A stretch of 64,000 nt of DNA from Membranipora membranacea. Lineage: Eukaryota > Bryozoa > Gymnolaemata > Cheilostomatida > Membraniporidae. Positions 1-64,000 of the stretch are shown piece by piece; position 1 is the stretch's first letter, and each line of letters begins with the position of its first letter. The notes under the pieces are model-generated. The model was not told the DNA's origin. It did not search any database and saw only the letters and a program-made list of their open reading frames with translations. The stretch covers positions 28,260,025-28,324,024 of the forward strand of contig OU612070.1 of assembly GCA_914767715.1 (NCBI GenBank), read 5' to 3'. Made by a program: the position numbers and the translations under genes.

Positions 1-427
1 AAATACCATCCGCCTCTGGAATTAGTTGTCACCGAGTGTTGTCGAGGCCAAATCCCTCAACTCTTTTAAGTCTCAAATGTCAACAAGTCATTAGTTCCAG
101 AATTATATTTTAGAAACACACTGCACCAAACGCACCACAACATATTATATTTATTGCACCTGCGCCTTTTAAACTGTGCGAAATACTCACCCGAGTCATG
201 CACAATAATGGCATACTACTAATACTACTAATATTTCATGTGCATGATTTGTATATATATTGAAGTCTGACTGACTGACTGACATATTTCGACTAAATAA
301 AGAAAACAGCCAACCAATGATGAATTTAGTTGTTGAAACCCAAGGAGTTACCAGACCATAGCACCATCAGCATCTTGCTCCATATCCTCCAGATAACCAC
401 GATTATTTATATGTTCCAGGTTCCATT
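1..427. other. Upstream region of FKBP2
   Basis: No coding exon is visible in this stretch. It has a TATA-like run near 251-260 followed by a short TGAC tetranucleotide run near 268-283, about 150-170 bases before the FKBP2 start codon. This could be the core promoter, but nothing else supports that. The left edge may hold the tail of an unseen neighbour. Confidence 0.3.
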
Positions 428-1302
428 ATGAAGTCGTATACCTTTCTGGCTCTGGCTGTGATATCAGTGCTAATTATTGATTATGTCAGCGCTGCTGGAG
501 AGAAAAAACTACAAATAGGAGTAAAGAAGAGAATACCAGCTGATGAGTGTAAAGTTAAGTCTAAAAAAGGAGACAAACTAGAGATGCACTATACTGTGAG
601 TAGTCTCAACTGATTTGATCTATCCGAGTATCATACTCGCTATGTAGTTGTATAAATATATCTTGAGATCTTTTCGGGGAAGAGGAGGGACCGGGTAAGT
701 GGGGTGTGTAAATCTAGAGTCTGCAGGGGGTAAATTGAAATCCCTGGAGAGAATTCTGCAGACTTGGCAAGCACCGAATGTAACCTCTTACGTTGTCTTA
801 TAGCTTATTCAGAAGATAACTTAAAAAGTTTTTGTGGATTGACATTCACTTTATGATTCTATAATAACTCTTTTCTCCCTATTTTACCAAGGGTACATTG
901 GAGAGTACGGGTGAGCAGTTTGATAGTAGTATTGGCAGAGGACCCTTCAGTTTTACTCTCGGTACAGGACAAGTCATTCAAGGATGGGATAAAGGGTTGC
1001 TCGGGTAAGTATTTTACTATATCTAGTCGCTGTCAGTTTCCAACTTGTATACTGAATGATGACGGGTGCTAAACAGATAAACCAGTATTACCTCTACTCT
1101 GATCTCTTAATACATTCTGCTAACAGTGTTAGTTAACTTTCTACATACATGTTTCAGTATGTGTGAGGGTGAGAAGAGGAAGCTTGTGATACCACCCGAG
1201 CTTGGCTATGGTGATAGAGGAGCTGGGGCTAAGATCCCAGGAGGTGCAACACTTATATTTGAAGTTGAACTTCTAAAGATTGGAAAAAAAGACGAGCTTT
1301 AA
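428..1302 (+). CDS. FKBP2: FKBP2-type ER peptidyl-prolyl cis-trans isomerase
   Basis: Peptidyl-prolyl cis-trans isomerase of the ER lumen; the family speeds proline isomerisation during secretory protein folding. Coding exons are 428-595, 892-1004 and 1158-1302, joined in phase (0, then 2) with GT-AG borders, giving 141 residues. Human FKBP2 is almost the same length. Residues 1-22 are a hydrophobic signal peptide ending at an SAA-like cleavage site. A single FKBP domain follows from about residue 40. It keeps the usual pocket residues: Y55, F66-D67, V84-I85, W88 and Y111. Cys41 and Cys96 sit where FKBP13 proteins form their disulfide. The chain ends in KDEL, the ER retrieval signal. The start is the first Met, right before the signal peptide. 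The gene converges on the STIP1-like gene. Identification is secure; the exon joins are inferred by eye. Confidence 0.95.
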
Positions 1303-1479
1303 GTGAATACTTATCTAGGTAATACGCAGATGAACTTTTTAAACTCACTCCCTACTTTTGCCAAAAAGTTAATTTGAACATTCACACCTCTGTAAAGATG
1401 TTTTCAGCTGCCATAATTTCAAAGCATTATCTTCCTTATATTTAATACGTCTGATTTCCTAATCCTACCAACTTGTACA

Positions 1480-1485
1480 AATAAA
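1480..1485 (+). promoter_or_regulatory. Poly(A) signal of FKBP2
   Basis: A canonical AATAAA lies 178 bases after the FKBP2 stop codon on the same strand and before the convergent gene's last exon. It is the most likely polyadenylation signal for the FKBP2 transcript. Confidence 0.6.
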
Positions 1486-1939
1486 ATATACATTAAAACA
1501 ATGTCATAGGTGAGCCTTGGTAGTGCAGTTTGATAAACCCGTGAAACAATACATTTCATGCATGAATAGTGGTCGATAAGCATGAAACAACTGGACAACA
1601 GCTGGCTGCAATGTTTGTCTGTAATACTGTAATATATTTGTACAATGAAAAAGAAAAAGCAAGTAAATGAAATAACACCATAATCAGTACAGCGGAATAA
1701 TGTTATATAAAGCTGCTAACTATGCTTAACTGACTTCTTATTTGGCATATCAGGACAAGTGCTAAGATAAGTCCAAGAAATAATGTTATTGAAAGTTAGC
1801 CACTGTCTTCTACTCATTGGCTACCGGGCTCGCGTAAGATTCTCAGCACTCTGCTCCACTGTTAAGTGTCTTGGACTAGTCATTTTGTTGTCGATCGATA
1901 GCATTGTATTCACGTCTGTGTTGCAGCTGATGGTCAACA
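1486..1939. other. Convergent intergenic region between FKBP2 and STIP1
   Basis: This short tail-to-tail spacer probably contains both 3' UTRs. No coding potential is evident; the open frame crossing the forward strand here is the antisense of the last STIP1 exon plus flank. I saw no canonical AATAAA on the minus strand for STIP1. Confidence 0.4.
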
Positions 1940-4900
1940 TTATCGTATGGCTATCAATCCAGCCTCGATCAGTTTCTGTATTTTGGTTGCCACCTGTGGA
2001 TTTTTCAGATGTCTGCAAAAGAAAATTTTATTTGGCCAATTATTGAGTTGTTTGCAACCCTGTAGCAGTAATGATCATGCCACCTTGATACCAACAACAA
2101 AATTTGGTCATCTAACTTTCACGTTGGCTTGAATGATTTTTACACATGATAGCAGCGAGTGGGTATCCACCATTTCGCCAAAAACACGCCATCTGAAAAA
2201 ACCCATACATGAACATGAAGATGATGCAGCATGGTTATATACATATGGTTGTTAATATATATATAATATATATATATTAACATAATTATAATACATAATA
2301 AAATAACTCTATCGTTGACTTACTCTTTGAGAGCTGTTGGATCTGACTGCATTTGTTCCAAAATCAATCTCATAGCTGGGTCTCCGAGGATTGCCTGGAC
2401 TTCGGGATCGTTCATGGCCCGATTTCTTATTTCCTCCGGTGACTGTGACATCGCACATTTCCTTATCCCATCTATAGCTTCCTATAACAAGTGAGTCGTA
2501 TTATATAACTGCAAACTATGTTAGTTTGTATGGTATTAAGTCAAATTGATGCATATCTTTATTCAAATCAACCAACGAAAGGATGTAATCGAATGAATTG
2601 TCCAAGCTTGTGCCCGAAATACAGGTTGGTTCAAAAATTCATGGTTGTATCTGGATATACTATGATGATTTTGATTTGATCAAGGCCATTATTTACTCAG
2701 TAGAAAAAGTTTGTTTTCCAAACTAGCGATATGGGAGAGTGCAGATAAAACTTCAGTTATGAAGAACCAACCTGGCAGCCAGCATCAAGTTCTAATGCCT
2801 TCTCATAGGCAGCCTCTGCTCTGTTGTTCTCCTTCATTGCTAAATGACAGGTAGCTTTCCTCAGATAGCCTTTCACTAGAAAATAATGATATGGGTTGAA
2901 AATCATTTTCAGAAAATAGAAATACTGGGATCTTTGGCAACTTTTTTTATGGTGATAACAACAGTCTAAAAAATTACTCTCATCACAACAAGGGGCTTTT
3001 TTTAACGGAAGCGAATGGAATGGGTTGTTTTGAGAACAAGTTTGGATCCTCTTAAGTATTATAATAAATGCTGAGTGTGTTATTTGATGTCAGATAAAAT
3101 CAATATTGATCATGCTTTCATTCAGTAAAGTTGAACTTCATAAAATGTTCAAATGCCAAAATTTGCTGATTATTTGCAAGTAGAATTGTCTCAACATTAG
3201 TACCAAACAGTGTTAGAATAAATTAAGTATTGAGCGCCATTCCCAAAGTTATCCCCTTTTAAGACTACATGCACCAAGAGAAAACAACTACAATTTTGTA
3301 TGCAGCTTAGGCTACACCTAGCCAGGATAATTATTATCATTTAGAGAAATTTGCAGCTCCTGGCTCCCTCTTTGAGTTTATTAGCTGAGATTACTTATCA
3401 AAGTTTGCCCAACCGTTTAAATGTTGTCAGAATTTCTGATGGTCAGGTGTAGACCTCATCGATCCTATCGAAACTATTTATATTACGAATACTTTATCCT
3501 CATCAGACATGACCACCAAGAAAAAATTCCCAAAGGGTAACTTACCAAATTTTGGGTCTAGTTTGACGCAGGAGTCTGCATCTTTAAGAGACAAACCAAA
3601 CTCCATTAGTTTGGCGTAGCAGGCGGACCTATTTGAGTAGACTTTGGCATCATCTGGATTCCTTTTTAAGGACTCTGAATATGCAGCTATAGCTTCAGGA
3701 AATTTTCCTAGAAAGATAATCATATCATTGCCTTCAAAGTTTGCATTGTTCTAAGAATTCAGTGATTTTATAATAGTCATTAGGCCTAGAACAATATAGG
3801 GCTATGCACATTCTGCGTATGCGCAGCTCTGAGGCATGAGCTGATCTCTGCAAAATTGAGTCTAGGAATTCTGAAGGCAGTTGATCGGCCACCTGCTCTG
3901 GTGGCTGATCTCCCAAGGCGTGCGGAACTGGTAGCAAGTGTTATCTTCTATTGTCAATCTTAGCTACTGTATACTATCATATCAATCAGGGGCCACTCAA
4001 TATCCTTGAACACTGTCAGAACCTGAATTAACTCATTGTTATTGCACATGTGCAAATCAAAGTCATGCATGATACATACTTAGCCTTATGACATCATATT
4101 TGTGGTTATGATGGTCTAGTTTATCAGTGATCTACATTCCCAGACAAGATCACGAGAGTCAATATGGGCTATATTTTAAATAACGTTGGGCACTAACCTT
4201 CGGTAAAGAGTTTGTTTCCTTTCTGTTTTTCTTCCAGGGCTTTCTCTGGATTTACCATTGCTTTAGCTTCTAGCTCCTTGATCTTTTTCTGAACTTCAAA
4301 GACCTTTTTGACCACAGCCGCATCTCGATTCTCCGAGATTGATTTGTTGAGGAAGTTTAAAGCGTTTTTCAAATCTTCCTTTTGTAAGTACGCATTCCCT
4401 ATCCTCGCCAATGCCCTAAAATGAAGAAGATCTGAAATAATACCAGGCTCACATAGTCTCAAACAAAATATGTGTGAACATCTTGCACACTTTCGATCAT
4501 TGAACTTATCATCAAGAATGAGGGTGGAAATTTTGCCACCTATCAGGTAAAGTTACTCGAATTTAAAACACAATTCATGTATGGAAAAAAGAACCAATAC
4601 ATCTATTACACCTACTTTGCGATAAGTTTGTAATCAGCACGGTTTTCTCTGCCTATATCCGTGGCTTTTGTGCAAATTTCTATGCATTCATCATAGTTCT
4701 TTTCCTCATAGACGGCAGCTGAAACAAATCGATGAGTGCATGTATATTTATATATATGCGAGTCATATTTAGGCCCAAGTATCATTGCATTAATTCTGTT
4801 TGCTATGACCGTAATCCTCGATGTACTCAAGAAGTATTTTTACTAGGTAACCTCAATGACTATAAATATGCCTCTGAATCCTGAGCTTACTACCTGCCTT

Positions 4901-6327
4901 CCGCTGCCATGATTTCTGTGTCGCATAACCACCTCATTTAGGTCAACCGGAGATGTAGATGTGGTGCATTATGTGCAGGCATTAAATGGTGAAATGAAGG
5001 CCTAGAACTTCCTACCTACCACCCTTTTGCAGGAAATTTGTTAGTCAGGACTGTGAACCACTGAATAAACGCTTAATTGAAGAATCTCATTCTGTATCCG
5101 AAGCTTGATTAATTTAGGCACAGTAGTTAAGTTTCTTTGTGACAGGTTCAAGATGACTTTCTCAACTTCTGTTTTTCGAAGCACATCACATAATATGGAT
5201 CAATGTCAAATGACAGGCTAAGATGATGCCGTGTTACAACTTGGTGTTTTGACGTTTATCGGAAATGAAATTGTTACATATAATTTGCCTTTTAGTGTTT
5301 TCATAACAGTGAGTGAGGACTCAATATCAGAGCTAAAGAACATAATAGAGTGTTACGTACCTGCTAAATTATTGTAGAACACAATATTGGTAGGATCTAG
5401 CTCGATTGCCTTGTTGTAATGAGTCTTTGCCTCTTCTAACTTCTTAGCTTTGTATGCAGCATTTCCTAATTCCTTCTCAGCTAACGCCTATAAAATTAAG
5501 TACAAGTAGAGCCAATGTCCGTGCATGGCTAACTAGACACAAATCTCTCACAGGAACTGATATCTTATCAATATGCTTGATATGCTGGACCTACAGGAGG
5601 ATTTTGATCACTGGTAATGATGAAGAATATTTGAATTTTCAATCAAGGTTACGCTAGAAATTCTACATCTCTTTTGGGGAGCGAGAAAGCAAAAATAACT
5701 GATATAGCATCTTAAATCAAGTTCATCCCACTGCAAGCAATAGAACTTTAAGTAGTCAGTATGTACTTGTTCATCAGTTGACATTGTAATCGAGCCTAAG
5801 GATTGGACAGGCATATTACTCGGACCTTTAACTCAGTTGCATGCAGTGAGGTAACTGTACAGGGTTGGCAATAATTCGCAAAAACAAAAACAGATTACAA
5901 CTCACATGATTCATCAATTTCAATGTCAACAATATCACACAAGTGAGAACGGGCAGTTCTACCTGATCACACCATGTCTACACTGCTTATTGCAAGGCCT
6001 AGTTACAGATAGATGGTTGCACAACAAACATGAAACATTTGTTTGTAGGCATAGGGCAAGCTCAGGCTGTATGGCCTCAGACTCCTAATAATAATTGCAT
6101 GATAAAAAGCAACTCAATCACTGGCAGCATCCTACCTACTTTCAGTATGCACCACTAAACACAACAATTACAAATGTACCAACAAGTAATAAATAAATAG
6201 AAATTTAGTTTAACAATAACATTGTAACTGTTGATCATCACTGAGTGAAGTGAAAGAAGCATGTGATTTTTTTAGTTGCAGTTGTCAGCAATTTACTGGG
6301 GATGTTTACCTGTTCTTGGTTTGACAT
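1940..6327 (-). CDS. STIP1: STIP1/Hop co-chaperone, short form lacking TPR1-DP1
   Basis: Cytosolic adaptor that binds Hsp70 and Hsp90 tails through TPR domains. Minus-strand exons in transcript order: 6327-6310, 5487-5361, 4718-4616, 4415-4198, 3707-3546, 2875-2772, 2481-2324, 2012-1940. All phases agree and give 320 residues. The product begins MSNQEQ and enters TPR2A at once ([13 protein letters not shown]). TPR2B follows ([20 protein letters not shown], then VKGYLRKA), then the DP2/STI1 domain ([20 protein letters not shown]), ending in LIAIR. The last exon joins at GA|gtaagt. Without that intron the frame would stop early at ALKE, and the missing tail (HLKNP..) is found in frame at 2012. 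The vertebrate N-terminal TPR1-DP1 half is absent. The start codon lies in an 18-base coding exon with a good donor. Nematode STI-1 is known to have a similar short form of about 320 residues. Confidence 0.93.
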
Positions 6328-7572
6328 TCTTCTAGATGTTGGATTCTTCTGTAGTTTGATCAATTTGTAAGCTAGCTAATATATGTTTGCTTTTGTTGTC
6401 TGTGTTATTTTCAAACAATACACACGCTTTCTTCCTACTTTTTCTTTCTGGAAAATTCATGAAAACTTTTTTGTACCTCCCTTTGAACAAGTAGATAAAT
6501 GCCTCAAATCCTAAACAGCCTAGTCAACACCCTCGAACTTTTGTCCTTGGATTTTCTGAGGTTCTAGTCTAAGTGTTGTTTATCAGTTTAGAGTTATAAT
6601 CCCATACTTAAAGGGCAGGCAACCATTAACCAGGAAGGCCATGGAGCAAGGAGAATGGTATTCTCCCTGCATGAAGAAAATAGATAACTCACTGTTATAC
6701 TGCCCAGGCTAACTCACTAAGTTATAATTAATTTCATATATTTCAAACAGGAATGTTGTATTTTATCCATCATTGGTACAAGGAGTCTTTTACTCCTTGA
6801 TTGGTAATCTCTATTTTCTGGATAGTAATCTTTCAGTATTTTGGTCGGGACTGGATCAAGGTCTACCATGAGCCCGTGTTAGTTTTGTAACATTTTGTAG
6901 AAAGTAGAATGAGTCTCTTGGTACAAGCAATGAGTTGCTGCAAGAAAGCATTGAGGAAATGTAAACAGGGAGTCGTTTGAGCCCAATAACTCAAATTCCC
7001 CGTCAGTCAGACCTTCAGACTGGAATGGGTGTACTACATATAGTCCTGGTGAAGAACAGTTCATTTAAAGTGTCTAGGAACAGTCAGCAGCAACAATTAG
7101 GATCTCATTTCGATTGATATACACTGGCCTCTGTATTTATCGGGTGAATAGAACTGATGTTAAGGGCAAGAAGCGAAAATAAAAATTAATCTAAAACAGT
7201 AACAATAAGATAAAAACAAGAAATTCAACTGATGGGGTTAAACAGCACTGCGCTTCTGTGAGGCAATGTATAATGTGATATTCTTATATTTTGAAGTGCA
7301 AACCGTTGAAAAAAGAAGACCTCGAAGAAGACATGACCTATTATTAAAAAACTGATTCAGACAATGAGGTACCTAACCGATAATAAAATGTAAAATATTT
7401 ATACGGCATCAAACTCATATGCTACTCCAACATTGATACAAATGTGTTACAAAAAATGTAGTTTAAATCATCTTTGGTGAAATTCTCACGTGGGAGGAAT
7501 CAAAACTGGAGATACAGTGTATTACATAAAAACACCGCAGAAATGTAGATCCGATGATCATAGCATAAATAG
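6328..7572. other. Region between STIP1 and SRBD1
   Basis: This holds the presumed STIP1 promoter and 5' UTR and the SRBD1 3' UTR. I searched it for exons encoding the missing STIP1 TPR1 domain and saw none. The short open frames present show no family resemblance. Confidence 0.4.
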
Positions 7573-10500
7573 TTAGAGAAGTTTGACTAGTTCCAATGAG
7601 ATTCTGCCTCTGGAGAGATCCAACTCAGTGATTTTAACTTCGAGCTGCGTACTCACGGTTAACTTATGACCTCTCATCTTTGATTTGTGTAGCAGGCCAT
7701 TCTTATGGACACCAATATCAACGAAAGCACCAAAGTCAGTCACATTTCTTACCTGCAAAGGAAAGCGCAATGTTAATATAAGCAGTTATAAGCCACCTTC
7801 TTCTTTAGTTTTAAATCAGACTACTCATGAGCCGTTTTTTCTCAAAAAGAGACCCCAATCATTGTTTCGGCTAATTAATTTTGACAGATGTGTCCATGTC
7901 TAAGCAAGGATGCAGTCCTTGGTCTCAGTAGAATGCAGTACTAGTTGTTGGGTGACTTGTCATAAAGAGTGTCCCAACTATAAATAATCATTGGTCAAAA
8001 ACTGTAGGTAGGCAAGGATAATGTGAGAACGAATAGAACACAGTCAACTCACCACACCAGTCATCATATCACCAGATCTGAGGCTATCTGCTGAGGTTTT
8101 ACCAGTATGGAACAGAGGTTTAGTCATGTGATCTCGTAGATCATGGTTCAGTTTCTGCTGGAATGCCTCAATAATAACGGATACAGTGCCAGCGTCTGAA
8201 CTGACGAGCTTAGCGACCTCCTCCATATTTTTCCCTAAAAATTAGATTAGTAACATACACCTTATTGCTATTCAGTGCACCTTTTGGGGCCAACGAGAAT
8301 ATGCTTACATTAATGATTAAGATTAACTCATCTAATTAGCGCACCCTCGAACAAGGTAAGGGTGGGCAAGCTAGTTATGTGTGAAGAGCTCACCTCCATA
8401 AGCAGCATGGGTAGTGACTGTGATTCGAACCACTACCCATGCTGCTAATGTAGGTGAGCTCTTCATACATAACCCTAGCTTGCCAACCCTTACCGTAGAT
8501 CATAGTGACATAAAAGAATGTAGCAATCTAATGAATCTGAGGACGCTGCTAGTGCAAGGGATATTTGATGTTAATATTTACATTTTATGCAAACCTTTAC
8601 CTTGTTTCCAGCTGTTCACAGATTGGATCGCCTCATCAGTACCGATCTCTTCATCATCTATTCCGATCTTACTCATCAATCTGTCAAAGTAAAATAACTC
8701 CTCGTCAATGTTTATTGGTGTTAAAATTCAATTACAACATAACATCTCAAACTATTGTCTTAATAACTTCAAGCATTTAAAGTCGATAAAACTATTGAGA
8801 AAATGTGTAGCAAAATTCCACCAAACGTGGGAGTTAGGCATTGAGTAATAGTACAGAATGAATTTTTGGCGACCTTCATGCCAAAATCGGTTTGACCGAA
8901 ACATTTTATTACTCATGTTCAAATAATATAGTGTTTATGAGCAGCAGAGAGTATCCTTACTTAGCACCAATCTGATACATTGAAGGATGGATCATCGTCT
9001 GATCGAAGGGATGTACTTCATACTGCAGCTTAATTTTCTTGCTCCCTTTCTGAGGTGTCAATCTGTTCTTAAATTCACCATCAGGGCACCTGAAACCAGT
9101 TGAAGTTTAGTATATGACTAGATGTAACAGGTTGTGACTGGCTCTTAATTCGGATGAAACACAGGTATCGGTCAGATCTAGGTAATTCTGTCCATCAACC
9201 TGAACATTTATCATTTTCTGAAGCCAGTTTAGTAATACCATTCAATAAGCATTCAGCAATGAGAATATGTGAGCTGTTTGGTAAGATAAAAAATATCGGG
9301 ACATGGCTGATGTGCCTCCACTAAATTATCAAATAAAGCAAGCTTGTATGTTATAATTAATCAAAAACAAAGATGAGAATATTGGTATGCCGCCAGGATA
9401 AATATATATGAAATCATGAATTCAAAATTTAAGTAGAAAATCTTGGACATCAATAACACAGTATACATACATACATACTTGACATGGATGAATCCCGCAC
9501 ACTGTTCGTATGATTTACTGCCCAGCCCCTTCACTTGTAGAAGCTGTTCTCTACATATAAAGTTACCTCCTAACCGATCTCGCTCCTTCAGTATAGCTCC
9601 GGCTCTAGTCTTATTGAGACCAGAAACATGACTGTAAATAAACCAATAATATTATTGTACACTCGGATAAGGTGAATCAAAAACAAAAAATTTGAAGATA
9701 CATGAACCTCCAGAAAACAACCTAAGGGTACTGAACTAACATCTATTTTGTGGAGTGGACACTTGAACGCGTTCAACTAGTTAAGAAGTGTATACAGTGT
9801 AACTTTTATTATGAGTTGGAGGGTATATGATGGTCAAATATGCAAGTGGAGAAATTTTTTAAGACTTGTCTACATAGGTTATGCCCTATATAAGCAGAAG
9901 GGGATCTAGTTAATAATGTGATGATATTTTCAACTAAGAAATGTAAGAAAGTAAGTAAGTGAGTGAGTGAGTGAGTGAGTGAGTGAGTGAGTGAGTGAGT
10001 GAGTGAGTGAGTAAGTAAGTAGTTGAGTAGGTAAGAAAGTGAGTAGTTATGTAGGTAAGTAGGTAATTGAGTAAGTAAAACGTTTGACAAACAAAAGCTC
10101 ACCTGAGTACATGTGGAGTGACGGTATTTATATCCACACCCACAAAGCTCACCTGAGTACATGTGGTGTGACGGTATTTATATCCACACCCACAAAGCTC
10201 ACCTGAGTACATGTGGTGTGGCGGTATTTATATCCACACCCACAAAGCTCACCTGAGTACATGTGGAGTGACGGTATTTATATCCACACCCACAAAGCTC
10301 ACCTGAGTACATGTGGTGTGGCGGTATTTATATCCACACCCACAAAGCTCACCTGAGTACATGTGGTGTGACGGTATTTATATCCACACCCACAAAGCTC
10401 ACACATTCACTCAGAATGTTATCTAGTCTGGCTTTTAGTTTAGCTTCTGCTATATCATGCTGATACATACCAACACCAATGTGCTGGGGTTCTATCTTCA

Positions 10501-13500
10501 CCAGCTCGACTAGGGGGTCCTGTAACCGCCTCGCTATAGATACTATAATAAAAGGATAAAATACTAAGTATGATATCTGGTGAAACTACAAAATATACAG
10601 ATATCCTTCCAGTGTTGCTTTGTAAGACAACTGAGTCCATTGATGAATGAATGTTTTAAACTATACTGCGAGAATTCCAGCCTAGCCTTTCATCAAATAA
10701 CACAGGTGGTTCGGCTGAAAAAGCTTGAAAGGTTAGATATTGACTATAAAACATTTACAGCAGAGCTAAACAAATTCTTTACACAAATGTAAGATACATA
10801 CATGTTTGCATGTATCGATAGCGAGAGATGCACAAAATGAGTAAAACCAGGTATATTTAGTTCATTACTGGCATAGTACTATTTGACCGTCAATCATATC
10901 GATGCGCTTCATGGTATCGGAACTCAAGTATGTGAGGTAACAAATGGGCATTAATTTCAGCCTTGTTATTGCTTGTCTGGAAATAACCATATATATATTA
11001 TAATTATATATATATATATTATATATTATGCCAATAGATATAACGATACCTACCAGCTGATCGGTGGTTCTGATCTAGATTAGGCAGCTCTTTGACTCCT
11101 AACTCTGACACACTATACACTGACGATCCGTCCTCGTTTACTATACAGTACTTTACTTTGCGAGGAGAGAAGAGACCAGCGCTGATACAGTCTGATAAGA
11201 TAGACTCAGTCTCACGACAAGCTGTACCATTACCCAGCGCTAACACTGTACACCTGTTAACAAAGGCGAGTAATAGTCATCTACATTGTAACAAAGGGGT
11301 GAACAACACAAGCGATAAGATAAACTGAAGATGGTTTACAAGTACCAAAACAATTAAGCTTAGAACTAAGCAATTGACAGCATCAATTTGAGAAGCCACT
11401 TATATGACAGCACATTACAGAAACTTGATGTTGGAAATATTGGAAAACTAATGAATAAATAAATAGCAATACAAAGGTGGGAAAGCTTCTCATTTCGTTT
11501 TTTTTATTGCTGCAACGAGAGTTAGTGGCATGACATTATCAAACACTCATGAGTGTTTGATAATGTCATGCCACTAACTCTCATTGCAGCGGTCTGAGCA
11601 CTTAGACGAGGTTTTTACTAAAGAAAGGCAAGTAATTGATTTCTAAATAGCGACTCAATATCTACCTATGTTTTGTGACTAGAGACACAAGTTTCTGTTT
11701 TTCTCTCTCACGCTGTTGATGTGTGTGTAGATATGCTGTTGCTGTGTCTAAAACTTCACCTGTCAAATTATTTAACATACGCAAACATTGGACATCTCTT
11801 TGGATATGACATATTTGAGAGCTTTTGTCCTTAATATTATCCATGAACAATTTTACAAACACAATCATGTATCAGGTATTACGATACGATCCAATGCCAA
11901 CCATGTCCTACATGACTACATGCACACTGGTGGGCGGATTTCAGCTCGGCGCGGGTGCTTTATCCAATTGAACACCGCACATCCATTGGTAGTAAAAACA
12001 TTTTTAGGCATTACTAGATCACTTATATCATAAACGCACTTGATAGATTTTTCAACTTTTTTCTCTCATATTTAAAACGGAACAAATTTTATCATGTATG
12101 TCTTCGTCTTTTTTCTCTCTACTTTTTTGTTGCAATCACTCTCTCATTTACTTTCACGAGTCTTTACAGAAAATAAAGTTCAATTCATTCATAAACTCAT
12201 TAATTCATTGAGCACGTATGATGTTTGAAGGTAAACTTACCATATTTTGAGATGACAGCTAGCTTACAGCCATTAGTAAATCCTGGATCTACTCCCAGGA
12301 TAATTTCTCCTCGACACGGAGGCTGGAGTAATAAGCCCTTCAGATTATCACCGAAGGAGTCGACAGAACTTGACTCCGCGTCGAGCTTCAGTTGAGATCT
12401 GTAATACAGTGACAGACATACCATGAGTGAAGATTTTAATGTGCAAAGTTAAGATAACCTACAAAACACTGTTGACTGAGCTAGATATTTGGATCAGAAA
12501 CATTTAAACAACCAATTGGGGCCAAAATGATAATCTTGCTGACACGGAATCAGTATGGTCATTTATGGCAGGGGTGCCCAACCTATGGCTCATGAGCCAC
12601 CTCGGCTCATTTTGGCTTTTTGGGTGGCTCATTTTAATATTTGCAAATTTCACGCGCTTTTTGGCGCGAATTTCATGCATTCAATTCATGCATGTACAAT
12701 GTATATTAAATAGATGTATATGTATTTTTTAAATGGCACATGTGAGAGAAAAGGTTGGGCACCCCTGATTTATGGGGTACACTCTAGACTGGGATTCAGT
12801 CAAACAATTTGAAGTTAATTACTCAGATTGGGTGTGTTGGTCAAACGACACAACACGAGCAGACAATTTAACAACAAACCAAAACCAATCAGATAATCAA
12901 AACAAAACCAAAACACCAGGAAATGGTCTATACAGAAAGGCACAATAATAGTGATACATGAGTAGATAACACCACAGTACCAATATCTAACACAGCCCAT
13001 AATACAGATAAGGCCCCATTGTTGGCCTGAATCCAATGCTAGGTAAACACATATAGCGAACAGCAGTCATAGGTGAGTGTATAATGAGTTGGTACAGGTG
13101 ATATACGAAAAAGGACAACAGCTGTAACTGCGACCATTAAAGATTGGGACAGAGCTAACCTGCATTGTCTGGTGAGCATTGGAAGCAGAAGGCGCTTATA
13201 TGCATCGGCTACACTCGATTTGAATAAATCTTTTTGCTGTGAATTAATTATTCTCCATTGTCGATCACAGAATCTACAGAACATACAGAGTAGAAATCAG
13301 CACCAAGACAATAATGAAGCTGAATATTTACAGGTTAAAGATGAACCAGAGACTAATACATAATGCAGACAGCAGTGGTAAGCTTTTGACTGGCTGCTTT
13401 GGTCATTGTGAAACCATTCTTAGTTCAGTAAGTATGCAATTTAGTGATACAGTTCATTAAAATAGAGCGATCACTCTCTTCATTCTGAGAACATTATAAG

Positions 13501-16500
13501 TTTTTCTAATCATGCAGTTGAACATTTCCTAAACTATAGGAGCTGAGAAAGTACCTTGAATAGACAGATTCAAAGTGATCAGGGACGGTGACCTTCACAC
13601 TTATATATTTCTGAGCTTCAGCTCTGTTTATGGCCAAAATCTGTAAAATAACAAGTCTCTTCTGTTAGGAATCACACGAGCAAACATCCTCAGCGCATCA
13701 TTTGATAATGAATTGCTGCCTCATGAAATATCATTCTGTGTGTCTCGATGGGCGCACTGACTAAGTCAAATCTGGTGAATATAATATTTTATATAAAAAA
13801 ACCCAGAAATAATGACAGAATCCTCTCTGTTCTAAAATTATCAAACTGCATTTTTCTGTCAGATTTTTCACATCTTATCATATCCTATCGTATATATTGA
13901 ATCAATAGGATTTTTGTGATATTTATAATTAGACTTTCCACATGCCCAAGTACTTGGTTTGCCACATGTGTAGAGCTTCCTCAAAAACTATCTCTCCTAA
14001 GAATTAAATGTTATAAGCGTATTACCGAAGAGTGATAATACTGAATGTTACTTACCTGATGGGGACGGATGTTACGCACACTGATATTGTAGTCACACTT
14101 ACCTGATGGGGACGGATGTTACGCTCACTGATATTGTAGTCACACTTACCTGATGGGGACGGATATTACGCACACTGATATTGTAGTCACACTTACCTGA
14201 TGGGGACGGACGTTACGCACACTGATATTGTAGTCACACTTACCTGATGGGGACGGATGTTACACACACTGATATTGTAGTCACACTTGCCTGATGGGGA
14301 CGGATGTTACGCACACTGATATTGTAGTCACACTTACCTGATGGGGACGGATATTACGCACACTGATATTGTAGTCACACTTACCTGATGGGGACGGATA
14401 TTACGCACACTGATATTGTAGTCACACTTACCTGATGGGGACGGATGTTACACACACTGATATTGTAGTCACACTTACCTGATGGGGACGGATGTTACGC
14501 ACACTGATATTGTAGTCGCACTTGCCTGATGGGGACGGATGTTACGCACACTGATATTGTAGTCACACTTACCTGATGGGGACGGATGTTACGCACACTG
14601 ATATTGTAGTCACACTTACCTGATGGGACGAATGTTACACACACTGATATTGTAGTCACACTTACCTGATGGGGACGGACGTTACGCACACTGATATTGT
14701 AGACACACTTACCTGATGGGGACGGATGTTACGCACACTGATATTGTAGTCACACTTACCTGTTGGGGACGGACGTTACGCACACTGATATTGTAGTCAC
14801 ACTTACCTGATGGGGACGGATGTTACGCACAGTGATATTGTAGTCACACTTACCTGATGGGGACGGATGTTACGCACACTGATATTGTAGACACACTTAC
14901 CTGATGGGGACGGATGTTACGCACACTGATATTGTAGTCACACTTACCTGATGGGGACGGATGTTACACACACTGATATTGTAGTCACACTTACCTGATG
15001 GGGACGGACGTTACGCACACTGATATTGTAGACACACTTACCTGATGGGGACGGATGTTACGCACACTGATATTGTAGTCACACTTTCCTGATGGGGACG
15101 GATGTTACGCACACTGATATTGTAGTCACACTTACCTGATGGGGACGGATGTTACGCACACTGATATTGTAGTCACACTTACCTGATGGGGACGGATGTT
15201 ACGCACACTGATATTGTAGTCACACTTACCTGATGGGGACGGATGTTACGCACACTGATATTGTAGTCACACTTACCTGATGGGGACGGATGTTACGCAC
15301 ACTGATATTGTAGTCGCACTTGCCTGATGGGGACGGATGTTACGCACACTGATATTGTAGTCACACTTACCTGATGGGGACGGATATTACGCACACTGAT
15401 ATTGTAGTCACACTTACCTGATGGGGACGGATGTTACGCACACTGATATTGTAGTCACACTTACCTGATGGGGACGGATGTTACGCACACTGATATTGTA
15501 GTCACACTTGCCTGATGGGGACGGATGTTACACACACTGATATTGTAGTCACACTTACCTGATGGGGACGGATGTTACGCTCACTGATATTGTAGTCACA
15601 CTTGCCTGATGGGGACGGACGTTACGCACACTGATATTGTAGTCACACTTACCTGATGGGGACGGATGTTACACACACTGATATTGTAGTCACACTTGCC
15701 TGATGGGGACGGATATTACGCACACTGATATTGTAGTCACACTTGCCTGATGGGTACGGATGTTACACACACTGATATTGTAGTCACACTTGCCTGATGG
15801 GGACGGATGTTACACACACTGATATTGTAGTCACACTTACCTGATGGGGACGGATGTTACGCACACTGATATTGTAGTCACACTTGCCTGATGGGGACGG
15901 ATGTTACACACACTGATATTGTAGTCACACTTACCTGATGGGGACGGATGTTACGCACACTGATATTGTAGTCACACTTACCTGATGGGGACGGATGTTA
16001 CGCACACTGATATTGTAGTCACACTTACCTGTTGGGGACGGACGTTACGCACACTGATATTGTAGACACACTTACCTGATGGGGACGGATGTTACGCACA
16101 CTGATATTGTAGTCACACTTACCTGATGGGGACGGACGTTACGCACACTGATATTGTAGTCGCACTTACCTGATGGGGACGGATGTTACGCACACTGATA
16201 TTGTAGTCACACTTACCTGATGGGGACGGATGTTACGCACACTGATATTGTAGTCACACTTACCTGATGGGGACGGATGTTACGCTCACTGATATTGTAG
16301 TCACACTTGCCTGATGGGGACGGATGTTACGCACACTGATATTGTAGTCACACTTGCCTGATGGGTACGGATGTTACGCACACTGATATTGTAGTCACAC
16401 TTACCTGATGGGGACGGACGTTACGCACACTGATATTGTAGTCACACTTGCCTGATGGGTACGGATGTTACGCACACTGATATTGTAGTCACACTTGCCT

Positions 16501-18587
16501 GATGGGGACGGATGTTACGCACACTGATATTGTAGTCAAAATACTGCTCATACTTATAAGACTCATCTCTCTTGAGTTTATTTGTTTTGTTTTCTTCCTT
16601 AGCTAGTTTAGCTTTAGTTACTTTAGCTGTGGTTTTAGTGACTTTTTTAGCTGCTTCTGGTTTCTTGTGAGTAACCAGCCTTACGTCTGTTGATTTAAAC
16701 CTGTAATTGAACCAATATGTATTTCTGGACATATAGAGATATACAATGAGACTCATAGCTACAGTTATAATGGGTGGGGAGCACATTTCTAGGTTACATC
16801 TGTCTGATATATAAATGGAGAGATATGTATTTTTCCAGTAAAAGATTTGACTAGATGCTGACGCGGAGGGAGAGACTTACTGCTTTTTCACAAAGGCTAG
16901 TACATCAGTGTTCTTTGATATTCTGTCAGCGATGATGTGCTGTACACCTTCGATAAGATCCTTCTGAGATAAAATCTTCCCTTCAACGCACAGAATCAAA
17001 GCATATAGCATATATGTATATAGTACGAGAATGTTGAGCATGCGGATTCATGTAAGGACATATAAATATATGCTAATTCATCATCATAAATGTGTATCAA
17101 AAAATTTCATCAGTTCAAATATATATGTATCTGTTTACACACCTTTTTCATCTTTAACTTTTAGATCTGTATTGAGAGATTTTCCATCAAGTATATTCTC
17201 AGCGTGTGGGACTAGTCCGAGCTCTGAAGCTCGACCCGCCAGAGTTTTTTTACCACTAGCAGATTTAAATGGAGCCATCTGAATTTAAATAAATTAAATG
17301 GTGGAAGACATCAAAACAAATAACAGGTTCATGTCTTGCAGTCCATCAGCTACTGGGACTTGCTCCAACTTGCACATAAACTTGGAACCAATCGGTACAG
17401 ATATTGCAACCACTCCGCCAATTCTTTGGAATGGTGCGGAGCAATATGACCAGTTACAAAGAATAGCATAGATATAGGAAAATCTGCAAGCTGTAAAGGG
17501 TCAGTACCACCTGGATTTACAGCAAACAAAACTTGATGTTACTCACAATGAACTCAATATCCTCCGCAGTTCTCGCATTCTGCAGAGTGATTTTTATTTC
17601 TTCAGATGCCTTCTTATCTTCACAAGCCTTCTCTAGTTTTACTATAGAGTTAGCTATCTTCTTCTGCACCTCTCTGGGATAATCACATCAGATAATCACA
17701 GGCTTATAAGGCAATCAGGTTCAGCTCTGTTCTGCTAATAATGACTAAGGTACTCTAGTATGACCCTCATGTCACTTTTATGTTAATTTTCTATTAATGA
17801 GCCAAAGTAACCTCAACATTACTACACACATACACAAATGTGTAAGTTTCTAATGTCAAAAACCTTTTGAATGATAAATAAATAATTCTCACTTGAGGTG
17901 ATGAAGAGTATCAAACACTTTTCTCAGCGTATCCAGCGGCATATTTTTTGTCTCCTGCTTCCTGTACCTGAAAAATAAAGTTGTCAATAAAACAGACACA
18001 CAGACAGGCAGACAGACACACAGACATACCAGAATGACAGAGTTTGCTCTAGCTGTGCATCATAAGATTGGATCACTTCACAAATTATGGCGCTACCTTT
18101 ACAAAAGTGAATACAGTACAGTACAGTATAGGCTACATACCAAGTCTTTGACATTGGCATGTGTAACCCTGCCCTACTATTAATGAGATTGTGATGGTTT
18201 TTGGTACTAAAAAGGTACTATTTTGTATATACCATCATTAAAATAGTATATAGTACACACAGAATAGTACCCTTTTAGTACCTTCACATCTCAACTTTGA
18301 GTAAAAATGAGTTGAAACTGGACTTATGTTGTTAATGAATCTCATAACAGAGTTCTAAATTAGACTGATAACTCCAGAACGATACCAAAAACCTGATTCC
18401 TTCACATTCATATCATTGAGTCATTTGCAGCATCACGTAAATCAGAAGGCTTGTATGCTTCTCACCTTGCAATGAAGGGCAATGTACACTGTTCTGTATC
18501 AATCATGGATACCAGCTTTCTACATGTTTCTTGATCAGCATCCACCTCATCTGCCAATGCCTCTTCTAGTCGCCAGTTAGTCGCCAT
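7573..18587 (-). CDS. SRBD1: SRBD1, Tex-like S1 RNA-binding protein
   Basis: Animal homologue of the bacterial transcription-accessory protein Tex; a nucleic-acid binding protein whose animal role is poorly defined. Seventeen minus-strand exons in transcript order: 18587-18466, 17967-17893, 17673-17547, 17278-17143, 16980-16881, 16700-16499, 13640-13555, 13273-13160, 12398-12241, 11759-11666, 11253-11054, 10533-10353, 9631-9479, 9089-8961, 8680-8601, 8234-8053, 7752-7573. Phases agree throughout and give 772 residues. In order: Tex N-terminal helices, a lysine-rich insert before [18 protein letters not shown], a YqgF/RNase H-like domain ([15 protein letters not shown] near residue 360, [10 protein letters not shown]), helix-hairpin-helix ([28 protein letters not shown]) and a C-terminal S1 domain from about residue 714 ([14 protein letters not shown]). 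The start has a strong context (aaaATGG) just after an acceptor at 18600, so a 5' UTR exon or an upstream coding exon like the human protein's longer N-terminus may lie beyond it. Confidence 0.93.
8355..8494. repeat. 140-bp foldback in an SRBD1 intron
   Basis: Two arms of about 62 bases are near-perfect reverse complements around a short loop containing gattcgaac. The arms carry gagctc and gcagcatgggtagtg in both orientations. It lies wholly inside the intron between exons 8601-8680 and 8053-8234. It is probably a small foldback transposon remnant; I could not define target-site duplications. Confidence 0.75.
9949..10080. repeat. GTGA/GTAA tetranucleotide microsatellite
   Basis: About 60 bases of pure GTGA repeats at 9957-10012, flanked by interrupted GTAA/GTAG units, lie in an SRBD1 intron. 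The array sits directly next to the 50-bp tandem array that begins near 10098. Its translation as a leucine/threonine-rich reading frame on the minus strand is not a gene. Confidence 0.9.
10098..10397 (-). repeat. Six-copy 50-bp tandem array of an SRBD1 exon end and donor
   Basis: Six direct copies of a 50-base unit, differing at one or two positions. On the minus strand the unit is the last 50 bases of coding exon 10533-10353, which encode [15 protein letters not shown]. The unit starts with GTGAGC, so each copy boundary reads CTCAG|GTGAGC and makes a potential splice donor. The copy at highest coordinate is the true exon end: splicing there keeps the frame into HVSGLNKT. Reading past the first donor gives a TGA at once, so later donors could not yield a full-length protein. 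Confidence 0.93.
10985..11032. repeat. AT-rich TA dinucleotide tract
   Basis: Interrupted TA repeats lie in an SRBD1 intron, just downstream (transcript sense) of exon 11253-11054. No further structure is evident. Confidence 0.7.
11509..11590. repeat. 82-bp perfect-type palindrome in an SRBD1 intron
   Basis: Two 41-base arms are reverse complements with one mismatch and no loop, centred at 11549/11550 on cactcatgagtg. It is flanked by a T-run on the left. It could form a long hairpin in RNA or a cruciform in DNA. It is likely a minimal foldback element. Confidence 0.85.
12569..12767. mobile_element. hAT-type MITE with 8-bp target duplication
   Basis: A 199-base element with terminal inverted repeats CAGGGGTGCCCAACC and its complement GGTTGGGCACCCCTG. 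It is flanked by a perfect 8-base direct repeat, atttatgg, at 12561-12568 and 12768-12775. An 8-base duplication with CAGGG-type ends is the classic hAT superfamily signature. There is no coding capacity, so it is a non-autonomous element. It sits inside an SRBD1 intron and appears intact. Confidence 0.92.
14050..16537 (-). repeat. About 53-copy 47-bp minisatellite made from an SRBD1 exon end and donor
   Basis: About 2.49 kb of 47-base direct repeats, roughly 53 copies with scattered substitutions. On the minus strand each unit is the last 40 bases of coding exon 16700-16499 ([13 protein letters not shown]) plus the first 7 intron bases, gtaagtg or gcaagtg. Each copy therefore rebuilds an exon end ending CATCAG and a donor. 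The copy at highest coordinate is continuous with the coding exon and splices in phase 0 to ILAINRAE at 13640. That true border reads CAG|GCAAGT, a GC-type donor, while many later copies have GTAAGT. Reading through copies changes frame, since 47 is not a multiple of 3, and reaches a stop within a few units. Confidence 0.95.
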
Positions 18588-18886
18588 TTTTGTCTCAAAC
18601 TGTAATCAAAAGATATGATTGTAAAAAATTATACTCTTAAATAGATATGATATGTATGCTATATGTTGTGGCCTGAAAAAGGTGTCAGGTAATGGCCATC
18701 CGCAAAATATCCTCGGTAGTGTATAGGCATCCTTAATGACATCGAGCTCAACTCCTACCTCAAACCTCAACTGGTTGGGTATATGGCAAAAATCGCTGTT
18801 GCCGTGGCCTGTCTTAACACGCTTTGTTTGTGGGGGGGTTGTGAACAAATTTTGTTAACTCTTGCGCTGCTCGATGTCGAGCAGCC
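18588..18886. other. Upstream flank of SRBD1
   Basis: A splice acceptor (tttgattacag) lies 13 bases upstream of the SRBD1 start codon, so at least one further 5' exon should lie to the right, but none can be recognised. A short palindrome, gctgctcga/tcgagcagc, lies at about 18867-18886 and abuts the next foldback. Confidence 0.35.
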
Positions 18887-19085
18887 GATATTAATTATTG
18901 TCTTCTCTTGCGATCGGGTAGATAACCTCTTTATCACTCCAATTAATTTGTATAGAAAAATGGAGTCATACAACTCCGTTTACCTATACAAATTGGAGCT
19001 GTCTGACTCCGTTTTCCTATACAAATTGATTGGTGTGATAAAGAAGTTATCTACCCGATTGCAAGAGAAGACAATAATTGATATC
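18887..19085. mobile_element. 199-bp foldback MITE
   Basis: Arms of about 85-90 bases are reverse complements with a few mismatches, starting GATATTAATTATTGTC and ending with its complement. Inner parts carry tttgtatag and ggagtca in both orientations. The symmetric full-length structure suggests a foldback or MITE-type element. I cannot define target duplications or a superfamily. Confidence 0.7.
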
Positions 19086-19089
19086 TGGA

Positions 19090-19440
19090 GTCAGGAGTGG
19101 TCTGATGGTTGAGGGTGCGGACTTGAGATCTTTGAGGTCCAGGTTCGATTCCCAGTCATTCTTGGTTTGGTACTGGCACGCCATTCATCCTAGCCAGGTC
19201 CTGGCGGAACATGACTAAAAATACGCGAGGTTCACTGTGTGTTTGCACAACCCACACAAAGTTAAAATATCCCCTCTGCCTCTTTGATAAAAAGAGTAGC
19301 CGGAAGTCCGGCGGGCAAGGGTATAGGGCGCGGCTTGAGTACCATGAGTCCCTGTACCTTTACTCTAGAGGGGATTACCCTCTCTGCAATGAAGACTTAA
19401 ACTTAGGCATCAAGATTGGTGTTTGACAGCAAGCTTAACA
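19090..19440 (+). mobile_element. tRNA-headed SINE-like sequence
   Basis: The first 70 bases look like a tRNA: an A-box-like tggtctgatggt near 19098-19109 and a perfect B box ggttcgattcc at 19142-19152, with an anticodon-loop-like cttgaga between, as in a class II (Ser/Leu-type) tRNA. There is no matching acceptor stem on the 3' side, and unrelated sequence follows directly. This is the structure of a tRNA-derived SINE rather than a tRNA gene. The body contains short hairpins (ccggaagtccgg). Its 3' limit is uncertain. Confidence 0.6.
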
Positions 19441-19480
19441 ACACCAATCCGGATGGGTATTGTGCACCATGGCATCAATA

Positions 19481-19987
19481 GACAGTTTTCTGAGCTCTTA
19501 TTTATGCCTCAATTCGGAGTTGTCCTCTCTCCAGGTTGGTACTTTTAACCCACACCGCATAGGAAAAACCTGCTGGAAGAGTGTTATCTTGAAAACCGCT
19601 TATGTTAGGTTTAAAATGATTATTGATTCAGAGTCTGCACCATTGAAAACCCTGAGAGACAGGGTTCCCAAATAATTGGAGGCTTGAATGTTGATAAATC
19701 TTAATTTTAGTGCCGAAAATCATGAAAAATTCTGCAAAATTGTCCGCAAAACATGCAGAAAATGCTATATTTGACTATCCAAATACTAAAATATTTCCCA
19801 AACTATGTCCATGTGAGTTTTCAATGTTGCAGATTCTGAATCAAAAATAATTTTTATCCTATAATAAGCGGTTTTCAAGATAAACCTCTTTTCAGCACGT
19901 TTTTCCTATGCAGCGTGGGTTAGAAGTACCAAACTGGAGAGAGGACAACTCTGAATTGAGGCCTAAATCAGAGCTCAGAAAACTGTC
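19481..19987. mobile_element. TA-flanked MITE, copy 1
   Basis: A 507-base element with long terminal inverted repeats of about 120 bases, starting GACAGTTTTCTGAGCTC and ending with the complement. It is flanked by TA on both sides (19479-19480 and 19988-19989), the target preference of Tc1/mariner-type elements. A second copy lies at 55861-56333. No transposase is encoded. The DNA on either side shares gcggatgggt-like sequence, so the element may have inserted into another repeat. Confidence 0.88.
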
Positions 19988-20599
19988 TATTGGTCGCCGA
20001 ATAGGCATGCGGATGGGTCTTTGACAGCAAAGTCAACTCTCCGGGTGTCGGTTGCCAAATACCCATGGGCCTTTTGTTTTAAAGTAATTGAGTTTGCTAT
20101 CAAAAATCCATCCAGCCAATGATTACCATATAACGTGCATCTGGACGGGTTCTAACTTCTAAGAAGCACGGCTAAAACACGTCCGGGTCCGACTATGAAT
20201 TTTCCATCCGCCGCCCTGATGACGAATGCCTAACATCCATACGTTTCTGTTACAGGACCATTCTGGCCCTCATTTTACTCAACAGGAAGCCTATATAAAG
20301 GTTGCATTTGGATGAGTTCTTATCGAAGCATTGTCATTCACTGTAGGCACTTGCCATTATTCACTGTAAGGAACCACCATACAAAAGGAGCTCCGTCAGT
20401 GTAGGTCTTTGTATGTAGTTACTAGTTATGACATACCAGCAGCTTCAAATGAGAGACTGTTATGATATGCCATAATTTGAAAGTGCACACATGCAGGCAT
20501 CGGTCCTTGGTCTCTCGGAGCCTTGACCACTGTCAACTGGGCACTCATTGCCAACCACTGGACATGCACAAACAACAAAAGTGCGGAAAAATTACATTA

Positions 20600-21165
20600 C
20601 AGAAAAAGTCAAGTTCTGTATGGGAAATAGCCAGTTTTATGAAAAAGTTATAGTAGAGGGTTTGTTGGTGGAGCCCATGTTGCATGCTAAGACATAGATT
20701 AGGTACTTAGACCGATGCAACGCATGAGCAATAGATTTTTAACGATATTGGCTTTATAACAATGCTGTATTGTATTTCAGAACAATGCTGCTATTCTTAC
20801 AACACCCGTCGCCCACGACGGTTTTTAATGCCCATTCAGAACTGCATAAATTTTTGTAATGAACATTTATGATGCTCTGAGTTGGCAATTAAAACCGTCG
20901 CTGGTGACGAGTGTTGTAAGTAATGTGCCAGGTGCTGTAAGTGACATGTCTTACAGCACTCAAGGCCTATAAAGCATTGTTGTTTGTGCTGTAAGAACAC
21001 ATGTCCGTTACAGCACCTGCCACATGTCTCGCAACACCAGAGTGTTGGATTGGACTAAGTACCTAAAATTATCATAGTACGCAACATGGGCTGCACCAAC
21101 AGACCCTCCACTATGATTTTTCGCATAAAACTGGCTATTATGTACTACCCATGTACAGAACTGGG
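20600..21165. mobile_element. Large foldback element of about 560 bp
   Basis: The left arm at about 20600-20712 and right arm at about 21052-21162 are imperfect reverse complements; both carry tagccagttttatg, tgttggtg and gcccatgttgc. A second inverted pair lies inside: cttacaacacccgtcg near 20797 against gacgagtgttgtaag near 20907. Short ttacagcac/gtgctgtaa dyads also occur around 20935-21022. No open frame is supported. It lies immediately left of the LTR element. Confidence 0.65.
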
Positions 21166-21327
21166 AATTTTCTGTAATGAATGTGGCGGTAGACCTACTA
21201 TGTGTGCCTTCATTAGTAGGCCAAGGGTAGTGTTACATTGGCTAGGCCAAGGGTATTAGATACTATGACCCTTGAGTATGCAAAGGCAACAATACTGCAA
21301 TGGCACTAAACTTTGCCCAATCCACTG

Positions 21328-21538
21328 TGTAGTGCAAGGTATAATAGACTGCAGGTTGTAAATAGGGAAGGACAGATAAGAGTGCTGCATAAGAACTCAA
21401 GCTACATCCGGGAATGCGCAGGAAAGAGGCATTAATAATCACTCGGTCTTAGAGAGAAGAAGAGAATGAGATAAGACAAAGAAGTTGCACCAATACTGGA
21501 CACCTCAGCATATCTCATGTAAGTTTGAATACACTACA
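21328..21538 (+). repeat. 5' LTR of a Ty3/gypsy-type element
   Basis: The 3' part, from about 21404 on, is repeated at 24373-24510. The proposed ends form a short inverted repeat, TGTAGTG and CACTACA. The sequence right after, from 21539, is tggtgtcagaag, a typical tRNA primer-binding site starting with TGG. A 5-base near-duplication flanks the whole element (cactg at 21323-21327, cgctg at 24511-24515). The left end is inferred from these terminal features only. Confidence 0.7.
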
Positions 21539-21666
21539 TGGTGTCAGAAGTAAACTAGAGAGTATTAGTGAAGGTTTTGATCTATTAACTTGCAGAGGAG
21601 GCTATATTTGAGAGAGAGGACTATTGAGGTCTTTGAATCAATAACCGACATTGATCAGCTACAAAC

Positions 21667-22485
21667 ATGGACAGTAAATTTGGAAGGAGTGTGAGGACTC
21701 AAATGTTTAGCATGGAGAATGGTGCTGAGTTGGAATGTTGGAGGAAGTTTATCAAACGTTTTGAGATAGCTGTGATTGGTGCAGGGTTGAGATACAAGGA
21801 CAGTGATGGAGTTAAGTCCAGGAGAAAGGCAGAAGATAGCCAATTAGAGAAGTTTGAAATAGAGCAGAGAAAAGCGGCATTACTGTTAGATAGCATGTGG
21901 GAGTGCGGTATGAACATTTTTGAGACCTGGGATAGTGATGTGGATGCCATGCAATATGAGCAACTGAAATTGGCGTTTGACAACCATTTTGCAAGCAGAG
22001 AAAACATAGTCGCGACCAGACACAGGTTCTTGTGTATGGAGCAGAGGAGAGATGAGAGATTATGAATCAGCCCAGGATGCAGCCAAAATTATCAAGTCAG
22101 GAGAATCTAAGCCTGTTTCAGAAGTTGACTTAGTTGAAGTTAGTCAGGAGAACTCAATAGTTGATAAAGAGCAAGCAGATATAGACAGGGTTGGAGCAAG
22201 TAATTTTAGTTCAGGATTCAGAGCTTGTGGTGGAGCAGAGGCCGGGGCAGAGGACGGGGTTGTTGGACATGTGGATGCTACGGGGGTCATGATTACAGAT
22301 CGTGTGCGGAGAAGGTGAGGAATGAGAAAGGAGAAAAGAGTGGTCAAAGGGAGGCCCCAAAATGTTATGTGTGTGGAGAGCCTTCGCACATAGCTAAATT
22401 CTGTCCAAACAAGTTTGCAGGCAGAGAAACGGGAAAAGGAAAGATAAATGCTGTAGCAGGATACTCCAGCGATGAATCGTTATGA
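21667..22485 (+). pseudogene. gag and nucleocapsid region of the LTR element
   Basis: A helix-rich gag-like frame of 132 codons starts at 21667 and ends in a stop at about 22065. A second open stretch in the same frame at 22225-22485 carries two CCHC zinc knuckles of spacing CX2CX4HX4C: CWTCGCYGGHDYRSC and CYVCGEPSHIAKFC. An arginine/glycine-rich patch precedes the knuckles. The sequence between is broken. These parts would package element RNA in an intact relative. Confidence 0.82.
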
Positions 22486-22506
22486 CAAGATGGAAGGAAG
22501 AAAGAC

Positions 22507-24404
22507 AATGAATTTGAAATCAAGCTGAGATCTTCTAAGAAGATGGTTAAATTCATTGTGGATACTGGAGCGGATGTGACAGTTATTAACAGGGAGACGG
22601 CGCAGAGGCTAGGATTAGATATGCGCTGACAAGACGTGATTTTAGAGGAGCAGATGGGAGTAAATTAGAGATTCACTTCAAGGCTTACCTTCCCCTTATC
22701 TCTGCATGGGGTCAAGAAGTAAGAGGTAAAGCGTACATCCTAGAAGGGGCACGTAACAATTTACTAGGAAAGCCAGAGATTCGGAAGTTCAAATTGGTGA
22801 AGACAGTAAGGAGCATTAGCGAGGAGGTAGAGTTGAAGCATCCTAAATTATTCGGTAAATTGGGAGTATTACCTGATGTGTACAAGATAAAGATCAAAGA
22901 GGGCGCAAATCTGTTGTGCTTGAACGTCCCACGAAGGTTACCTATAGGATTGAGAAAGGCCACAAAGGATGAGTTAGAAAGGATGGAGGAGTTGGGTGTT
23001 ATAGAGAAGGTAGAGAAGCCAACTTCTTGCTGTTCTGACATGGTGGTAGCCCCTAAGTCTAATGGAAAGGTCAGAATATGCGTTGATCTGACCCAACTGA
23101 ATAAGAGTGTGATGAGGGAGACGTACCCATTACCCCATCTGGAAGACACCCTTGCATCGTTAGAAGGCAGTCGATACTTTAGCAAGATGGATGCAAACTC
23201 AGGATTCTGGCAGATTGATTTGGTGGAAGAGTCAAGACAGTATACCACTTTTATATCACCTTTTGGTCGTTATCAATACCGGAAAATGCCGTTTGGCATT
23301 TCGGCTGCACCGGAATTTTTCCAAAGGCAAATAAACAAAATATTAGAGGGACTAACAGGAGTGGTGTGTATGATGGACGACATTTTGGTTGTTGGAAAGA
23401 GCAAGGAGGAGCATGGTACAAGATTAGCGGAAGTTTTGAAGAAAGTCGAAGAAGCGGGGATGACATTAAACAAAGAGAAGTGTGTGTTCGGAGTTCAGGA
23501 AGTGAAATTTCTGGGGCACATACTGACTAAGAAAGGTATAGGACTGGATCCGGAGAAGGAAAGGGCCATCCGCGAGATGCCTGCACCGACTGATAGGAAG
23601 GGGTTACAGAGATTTTTAGCTATGGTGAACTACTTGGGTAGATTCAGCCCTCTCATATCAGAAGTAGAGGTGCCTCTGAGAGAATTAGACAGGAAAAAGA
23701 ATGATTGGATATGGCTAGAGATACATCAGAGGAGTTTTGATAAGGTTAAGGAGCTGATTACATCTTCTTCGTTGTTGGCTTTGTTTGACTATAATAAAAG
23801 TCACAGGGTAATGGCTGACGCCAGTTGTCATTCTCTGGAAACCAGTGGCTTACGCCTCTAGGAAGCTCACAGATGCTGAAAAGAGATATGGTCAAATTGA
23901 GAAGGAGGCCCTGGCGATCACATGGGCATGTAAAAATTTGACTTTTATCTAGTTGGAAGACATTTTGAAGTAGAGACAGACCACAAGCCATTGATTCCCC
24001 TGCTTGGGTCTAAAGATTTGTCAGAACTGCCGCTGAGGATTCAATGATTTAAGATGAGACTTATGAGATATGACTACAAAATATTCCATACACCTGGGAG
24101 TAAAATGTTTATTGTTGATTTACTCTCAAGGCCACCGACCGAACAAGAAGTAGCTAGGATAGCGAGGGTGGAAATGCACATTAGGACAATGATATCTGCA
24201 GAAGGAGATGCGTTGGGGGAAGAGATAAAGAGACATGCCGAAGTAGAAGAGGATTATCAGATGATATTGAAGGCTATGAAAGAGGGGTGGCTGAAAACAG
24301 TAAAGGGAGAGCTGAAGAAGGTGAAGGGCAACATGGATCTTCTGAGTGAGAAAGACGGCCTAATTGTGATGAACATCCGGGAATGCGCAGGAAAGAGGCA
24401 TTAA
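22507..24404 (+). pseudogene. Broken pol region (protease, RT, partial RNase H)
   Basis: The aspartic protease motif FIVDTGADVTVI is near 22552-22587. The reverse transcriptase lies in another frame at 22794-23861. It has the usual blocks: a KMDANSGFWQI-type strand, MPFGISAAPEFFQ and the catalytic MMDD in place of YxDD. An RNase H start (MADAS) is followed by a frame change at about 23838, where [19 protein letters not shown] continues. The last piece, at 24054-24404, carries the YDYKIFHTPGS and DLLSRPP blocks of the RNase H end and then runs into LTR sequence. No integrase is present. Confidence 0.88.
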
Positions 24405-24510
24405 TAATTACGCGGTCTTAGGGAGAAGAAGAGAATGAGATGAGACAAAGAAGTTTCACCAATACTGGACACCTCCCAGACATATCTCATGTAAGTATGA
24501 ATACACTACA
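24373..24510 (+). repeat. Partial 3' LTR
   Basis: About 138 bases closely match the 3' two-thirds of the 5' LTR (21404-21538), with a few substitutions. The left part is missing through the deletion that fused pol to this LTR. It ends in the same CACTACA. Confidence 0.85.
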
Positions 24511-24717
24511 CGCTGGACACACCTTCAGTGCTCAGTGTGAGTGTCATGGGCACCTCTACTATCAACTATCAACCACCCATAGTGGACATGGGCAAAGTGT
24601 ACTGCTGCTGGACAGATCCCCCAGGTGCCCATGGAGAGTGTGTGTCCAGCTGCATGGGTATAACTATAAAAATGTATACACAATGTGCATGTTAGGATTG
24701 TATGTAACTCCATTCTA
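24511..24717. other. Non-coding flank of the LTR element
   Basis: No gene is visible here. gctggacacacc near 24512 and gtgtgtccagc near 24641 form a loose inverted pair, and catgggcacct recurs in inverted form, suggesting an old foldback repeat that the LTR element landed beside. Confidence 0.35.
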
Positions 24718-24905
24718 CTTCAAAACCTGGGTCTTTTGCAATGTTTGACTGCCCCTTGAGTTTTTGTTGTTTGGTCTCAAAGGGGGCTGGGGACAGTCAA
24801 ATATTGCCATAATAAAAGACCCAGGTTGAGGTTTTCTTGGACTCTGGAGTAGTAGGTAGTAGACCAGTGCTAGTACTACTCCAGAGTGCTTATGATGCAC
24901 ATGGA
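24718..24905. repeat. Dispersed repeat, copy 1 (copy 2 near 61080-61206)
   Basis: The stretch carries cctgggtcttttgcaatg, tttgactgccccttgag and tttttgttgttt. The reverse complement of the same order occurs at about 61140-61200. Within this copy, acctgggtctttt and aaaagacccaggt form an inverted pair about 110 bases across, so the family has foldback structure. actccagag/ctctggagt pairs flank it. Confidence 0.6.
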
Positions 24906-27900
24906 AAATTTGTATAACCCAAATTTTCCAAGGAGGTAGGTTTACTGCACTAACCAAGGAGTAAAAGTCAGTCCTTGTGATCCAACTAACACACTCAACC
25001 AAAAGTAAATCAGTAGTCGTTTCTTTTGGATATTACTTACCAATCGATTAGGCTCCCAATTCCATTATATTTTTTTTCATAATTATTTAGTCAAAACTGG
25101 ATATTAGGAGTTGTCTTCACTTTTTTAATGTGGAGAAAACTTCTATTATTTTAGTTCCATTAACTATGTTTATACGGCAGAAATGTTTCATTGTCATCAG
25201 GGAGGGTGGTATATCCCACCCTCCCTGTTGTCATATCTACACAGGTAGTAGCTGGTTGGTTTGTTAATGAAAGAGTACCAATAGCATTAAACGGACGGAT
25301 TTTTCAAGTGGACATTCGTTTAGTTTTAGTTTTATATGTTATTGTTTACAACAGAGCGCTCAACCAACAAATGATTTCGTCATAAGAATTTTGACACAAT
25401 ACAATATACATACATATAAAACCTTTGAAAAATCAAATTTCCTCAATAATCTCAATTTAGTGCAATAAATGTACTTTGGTGGTTATAAATGTGCCCTATG
25501 CTGCAGCTGCACAAGAGCTGCCATGTTTCTTCTTTAGCTTTTCTTTGAGGGATGAAGACCACGCTTAGCGTTCCTATCTGGACAGCATAACGTCACATCA
25601 CATATACCACATATTCATTCGATCGAACACATCATTCAATCTTAATGTTACTCTTTGCACAGGTAGGTACAGCTACTTTATGTGGTTCACTTGTTCACTG
25701 GTACTCAGCTAACGCTTAATCATAAATAATATGTGACATAAAATGCAAATTTATATTTGTATTATTTGATATTTTGATATTGGGAGTGGACAATTATACA
25801 ACTTTAAAGTTTAACTTTCTTTGATTTGGCATGAAAAACCTACACTTATAACACTATGGTGGGAAAAACAAGTATACGTGACAAACTGTGGAATGTGGTC
25901 AGCATATCCAATCGTGTCAGGGCCGGCTCATTGATATCTGTAAACGATAGTAAATGTGTTACGATATTAGTTATGCTGGTATCCGCAATCAGATCTAGGT
26001 TCACCCATCAAGACACTGCATGGTGTGTGCCTGGTTCTTATATGCTACATGGGAAGTACCTAACAAGATGATGTGACCTTTCTCAGCTGCTTACCTCCGC
26101 TGTAACATGGCTATAAGATTTGAGTAGGTGAATGTGCATGTAAAAATCTCATTTCCATCAGAAACTTTCATCAGGCTGCATTCCAATTTAAAGTCTTGTC
26201 AACTGATTGCCTTAGTCACAGCTTTTTTCTTAGTACTACTGGTTATCTTAAAGATCTTAAAGATCACATAGCCACTAATCCCATCTATCAGCTCCTGAAA
26301 GCGTCTATGCAGTGCTACAAGACTGGAGCTGCCACTAATACATGTTCCATTATAGGATATCCGGCTATTACAAAATCTGATCCGCAGCAACTGCGTTGTC
26401 ACCCTTAGGATCCACTCTGACTGTCTGGTAAAGCTGATAAACATACTGTGTGACTAGTGCAGTATGTAAAACCTACACGGAATCGCCTCCAGAAGATGAT
26501 GATTTTATGGACGGGAATAGCAGGCTGAACGTTTTCATGGAAACACCAAAAATTGAGGTTGTAATATAGTATATATATATGCATGTATATATTATAATAA
26601 ATAGAATCTGTGATATGTGCAAATTACAACAAAACTACATAATTGACTGTAGTGCTTTAATATGTGCGGCTATTATACTTATAAAACGACTTTGAATTCT
26701 TAGCTCTGGAAATGCGCACCCACAAGAGTCTCAAGTATCCCTGGAAAGATAATCTAGCTCAAAACATTTTCTGCGAGGGTACATCAAATACAACAAACAG
26801 GCATGATTCAGATTTCATCAAACAGACTCAATAAGAAAACATTTCAATTTTTTACATATTTGACTTATATTCTAGAGTTTGTTTGTTTGTTTGTTTATTT
26901 TATGACTTCTCATCCGAGAATGCTTACATAATTAAAGTAGTGTGCTTTCAAAAAGCCCCTCTAAAAATATATGAACAAAAATAAAATAAATCATTTCAAA
27001 TGGCATAAAACTCAGGATTGGCAAAAATTCCACATTTTCTCTTCTCAGTTCGACATTTAGGCATACAGATGCAGAAAAATTAGTTTTGCCAAATTTCATT
27101 TAATATCTTAAGTTGGGGTGAGAATTAGCTCCTCACAAAATAGTAGAAGACAACAATTAATACGAGTAATTGAATTATAATAATTCAGTAAATTTGAAAC
27201 TTCACTGTTTCAACCATTCTCCCTGCTCCAACGTTCTGATGCCAAGTGACCAACATTCAAGGGCTGCGAGAAGCCCATAAATATTTGAGACTGAGCCAAT
27301 TTTTGTGTGTTACCGAGTAGACTAGTGATGTGGTGACTTTCCTCTACCAGCGTCATTGTTAACTAACTGGTTTAGGCCTGTTTGGCAACCACAGCATTCC
27401 CATGAGTGCGTTGATTAGTTAAGGCTATATCAAAGACAAGTATAATGTTCTTGTATCCTAGAGAATGTAGCAGGTATGACTATTTCATGAGACCAGGGAG
27501 GCTCTACCTGGTGCAGTCTCCCGCTGATAAGGTCTACTCTATGCAAACCTGACGACCTTTCTTTCAACTGAAATAGCAAAAAAATTGTCTTAGACTCTGT
27601 AGTTACTTTAAAACTAGTCCCATCTGTGAAAATAATTCGAACATCATGAGTAAACGCAGTCTGTCATTGTCTTACATGATCATTTCTTGATTTGGCATAT
27701 CAATTAAAAAAAAAACAGTACAGTTGTTACTTGTTATGAGGCTGTATGCAGTGTTTGAAATGGGTGGGAACTGGTGCGTACTACCAAGTACCCACAGAAA
27801 AATATAGAGGGGAAACTCTTAAAACACAGTACCCACTAGATTCTGTGCAAAAAATGTGTGAAAAGGTCTCTTCTGGACCAAGATAAATGGTTAACTTATC

Positions 27901-28620
27901 ACAACTTGAAGCGGAAACCACAAGCTGTGCTTTGAAATTTGATCTTTCATCGGTGTTGCTGTGCCTGCTTGACTCTGGAGCAACGGTTGGTTCCAAACTG
28001 TCAGTTAGATGATTTTGTTAGCAGCCTGTAATAAACAGAGAATCATGCCATGTGGCAGCAGTCACACGTCCTATACCATAATGAAGATATTGGAGTACTG
28101 ATTAGTAGTCTTATTAGAATGATAGAAATATATCTGGGATGGAGAGGGGGCCACATACAGGGCATGGATCTGTATTAAATCATAGCAGAGCCAATATTAC
28201 TTGTGGGAAAGACAGCCTTATCTGAGCCAGAGTGCTGTTATAGTTTGCATGCCTATATCACAATTTGCTCAGTAGCTACTGAACAACAGCAGGGCCTACA
28301 ATTACAGTCATGTTTGCTTAGAGGCAGGCGGTGTGGTAACTCTGATTATCCCTTTTTGAGAGGTTGAGAGAGAAGGGAAAGAGCTCCTGCGTTCAACGTG
28401 TCATGCTGTTATGACAGATGAAAAAACCGAAATTATACTGGTGCGACCTAGGCATTCCTCAAGGCTTATACTTATACTTGTACTGCCGTTGCTCAGAGTG
28501 TGCAAAACGTGGCGCCTTTCATACACACTAAAAACCTTGGTCTTCAAAGGATCCAGATTGGCAGTGGAATTTCCGATATTTGCCACAAAGTGGTGGTATA
28601 ACTTTTCACCTAGCAACTGA
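24906..28620. other. Gene-free intergenic region
   Basis: No exon, RNA gene or conserved domain could be recognised on either strand. A short palindrome (cagggaggg..ccctccctg) lies at about 25199-25230; a similar one occurs near 56396-56425. An AT-rich tract lies near 26565-26600, and a GTTT run near 26880-26898. The remaining open frames are short and lack any family signature. Confidence 0.45.
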
Positions 28621-28624
28621 GCAC

Positions 28625-28632
28625 TATAAATA
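28625..28632 (+). promoter_or_regulatory. TATA box of the VMO1-like gene
   Basis: A perfect TATAAATA lies about 300 bases upstream of the start codon, in line with the downstream secreted-protein gene. A probable 5' UTR donor (gaggtaagc) follows near 28721, consistent with a short noncoding first exon. Confidence 0.55.
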
Positions 28633-28932
28633 CAACACAACACAGATCACATATCATTCTGCAAAGAGACACACATCTGTTCTATCCTAAATTTGGTAGC
28701 TAAATTCTTAGTCAGAGGTAAGCTAAATCTTTGTATTGTGACTCAGTCTTTGTCTTTCATCAAGCTTATAGATTACATACAATAAGTTACTATCCTTTGA
28801 AAACTTTCCTCTTTGACTGATTCGGGCAGCTACCTTGTCACAGTGAGTAGTTGAAGACTAAAAGACACAACAAACGTAGCCAGTGATTCGTTGGTAGAAG
28901 TTACAGATTTTGCTCATAATATTGCAGACAAG

Positions 28933-30469
28933 ATGAAGCTCATTGTTGCGGTCCTGTTATTGATGATCGGCGCATCAGCAATAGCATCATCATCAACCAA
29001 AAGGTCAGATTGGTGGAAAGATTTTGAACCCGAATCTATGACTGCCTGGGGTGAATGGGGAGAATGGGAATATTGCAAGGAAGGAACATACGCTTATGCA
29101 TACCAGCAAAAGTCAGAGAGTTACAGCTATTGGGGAGACAACTCAGCTAACAACGCTATCAAGCTTCATTGCCGGTAAGGTCTAAAAGTTGTCCACTCAA
29201 ACTTTAAAAAGCACCATGTTATATATATCCTTAGATCGAGTCAATCAACATACAGATGCTCACTACTTTACATTGATAAAGAAAACTACGGAAGAGATTT
29301 TTCTGTTGTAGTAAGCCGTCAGATAAGTGGGCAAGTGACTCTGTTACATCAGCGCAACAAAAATGGGGTAATTGGCAGGCGACTGTTCGGTGTTCTTTTC
29401 CCGATTTTCTTCATGGCGCTTACCTACGTTCAGAGTCCAAACAAGGTAGTGGAGATGACGCATCTGGTGAGTGACACCTGATGGTCTGACATTCCACATG
29501 CGCTTGATAGGCGTCGGTGTTATAATTCCTATTACTAAACATGTATAAGTGAGTGAATTTATTTGTGACATAGCTAACTGGTGTCACAATCCATTCTTAA
29601 GCAAAAATGCTTCTGATCCCTCTTTACTGTGCTTTGTCACTAGAGTAAAAGTTCAAATTGAATAAGAACTTTGGTGCATGGCTTACTGGAGACACAATAC
29701 TGAGTTTGATGACACTTAATACTTTTATTTGATTTCACTGCTTCATGTGTTTCAGTGACAAATCTTGACATGCAGTGCAAGACGCCATCAAGCACGAAAA
29801 AGCAAAGAATTTTTGGAGTAGGTAATACATGGGGTACATTCACATCTCTCAAATCGTGTGAATGGAACTTTGCCTATATCTGTGGGATTCAAACACGCAT
29901 AGAGCGAAATCAAGGGAGTGGTGACGACTCTGCCCTCAATGGAGTCAGATTTGCTTGCTGCCGATTCCGGTAAGTAGAATGAGTAAACACAGTTTACATA
30001 CATGTACCTCTGCCTTTGAAAGGCTGAGAGCTAGGGTTTAGCAAATTCGCTCAAGAGGGGTGTGATCAGCCACATGTTTGAGTCTATCAGTATACTGGGC
30101 TATCGGGGTCTTAATTACTAATATTCAATTACATTGCAATTTCGTCCTATAGGAGTTGAAAGCATTTCGGTTCAAGGAGAAATTTTTTGAGAAAGAATTA
30201 TTTATTGCACCCATCATGCAACCATAGAAGATTGATTATCATCGTAATATAGTTACCCGGTTTGTGAGTCAGGCACTGACTGCCTTATGATATCATAATA
30301 CCACTGCTGACTGCTACCAGGCCATAGAATTGTGGAGCAAATCAGACAATATTCTTTGGTTTGCTTATAATCTAGGCCTACAGCCTACATACATATTATT
30401 GATGCGTTGCATACTTGATTCGATCTAATCCTTGTTATAAACCTGATTTCAATGTTCTGTTTCAGCTGA
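28933..30469 (+). CDS. VMO1: Secreted VMO1-family protein
   Basis: Vitelline membrane outer layer 1 family: small secreted beta-prism proteins, found in egg coats and secretions; the invertebrate role is mostly unknown. Exons 28933-29174, 29312-29466, 29756-29969 and 30466-30469 join in phase and give 204 residues, against about 200 for vertebrate VMO1. Residues 1-19 are a signal peptide. The threefold repeat is plain. Repeat 1 has WGEWGEWEYC and GDNSANNAIKLHC. Repeat 2 has WGNWQATVRC and KQGSGDD. Repeat 3 has WGTFTSLKSC and NQGSGDDSALNGVRFAC. The last exon gives only one base of the final arginine codon and the TGA. An in-frame upstream ATG at 28891 exists, but it would put 14 polar residues before the signal peptide, so the second Met is preferred. 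Confidence 0.92.
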
Positions 30470-30602
30470 GCATTCGTTGATATACTAAAGTTCATACGAG
30501 CTGGAGCGGTATGAACCATTATTTGATCTGATGACAATGTCATCATTACAAGCTACCTCCTCATATGTTCTTATGTCTAGAGTTGAAACTTATTTTAGAA
30601 AA

Positions 30603-30608
30603 AATAAA
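30603..30608 (+). promoter_or_regulatory. Poly(A) signal of the VMO1-like gene
   Basis: AATAAA lies 134 bases after the stop codon in the last exon, in the expected range for the transcript end. Confidence 0.6.
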
Positions 30609-32475
30609 CTAGACAGCAAAGCTCAACCTGTGTATTTGATGCAGTTTTCCTTAATTTTTGTTAATTGTGAAAGGGGGCTACTAAAAAGATTCCACTAATT
30701 GTCTACTGCCTGCTGGAAAGATATTATGATATTGCAAAGTTTCCATGTCAGCGTGTAGCAACTGCGTTTTACATTGTGAATTCAGGAAGCATGTGTGACA
30801 TCTGTACATGAAAGAAAAATTGAGGATGTGAAACAATGGGAGGCTAACGATATAAATAGTGTGATTAAGAGTTGTCTTACCCTGACGGTTCCAACATGCA
30901 AGAACGCAGTTGCTAACTATACATGTCTGTAATGCCACGACTGCTTTGTCTCTTTAACTCCGGCTTGTACAGCCCTGTCTGAGGTTCGCTAGCATGCTTA
31001 GGCCTCTTTCTGATATGAATCATCTTTTGATAATGAGGACATGATCATGGGTAGTTTGGGCGCTCGTACAGCTACAAGCTAGATTTTGTGGTATTATATT
31101 ACCTCAAATAGCTCCATACTGTATATTTGATTAATGTTTGACTATTATTTGTTATGATCTGCAAAAATCGCCTAAGAAATGCTAGTAAGTTGACCTCAAG
31201 CAAATGTGTCTTCTACTACAACTGAACGTCAGCTAGACCTTTGGTTTCCTGATTTTGACTTTTTTTCCAGCGATGGTCACTGCTTTCTTCCTCTATGCCA
31301 GTATTGCAAGATTTGAAATACATCAAGCATGCTGTAAACATGGTTTGGCCTAGTGTGCACCACATCACATCACAGGCAGTTTGTGAAAGTAGAGTGACCT
31401 CGTCTTCCAGTAGCCAAGTCAATCATTAGCGGCACTTCGACAAAATGCTGTTGCTTTGGGCCCATGTGGTGTATCACAGGCCTATTGCAGTGTGTGCAAG
31501 TCCAGTGGTTGAGACATCTTCCGAGGGAAAATGCCTTGAAAACTGAACTTGCAGTTTCACAAACGAACTGCGGTTAGTGATTGGCAGTGGGCCTGTGTAG
31601 TGGATCATGGTATACGCATCTCGAGATACAAGCATGTATGGAGGGGGGGGGGGTCGGGTCTTCATGGCCATTTGCAAAGTATACATGCTTGTAACTACAG
31701 ATGTCTATGCATCATGTGTCGGATATTCAACCCACTAGGGGCCAGACACCTGAGCATAACTGTCACCCCGCTGTTACCAGGGGCCAGACACCTGAGCAGA
31801 ACTGTCACCCCGCTGTTACCAATGTGGATGTGTTCAAGATCATGTTCCGTCTGCTAAGGAAGTGGGCAACTCAATACAGGACCGTGTCAAATTAACCAAA
31901 AGAATCAATTCTGATTCAAGTGAAAGCACAGAAACTGCCCATAATTAACTTCATGTTAGTTTGGTGTATGTATCTTGGCTAACATGCTTGAAAATTTTGA
32001 CCTATAGATTTTTTTGTGAAAACTGCTATCATTACAACATTAAACTAATTTCGTTAAAATATTAAAATACTCAATTTGTTTAGGGAAAGTTTACTTGATA
32101 GTCATATTGAACAAGGAAGAGTCTGCTCAGGAACATCTGAAATGAAGTTAGCTGTCATTCTCATCTCAAAACTTGAGATTTTTTATGTAAAGAATGTTTG
32201 GAACTTGTCAGCTATGATGAATATTGTCTCCCCTTTGATTCTTATGTTACAATAGAGTACATGAGATAAAGGCATGGAAGGCGTCAAGGTAACAATGGGC
32301 TGGATAGCTGAAATAGTTTCCATAACTCCAGTTCAGTTCAGTAACTCATTCAAGGAAGTTGGGATTATAAAAATAGCAATATGGATTTCACATAAAGACA
32401 TATCAGGATGTAAAAAATCAAAGGAGCAACGAATAATAATACATATTGAACGTTTTTTAACGTCAAAGACCCATT
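30609..32475. other. Region between VMO1 and the giant gene
   Basis: No coding exon is recognised. It holds an 11-base G run at 31643-31653 and a two-copy direct repeat (next entry). It should contain the promoter and 5' UTR of the giant gene, but no TATA box or clear donor can be assigned. Confidence 0.4.
31738..31821. repeat. Two-copy 42-bp direct repeat
   Basis: Two adjacent 42-base copies starting ggggccagacacctgagca differ at one position. They lie in intergenic DNA with no known role. Confidence 0.9.
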
Positions 32476-35400
32476 ATGGGCAATTTGCTGGCTTCATGTG
32501 GTCTGAAGCGCAGCACAAAAATCGGTAGCACCACGTCCACTGACTATCAATCGGATAGCAGTGATGATGCTACCGTACTACTAGGCAGAGGTAGTAAAAC
32601 AGCTCAAGATTCTAGTCTACCACCAGTATCTGCAGGAGCTCGAGGTGAGTCAATCTACACGCAAAATAAGCTAACAGAAAGATCATTCAGCCATTCTATT
32701 TTTCACTTAGCAAAATTGCTACATCTTTACGTATGGTTTTTCAAGCTCATAGTAGACAGCTGATAGTCAAAGCTGATAATCCGGTGTATTAGAAACGAGT
32801 TCATTGCCTTGATACCATCAAAAGATGATTGATGAGACGGCAGAACTGACTTAGATATTACTTTTACATTTGCAGCCAGGATGCTACAATCAGACAGGGT
32901 TACTGATGGAAAAATCATAGTGTTAATGAAGCCTTTTTAAACATGTGTGTGTTTCTCGTCATGTTACATTAGTAAGGTATTATTCATTTTGACAGGAGGG
33001 CCGGTCTTCGGTACGGCCCACCCGATGCCGATGCAGATGACTATGATGAGCCCACCCACAAACATCGGTGGACTACCTGTGATCGCTCAGGATACCGATC
33101 ACTTTCCTGATCCTATAACAACGCTAGCATCAGGAACTGCCAGTAGCCAGCCTCCAGGTCAGCATCAGCAGCATGCCATGGGTTATCCCATGGACTATCA
33201 GACTGCCTTCCTGACCCAGCATGATATGCAGTATGCAAACATGCTGGAGGCTGAACAACAGCCAGACGGAGAAAGGCGAAGACGACACACCCGGTGTCGC
33301 CGCTCAACTCCGTCTCCTCCTCAACCCCAGGGGATGGAAGTGTCTCCCCAACCAATAAGGAGACCTTCAGCATCTACGAACTACGAAGATATGCGCCGTC
33401 TTCCTGCACCTAAAGGTGTACTGAATGGTGAGCATGCATTTTAGTTCTCAGCAGAAATATCAATTTTCATCTAGATTCTAGATGTATGCTGTCAATTACT
33501 CCTTGTTAGCTTTTCTCAGGACGAAAAAAACAAGGCACTTAAAAATTGCATCATCCAAAGCAAGTTCGGATATTGCATCTTCAGCATTGCGTGTGTACAA
33601 ATTTAATGACTTTACAATATCAAGCCATACTTCTTTTGTCTTATAAGGAAACAAAGACAAAGTAATTACAATTCCTTGATAATAATGTCCCAAAAATGAT
33701 CATGGCTCGATTTGAATGAGCACGGCAAGCTTGGGGCACAATTTAGTTGAAAGTGAATGCCATTTTCCTATTGAAAATAGATATTAATGGATCAATTTAT
33801 AAATAGATAGCGCAGAGTTGCCCTCACGTAAAGGTATTTTTACAGTTATGAATTGTACTGTTTGTATTTCTCATTATAGATGACAGTTCAGTACATAGGG
33901 AGATGAAGGCGAGGGCCGATGATGTGTACGAATCCGTCTACTATTATTACGACGGACCATCATCGGTGAGGATTTCTTACTTGCCTTTCCAATTCAGGCC
34001 ATTGTAAAACTCGAGCAGAAACATTGATGAGATTTATATTCAACATTCTCCTCCTTTTGTCCCAATCGCAGACCTTGCGTCCTTAACGTCCGTCGAAAGA
34101 CATTAGCGTACCACCTATTAGCGTACAAGAATGGTTGAAGACTTTGTAAACACAATTAAAATGATGGCCTTTCCGATCACGTTTAATATATTTTTTTGTA
34201 ACAAAATATTTTCTTTAAAACAGGCTAGCTTCTACCAGCGTCATCTTGTTATAAATAGCCCGCTATATACATATTACACCAACCTTTAAACATCTATTAA
34301 TATTGTATACCAACAATTTGTGGTTGTGATAAAAAACTTCATGAGTCTGATATGGTGACAGTTGCAATATAATAGTTGAAAAGTCCAAATTGCCTTCAAT
34401 GTATTAACTATTAGAATGTTATCTTTTGTACGCAGGACCCTAATTCAAGACGCATCAAGTTCAACGAGGAGGATGCAGCAGGTTAGTCTGATAGTTAGTT
34501 GATATTTTCAAGGTTGTTTATCTCTAACAATCCTACAGACCTTGATTAAATGTTGGTTCACATTGATTTTTAAGACCCGTATAGTCATTCTATTTAGGAC
34601 CAATCCTGTGGTGACCTAATTGATCCGCACGGGACAAAACTTATAGGTCCAGTTTGAGGTGATGAAGTCATCAATTTTTTACCTTTCCATTGTCACATTC
34701 AACCGCCTGATAAGTTAGAATCCATATATACTCCCCTTGGAATAAGAAGCCTGCATTGCTGGGATAACCGATCCAAATCTTACAATTTTTTCATGTGACG
34801 GGAGCTAGGATTAAGTTGAGTGTGATTTACTGTAACTTTTGTTGTTCAAGTTTACATTTTATAACCCACTAAGTGTCACTCCCGTTTACTTACAGGTATT
34901 GATACTGAGAGGCAGACTCAGTATCAAGGCCCAATGTACCAGGACGAGCACCCAATGGGTGGGTACAGTGGAGCCGAATACCTGGTGGCTGATCCAGCAT
35001 TCAGCTATTATCTTCCAAGCAGTGCGGTAAGTTTTTGCCTGCCTGAGTTACACTATTTCTTCCAGGGTTAAGGTTGTAATTTCGGCAACAGATACTAGAA
35101 AGATTTTTCTTGAAAACGCCATTAGTTTACATGATGTCAATCGATCTCAATGCCCTACCAGACCAGTTGATAGTATCATTATTAGTGAAATTTTGATATT
35201 GATAAAATGAAAGGCATTGTAATTTTGGACATAATGATTATGATTCACCCATTATTGGTTACATAATCTAGGAGAGTTTGTCAATCTAAATAATCTAAAT
35301 ACATCAGACATCTAGCTAATGGGCTGTTCCTATACATTTGATCAATGTGATGGATCCGCAATATTATTATATGAATGTTACCATCCTGAATAACCGCCTT

Positions 35401-38400
35401 TATATTAACACCGTATTTGATAAATCATCTTAACCTGATTGTGACAATCCATCGTTAGATTGACTTAATTATAAACTAAAGAATGCTGTGAATAGGGCCT
35501 TGCTCTAGGATAGTCATATTGATCTCATACCATGATAGCCTGTCTTGACAAGCTTGGTTCGGTGGGTGGTTGGGGAGGGGGCAACCACGCATCGAACCAA
35601 ACTTGTCAAAAAAAGCTAATACCATGATAGGTTTCAAGCTCAGCATAATACAACATACAGTGGTGCACTTATCCTCGCACATCATACATGTCGTAAGCAA
35701 GTCAGCAAATCAGGAGTCGAGCCCTGTTACGAGTTTTTTTGTTGATTTTTGTGCAGTTGCATGTCTATATTACCAAACATAATACATATTTGCATGTTTG
35801 CAGAGTAAGTTCCTACCCTCGACACTGGCTTGTCCAACACAGCTGGAGCCACACCATGTCAAGCAGCTGCAGAAGACGGTGTTTGGAGCCGCAGTGACTG
35901 ATGAACACCAAAAGGTGTTCATCAACACTCAGCTGATTGACAGAGACACTGGTAAGATTAGGCAGGGTTTCTTCGCTATAAACACAGTGCCTCAACCATC
36001 AAATCAGAATATGGAGCAGCTTCTCGACCAATCCATCAGCATCGATGTCCACCAAGACTCCGTGGACATGATGGAAGAAGCTGAGCTGAAGAGCTTCCAC
36101 CACTTCTATGACAAACCCCACCTTGTCAACATGATAGCCATCGCCGAGCCTGCTGGCACAGATCCAGATCAAGAAGACAGAGATCTGATGACAGAGGCGC
36201 TAAGTGCTCTCCAGCCTCAATTACCAGGACTTCTCCTGTATAATGAGGCTGATGACACAGAGCACTTCAGATGGCTGGTGGAAGACCGAGAGAGATTCAT
36301 GACATGCTACTTCCAGAAGTTGCACAACCCTGCTAGCATGACAACCTCTCGAAAGGCTTCAGACTATGTTGCTGAGTATAGAAGAACTCCGGATATTTCC
36401 ATCAAGGCAGCTCTGATGGATTTATCGAGTATCTTCTATCCAGGTGTAAAGGGTGAAGCTAAGAGGCTCACCCATATACAGCTGCAGCAACTGGAACCAC
36501 GCCATAGTCTGCCGACGCCAATAAGTCTAGTATATAACTGCCATACTCCACATTATGTACCTGACAGCAGAGTACGAGACAGGGTTCTCACATTACTATA
36601 TGACTTATTGGCGAGGAACATCCCATACCTTCCTTGTATCATCATAGTGGCTGAAAAGAATGACCAACCAGGTGTGTTTAGCTTTCGGTACTTGCCTCAA
36701 CATCCTCACCTTCCGAAAACAATACTCTCCCCACTGATAGACTCCCCTCCAAAAGAAGCCAGCGTCATCACGTTAGCCTCTAGGTTTGAGATTAGTTGGG
36801 GCAATCTAGTTCCCGAATACAGTACGCCTCAGATCATGAAACAAATGATAGTACTGACCACAAGAGCTGTGGAGCTTGATGTCAAGACAAGACAACTTCC
36901 AATAGGACTGTTAGCTGACTTGGCAAGCAGGGAGCTAGTAAGGCTGATCATAAACATCAAGCAGCCTAAGAATGATAAAGCTGCAGCAAAGCTTATGTGC
37001 TTTATGGTAGATCTCATCCAAACATCCTTTAAAACATCAGCAGTAGCAGATGACTCTCTACAGGCTTTAATGGATATTGCAGAGTACAAACGTCTTCAGA
37101 GGGGGCCCGGTGTTTTACTTGCCATACCCAAAAATCACACCAGCTATACCTACAACGACTTTCAGCTCTTTTATGTGAACGGGGAATCTGTTGCTGTAAG
37201 TGATGTGGCCCTTCTCACGGAGCCAGATGACCATTTTGATAACTTCAGGCGCAGGCGAACAGCATACTTAAAGTCTCTGTATGACAACTTTGATATAAAT
37301 TATGCAGTTGCTCCAGCGACTACTGAAGAGAGGTATCTGCTAGTGAGTAAAGGAATACCAATTGACACAGACACTGGGCATGGTATTGAGAAAATACACA
37401 ACCGGGAAAACCATTATGAAGTATCAAAAACTCATCCATCAATAAGAGTTATCCTAAACTATCCAACCAGCATCGCTCCACCAACCAGGAGACACTGCAG
37501 GGTTCTGGAACCTGCCATCTTAGCTGTGCTGACAGCACTCCATCCGGTCACTCCTGGTCAGCTTATTATTACTCCAATAAACCAATCTCCAGGCACACTC
37601 GCAGACTTCAGGTTTAATTACACAGTGATGGGACGCCTGTTACGGCTGTCTTACGAGTTTGGTGCTATTAAACCTGGTTTGGAGAAAGAACTCATGTTTT
37701 TGACGAGCAAGGCCTACCATATAGATATGAAGAAAATGATAATGCCAGAAGGTTTGAGAGCGAACAGGATAATCAACTCAACCATAAGGGTGATAATAAA
37801 TCGCCCAGTGGGTAATGTAACTGTGAAGGAAATGACAGTAACAGCAATACAGAGCATGCTCACCTCCCTGGATGAGGTGACGGCATTTGATCCCAAAAAG
37901 TATATGGCAAATGCAGCAAGGAAAGCCATGATGGCAATACATCCTCCGGTACCAGGTGTTATCATAGCAACTCCTAGAGAGCTCTGTGAGGCTGAAGACT
38001 ACCCTGCAGACTTCTATCTACATTACATCAAAGGAGAGCAAGTACAAAGGTATGAGGAAAATTTGCCTGACCTACTGGACCTACTGATGGAGAGCGACCA
38101 ACCTCCGCTAATCCCGAAAGAACTGTATGTTGAGTATGACATTCGTTATATTCCAGTGTTAGATCGTGTACAGATGATTATGCTCTCTGCAGGATCCATC
38201 CCACTGATAATGGATTGTGATACAAAACTAAAGTCTGGCATATCACAAGTGCATTCATTGAAGCGAATTAAACATCTGCAAAGGCAAATCTCTTATCTAA
38301 GCAAACCAATCATCAGAGTAGTTTTCAACCAACAGTTCCGTCAAACAGATCTTTCAGCAACCATGGTGTCTGACATAGAAGATATGCTTCTAGAGCTAGT

Positions 38401-41400
38401 GCAGACTGTCAAACCAACCACACATGCCACAATCATCCTGACACCTAGAAACACTCATAGCACCGATAAAGCCACCTATCATTTTGATTATATCGTGCAT
38501 GGAGATCTAGAGTATGAATGTAAATCAGAGAGAATTCCATCTACGGTGTTTGAAGTAGAGGAGCAGTCTGACACGAGTAAAACTGTGTTTGAACATGGGA
38601 GTAAAACCATAAAGCCAGAACTGTCCACTACAATAACTGGATATGACCAAATGGATAAAGAGGAAACTGATAGTCATAGAGTGAATATTGATCACTTGAA
38701 TATGATAAGTCTAAGACTGAAGGGTTTGAGACACAGCTCTGACAGTGAGGAAGCAAGAAATCAACAGATTGCAGAGGTTATTGACATATTACAGCCAGTC
38801 ATTTACACCCCTAACATAGATGTTGTGAATAAACCAAACGGAGACCTCGTACTGACATTCAAACCAAAAGCTGAACTAAGGAACCCGCTCACAATCGAGT
38901 CCATTGAAACTCAAAGTCAGGAGAATTTTGACTATCTATTGAGCCAGTCACTCGATATGTCTAACGATTTTTATTTCAAAGAAATTCTACAAAATGAGCC
39001 AAAAGATGGACAACAGGATACGAGTAAAGTGATAAGAATCAATATTATGTTTGAAAGCTCAATATCTGAACACAGAGTTTGCGATGTGAATGAAGAGGCT
39101 CAAATAATGGAGACAATTATAAGGAAACTTCTCAAATGGGGACCAATACAGCATGGAACAGTTCTTGTTGTACCTGTTAACAGTGCGGACATAAAAAGAT
39201 CTGTAAAGCTGTTTTACATAGTCGACGAATATTTGCTTGATTACGACATCAATCTAGTGGAGAGACCACATCAACAGTATGTTAAATATATACAAAGAGA
39301 CAGTATTGGTGTCCTAGGAGCGATTGACAGGGTGACCATAGCTGAAGAAGAGTCCAAATATATCAGGGTTCAGAACCGCTTTGAAAAAATTCCTATTGAT
39401 GTCATAGTCAACAAGACCAAGAACGCGCCTCATGTGAACCTAGGTTCGGTGATTTCCCAATCCATTGCATTGTTAGGGAAGGTCAAACCATCACAACCTG
39501 GCACACTTGTTGTTACCTCTGTAGACAGAAAGCAGTATACCTTCCAATTCCGATTTGATAACCCTCTAAGAGATTACTCACTCAAGCTCCATCCTAAACC
39601 AGACCCTACCAAGCTTGGAGAGTTACTGGCCAATGCGGTGGAAGTGAAAAGTGGCGAGTATGGTAATGTTCACACTACGGAGTCTCATGATGGAGCAGGG
39701 ATTGATATGATTAGACCTCCACTTCCTGTAGATGTGGTACTGATTGATGCACATGATCCACAATCTAGATTGGTTCTGAGTCAAGAGCTGTCTGACGAGC
39801 TACAACAGATTCTCAAAACCACGAGACCAAAACAGCCTAGCACCATTATCGCTTCACTAACAGATACTCCACGAGGCTCCAGAATGAAGTTCATGTATGC
39901 CCCTGATTTCACAATGATTTCATACACCCAGCATGTGATTCCCCATAGTGAAGATCTTAAAAGTTCTCTACTGAAATCCAGGGTCCTAAGAATAGGTGAC
40001 TATTCAATATGTGAAGTTATACGCCAAAAAGAGCACAATTCTGCTTCGTCACCAAGACACGGACAAGTTTCCATATCAGTGCTTGTTGATGGAGGAAGAG
40101 GCACAGACAAAAAGCTTCGCCTACTAGCTGTACCCATTATGAAGGCACTGAAAACTGCAGCTCCATCTCAACCCGGCATTTTGACCGTTGACACAGTTAG
40201 AGGATCTTTAAATCCCAAAATGAGATATCTACTCTCAGAACCGGAAATGTTTGTGCTGCATTCACGGTGGGTAGACGAAGTAGAGGCACTTAACTTCATG
40301 AAAAAAAGCTTTGCAATGAATTACCTAGGTCCTATGGGATACAATAAGTTAAAGCGAGCAGAGGCTGTGCAGTGCGACTCTACGTTAAATGGAGATCGAG
40401 TACCCATTAAACTTCTAGTTCATTCTGATTCAATCCCTACACAGGCAATGTATGATATAGCGGTACAAAACTCACTTCCTATTCTAAGGGCTATTGAACC
40501 TAAAGTTCCTGGGTCCCTGCTGATAAAACCTTCGAGTAAAACGGATGAATGTGGTGCCCCTTTTGAGGCATATTACAGTGTTGATAAAAAACCGAAGCTA
40601 CATGCAATACTGAGGTTCTTTGATGCAAGCAATGTGAGAAACTTGGCTGACATTCGATACAAAGCTCTACCGGTGGATTTGCTGGACTCGGAGTCACTAA
40701 AAGAAGCTAAAATTTTGGTCAGGAGGCTTGCTATCTCTGCTACTAAGGAGAAAAACCCTCTGGTGAGTGTCATTATGATGGATGGAATTGGCAGCCTACA
40801 TGACAAGCTCTTACAGACTATTGAGGAATTGGTAGCTACAATTGATCCTAAAACACAGACATCTTTGGTAGTGGAACAGTTCAGAGGTTTTCCAGGTGTG
40901 AACAATGATTTCCTGTTCCATCTAAGTGAGACCGCGTCAGATTTCACTCGCCAGTACAGAGTTAAAGTCATTATAGACGTTGACATTAGTCTTAGAGCCA
41001 AAAACCAAACTATCCCTGTTGATATATCTAACCCAGAGCTGTGTATACCTTTGGTCGACAAAATGGAGAGGTCAGTGAGAGCAATAGTAGACATCTCAAA
41101 ACCAGTGGAGATGCAAATTGCAATTGGAAAAGAATTGGTCAATGACAAGAAAAAAATCGCAGCATTGATAAATTCGCTGTTGGTATCAATCAAACCTCAG
41201 AAACCTGGCCTATGGTTCGTTACTCAAGGAAACACGGGATTATACAGTATCGATTATGCTGTACAGAAGATGGGATATGATTATAAAATGTCTTTTCTAC
41301 CAAAAATGCATGTTGGCTCTGAGGTAGGAGTGATGTACCAAGTGAAATATGACAAAAGAGATCGTCATGAAGCAGCTTTGAGGGAAGGCTTAAGTTTTAA

Positions 41401-44400
41401 AAGCGAAGATGTTGGATCTATATCAATAGATGTTTTGGTGATTGGAGGGTTTCCCGTCAACTCTGCAGGGCGCAAAACTTTGTACTTGTCAGTGGATAGA
41501 GCATTAAACTCCCTACAACCAACATTACCAGCAAAGCTCTACCTCATGCCAGCAGCAAAAGGTACATTTGATGTTATGTATGATGTGAAATCCAAAGATA
41601 CCCAAAATGAAGATCAATCACAATCTAATCTCACTACAAGAGAGTCAATAATATATGGCTCCCTCGAGCCTGAATACAAGAGTTATATCCCGCAGAGCGA
41701 ATGTGATGTGGCTGCAGACAGAGATGAGAGCGTTATTTACTCTCCCGTCGAGGAAAGCCCTGACACGGATGAAAGCGTGTACACATACTATGATCCAAGG
41801 CCGTCTAGACCAAAGAGACGAAGAAGGAGAAAATCTAAGTCAAGGTCCAGACACTCAGTGAGCCTCATGGGAAATAGAAAAGCTTCTACTGAACTCTCGC
41901 AGGCTGGAATAAAGTACGATACAGATATTATAATCAACGATGACACCAGTGATATCGAAAAACTTCTAATTAAAACCTACGGAGTTCCGTTGGAGGATGA
42001 AAACATTAAAATTCTCATCAAGGAAAGGGAAAAAGGAAGCTTACATACCACAAATCAGATTCATCATAATATAGCAGTTGTCGTACAAGGACAGGACAGA
42101 GTGGTTGACAAGCATATGGATGCTGATATACAAAAGTTATTACGCAATATACGCCCCACCAAACCAGGTATCGTCTATTTTGCTTTAGATGGGAGTAGAA
42201 AGTACCTTCCTCTTGGGTATACATCTATACCTGTTCTACTACCAAACACAGCCGAAATATCTAAACTGAACAATTTGTTGTCTGATGGCATTCCGGTGAG
42301 ATGGGGAGAATATATTGCTCATGATAGGGTAATGAGAGAGGAGAAAAGATTCACAGAATCAAGCGAGTACAGTATTTTACCCAATGTCAGCATTGTTTTC
42401 AGAGATGCCTCTGGGAATCTAGTACCGCTTCCTGATGACATCAGGAACAAATTTGGAAGAGAGCTTGCACAAGTCATTGAGATGGTACACCCTGGAAGAC
42501 CAGGATGCCTTGTGATAGAACTGAGTGCCAACAATGGAGTAGAGCTGCCATCATACCATTATTCTGTCATTAAGAATTTCCAAGACTATACAAGTGCCAG
42601 CCACTATGCCCCCGATTATTCAACAGCCGAGGAGAATGCCTCTAACTATGAATACTATGAAGCGAGATCAGTCCTCAAGTTGAAAAGAAAGAAGAAAAGT
42701 AAGAGACGACGATCTAAGGTGATCAAGCCAAACCTAGTATCACCAAATCACTTCAAATATTGTGACAACACAGAGCTACTAGCGCACCTGTGTAGAAAAG
42801 CCATGAATATTACAACTCTGGAAGGAAACACAATAAATACTATACAGGCTAGGAGTTTGTATGGTGTAGGCGCTGAAGACCAGCTAGAGCCACCAAACAT
42901 TATTCTAGGCTGGGCCCGACCTGACGTACCAGCTGACAATGAAAGTCTGTGTGAGCTGCTGGATACACTGTTGAGCCAACTTGGAGTTAGCAAGTCTAAC
43001 AGGCTCGAAGGTATAATCCTAGTATGTAGGAACTTGACGAGCTATGATTCAATGCAGACATACCAGCTGTACTTTATTGAAGACCAGTCAGCAGCCCAGT
43101 ATTTGGTTGACATTGTACCAAACCCTCCACATCTGCACCTCCAAGCCTGGATGGACAGATCGATCACAATAAACAAAACAAATCAAGAGCTTGTTTCCAG
43201 TTTACTCAAAGCAGCCGAATTTGAAACAGGAAAACAACCGCATGCTCCACCAATCACTGTTGATATTGTTTTGACAAACTGGCATCAAGTCCATAACAGC
43301 GATATAGAGAAGGAACAGGTGCTCAAGACAGTACAGAAACTATTGCCTGTCCTGGCACCTGCATTGCCAGGAACTATGATAGTGACACCCATGCCTGGAT
43401 CTGATGACAGATATTCTTTTAATTACGTAGTCAACAACATCCGTGAAGATTATAAGATCCACCACAGAGACTTTGACGAGAAAACCATCACAAAACTCAT
43501 CAGTAGGAGTATAAAGATAGGAGTGCATGATGCAAACAAAACTTATGAGAGGGTGAGAGAAATGGAACTTGATGCTGGGGAAGCTAGTTACCCGGTACCT
43601 ATCGATGTGATTGTGGACTTAAAAGCAGTCACTTCTATCCCATACGACCCAGTTACCAAGTTTGTGGCTCCAGATATGCAACAGGCAATTGTAGATGCAG
43701 CCTATGATCTTTTGAGTTGCTTCAAGCCAACAAAATGGGGCACTCTCATTCTCATCCCAAGATCGGTAGGATTTGAGGCGTACTACACAGTCAAAGTTCC
43801 AGATGCGTACCAGATACAATTTCAAGCACCCGGAACAAAAGATGAAATGGCAAAGCTGTTCAAACGAGCAATTGCAGTGCACCCAGATGATCCTGATACT
43901 CTAGAGAGAGTTATCACTACTGAGCGAGAATTGAACTTCGGTGCACACAGTGGGAGCCGCGACATACCTATCACTGTCATAATGAATGTTGATAAGCTGC
44001 CCACAGAAGATGAAGAAAGAGTTGCCCAAGATTGGATCAACAAAATATTGAGAGAGACAAAAACAAGTCTACCTGCAACAATAATTTTGACTCCTACACC
44101 AACTGCAAGAGGGAGGCGCCAAAATTATGACTTTCAGTATGTCTTTGACTTTATGCAAGATGACTATGAGCTGGAAGTTGTTGACATCACCATGGATGAA
44201 CGACTCAGACTTCTCGCCAAAGGTGAGAAAGTTTGCAGTAATGCTTCTGATTGGAGCATCTCCCAGAAAATTCATCAGATTGAACTTCAATGTCTAAAGG
44301 GCAAAAACGATCAAGCAGTGATACAGGTGGTCTTTGGTGGGGAAAAACCAACCACCGATGTATCATACTTGAAAGTACGAGAGAAAATACAGTCAGTTCT

Positions 44401-47400
44401 GAAACAATTGAAGCCAACACAGAAAGGCAAGCTTCTTGTGACACAGATCGACCCTGAAACATTTGACTTGTGTGGTGTCTATGTAGTAGAAGGCACAACG
44501 GCGTCTCATCAGTACTGTGCTGCTGAGGCAGACTACGAAACAGAGGTCTACAATGCCTTACACAATCAATCAGTGTCGATTAGTATCTCCAACATTACAG
44601 AAATCAAAGAACTTCTGCGCAACCAGCAACTTAATTACCTTGAAAAGAGAGTAACAAAGAATGTATGCGTGAAAGTGTTCCTCAGCTATCAACACAATGA
44701 GGAGGATATCAGAGAGGAATTACAGGCAGTGAGCAGAATAATGAGAAACTCTGGGATCAAAGTTCCAGGTCTGATGGTAGTCAGTAGATATCACGATGAA
44801 GATCACAATTGGAAGATGAAATATGAATTCAATCCAGAAAAAATGCATATCAATACTGCTACAGATGTTGACCATAGGCCGAATGGTCAACTCCCTGTAG
44901 GAGGACATGAAAATGCTAATGTCGTTTATCTTCAGCGTATGCCATCTAGAAGAGATCAGAATAAATGTTACACCCTAGACAAGGATAATCCTGCTGAGTT
45001 GCGACGCATAGCGAGAGCTATTCATGAGACTAATATCAAAACAAAATTACCAGATCGGAGACAAATGCCTATAGATATTGTGCGAAGTGGACCTGAGGTG
45101 ACTTTACATGAGCAGGACAATGGTTACGGAGAACTCTCAGACTGGATGGATGATATGTTGCACAGCAACATAATTGACAAAGTTACAGACATTGAAGTGA
45201 ACCTGTCCATCATGCTACCAGAGAATGAAACTATGACAGTTAACCAGAAGGAACATGTTGTCGAAACAGTTACAGATTTCTTGAAAAATCACAATTTGAA
45301 AACTCCTGGCCATATCTTTGTTATCCCATCAGATGGTCCGCCGAGCAATCAGACACAAATGATATATAAATTTTTGCCAGTAAAGCAAACAGTGTATGTT
45401 GAGGACATTCAGCAGGATAGGGCAAAATCCCCGGATTCCAGTGATTATCAAGTGATTCTGAGAGATGATATCTCCAAACAGCAATTAGAGAAGATGCTTA
45501 AAAAAGCGATTTCACTAGAGAAAAGTGAAGATCACATTTACCAGCAGATCAAAGATATCAACATGAATTATACATACATCAGCCAAGCTGTCAATGAAGA
45601 GCTATCAGTCACAAGTCATACAGGATTGCAGAAGGTAGGATCACACAAACACCGTCGTAAAAGAAAGAAAAAATCAGAGAAGACTGAATTGCCTGTGAAA
45701 GCACTAGCCACCGAGATGAAGAAAATAAGGCAGCCAAACCCAACTCAACATTTACATCCGCCAAAATTGTACCAACGCTCTCTGAAGCCGACTCCCGATA
45801 CTACAAACTACACTGTGTTACAAAACAGTCTAACACAATTACAGGAGGGTCTAACATCTGCAATGAGAGAGATTACAGTTGATCTCCTGGACAAAGTAAG
45901 GATTGACCAACCAGGAAATTATGTTGTCAAACCAGAGTTCAATGTTGGGAAACAGCAGATAATGAGGCTGGACATATTCCAAACTGGAAATGGAGGTGAA
46001 TCTGGCTCAACACCAGTGGACTTTAAACCACAAATCATTGTACAAAGTCCAGACACCATCACTAAACAATTAAGATTTGAACCAGCGAGAGGCCTTTCCC
46101 GAGATACAAATCTAGACATGCAAGGTGTGGTAATGAATGCGCCCCCTCAAGGAGCACAACAAAAGACAACTCCTGAAGCTAATGTTAGGCTTTCAGTTGT
46201 CGTTAGTGAGGTAGTCTCATTTGAACACCAAAACCACATCAAAGATGAAATTGTACGCCAACTAAGTAGGGCCAAACTACCAGAGTCAGGTCATTACCTG
46301 GTTATGCCTGAAATAAGCGGAACACAAACACAAAATGAAGGGCCACAGATCAGCCTTAGCTTCTACAAAGCAGATGATGTTGATCTTGATGACTACGTTT
46401 GTGTACAGGAACCTAAGTGGAAGTCGAATGCAGTGACAATCATTGATGGTGGGAGTTCGGTGATCAAAGAAATCCAGTTCAATTCGATGTACCAGCAGGA
46501 TATCAAGCTGGCATCGTCTATGGCTACTCCAGTTTCAATCGACCCTAGCCCCCAAACAGTAACACAGAAGATTTCACAGCGCGAACTTCATGCCAGAGAA
46601 ACAACGGAGAATAATGAAACACCCTCAAGAACTGCCAAGTACACTCTGATGCATGCAGATGAAGATATGATTGCGCCAGGAATGGCGGATTACATAAGAG
46701 AGCAAACTATAAACCTCATCAAAAGCCTTGATCAGCGATCTGGAAACTATTTGGTTAGACGAGATGTGAAGCTTAGTGAGTCATCCCAAAATCCGATTGT
46801 TACTCTTGTAATGTCCACTGCTAATCAGGAGACACTACATACACCTGCAGGAGGTAAGATCCACAGGACTAATCCAACTCAGGTCGCCTCAGAAAAAGTC
46901 ATTGAGTTCAGCCAGATGGGTACCATAGATATCCTTAAAAAATTAGCTAACTCAACACCAGTGTCAATAATGACAAATGAATTCAGCCGAGCCGATAGGT
47001 CCTTAGATACTGATGTGCGACAAAACAGTGTCACCTCTGTGAGAGCTGAAAACAATACGCCAATCTACACATCTGATACATCCGAAAAGTTGTTAACCAA
47101 GCGGCGTCCCTCAGCTAAATCACATAGGTCCTCAGTCAAGAAGAGGATCAGGGCCAAAAGTGAAAATCACGTTTCTAAGTTCACCATCTTGCATGCAGAG
47201 GAGCAGACATTAGATCAAAAAGTTGAAGAGTATTGCCGCAATGAAATAACAAAGCAGATTCAACAGGCAGAATTCAAGCCCGGAGAGTACCTTGTCAAGC
47301 CAGAAATTCTTTCTTCAATGAAAGGACAAAAGCCAGAAATAAAACTGCACTACTTATTGGCTGACACTGAAGATGCTGCAATCAATGAATCAACTGCATT

Positions 47401-50400
47401 TCCAGCTGGTAAACCTACATTCAGCGCAAAAAAGTTCATAGAGTTTGCGGAAAAGAATGATTCTACAGTTCAGCACCACCTTTCATCTTCTAAACCTGTA
47501 GATTGCAGTCAGATTCAGGTGACTGAGGTCCAGCGACTGAACGCATCCTATATAATAGATGCTATGAACACAACAACACGAATCGAATCCTTATCTCATG
47601 ATACTCAAAAGAGAGCACGATTCCTGCATGATCTTATGATAAGAATGGCGTTGAGTTTGCCGACCCCAACGTCTGATATCAAAGTCATTGTCAGGCAGCC
47701 TACCAATGAAGCTAAACAACCTATAGATAACTCAGACATGAGAGCGCAAATACATAGCCTTCTCACAGGCTTACAAATCAGGACACCTGGGACGGTTGTA
47801 GTCCAGGGAGCACAGTACTTCTTTCTGCCGGAGGATTTGACTGTGAGTCCAGGAGTTCAGAAGCAAATTTACTCTGAAATAGAGGACACTGATTACTCAC
47901 TGAAAGATTACAGCATTGAATTTGAAGATGTGGGTACAGATACAGACATGGTTCTTAAACATGGCTATATTCTAAACAGTACAGATGAAGCAATTGCGCA
48001 AGAAACTGTTAGAGAAATTCATAAGAAGTACGTCAAAGTTGAGAATGCTTCAGATCTGTCAGGGCCATTAGCCAGCTTATTACCAGAGGATCAGATGAAC
48101 AACGATATGCTGAATGCGGTTATTGATGCGATGCCAGTGAAAGAAATCAAAATAAATATAGCCTGGAACCAGAAGCTGTGCAACTTAAGCCAACTTCTCA
48201 TACACAATATAGCGATCAAGTTCATTGAGCATCCTCTTAAGGTGCCAGGCACTATGGTATTATCCCAATCAGGGGCAGCCAGTCCTGAACTGCACTTCAT
48301 AGCTCATGATGACACATTTCCAATGGGCTCCGAACAGAAATACTTCACAACTGGATCATACTTCACAACGCAGTTACAACCAGTGGACTCAGATGCTTAT
48401 CAGATTTTACTATCAAAGGGTAAACCTTTATATACAAAGGAGAGACCAAACATTAAGGAGAATATAGCCAGGATTCATAAAGAATCACTTATTGTGAAGC
48501 TCGCTGATCTTAAAATAACAGACCAGCTGATAGGCTTATTGAGTCGGGAAACCACCAAAGATAAAATCGCTCAGCTTGATCCAAGCTCTGCACTTAATAC
48601 AGAACTCTCGAGACAAGCCATAAAGGAGTTATTCTCACTAGCCATAGAGAGCACTAAAAGGCCGAAGATAACACGTGGAGAGTCCGAGATACAGAGAGAA
48701 ATTAAATCTATTGTGGATACAATTCAGCCTGTGACAGGAGGTACACTCATTGTCAATGAGAACGAGGATGGTGAGACAACCTATGAATTTTCTACTCTAA
48801 CAAAAGCAGATTTTGGTCTCAGAAAACCGTACCAGCGACATATCATTAGTGACACAGCCGCTGAAGTAATTCACAGACTAGAATCAGTCACATTACCAGT
48901 GAAACCAGATGACAATATCTCGAAGATGAAAGTCAGAGATCTTGAATCGATTGCAGTGCAGAAATTTAAACACCCTGATGACGTGATTGTATCCGTGGTG
49001 TTGCCAGAAGTGAAAGGAAAATCTAAGGACAAGGCATTGGCTGCAGCAAAACAGTTACTTGACTCGATAGACCCACAGTATCCTGCATTGCTAGTCCTAC
49101 ACCACACAGATACGAATGACAATCATTTGGAATTTGGCTATATGCTTGATGATGGTTTGAGCAATTACAAATTGACAGTAACCATCTCTAAGCATGCTGA
49201 ACTAACTAAGATTGTGGAGGAGTCACATTATAATCAGGAAGAAATAATGCTGAATGACAACCAAGTTTTTGGATTAAAATATCCAAAAGTTATGATCGCT
49301 GTGACTGTCATGGTAGACGATCAAATAAACCTGAGTGGAGCGAGCATAGAAAGAGCATACCGACATGCCATCACTTCTTACCACCCATACAGAAGCGGAT
49401 ATCTTGTTATGCTTAACAGCTCAGAAAAGGGAAATGAGGCATTTCCTTACATTTCATTCAGCTATATCTCTAAACTAGGATTGTCGTACAACATAAGAGA
49501 GGTACCACGGCCTCCCGATGATTTGCTACAGGTGATGATGAAGTTTTCACTGCCTGTGTACCTTGATGATCACTTCACCCAACAGCGCATCAGACAGATA
49601 GAAAACTCAATAGACTGTCCTGCGGAAAAAGCGGAACTTATACCAATGTCAGTTGTAAACATGGGTTCGGCAGATTGGTCTCCACAACAGTTGGCAACAG
49701 TTAAGAACGAAATCAGTGCAATGCTAACAGGCATGCAGCCTACACGGCCCGCTACCATCATGGTGATGAATGATGGCGGTTACAGATACTCATTGGATTG
49801 CACATTTGTGGATTTTGCCAACAGGAGGTCATTTGCGTCCACCTTACCCATCCTTAACAAAATGACGAAGGATTTCGGACAAATTCTCAGTCTCACTGGA
49901 GACGAAAATGACATCAAGAGAAAGCAGCAAGGATTAATGAGTACGGTGGTAAATAAGATGATGGAGATAAAACAGGCTAAAGAAAATACACAGGTTTCAG
50001 TAGGGGGAATTTTGAAGCAATTCTCCAAAAGACTGAAAGAGGAAAAAAGAAAGTCACTAGTGAGTAACTCTGAAAAGGATGAGCCACCAACAACAATCAA
50101 GTCCATATATCCACAACCTGATAGCGAACACACAGCGCAGAGAAAAAAGCCCAGGAAAGCTCATAACTACCACATTGAGGCCCTGCAAACTCCGATGCAC
50201 ACTAAAGTCAGAGAACTAATGGATAAAGCTATTGATGTGACAGATATCCAAAATGTATCTAACAATGTAAGAGCAAGGCAACTAAACTTCACTTTTGAAG
50301 CATTCCCAACAATAAAAGTGATCAGAAATATACCAGCTGCTGTGTTTCTATCTGCGATGGATGCCAAAACAATGGAGAGGGACATTCTCAAAATACTAAC

Positions 50401-53400
50401 AAAGATAGATCCAGCATCTTCAGCTACATTGTTAGTGCATAAAGCACAGGCAGGCTTCACATATCACTATCACATTGAGGGATTGAGCAAAAGAACAAGG
50501 ATGGATGTGCAGTTAGCTGAACACCTGATCAAGTACAATAGTAAAGATGAAACCAGGATAGATCCTAATGACCTTCTACTGTCTGCTAAGAACATCTTCA
50601 GTGAACAGCTGAAAGAAATTATGGAACATTATTCTGTTGATCCAACCATTGATGTGGTTTATGACAGTATAGACCCTACTATGAGACAGCAGGCTGCTCG
50701 AAAGAAGGCTCTGGAATTCCTAACTCACTCCAAAATTAAAGTTTCCGGTGTTCTTTTCCTTACAGTCAAAGATAATGGACCCTGCACATTTAGCTTTGCC
50801 GCAACCAATACCAAAATAAACATACCAAACATCATGCAAGAAAGCCAGACGAAGGCTTTGCGCTATACAGTAAATAAAGTTGTTCATATGACTGCATATA
50901 AGGACCATTGGAGACAGGCCAGGGCTGTTACATTAGATCCAGAAAGAGGTGGTTTTGAACTCAAAATTCAAGAAATGCACATGAGGAGCATAACCATAGA
51001 GAGATTACCTTCAATCACTATACCAGTCAGTTTGGTAGATGAAGAAGACGACGAGCAGAACAAAGATCTGTTTAATGACATGAAACCCTCTCTGAAGAAG
51101 ATGATGGAAATGATTGATCCTCTTATGCCAGGGACATTGATAGTATCCACACATCCGATAGTCTCATACCAGTTTGTACCGTATAAAATCACACAAGAAC
51201 TAGGAGAGGAGAGTGTCAACTACCAGACATACATTATCCCAGACAAGTCAGTGGGGGAAACTATAAATGCAGTCAGTCACTGCATAACTTTAAACCCCTA
51301 TGTGCCGGAGCCTTTCCAATCAAAGATAAACCTTAAGGAGACGGCGAAAACGAAGAACAGCAATGTGATTACCAATAAATTATGTCAAGTTCACATTCCT
51401 CACCACTCCGCTACAGCTGAGAGATTAGCACATGACAGACATCACGAGATACTGAAAAAGATGTTCCAGTTATGCATTCCTTATCATTGGTATGATGTAT
51501 TAGTATCAAAGCCAATTGGCAGCGCGGATGCAACACAAAGAATCAACTACCACACTTTACCATCACTTACAAAAGAGACCAACTTCACACCAAACTCACT
51601 CTTGCATAAGCAGTATGATGTGCAGTACCACCCGCCACCAAACCAGTGGATTATGATGGATATGGTTATTGCAGCGCATAAAGTTGACCCAGCATTGTGT
51701 ATTAGTGTTGCTAAGCAATCTAGACCACCGCGTCCAAGGTTATGCATCATTCTAAATCACTTACTATCTGATGGGCCGCCCAATGACGAGGAAAAAATAA
51801 AATTGGAGGAGGATATCTTAGCAATAGCAAATGCCAAATGCACTTCGGACTTGTGTATTATTATTGCCACCCCATACCAAGACTCAAAGAGCAATGCAGA
51901 GTACATCTATCATATGGCCGATCAACTGAAAACTGATTCCATCGATACAGATAATGCACTGTTCAAATTTCACTCAAACAATGAGATTAAGTTCACACCA
52001 TTCCCTAGTACAGCAGCCATGTTAAATCTAGTGTCATGTGGTTACGAGGTGTCTGAGGATGCAGAACATTCTCAAATCATTGATTCATCCCACAAGACCA
52101 AAAATTCTCGTTGGAGCGGTATACGTGTGATTGTCAACCACAGAGAAGGAAAACTCCTCAAATTACAAGAAAAAGCAAACATTGTTATGGCAGTGACCAA
52201 CATCCTTAGACAGCTCGATCCACCAACAGATGGATATCTGATAGTTACTACAGCAGACCCACAGCAACAACTTGGACCAACCACTCCAGCCTACATATAC
52301 ACACCTATTACCATGATATCACAAGATGTGACCTGTCTTAATGCTCTGATTCCCGACATTCCCAAGAACATTGCCATCTTGGCTATACCTAAACTCTCCG
52401 ATAGCGACCTCCTGCTAGCAGCCATACAGTCAGTGAGGATTGAGTATCCAGTCACTGAACAGTCAGTGCAGGTTATACATGAGTCGGAGAAGCTGATTAC
52501 AAAGTCTAATGATCGAGATGTACTTGTGAAAGTGATGCTTAACGAAGCAGCCATAGTCAAAGGACAAGTGACACATGACTTCAAACAGATCTTCTCCAAG
52601 GTTTGCAGCATCATTTCCAGTATCAAACCTACTAGAAGTGGTTTCCTAATCATCACACCATCAGAGTTTGTTGACCCAAAACATTATGAATATCACTACC
52701 TAGTAGCAGAGCATTCAAATGGTTATACCATCCCACCAGCCAGCACCACATTAGCGGTGTCAGATCCAAAAGTGGTCTTTCATCCAAGGTTAGATAAAGT
52801 ACGTGTTCTAGCGTGTGTTCGTCGAGGAGTCCGAATAAACAAGCAGACTCAAGCAGCCTATATCGACATTAAGGCCAAAGAAGTTGAGTACAGGAAAAAC
52901 CATCCTCGATCTAAAAACTACCAAATAGTCATCATTGATGTACCAAGCAATATCAGGCGTCCCAGCCCACGTGATATTGATACCATCAAGATGGCTTCAG
53001 ACCGCATGATAGGATGGTTGGAACCAATTTGCAGTGGAGTACTGGTTTTAACCCCACAGATTACAGACCATCAACCAAAGTATGAGTATATGGATATCAG
53101 CTACACAGTCGGCTTCGACAATCACCATCTGCCAAAACTCAGTGAGCAATTAGATTTACTTTTAAAATCACGTGTCTCAAAAAGAAACAAACCAGATACT
53201 TCCCAATATCGCAGTTACAACCCTTACAGAATTAAAGCATCACTGCTGCCCAATGCCCATGACATGATGCAACTTGTAACAAAAGCCAAGTTGGTGAATA
53301 AGGTAACTCCGTCAGTCCTCACAGAATTACAGCGCACGGAGGGCATCTGGAACAAAAAAACGAACGACCATCTCAACCCAGTGGATATAAAAGTCATTCT

Positions 53401-54649
53401 CAACACGACAAAAAGTGATAGAAGACTGTCAACAGGTAAATTGGAAAAGGTTGTTGAAGACATATTGACCATCATACACACAATAAAACCTTCTGTCCCT
53501 GGATCTCTTATCATAACACCAACACATGGGGCAGATCAGAGGGACTACCACTACTGTCCTGATGATCCTTTCTCTCTACATGTAGAGTCCACTTTGACTT
53601 TCGCAACAGCATTTTCGCAGGCTGAGAGAAAGGCGCTAGATCAGGATCAAAGAGATGAAGACTATGAGTATCTGGCCAACCAAAATATCACATACAGACC
53701 AACACCTAACGCCCATGAGATGAGTCAGCTTGCTGTCACCTCTATACCTATGCAGGACTCAGCTGAGATGATAAAGGTAACAGAGGATTTGATAAGCAGA
53801 TATGGTGAACCAAAGAACTTGTTGGAAGACAACATACCTCTTCAGGTGATCTTCAACCATTCAATCACAGACCCAGAAGCAACTGAGGATAATTTCAAAG
53901 AAGCTCACCTCCAAATGATGCAGCTCAAAGTAAGAATGAAGACTCTTGGACAAGGTACCCTTATATGCACACCAAAACTCAATATATTCTCAGTCAAGGA
54001 GTCGCAACTCTTCTATGACTACCATTTCTCACCTGAATACTTGTTACAAGATAGAAGAAACAAGTCATCGTCAAAAACAACATTATCTTCATCTGGAAGG
54101 AGATTTGATGTGGTCTACTCACCAAAACCAGTTGAAGAAGACTTAACGTATGTCCTTAAAAACAGCTGTCTTCTTGACGCTGATCCTAAAAAAGCTAGTG
54201 GGAACCAAGAAAAAGTCACCAAACAAGAGAAAGATACAGCACATATATTCAAATTTGGCGACAGAGTCAATGTCAAGGTATACTTTAATATTAGCAGCTC
54301 ACAACCAATCCTGTCAGACATGGAAATCAATGACATACTATCAAACATCACAGAACTGCTGCAGTCAACCAAACCAACAAAACAGTGTATTATCACAGTA
54401 TCTAAGACTGCAGATGACCCGATCGAATATTACTTTCTTACCAATCCGACTCAACCAATCTCGCCGTCTCCCTCACCACCAGTATTTAGACCATGGCAGT
54501 TTGCAAGTACGACAAGCATGGAATCATTTTGGTCAGCAACATCTATGGCTACTACAGGAACCAAACATCCTGACAACTGGTATGCTCTACTATTTAGATT
54601 GCAGGTTTATAGGCCATATCAATGTGTATCCCACAATGCAATTCTCTGA
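32476..54649 (+). CDS. Giant lipid-anchored repeat protein of unknown function
   Basis: Predicted product of about 6,569 residues from six exons: 32476-32644, 32996-33427, 33880-33965, 34436-34481, 34896-35026 and 35804-54649. All borders are GT-AG and every phase agrees. The start has A at -3. MGNLLASC fits an N-myristoylation site (Gly2, small residues at 6-7) with a nearby cysteine for palmitoylation. Residues 1 to about 290 are low-complexity: Met/Pro/Gln-rich, an Arg-rich patch (RRRRHTRCRR-like) and YESVYYYYDG. The rest is about 45 diverged copies of a unit of about 140 residues. No enzyme motif, transmembrane segment or named domain is recognised. Likely cytosolic and membrane-anchored (inference). 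The 3' end could change if a weak donor at 54580 (ctg|gtatgc) is used, but the stop at 54647-54649 is the simplest end. Function unknown. Confidence 0.88.
35804..54649 (+). other. Single 18.8-kb exon with about 45 diverged repeat units
   Basis: This exon follows a clean acceptor (atgtttgcag) and stays open for 18,846 bases. I counted about 45 matches to a core of the form hL..h.P..PG.LIVTP. Good examples are ALHPVTPGQLIITP, VKPSQPGTLVVTS, LAPALPGTMIVTP, IKPTRSGFLIITP and IKPSVPGSLIITP. Each unit runs: a strand like IpIxVhhN, an amphipathic helix of about 20-25 residues, the core, a Y.F.Yhv strand, a DY.h strand, then a helix ending near a conserved Ser/Ala-hydrophobic pair. Some units are worn, for example those near 38.8 kb and 51.5 kb. 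Four strongly basic patches interrupt the array, at about 41813-41851, 42674-42718, 45643-45682 and 47095-47165. Confidence 0.85.
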
Positions 54650-55860
54650 AATTCCCAGTGAGATGAGGTTACAATAACATGTGACCATTGATATGAATTC
54701 ATGGATTAGAGGTAAAATACACAGATGGCTATTTGTGGAGAAATTACATATAAGAATACCAGAATATAACTTTGTGTCAGTAATTTGATCTAGCTGAAAT
54801 TCTGGCAGCTTTATTGTTATGCATTGAATGACCTCCCAGTACTGGCCTATAAAATCTCATGCTTACAGGATCGGCTGTAGCATTACTGAACTTTTGGACC
54901 AATCAAAGATAAGAAATTGTTTCAAGCAATCACTTATAAATTTCCATAAGCTCGTTCAAGGTCAGATATGTTCCCCTAATCCATGAATATATCTCAGTGC
55001 ATGTGACATTGCCTTGATCTTCCTGGTAATTTAAGGATAAATTGCATTGTGCAGATTGTTTTACAAATACATAATCCATTACCATTATAATAGGCCTCTA
55101 TGTAGTACAGATACTTAGTATGTCTCAATAGGCTGGGAGCTAGATTTTAGTCTGATGAGAAACTCAATCATAATGATGAATGGGTGAAAACAGCATTTTA
55201 CCCGTTTCAGAGAGGTCCATAATGTAAAAGCAGTGTTTGTCTCCTTCAGCAACTACACTATAGAGCCTGCCAAGAACAGATGACCTGGAGTTGAACTAAT
55301 AGATTATTATATTGTAGATAATTTTGTCTAATTTCATTCACCCAGGTTGGCATCATTGGTATCAAACATATAAACATCTATCAGAACGAATTCTATGCAT
55401 CAAGTTTAAGTTATTGATGACAATGTTCTTGAGCTTTCTGCTGTTTGAGTTCCAATTATGGTATTTTGTGTATAGATTTTTAGGTGATCACTTAGGGGAT
55501 AATCCGTGTTACGCTTCTCACAAGGCTTTCAAGGGTGTCCAGGAATCGAGCAAATTATTTACAATGAGTTTGCCTCTTTGCATATACTCTGGTGATTAAC
55601 ACTTTTGTCAAGTATCAGCATCGTAGTATATGCACTGTATAAACATCACTTTTCTCAATCACTCTGCATACATACATAGGCCTACATTTACTGGCAGATA
55701 ATAGAGGAGTAATTGATAAAAGTGATGGTGATGCGGGTGGAATATATATATAATGCATCAATTTACAACAACATATTATATATGTATATATATCTATATG
55801 CAGTGTACATTGTTGGAGTAAATATTCATCAAATTGGTGTTTTTAAACTTTATGCCAATA
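54650..55860. other. Downstream region of the giant gene
   Basis: Presumed 3' UTR, then intergenic DNA. No AATAAA is obvious close to the stop. A short open frame at 55324-55599 has hydrophobic content but no family resemblance and is not called. TA-rich tracts lie near 55745-55800. Confidence 0.4.
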
Positions 55861-56333
55861 GAAAGTTTTCTGAGCTCTTATTTATGCCTCAATTTGGAGT
55901 TGTCCTCTCTCCAGTTTGGTACTTTTATCCCACGCCGCATAGGAAAAACCTGCTGAAAGAGGGTTATCTTGAAAACCGCTTATGTTACGATAAAAATTAT
56001 TTTTGATTCAGCGTCTGCACCATTGAAAACCATTGTTGATAAATCTTAATTTTAGTGACGAAACTCATGAAAAATTATGCCAAATTGTCCGCAAAACAGG
56101 CAGAAAATGCTATAATTGACTATCCAAATACTAAAATGATTTCCCAAACTGTGCCCATATGAGTTTTCAATGCTGCAGATTCTGAATCAAAAATAATTTT
56201 TATCCTATTATAGGCGGTTATCAAGATAACCCTCTTTTCAGCACATTTTGCCTATGCGGCGTGGGTTAAAAGTACCAAACTGGAGAGAGGACAACTCCGA
56301 ACTGAGGCCTAAATCAGAGCTCAGAAGACTGTC
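55861..56333. mobile_element. TA-flanked MITE, copy 2
   Basis: A 473-base relative of the element at 19481-19987, with the same terminal inverted repeats and interior order (cagaaaatgctat, tccaaatactaaaat). It is flanked by TA at 55859-55860 and 56334-56335. It lacks a short interior piece present in copy 1 (around accctgagagacagggt). No coding capacity. Confidence 0.88.
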
Positions 56334-57246
56334 TATACACGATTATCCAATGAAAACATATTGGAGTAAAAGTATGTATGTATGTAGTCAGAGAAGGGAG
56401 GGCGGGATATCTTCCACCCTCCCTGGTCAGAGTAATTGATAAAAGTGATGATTAGGCATAAAGTATAAAATCACCAGCGGTGAATATTTACTCCAACAAT
56501 GATGGTTCCATCTATAGGAAGTTAAGTTCACAACTCAGTTCCTAACACCCTAGCGATCTTACGCTTTATAACATTGCTTCCATTATTATACGCAAGTTAA
56601 AACTATTATCAGAGAGTAAACCAGAGACTTAATATACATAGTATATTAATAGTGTATTAAGTCTATGGGGTAAACTGATATTGGAATTTGTATGAGTTCA
56701 GCTCCTTACAACACATCATAGGAAATGCTCCCTGTAAGACGACTCTTGGTGAAGCTGATTCTGAGTAGTTTTCATCTTGTAATTGAGACAATGAAGAAGA
56801 CATAAGATCACTAGGGTGTGTAGGGAGAAGTAGCCTTGTCACTTGGGGTGCTGGTGCTTTGCTTTCTTTGTGGGAGAAAAAAATACAAATCACCATTGGG
56901 CTGTGTGACAAGGCTAGGCGAGGGGTACATAAATATTACCCCTAATACGGCCTTATCCTTTAGCACATACACCCACCTACATCACAGTAAATATATCGAG
57001 ATTAACATCTTGTTAAATTACGTAACCCGAAACTAAGAGTATATGAAGCAGCAACCCAGCCTCTTCTAGGTTTACAGGTAATGGGGTTAGGTAGACGGAA
57101 ACGAATTTCAAATGAGTAGGTAAAACTTTCAAGAATCATCAAAGGCAATTATGAATCTTTTACAATATTGTGACATCAACTCTCAAGATCTCCACACCTT
57201 GGATCATCAGTGCAATTCGGTAATCAAGAAAAGTAACCTGCTGTCT
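56334..57246. other. Intergenic stretch with short inverted repeats
   Basis: No gene is seen. A short palindrome (gggagggcgggatatc/ccaccctccc-type) lies at about 56396-56425. agccttgtcac near 56831 and gtgacaaggct near 56905 form a loose inverted pair about 85 bases apart. Confidence 0.35.
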
Positions 57247-57321
57247 GCTAGCATTGTCACGCGGCTACTTTTTATTTTGGAGATCCCCAAAATAAAAAAG
57301 TAGCCGTGTGACATGGCTAGC
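57247..57321. repeat. 75-bp foldback
   Basis: Arms gctagcattgtcacgcggct... and its near-complement ending gacatggctagc pair across about 35 bases each, with gagatc at the loop. The inner part is a run of T against a run of A. Probably a small foldback element. Confidence 0.75.
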
Positions 57322-57331
57322 TTCCTGCTAC

Positions 57332-58345
57332 CTGACTCCTGACCTGAACAACTTAGAGGAAACTGTACAGTTACTTGATATTCGTGTCCAGTTAATGTGA
57401 CTTAAAAGGTGCCTCTTATCTTGTATGCTCACTGATTCGGGGATGGTTTCAATCAGAATATGGAAAAACTCAACATAACTGACATATTTCCACAATTTAG
57501 CCACACTGCACTCAATATATAGCCTGACTAAATTTCTGAAACTGAAATCATCCCTGGTATTTTGGTCTATCTTAATAAGTACACCACTATGTTATATTGT
57601 AGAGCATACCAGTAGCGGAAAGGGGAAGGAGCAGAACAAGTCTCTGGATTGCTAAATATTACAATAAGTTGATTATAGTTTAAGTTGATTATATTAAGAT
57701 GATTATATTATATCATACATAGTGATGTAGTGACCTGACCAATCAATATCATTTTTACGCGAGTTCTCTCAATATACATTTGTCTTTTTAAATAAAAACT
57801 CACCATCAAATGTATCACATTGTGTCTTTGCCTTTGTTCACATCAATTCCAAAATAGCCCACTGGCAGTCTTGTCATAAATTCCAGCATGAAGTGTTGGT
57901 ACCATTGCATCCCTGAAAAATAAATACATAATTATATCAATCAATGGAGGGAAAGTAACGCAATAGGTTTGGGAAACCCTAATACAGGCTCACTCATATG
58001 GACATGGGGGTAAACATAAAGCAGCCTGTCAGAGTTATAATTGATACGCTATGAGAACGCAAGGCTTGGCACAGACAACTATAGTTAGCCACATGTGTGT
58101 AGTTAGGTCACACCTAACGTGTCTTGGCAAGCCTTGTTTTTAGGGTTGTTGTTGGGTTCTCCCCCCCCCCCCCCATTCACCAACATAGCTTGTCAAGACA
58201 AGTCACACCTAACAGATCACAAAATGTCAATCTCATTTATGCTAGGGGAAACCTATTGAAGAATGACTATGGGTTGCACATCATACGGGGCTTGTCCATT
58301 TCTTGTGTTCATTTCAACTACAACTCCACCTACAAAAGTGAACAA
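57332..58345. repeat. Local duplication, copy A
   Basis: About 1 kb resembles 59879-60783 in the same order and orientation, with substitutions and indels. On the minus strand it holds an exon-like segment, 57912-57804, with a good pyrimidine tract and CAG acceptor and a GTGAGT donor. One frame reads MQWYQHFMLEFMTRLPVGYF and stops 11 bases before the donor. I do not recognise the peptide, and the two copies differ mostly at amino-acid-changing sites. A coding role is doubtful. A run of 14 C lies at 58161-58174. Confidence 0.55.
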
Positions 58346-59878
58346 AGCTTTTAGGATAGGATTAAACACGTTTTTTTCCATTGTATTTATATTGAATGAG
58401 CCAATTGGACTTTATTTCTTATTGGAAAGGGATTGATGCTGAAGGATCGGAGGGTATTATTAGTAGTCTCTTTAATAGTAGAAAGCTCTGATTCTAGACT
58501 AGAGTTACAGAGAAAAGTGGTATTCTTCACATTTTTTAACCTAACTAACTACTTGCTGTGTATTGAGCCAAATAAAAATTATGAAATACCAACACAAAAA
58601 CTTGCATTTTTTTGTCAACCAAGTTCTGGGAGTTCTCCATCTTTATAATGTACCCAGGATTTTAATACATTACTGATGGCTGATTATTGAGGCCTCACAC
58701 TCACTGTATGAGTAAAAAAAATATAATATTCATGAAAATGCAAATTAGAACTCTGAAATTCCTTGTCAGACATCATTGTTCGAATTGACCTCTCCTTGAT
58801 TCTTTGGGCTTTTCAATCCGCAGGTTTTACATTGGGACATTTACATTTTACCTATTCAAGATGTCTATGGGTACAAGGCAGTTACTCAAAACATATAATA
58901 ATGCTGATCACAAAAAAGGTTTTCTCAACACAATCCACAGGAAATTAGCACAAACATTTGCCATCTCTTCAGCACGTTGTCCATTCCTAAGTGGAATTTT
59001 GTCCAAAGCACAACCTGCCTGCTTCCAGTTTGAAATTCAAATGAGAAATTGTTGATGAAACTGACTAAGTGTTGTTCTTTCAACATAAATGGGAACTCCT
59101 GAGTTTTAAATTTGGTCATTTACATGGAACTGAGTACGAGTTGTTTCCTCAACATCAATGAGAGAAGATAACTCTCACAATTTCTACCTATTTCTAAGCA
59201 AGCTGGCTAATTAATCAGGGCGTTATTAGTTTAATTAGCTTAATTAGATTAATCGGGAATTAATTAGTCAGGGAGAGTGGTAAGATTTGTTGCATAGTGT
59301 GATGGGAGTAAGGTATATACAGGGCAGTAATAGAAGATCACCATGGTGACCCATTTGAACTCGAGCACAACGTGTATGTTCCTGCAGCAAGATCAAATGG
59401 AATTCTCATTTATCTGGGTTCATATAGGGTTTGTTTTATGTCATTTTTGAACAGTTTGTTCAGTCTTTGGTATCACATCATGTCTTCTCAAGGTGTTCTC
59501 TGTTCATGGGGTAGGTTCAGAGTTGACATTAGTCCGTGCGTCATAAGAGAAATGATTTACATCAGAGTTCTTAGTATACACGTGATTCTACTAACAACCA
59601 AGTATTAAATGATACAAAAAGACACTAGGAGGTGTTATGTTCTGCGGCGTATGTGGTTAGGGGGTGGGAGAGTTACGCAGACGATCAGATGTGAGTACTG
59701 AACCCAAAAATAATATTGGTTATTTATCGAAGTCGTCTTTTTTTAAACAGGGATCGTTTCAATTTCTGACATGAAATGCAAGGGGTGATGTGGTACAATT
59801 AACAAAAATATAACAAATTATTAATTATATGGAACATCGGCAGAATTCAACAATCAAGAAAAATGAACCTACTCTCTG
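58346..59878. other. Intergenic spacer between duplicated blocks
   Basis: No gene is recognised. An open frame of 83 codons at 58804-59055 (+) has no family signature and is weak evidence for a gene. AT-rich ttaatta repeats lie near 59208-59270. Confidence 0.35.
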
Positions 59879-60783
59879 CTACCTGACTCCTTAACTGAAC
59901 AACATAAAAGAACAAACTGAAGAGATGCTTTATAATCATAACAGGTCTGTGACTGGTAAACGTGACTTAAAGGGTGCCTCTTATCTTGTATGTTAAAATA
60001 CTAAAGTACTAAATAACCGATTGAAATCATATCCGGTATTTTGGTATCTCTGAATACATTTAACCCTACTTCATATTTCAGAGTAAGAGCGAATCCAGGG
60101 AGAAATAAAAATCGTCCAAAAAGGGAGTGAACAGAGGAACTCTGGATTATATTAAAGGTTATTATAGATTATAGGTTAATATAAGTATTATATTTAGGGA
60201 ATGTAAAATTACTTAAATAATGAATATTATTTTACGTAAGGAGTAGTCAAAATATACATTCTTTTCTTAAAAAAAAACTCACCATTGAATGTATCACATT
60301 GTGTCTTTGCCTTTGTTCACATCACTTCCAACATAGCTTACTGGCAGACTTGTCACAAATTCCAGTATGGTGTGTTGGTACCATTGCATTTCCGGAAAGC
60401 CTTCAAAACTCATTAGGAGGAGGAAAAGAGACATGATAAGTTTGGGAAACCATCCTTTTTATAATAAAACAGGCTTACTCACAAAGCAGTCGGCGAGAGC
60501 TTGAATTAATATGCTATGAGAAAGTTGGGCTCGACGCAAACAAAAAATAGCAATATGTGTTTAGTTCAGTCAGTCACACCTAACAGATCACAAAATTTAC
60601 TCCTCATAAATAGTTAGTTCTTTTCATAAACATATATTTATATGTTTATGGTTCTTTCAGATCGTGCTATGTCCATCTTATAAATGCTAAGGAAAACGTC
60701 CTGATGAATGAAGTGCACATCATACCATACTATCCAATTGCTTGTGTTCATTTTCACTGCAATACATCCTGCAAAAGAGAGCG
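59879..60783. repeat. Local duplication, copy B
   Basis: Relative of copy A (57332-58345). It shares cttaaa(a/g)ggtgcctcttatcttgtatg-type sequence, aactcaccat and tcacattgtgtctttgcc. The exon-like segment lies at about 60283-60390 on the minus strand. It keeps the GTGAGT donor, but the acceptor seen in copy A is lost (ccggaaatgc in place of tcagggatgc). Confidence 0.55.
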
Positions 60784-60933
60784 ATCTCTGAATTCATCTG
60801 CGTCTGCGCATGATTTCAAAAGATTTTTGAACTGAAATTGTTTGCTGAAAGAGCTACAGGTGACTAAATCCATCAAATGCGGTATGTATGAGCAGCTTAG
60901 GAGGTAGTCTTTCAAACAGAATACTCAGAGAAG

Positions 60934-61058
60934 CGGGTTCTGGAAAACGCGGAAAAGCGGAAAATCAGTTTCATCGCGGAAAAGCGTTTTCGAAAACGCG
61001 GAAAACGCTTTTCCGCGATGAAACTGACTTTCCGCCTTTCCACGTTTTCCAGAACCCG
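60934..61058. repeat. 125-bp long palindrome
   Basis: Two 58-base arms are reverse complements with about three mismatches and a 9-base loop at 60992-61000. The arms are built from gcggaaaa-type blocks around tcagtttcatcgcgg. Both strands are open through it, which is a by-product of the symmetry and not evidence of a gene. Confidence 0.88.
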
Positions 61059-61069
61059 TCAGGGAAGTG

Positions 61070-61210
61070 CTGTCCAAGTTTCTTTGACTCCAGAGACCAT
61101 GAAAGTTGGATGTGTTTTCAAAACCATGAATTACCTTCAAACAACAAAACAACAAAAACTCAAGGGGGGCAGTCAAACATTGCCAAAATCCCAGGTTTTG
61201 GAGTAGGCCT
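61070..61210. repeat. Dispersed repeat, copy 2
   Basis: Reverse-oriented relative of 24718-24905, sharing caaaaactcaagggg, cagtcaaacattgcc and cccaggtttt. It directly follows the long palindrome, so both may belong to one composite element. Confidence 0.6.
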
Positions 61211-61478
61211 GTGGGTCAAACTCAAACTGTACCAGAGAGTCTTACCTTACCTTACCTTCAACTTAATCCAAACCGTCCACATCACGGGCACATTTGGATA
61301 AATATACCTTCAGTGTGTTCGGAGGGGTATTGCGTACTGGTATTGCAGGTGATTAATTTACAGAAAAAATGTTAAAAATACACCAATAATTGTCTGACCA
61401 GGGATATAGGTTACTCCTTAGTCTGCTGATCCCAGAGAGTAACAGAAGTTCCTACATGGTCTGACACTTTGCACAACA

Positions 61479-61514
<36 letters not shown>

Positions 61515-62384
61515 CTACTGCTATCAAGAAGCATACATACACTAACTAAACTTAAAGTACTTGGTTAAGTTACTAGTCGGTTAATTAATATCAGTGGAAG
61601 TGGAAGTGTGTATTCCTTTGCTTAATGTTCATCATGGCCATGCTGCAAGTAACTCAATCCATATGCTATATTAAGGTTTCTGAGTAGCGTGTGTGTGTAT
61701 ACTGACAACAATAATAGTTCATTGCTGACAGGAGAATGTGTGAAATACTTGTGTTCAAATTTTCGGATTTTCCCAATTTCTGCAGTAAACATACTGCTTC
61801 CGGCTTGTTGGGTTCATTAATTAGCTTGGGAACCAAAATTTTATTGGGGTCCTCAGCCTTTGTTGTGCAGGAATGAAGACAACTCCCCAGTTCATCTTAA
61901 CTACTCAAGAAGAAAATAGTCTGCTTCTTTCATTCTCCCTGTTCAGACAAGGAGTGCTTCAGATAAGAACAGTTTTGCCCATATATATATATATATATAT
62001 ATATATATTACAACACCTTGCAAATTGTGTTCAGCTGATAGGATGGTTTTTTTATCGACATAATGCAAATTTGTTACAGGTCCAAAAAAGAATAAAAAGC
62101 ATATAAAAGCCAATCCCTATCAATTTTTACAATTAAATTTTGTTTCATGTGGAATTAATATTATGAGAATGAATTCCCTGATCCATGCAACTCTTTACCT
62201 GATGGTGCAGAAATCTCAAGATGAGCAGTTACTTGATGATTAACAGGATTGTTGCACCTGAAAAGGATCTTTCTGATAGAGTTTTCGAAGGATGTAACAA
62301 AAAATTTAGAGCATTCAGCCTTGGTCAGGTTAATCTATGATCTGGCTGATCAGGGAGAACAAAATTCTCCATAGACTGATTGAG

Positions 62385-62805
62385 TGTCTGTTTTGTCATG
62401 GAATAGAGATGTTCACAGTCACATTGACCACACAGCAGATTTTAAAACTTTCGAAAAATTGCTCCAGTGATTATTTTCACTATCTGAAGCAATATTAGGG
62501 GGTTACCCCCAAATCATACATTATAGTGAGCGGTCATGCATTATTAGAATATTTCTCTTGTACTTCTTTATTTTTCCACAAAATAATATACTTTTATGCG
62601 AACAGGGATGAGAAGGAATTCCTGTTTTGTCGTGGAATAAACATGTACACATTGATGGCCCAGTAGATATTAAAACTTTCGAAAATTATTCAAGAGTATA
62701 TTTTCACTATCTGAAACAATTTCAGCGGGTTGCCTCCAAATCATACATTATTGCGAGCCCTCATGCATTTTTAGAATTTCTTCTCTTATATTTCTTTATT
62801 TTCAG
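62385..62805. repeat. Tandem duplication of a block of about 190 bp
   Basis: Blocks at about 62385-62580 and 62615-62805 are similar: both contain ctgttttgtc, aaaactttcgaaaa, ttttcactatctga and aaatcatacatta. In copy 2 one forward frame is open for about 90 codons (62627-62905). In copy 1 the same frame has several stops, so the open frame is probably chance. Confidence 0.6.
62795..62800 (-). promoter_or_regulatory. Candidate poly(A) signal of the innexin gene
   Basis: AATAAA on the minus strand lies about 305 bases after the innexin stop codon. It is the nearest canonical hexamer I saw on that strand. Confidence 0.4.
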
Positions 62806-63104
62806 AAAGATAATAGCATTCTATGAGAAGAAACCTAGAGACCGTAGTCTTTCCGTTCACCTGCTTGCAGAGATTATGAGGTTTTTCGAAAAACTATTAC
62901 AATAATATTAACATGATGAGGCAAATGATAAAGAGAAAATGATTTAGGTTTCATACTTTTATCTAAAAAAAAATCCAATCGCATTGGCAACAAAAAATCT
63001 CAGAAGAAAATAAAGATATCCGAATTTGTGTATGCTGCAAATCATCAGTGCCCCTCAAATACAATTCCTAAACATTACATTTGCCCACCTGCAACCCGTT
63101 ATGT

Positions 63105-64000
63105 CTACAACACTACACTGTGGTCTACATCATCTAGCTCAACAAAGTTCATCCTTTCCTGCTCTAGGTTGTTATATTTGTATTTATGATGAGTGTTATC
63201 TGAAGAGGAGACCCCAGCAGCGCTGTGTATGGTTCGTATATTACATCTCCTCTGTGAGTAGTTATCCCACAGCTCTGCCAGAAGCTCATCAAACTCAACA
63301 CATGTGGTGTTCTTATATACAATCTTTAGTAGAAATAATCCATCTAAAGACAAGTACTGTCCTGAAAACAAAGAAAAAATCACCGTGATAGTCAGCTACC
63401 CCTTGCAATTCTTGTCTTGGAAGCTAGTAAAAAACCACCAACCTATTGTGAATGTTGTCCTTATCACTACCAACTCAAAGGCACTCTGATTGTGAAGGGT
63501 TGCTATCTACTGTCTGCTAGGCTTCAGCCATTTAACAATGTTTTCTGTTGGCAGTAACCAACTACGTGTGATGCTAAGATAGGAGTTGTCTTAACAGACA
63601 CTAAGGGTTGACAACTTAACAAAATTAGTTCATCTCCAAATAAACAAGCAGAAATTTATGCCGAAGAGGGAAATTACGGTTTTGTTGGAGGTGAATCGTT
63701 GACAGTGCTACAAACTTGCTGTCGATAACATATCTTTGGATACATGCTAAGCTTGAGATTGGTACCAGAAAAGGATGTGATGTGTTGCATTTGAAGGAAT
63801 AACCATCATGCCGGAAAATTGAACACTTACTTGTGAATCTTTTAAGATGCTTCATATCATCATCTATAAAACACCTTCCCCTGTGCTGTAAATGTGTCTC
63901 TATGAAGTCAATGTTAAGTAAATGGAGCTTCATCCAGGAGAGTATACCGATAATAGTCATAGATGACACAAAACACAGCCAGAACCATATGACCAAATAA
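63105..64000 (-). CDS. Innexin (gap junction channel), C-terminal part, cut by the window edge
   Basis: Innexins are four-pass membrane proteins that form gap junctions and hemichannels in invertebrates. Two exons are seen on the minus strand: from beyond 64000 to 63831, then 63361-63105, joined in phase 1. The first encodes the fourth membrane segment (YLVIWFWLCFVSSMTIIG), matching the innexin pattern LWFW at TM4, then a cytoplasmic stretch. The second begins (R)QYLSLDGLFLLKIVYKN and FDELLAELWDNY, the conserved innexin C-terminal block seen in relatives as DGVFLLR..N....ELWD. An acidic, hydrophilic tail of about 45 residues follows, ending at the TAG at 63105-63107. The three other membrane segments and the N-terminus lie outside the window. 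Confidence 0.88.

Follow-up and report, generated by a model that had tools for sequence, protein, structure and literature searches.

A three-copy family of giant repeat genes in the bryozoan Membranipora membranacea, with an array of diverged modules that have no convincing match in curated domain libraries

The gene we investigated encodes a giant protein in the bryozoan Membranipora membranacea and belongs to a real animal gene family with three copies (probability roughly 0.95). Each copy encodes a protein of about 6,500 amino acids with an ancient array of approximately 38 to 45 modules, and the family is under purifying selection. The gene lies at 32476-54649 of the window, the 64,000-nucleotide stretch of DNA that was analysed; this and all features given below are on the forward strand, with the exception of two duplicated spans for which no strand is assigned. 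The gene consists of six exons with canonical GT-AG ends, predicted from the genomic sequence. The initial annotation had joined these exons in phase to a protein of about 6,569 residues. The join holds: the splice ends are canonical, and the six in-phase exons encode 6,569 amino acids followed by a single terminal stop. Exon 1 (32476-32644) carries the start codon, with an in-frame stop 18 bases upstream of it, and encodes the N-terminus MGNLLASCGLKRSTKIG, with a possible N-myristoyl Gly2 and palmitoyl Cys8 signal. Exon 2 (32996-33427) encodes a low-complexity leader, exon 3 (33880-33965) contains most of a tyrosine-rich acidic tract DDVYESVYYYYDGPSSDP that ends in exon 4 (34436-34481), and exon 5 (34896-35026) precedes the giant exon 6 (35804-54649), whose 6,281 codons and stop contain the entire repeat array. 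The leader ahead of the exon 6 product is 288 amino acids long and matched no Pfam family at E<=1.

The open frame of exon 6 is not expected by chance. With the stop density of 0.062 found in other sequence sampled in the window, a stop-free run of 6,281 codons has a probability of about 10^-175; the other five frames of the exon contain between 236 and 512 stops each, and base use differs among the three codon positions. The exact C-terminus is less sure, because the codon use of the last approximately 40 codons is slightly below background and these codons are poorly conserved. The tail after the last unit (54446-54646) is likewise poorly conserved, and copy C stops 44 residues sooner.

The other two copies were found in a search of the bryozoan's own genome (339,339,785 bases in 18 contigs) with residues 2649-5644 of the protein, which correspond to 2,996 of the 6,281 codons of exon 6, as query. 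Twelve candidates were scored and four matched at E<=1: the copy in the window (W), two further copies (B and C), and a stretch within copy B (E 0.077). All three copies are open across the whole query and are located on the same chromosome, where the window occupies 28260025-28324024. Copy B is inverted relative to W, and some 186 kb separate the ends of the two genes; copy C is at a distance of 3.2 Mb from W. All six exons and their splice sites are kept in copy B, which encodes 6,548 amino acids. Reading copy C with the exon ends of W leads into stops; an extra predicted GT-AG intron in exon 2 restores the frame, and the resulting seven exons encode 6,523 amino acids without a stop. The presence of two further intact whole-gene copies, one with the same six exons, supports the proposal that the region is a single gene, and a division into several separate genes was rejected on the grounds that one structure is common to the three copies.

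Exon 6 of W is 96.0% identical to that of B and 81.3% identical to that of C; B and C share 81.5%. The duplication extends beyond the gene. The span 26082-60623 is found again in inverted orientation as copy B (in pieces of at least 250 bases, within the stretches compared), and the sub-span 32028-59781 also matches copy C in pieces, so that the duplicated block measures about 34.5 kb for B and about 28 kb for C. The copies represent segmental duplicates of different ages on one chromosome. The synonymous divergence between W and B in exon 6 (dS 0.049) is below the divergence of their introns (8-18%), which suggests gene conversion between these two copies; such conversion would bear on the age of the copies and not on the sign of the selection.

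Selection on the family had initially been claimed from the open frame alone, and the comparison of the copies supports it directly. In exon 6 the dN/dS ratio (Nei-Gojobori) is 0.375 between W and B (6,280 codons), 0.339 between W and C, and 0.326 between B and C (6,183 codons for each of the latter two). Between W and C the ratio is below one in all 38 units, ranging from 0.16 to 0.67 (one unit was trimmed by 7 residues against overlap). It is about equal inside the units (0.33) and outside them (0.35), so that selection does not set the modules apart. The leader appears less constrained, with ratios of 0.71 (W-B, 11 nonsynonymous changes), 0.52 (W-C) and 0.63 (B-C) that are based on few changes. 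In frame-blind nucleotide alignments, from which the last approximately 80 codons of exon 6 were left out, the length of every exon 6 gap is a multiple of three (1 of 1 for W-B, 29 of 29 for W-C, and 28 of 28 for B-C), whereas this is true for only 7 of 29 (W-B) and 8 of 40 (W-C) of the intron gaps. The ratios of 0.33 to 0.38 together with the gaps in multiples of three reveal purifying selection on the gene family.

One could assume that the locus is an artefact or a decaying duplicate, either a pseudogene or the product of a selfish repeat expansion. The occurrence of the copies as segmental duplicates of different ages on the same chromosome would fit this explanation, and so would the hint of gene conversion between W and B. 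However, the 18.7- to 18.8-kb exon contains neither a stop nor a frameshift in any of the three copies, and neither the dN/dS ratios nor the lengths of the counted indels are those of a decaying sequence. We give this explanation next to no weight, and for exon 6 a pseudogene is refuted by the ratios, the indel lengths and the open frames in three copies.

The units of the array were seeded with a loose motif and then refined with HMMER. In a held-out test, a model from seeds in the N-terminal half was run on the C-terminal half and recovered 18 stretches (E<1), of which 12 reach E<1e-3; a model from the C-terminal half recovered 20 in the N-terminal half, of which 11 reach this level. When each half was shuffled 50 times, the same models found nothing at E<1e-3, and on the reversed halves they gave 0 and 2 matches at E<1 (best E 0.017). 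The final model, which was trained on the same protein and hence does not provide an independent count, finds 42 stretches at E<1 and 38 at E<1e-3. On 50 shuffled sequences it finds a mean of 1.4 stretches at E<1 and none at E<1e-3, and its best match in the window's other open frames of at least 25 residues has an E of 0.16.

The 38 strong units (E<1e-3) span 36077-54445 with a median start-to-start spacing of 131 residues. In order, they are located at 36077-36370, 36503-36796, 37397-37732, 37784-38137, 38264-38617, 38990-39313, 39344-39652, 39716-39994, 40025-40243, 40355-40756, 40736-40960, 41141-41314, 41381-41632, 42020-42325, 42332-42706, 43211-43552, 43556-43906, 43922-44230, 44273-44590, 44639-44854, 45164-45544, 46160-46315, 47654-48004, 48113-48460, 48575-48931, 48959-49225, 49253-49588, 49595-49930, 50288-50590, 50618-50923, 50972-51307, 51710-51967, 52085-52366, 52481-52732, 52874-53206, 53339-53704, 53825-54211 and 54224-54445. 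A divergent subfamily of four units (45737-47644, residues 3600-4235; e.g., KPGEYLVKPEI) aligns with the main unit profile in hhalign with a P of 2e-5 for this one comparison and a probability of 77%. One of its units, at 46160-46315, is already among the 38, and the subfamily thus adds three. Further weak stretches are found at residues 699-809, 1304-1342 and 2688-2747. The original estimate of about 45 copies is therefore fair, being made up of the 38 strong units, three from the subfamily and a few weak ones. The description of the whole protein as made of copies was overstated: the 38 units account for 62% of exon 6 (3,863 of 6,281 residues), and the remainder of the protein consists of linkers, three polybasic stretches and the 288-residue leader.

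The units share little sequence. Their pairwise identity has a median of 15% and a maximum of 29% (693 of 703 pairs, those with at least 50 shared positions), and the conserved positions are chiefly hydrophobic core residues, aromatics, proline and glycine. Since the identity between units is far below the 81-96% between the gene copies, the array predates the gene duplications, and judged by this divergence it is much older than the copies, in agreement with the view that the array is old.

The initial annotation had not recognised the unit as a known domain, and this stands against Pfam, NCBIfam and the sequences in the PDB. In a Pfam search with all 6,281 residues of exon 6, submitted as two halves, the sole family at E<=1 was GD_N, the N-terminus of the serine protease gd, at E 0.046 and 14.4 bits against a cut-off of 29.6; among single units it matched one of 37 (E 0.015). 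When 37 of the 38 units were searched singly, 23 families were matched, each in one unit and with a best E of 0.0081, which we read as chance. Neither Ig (I-set) nor fn3 domains were found in exon 6 or the leader with Pfam at E<=1, and spectrin, plakin and ankyrin repeats were absent from exon 6, the leader and the 37 single units. For exon 6, NCBIfam returned one glycogen synthase model (E 0.095), whose 11 bits fall far below its cut-off of 845; PHROGs gave no match, and a tblastn search of phages with the first 56 residues found none. No PDB sequence matched either half of exon 6 at E<=1; the unit profile matched eight at E<=10, of which a designed knot protein was best (E 0.3), followed by an allergen, EcoRI and others, and we read these too as chance. 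A set of 5.8 billion proteins, whose coverage of animals is uncertain, gave none at E<=1 among the 874, 480 and 7,995 candidates scored. Literature searches, run partly without the species name, returned no paper on such a giant protein among the matches listed.

Compared with Pfam, NCBIfam, PHROGs and the PDB sequences, the units would represent a new family. The case is strong against curated libraries; with a comparison that covered these and a protein set of uncertain animal coverage, it is provisional with respect to eukaryotic genomes. Alternatively, the units may belong to a domain family known in other eukaryotes, as an offshoot peculiar to this lineage that has diverged past detection at the level of Pfam. 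With no Pfam family at its cut-off and no match of the profile in the PDB below E = 0.3, we regard this as unlikely, if still a serious contender. We give somewhat more weight, though clearly less than an even chance, to a family restricted to bryozoans, in which an undescribed domain superfamily would have been multiplied at an early stage of the lineage until there were about 45 copies, forming a long acylated cytoplasmic scaffold that is now encoded by three genes under selection.

Each module is predicted to form a small compact alpha/beta domain with the element order b-a-b-b-b-a. The unit alignment that was kept has 13 rows; two others were discarded for their overlapping rows. The AlphaFold2 model of one unit has a pLDDT of 80 and a pTM of 0.61; a two-unit model with a mean pLDDT of 63, used for element order only, has a similar order of elements and a fourth strand. 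Foldseek searches of the unit models against the PDB and viral models gave weak fold matches only, none at E<=0.001. Over a b-a-b-b core, some 55-75 residues in length, the unit model can be superposed on THUMP, HPF-YfiA and Clp D2 C-terminal domains with an rmsd of 2.2-4.5 A. If the units derived from a THUMP-like alpha/beta fold, the giant could be nuclear or associated with RNA or DNA, with the polybasic linkers as nuclear signals or nucleic-acid contacts. At E<=1, THUMP had no Pfam match in the 37 units. We consider a nuclear or nucleic-acid role improbable.

The polybasic stretches are three. Linker 1 (PRPSRPKRRRRRKSKSRSRHS, 41795-41857) follows the tyrosine-rich acidic tract ESVYTYYD and contains 12 lysines or arginines in W, 12 in B and 9 in C; linker 2 (VLKLKRKKKSKRRRSKVIKP, 42671-42730) follows NYEYYEA and contains 12, 12 and 11, respectively; and linker 3 (GSHKHRRKRKKKSEKTEL, 45638-45691) contains 9 in each copy. 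A tract similar to those before linkers 1 and 2 is also found in the leader.

The first 19 residues are identical in W, B and C. The N-terminus MGNLLASCGLKRSTKIG, with its MGNLLASC (Gly2 and a nearby cysteine) and basic residues, is the same in all three copies and appears to fit the short consensus for N-myristoylation with a nearby cysteine for palmitoylation; as the copies are close paralogues, this conservation is weak evidence for acylation. No hydrophobic stretch was detected at the N-terminus by 19-residue hydropathy. The highest value in the protein, 1.62, falls in the core of a unit, so that there is no clear membrane span; with the usual cut-off at 1.6 the value is borderline, and the absence of a span is only probable. 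The protein is probably intracellular.

We tentatively favour a giant cytoplasmic scaffold tethered to the membrane, a reading we hold to be somewhat short of an even chance. With its N-terminus myristoylated and palmitoylated, the chain would be anchored on the cytoplasmic side of a membrane; the string of modules would be a long scaffold or tether with partners bound at points all along it, and the tyrosine-rich and polybasic linkers may act as regulated docking or lipid-binding points. The basic character of the linkers, which is kept in three copies, argues for the scaffold; the unit alignment contains no conserved polar surface residues that would point to binding, which counts against it, as does the fact that polybasic stretches would suit nuclear signals just as well. 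Alternatively, the protein may be a spring or ruler of the cytoskeleton or muscle, a titin-like chain that sets length or elasticity, for example in the retractor muscles of bryozoans, which are fast. The approximately 40 compact modules per chain at their median spacing of 131 residues would suit this function, as would the lack of a clear membrane span. However, exon 6 and the leader gave no match at E<=1 to any domain of muscle proteins, Ig, fn3 and spectrin included, and a putative N-terminal acyl anchor is, to our knowledge, not typical of sarcomere proteins. We find a spring or ruler doubtful, though less so than a nuclear giant.

In architecture the protein resembles other giants with domains in tandem; its sequence places it in none of the families covered by the libraries used. 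Like giants of the titin and twitchin type, it comprises thousands of residues with tens of small domains in tandem. The domains of titin and twitchin are Ig and fn3, neither of which was found in the bryozoan protein, and in contrast to their genes, which have many exons, the bryozoan array resides in one 18.8-kb exon. FSIP2 and CCDC168, which are animal proteins encoded by giant exons, likewise have a very large coding exon; no Pfam model scored above its cut-off in exon 6, which sets the bryozoan protein apart from these two only as far as Pfam has models of them. The gene also resembles AHNAK and AHNAK2, giant single-exon scaffolds of which AHNAK is cytoplasmic and membrane-associated, in that a repeat protein is encoded by a giant coding exon preceded by a few short ones at the 5' end. 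However, the repeats of AHNAK differ far less from one another and are non-globular, whereas the bryozoan units, which measure about 110-140 residues, are predicted to be globular and have a median identity of 15%. The AHNAK family is defined by near-identical AHNAK repeats and a PDZ domain; with units that are 15% alike and no PDZ match by Pfam in exon 6 or the leader, the bryozoan protein falls outside it.

Proteins the size of titin are rare and nearly always assembled from a few recycled domain types. Here a giant array was formed from a module without an assigned family, whose units drifted to 15% identity while the frame and the fold pattern were kept, and three intact genes of this kind are present in a single animal from a phylum that has received little study. 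RNA-seq is listed with the Membranipora membranacea genome in PMC10290214 (ERR6464929). Should the findings be confirmed, the module would be a new domain family, the three genes would offer a natural experiment in the maintenance of intact giant repeat genes, and the protein would be a handle on lineage-specific cell biology in bryozoans.

In the third intact copy of the giant gene, which lies 3.2 Mb away on the same contig (copy C), the counterpart of exon 2 is predicted to be interrupted by an additional 395-base intron (C6:25062715-25063109), and this predicted intron is a gain or loss between close paralogues. Downstream of the stop codon of copy C, the last part of the gene and its 3' flank recur in tandem (C6:25083321-25086596); one repeated unit of 1.37 kb matches at 93%, and there are smaller fragments at 87-94%.

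An 88-base stretch upstream of the gene in the window (31734-31821) matches copy B, the inverted intact copy about 186 kb away, repeatedly and in steps of 42 bases; its counterpart there is a tandem array. Downstream, at 55850-56290, two arms resemble an inverted repeat when the sequence is read by eye, and this putative repeat is perhaps a small mobile element.

In copy B the giant gene is duplicated as part of a larger block, and this block includes the start of a vitelline-membrane-outer-layer (VOMI) protein (28855-29178, + strand; E 2.3e-10), a protein that looks secreted. Upstream of the giant gene, the region 21655-24748 (+ strand) holds pieces of a retroelement that by eye is of Gypsy type: a reverse transcriptase frame of 423 aa (Pfam RVT_1, E 1.1e-30) and two frames labeled by eye as gag-like and zinc-knuckle-like. 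The GC skew is strong across this region.

Two further loci on the minus strand contain frames with domain matches. At 2757-4839 all three scanned frames match TPR models, and the frames resemble STIP1/Hop; at 9361-12448 two of the three scanned frames have Tex_YqgF and helix-hairpin-helix matches, and the frames there are presumably SRBD1/Tex-like.
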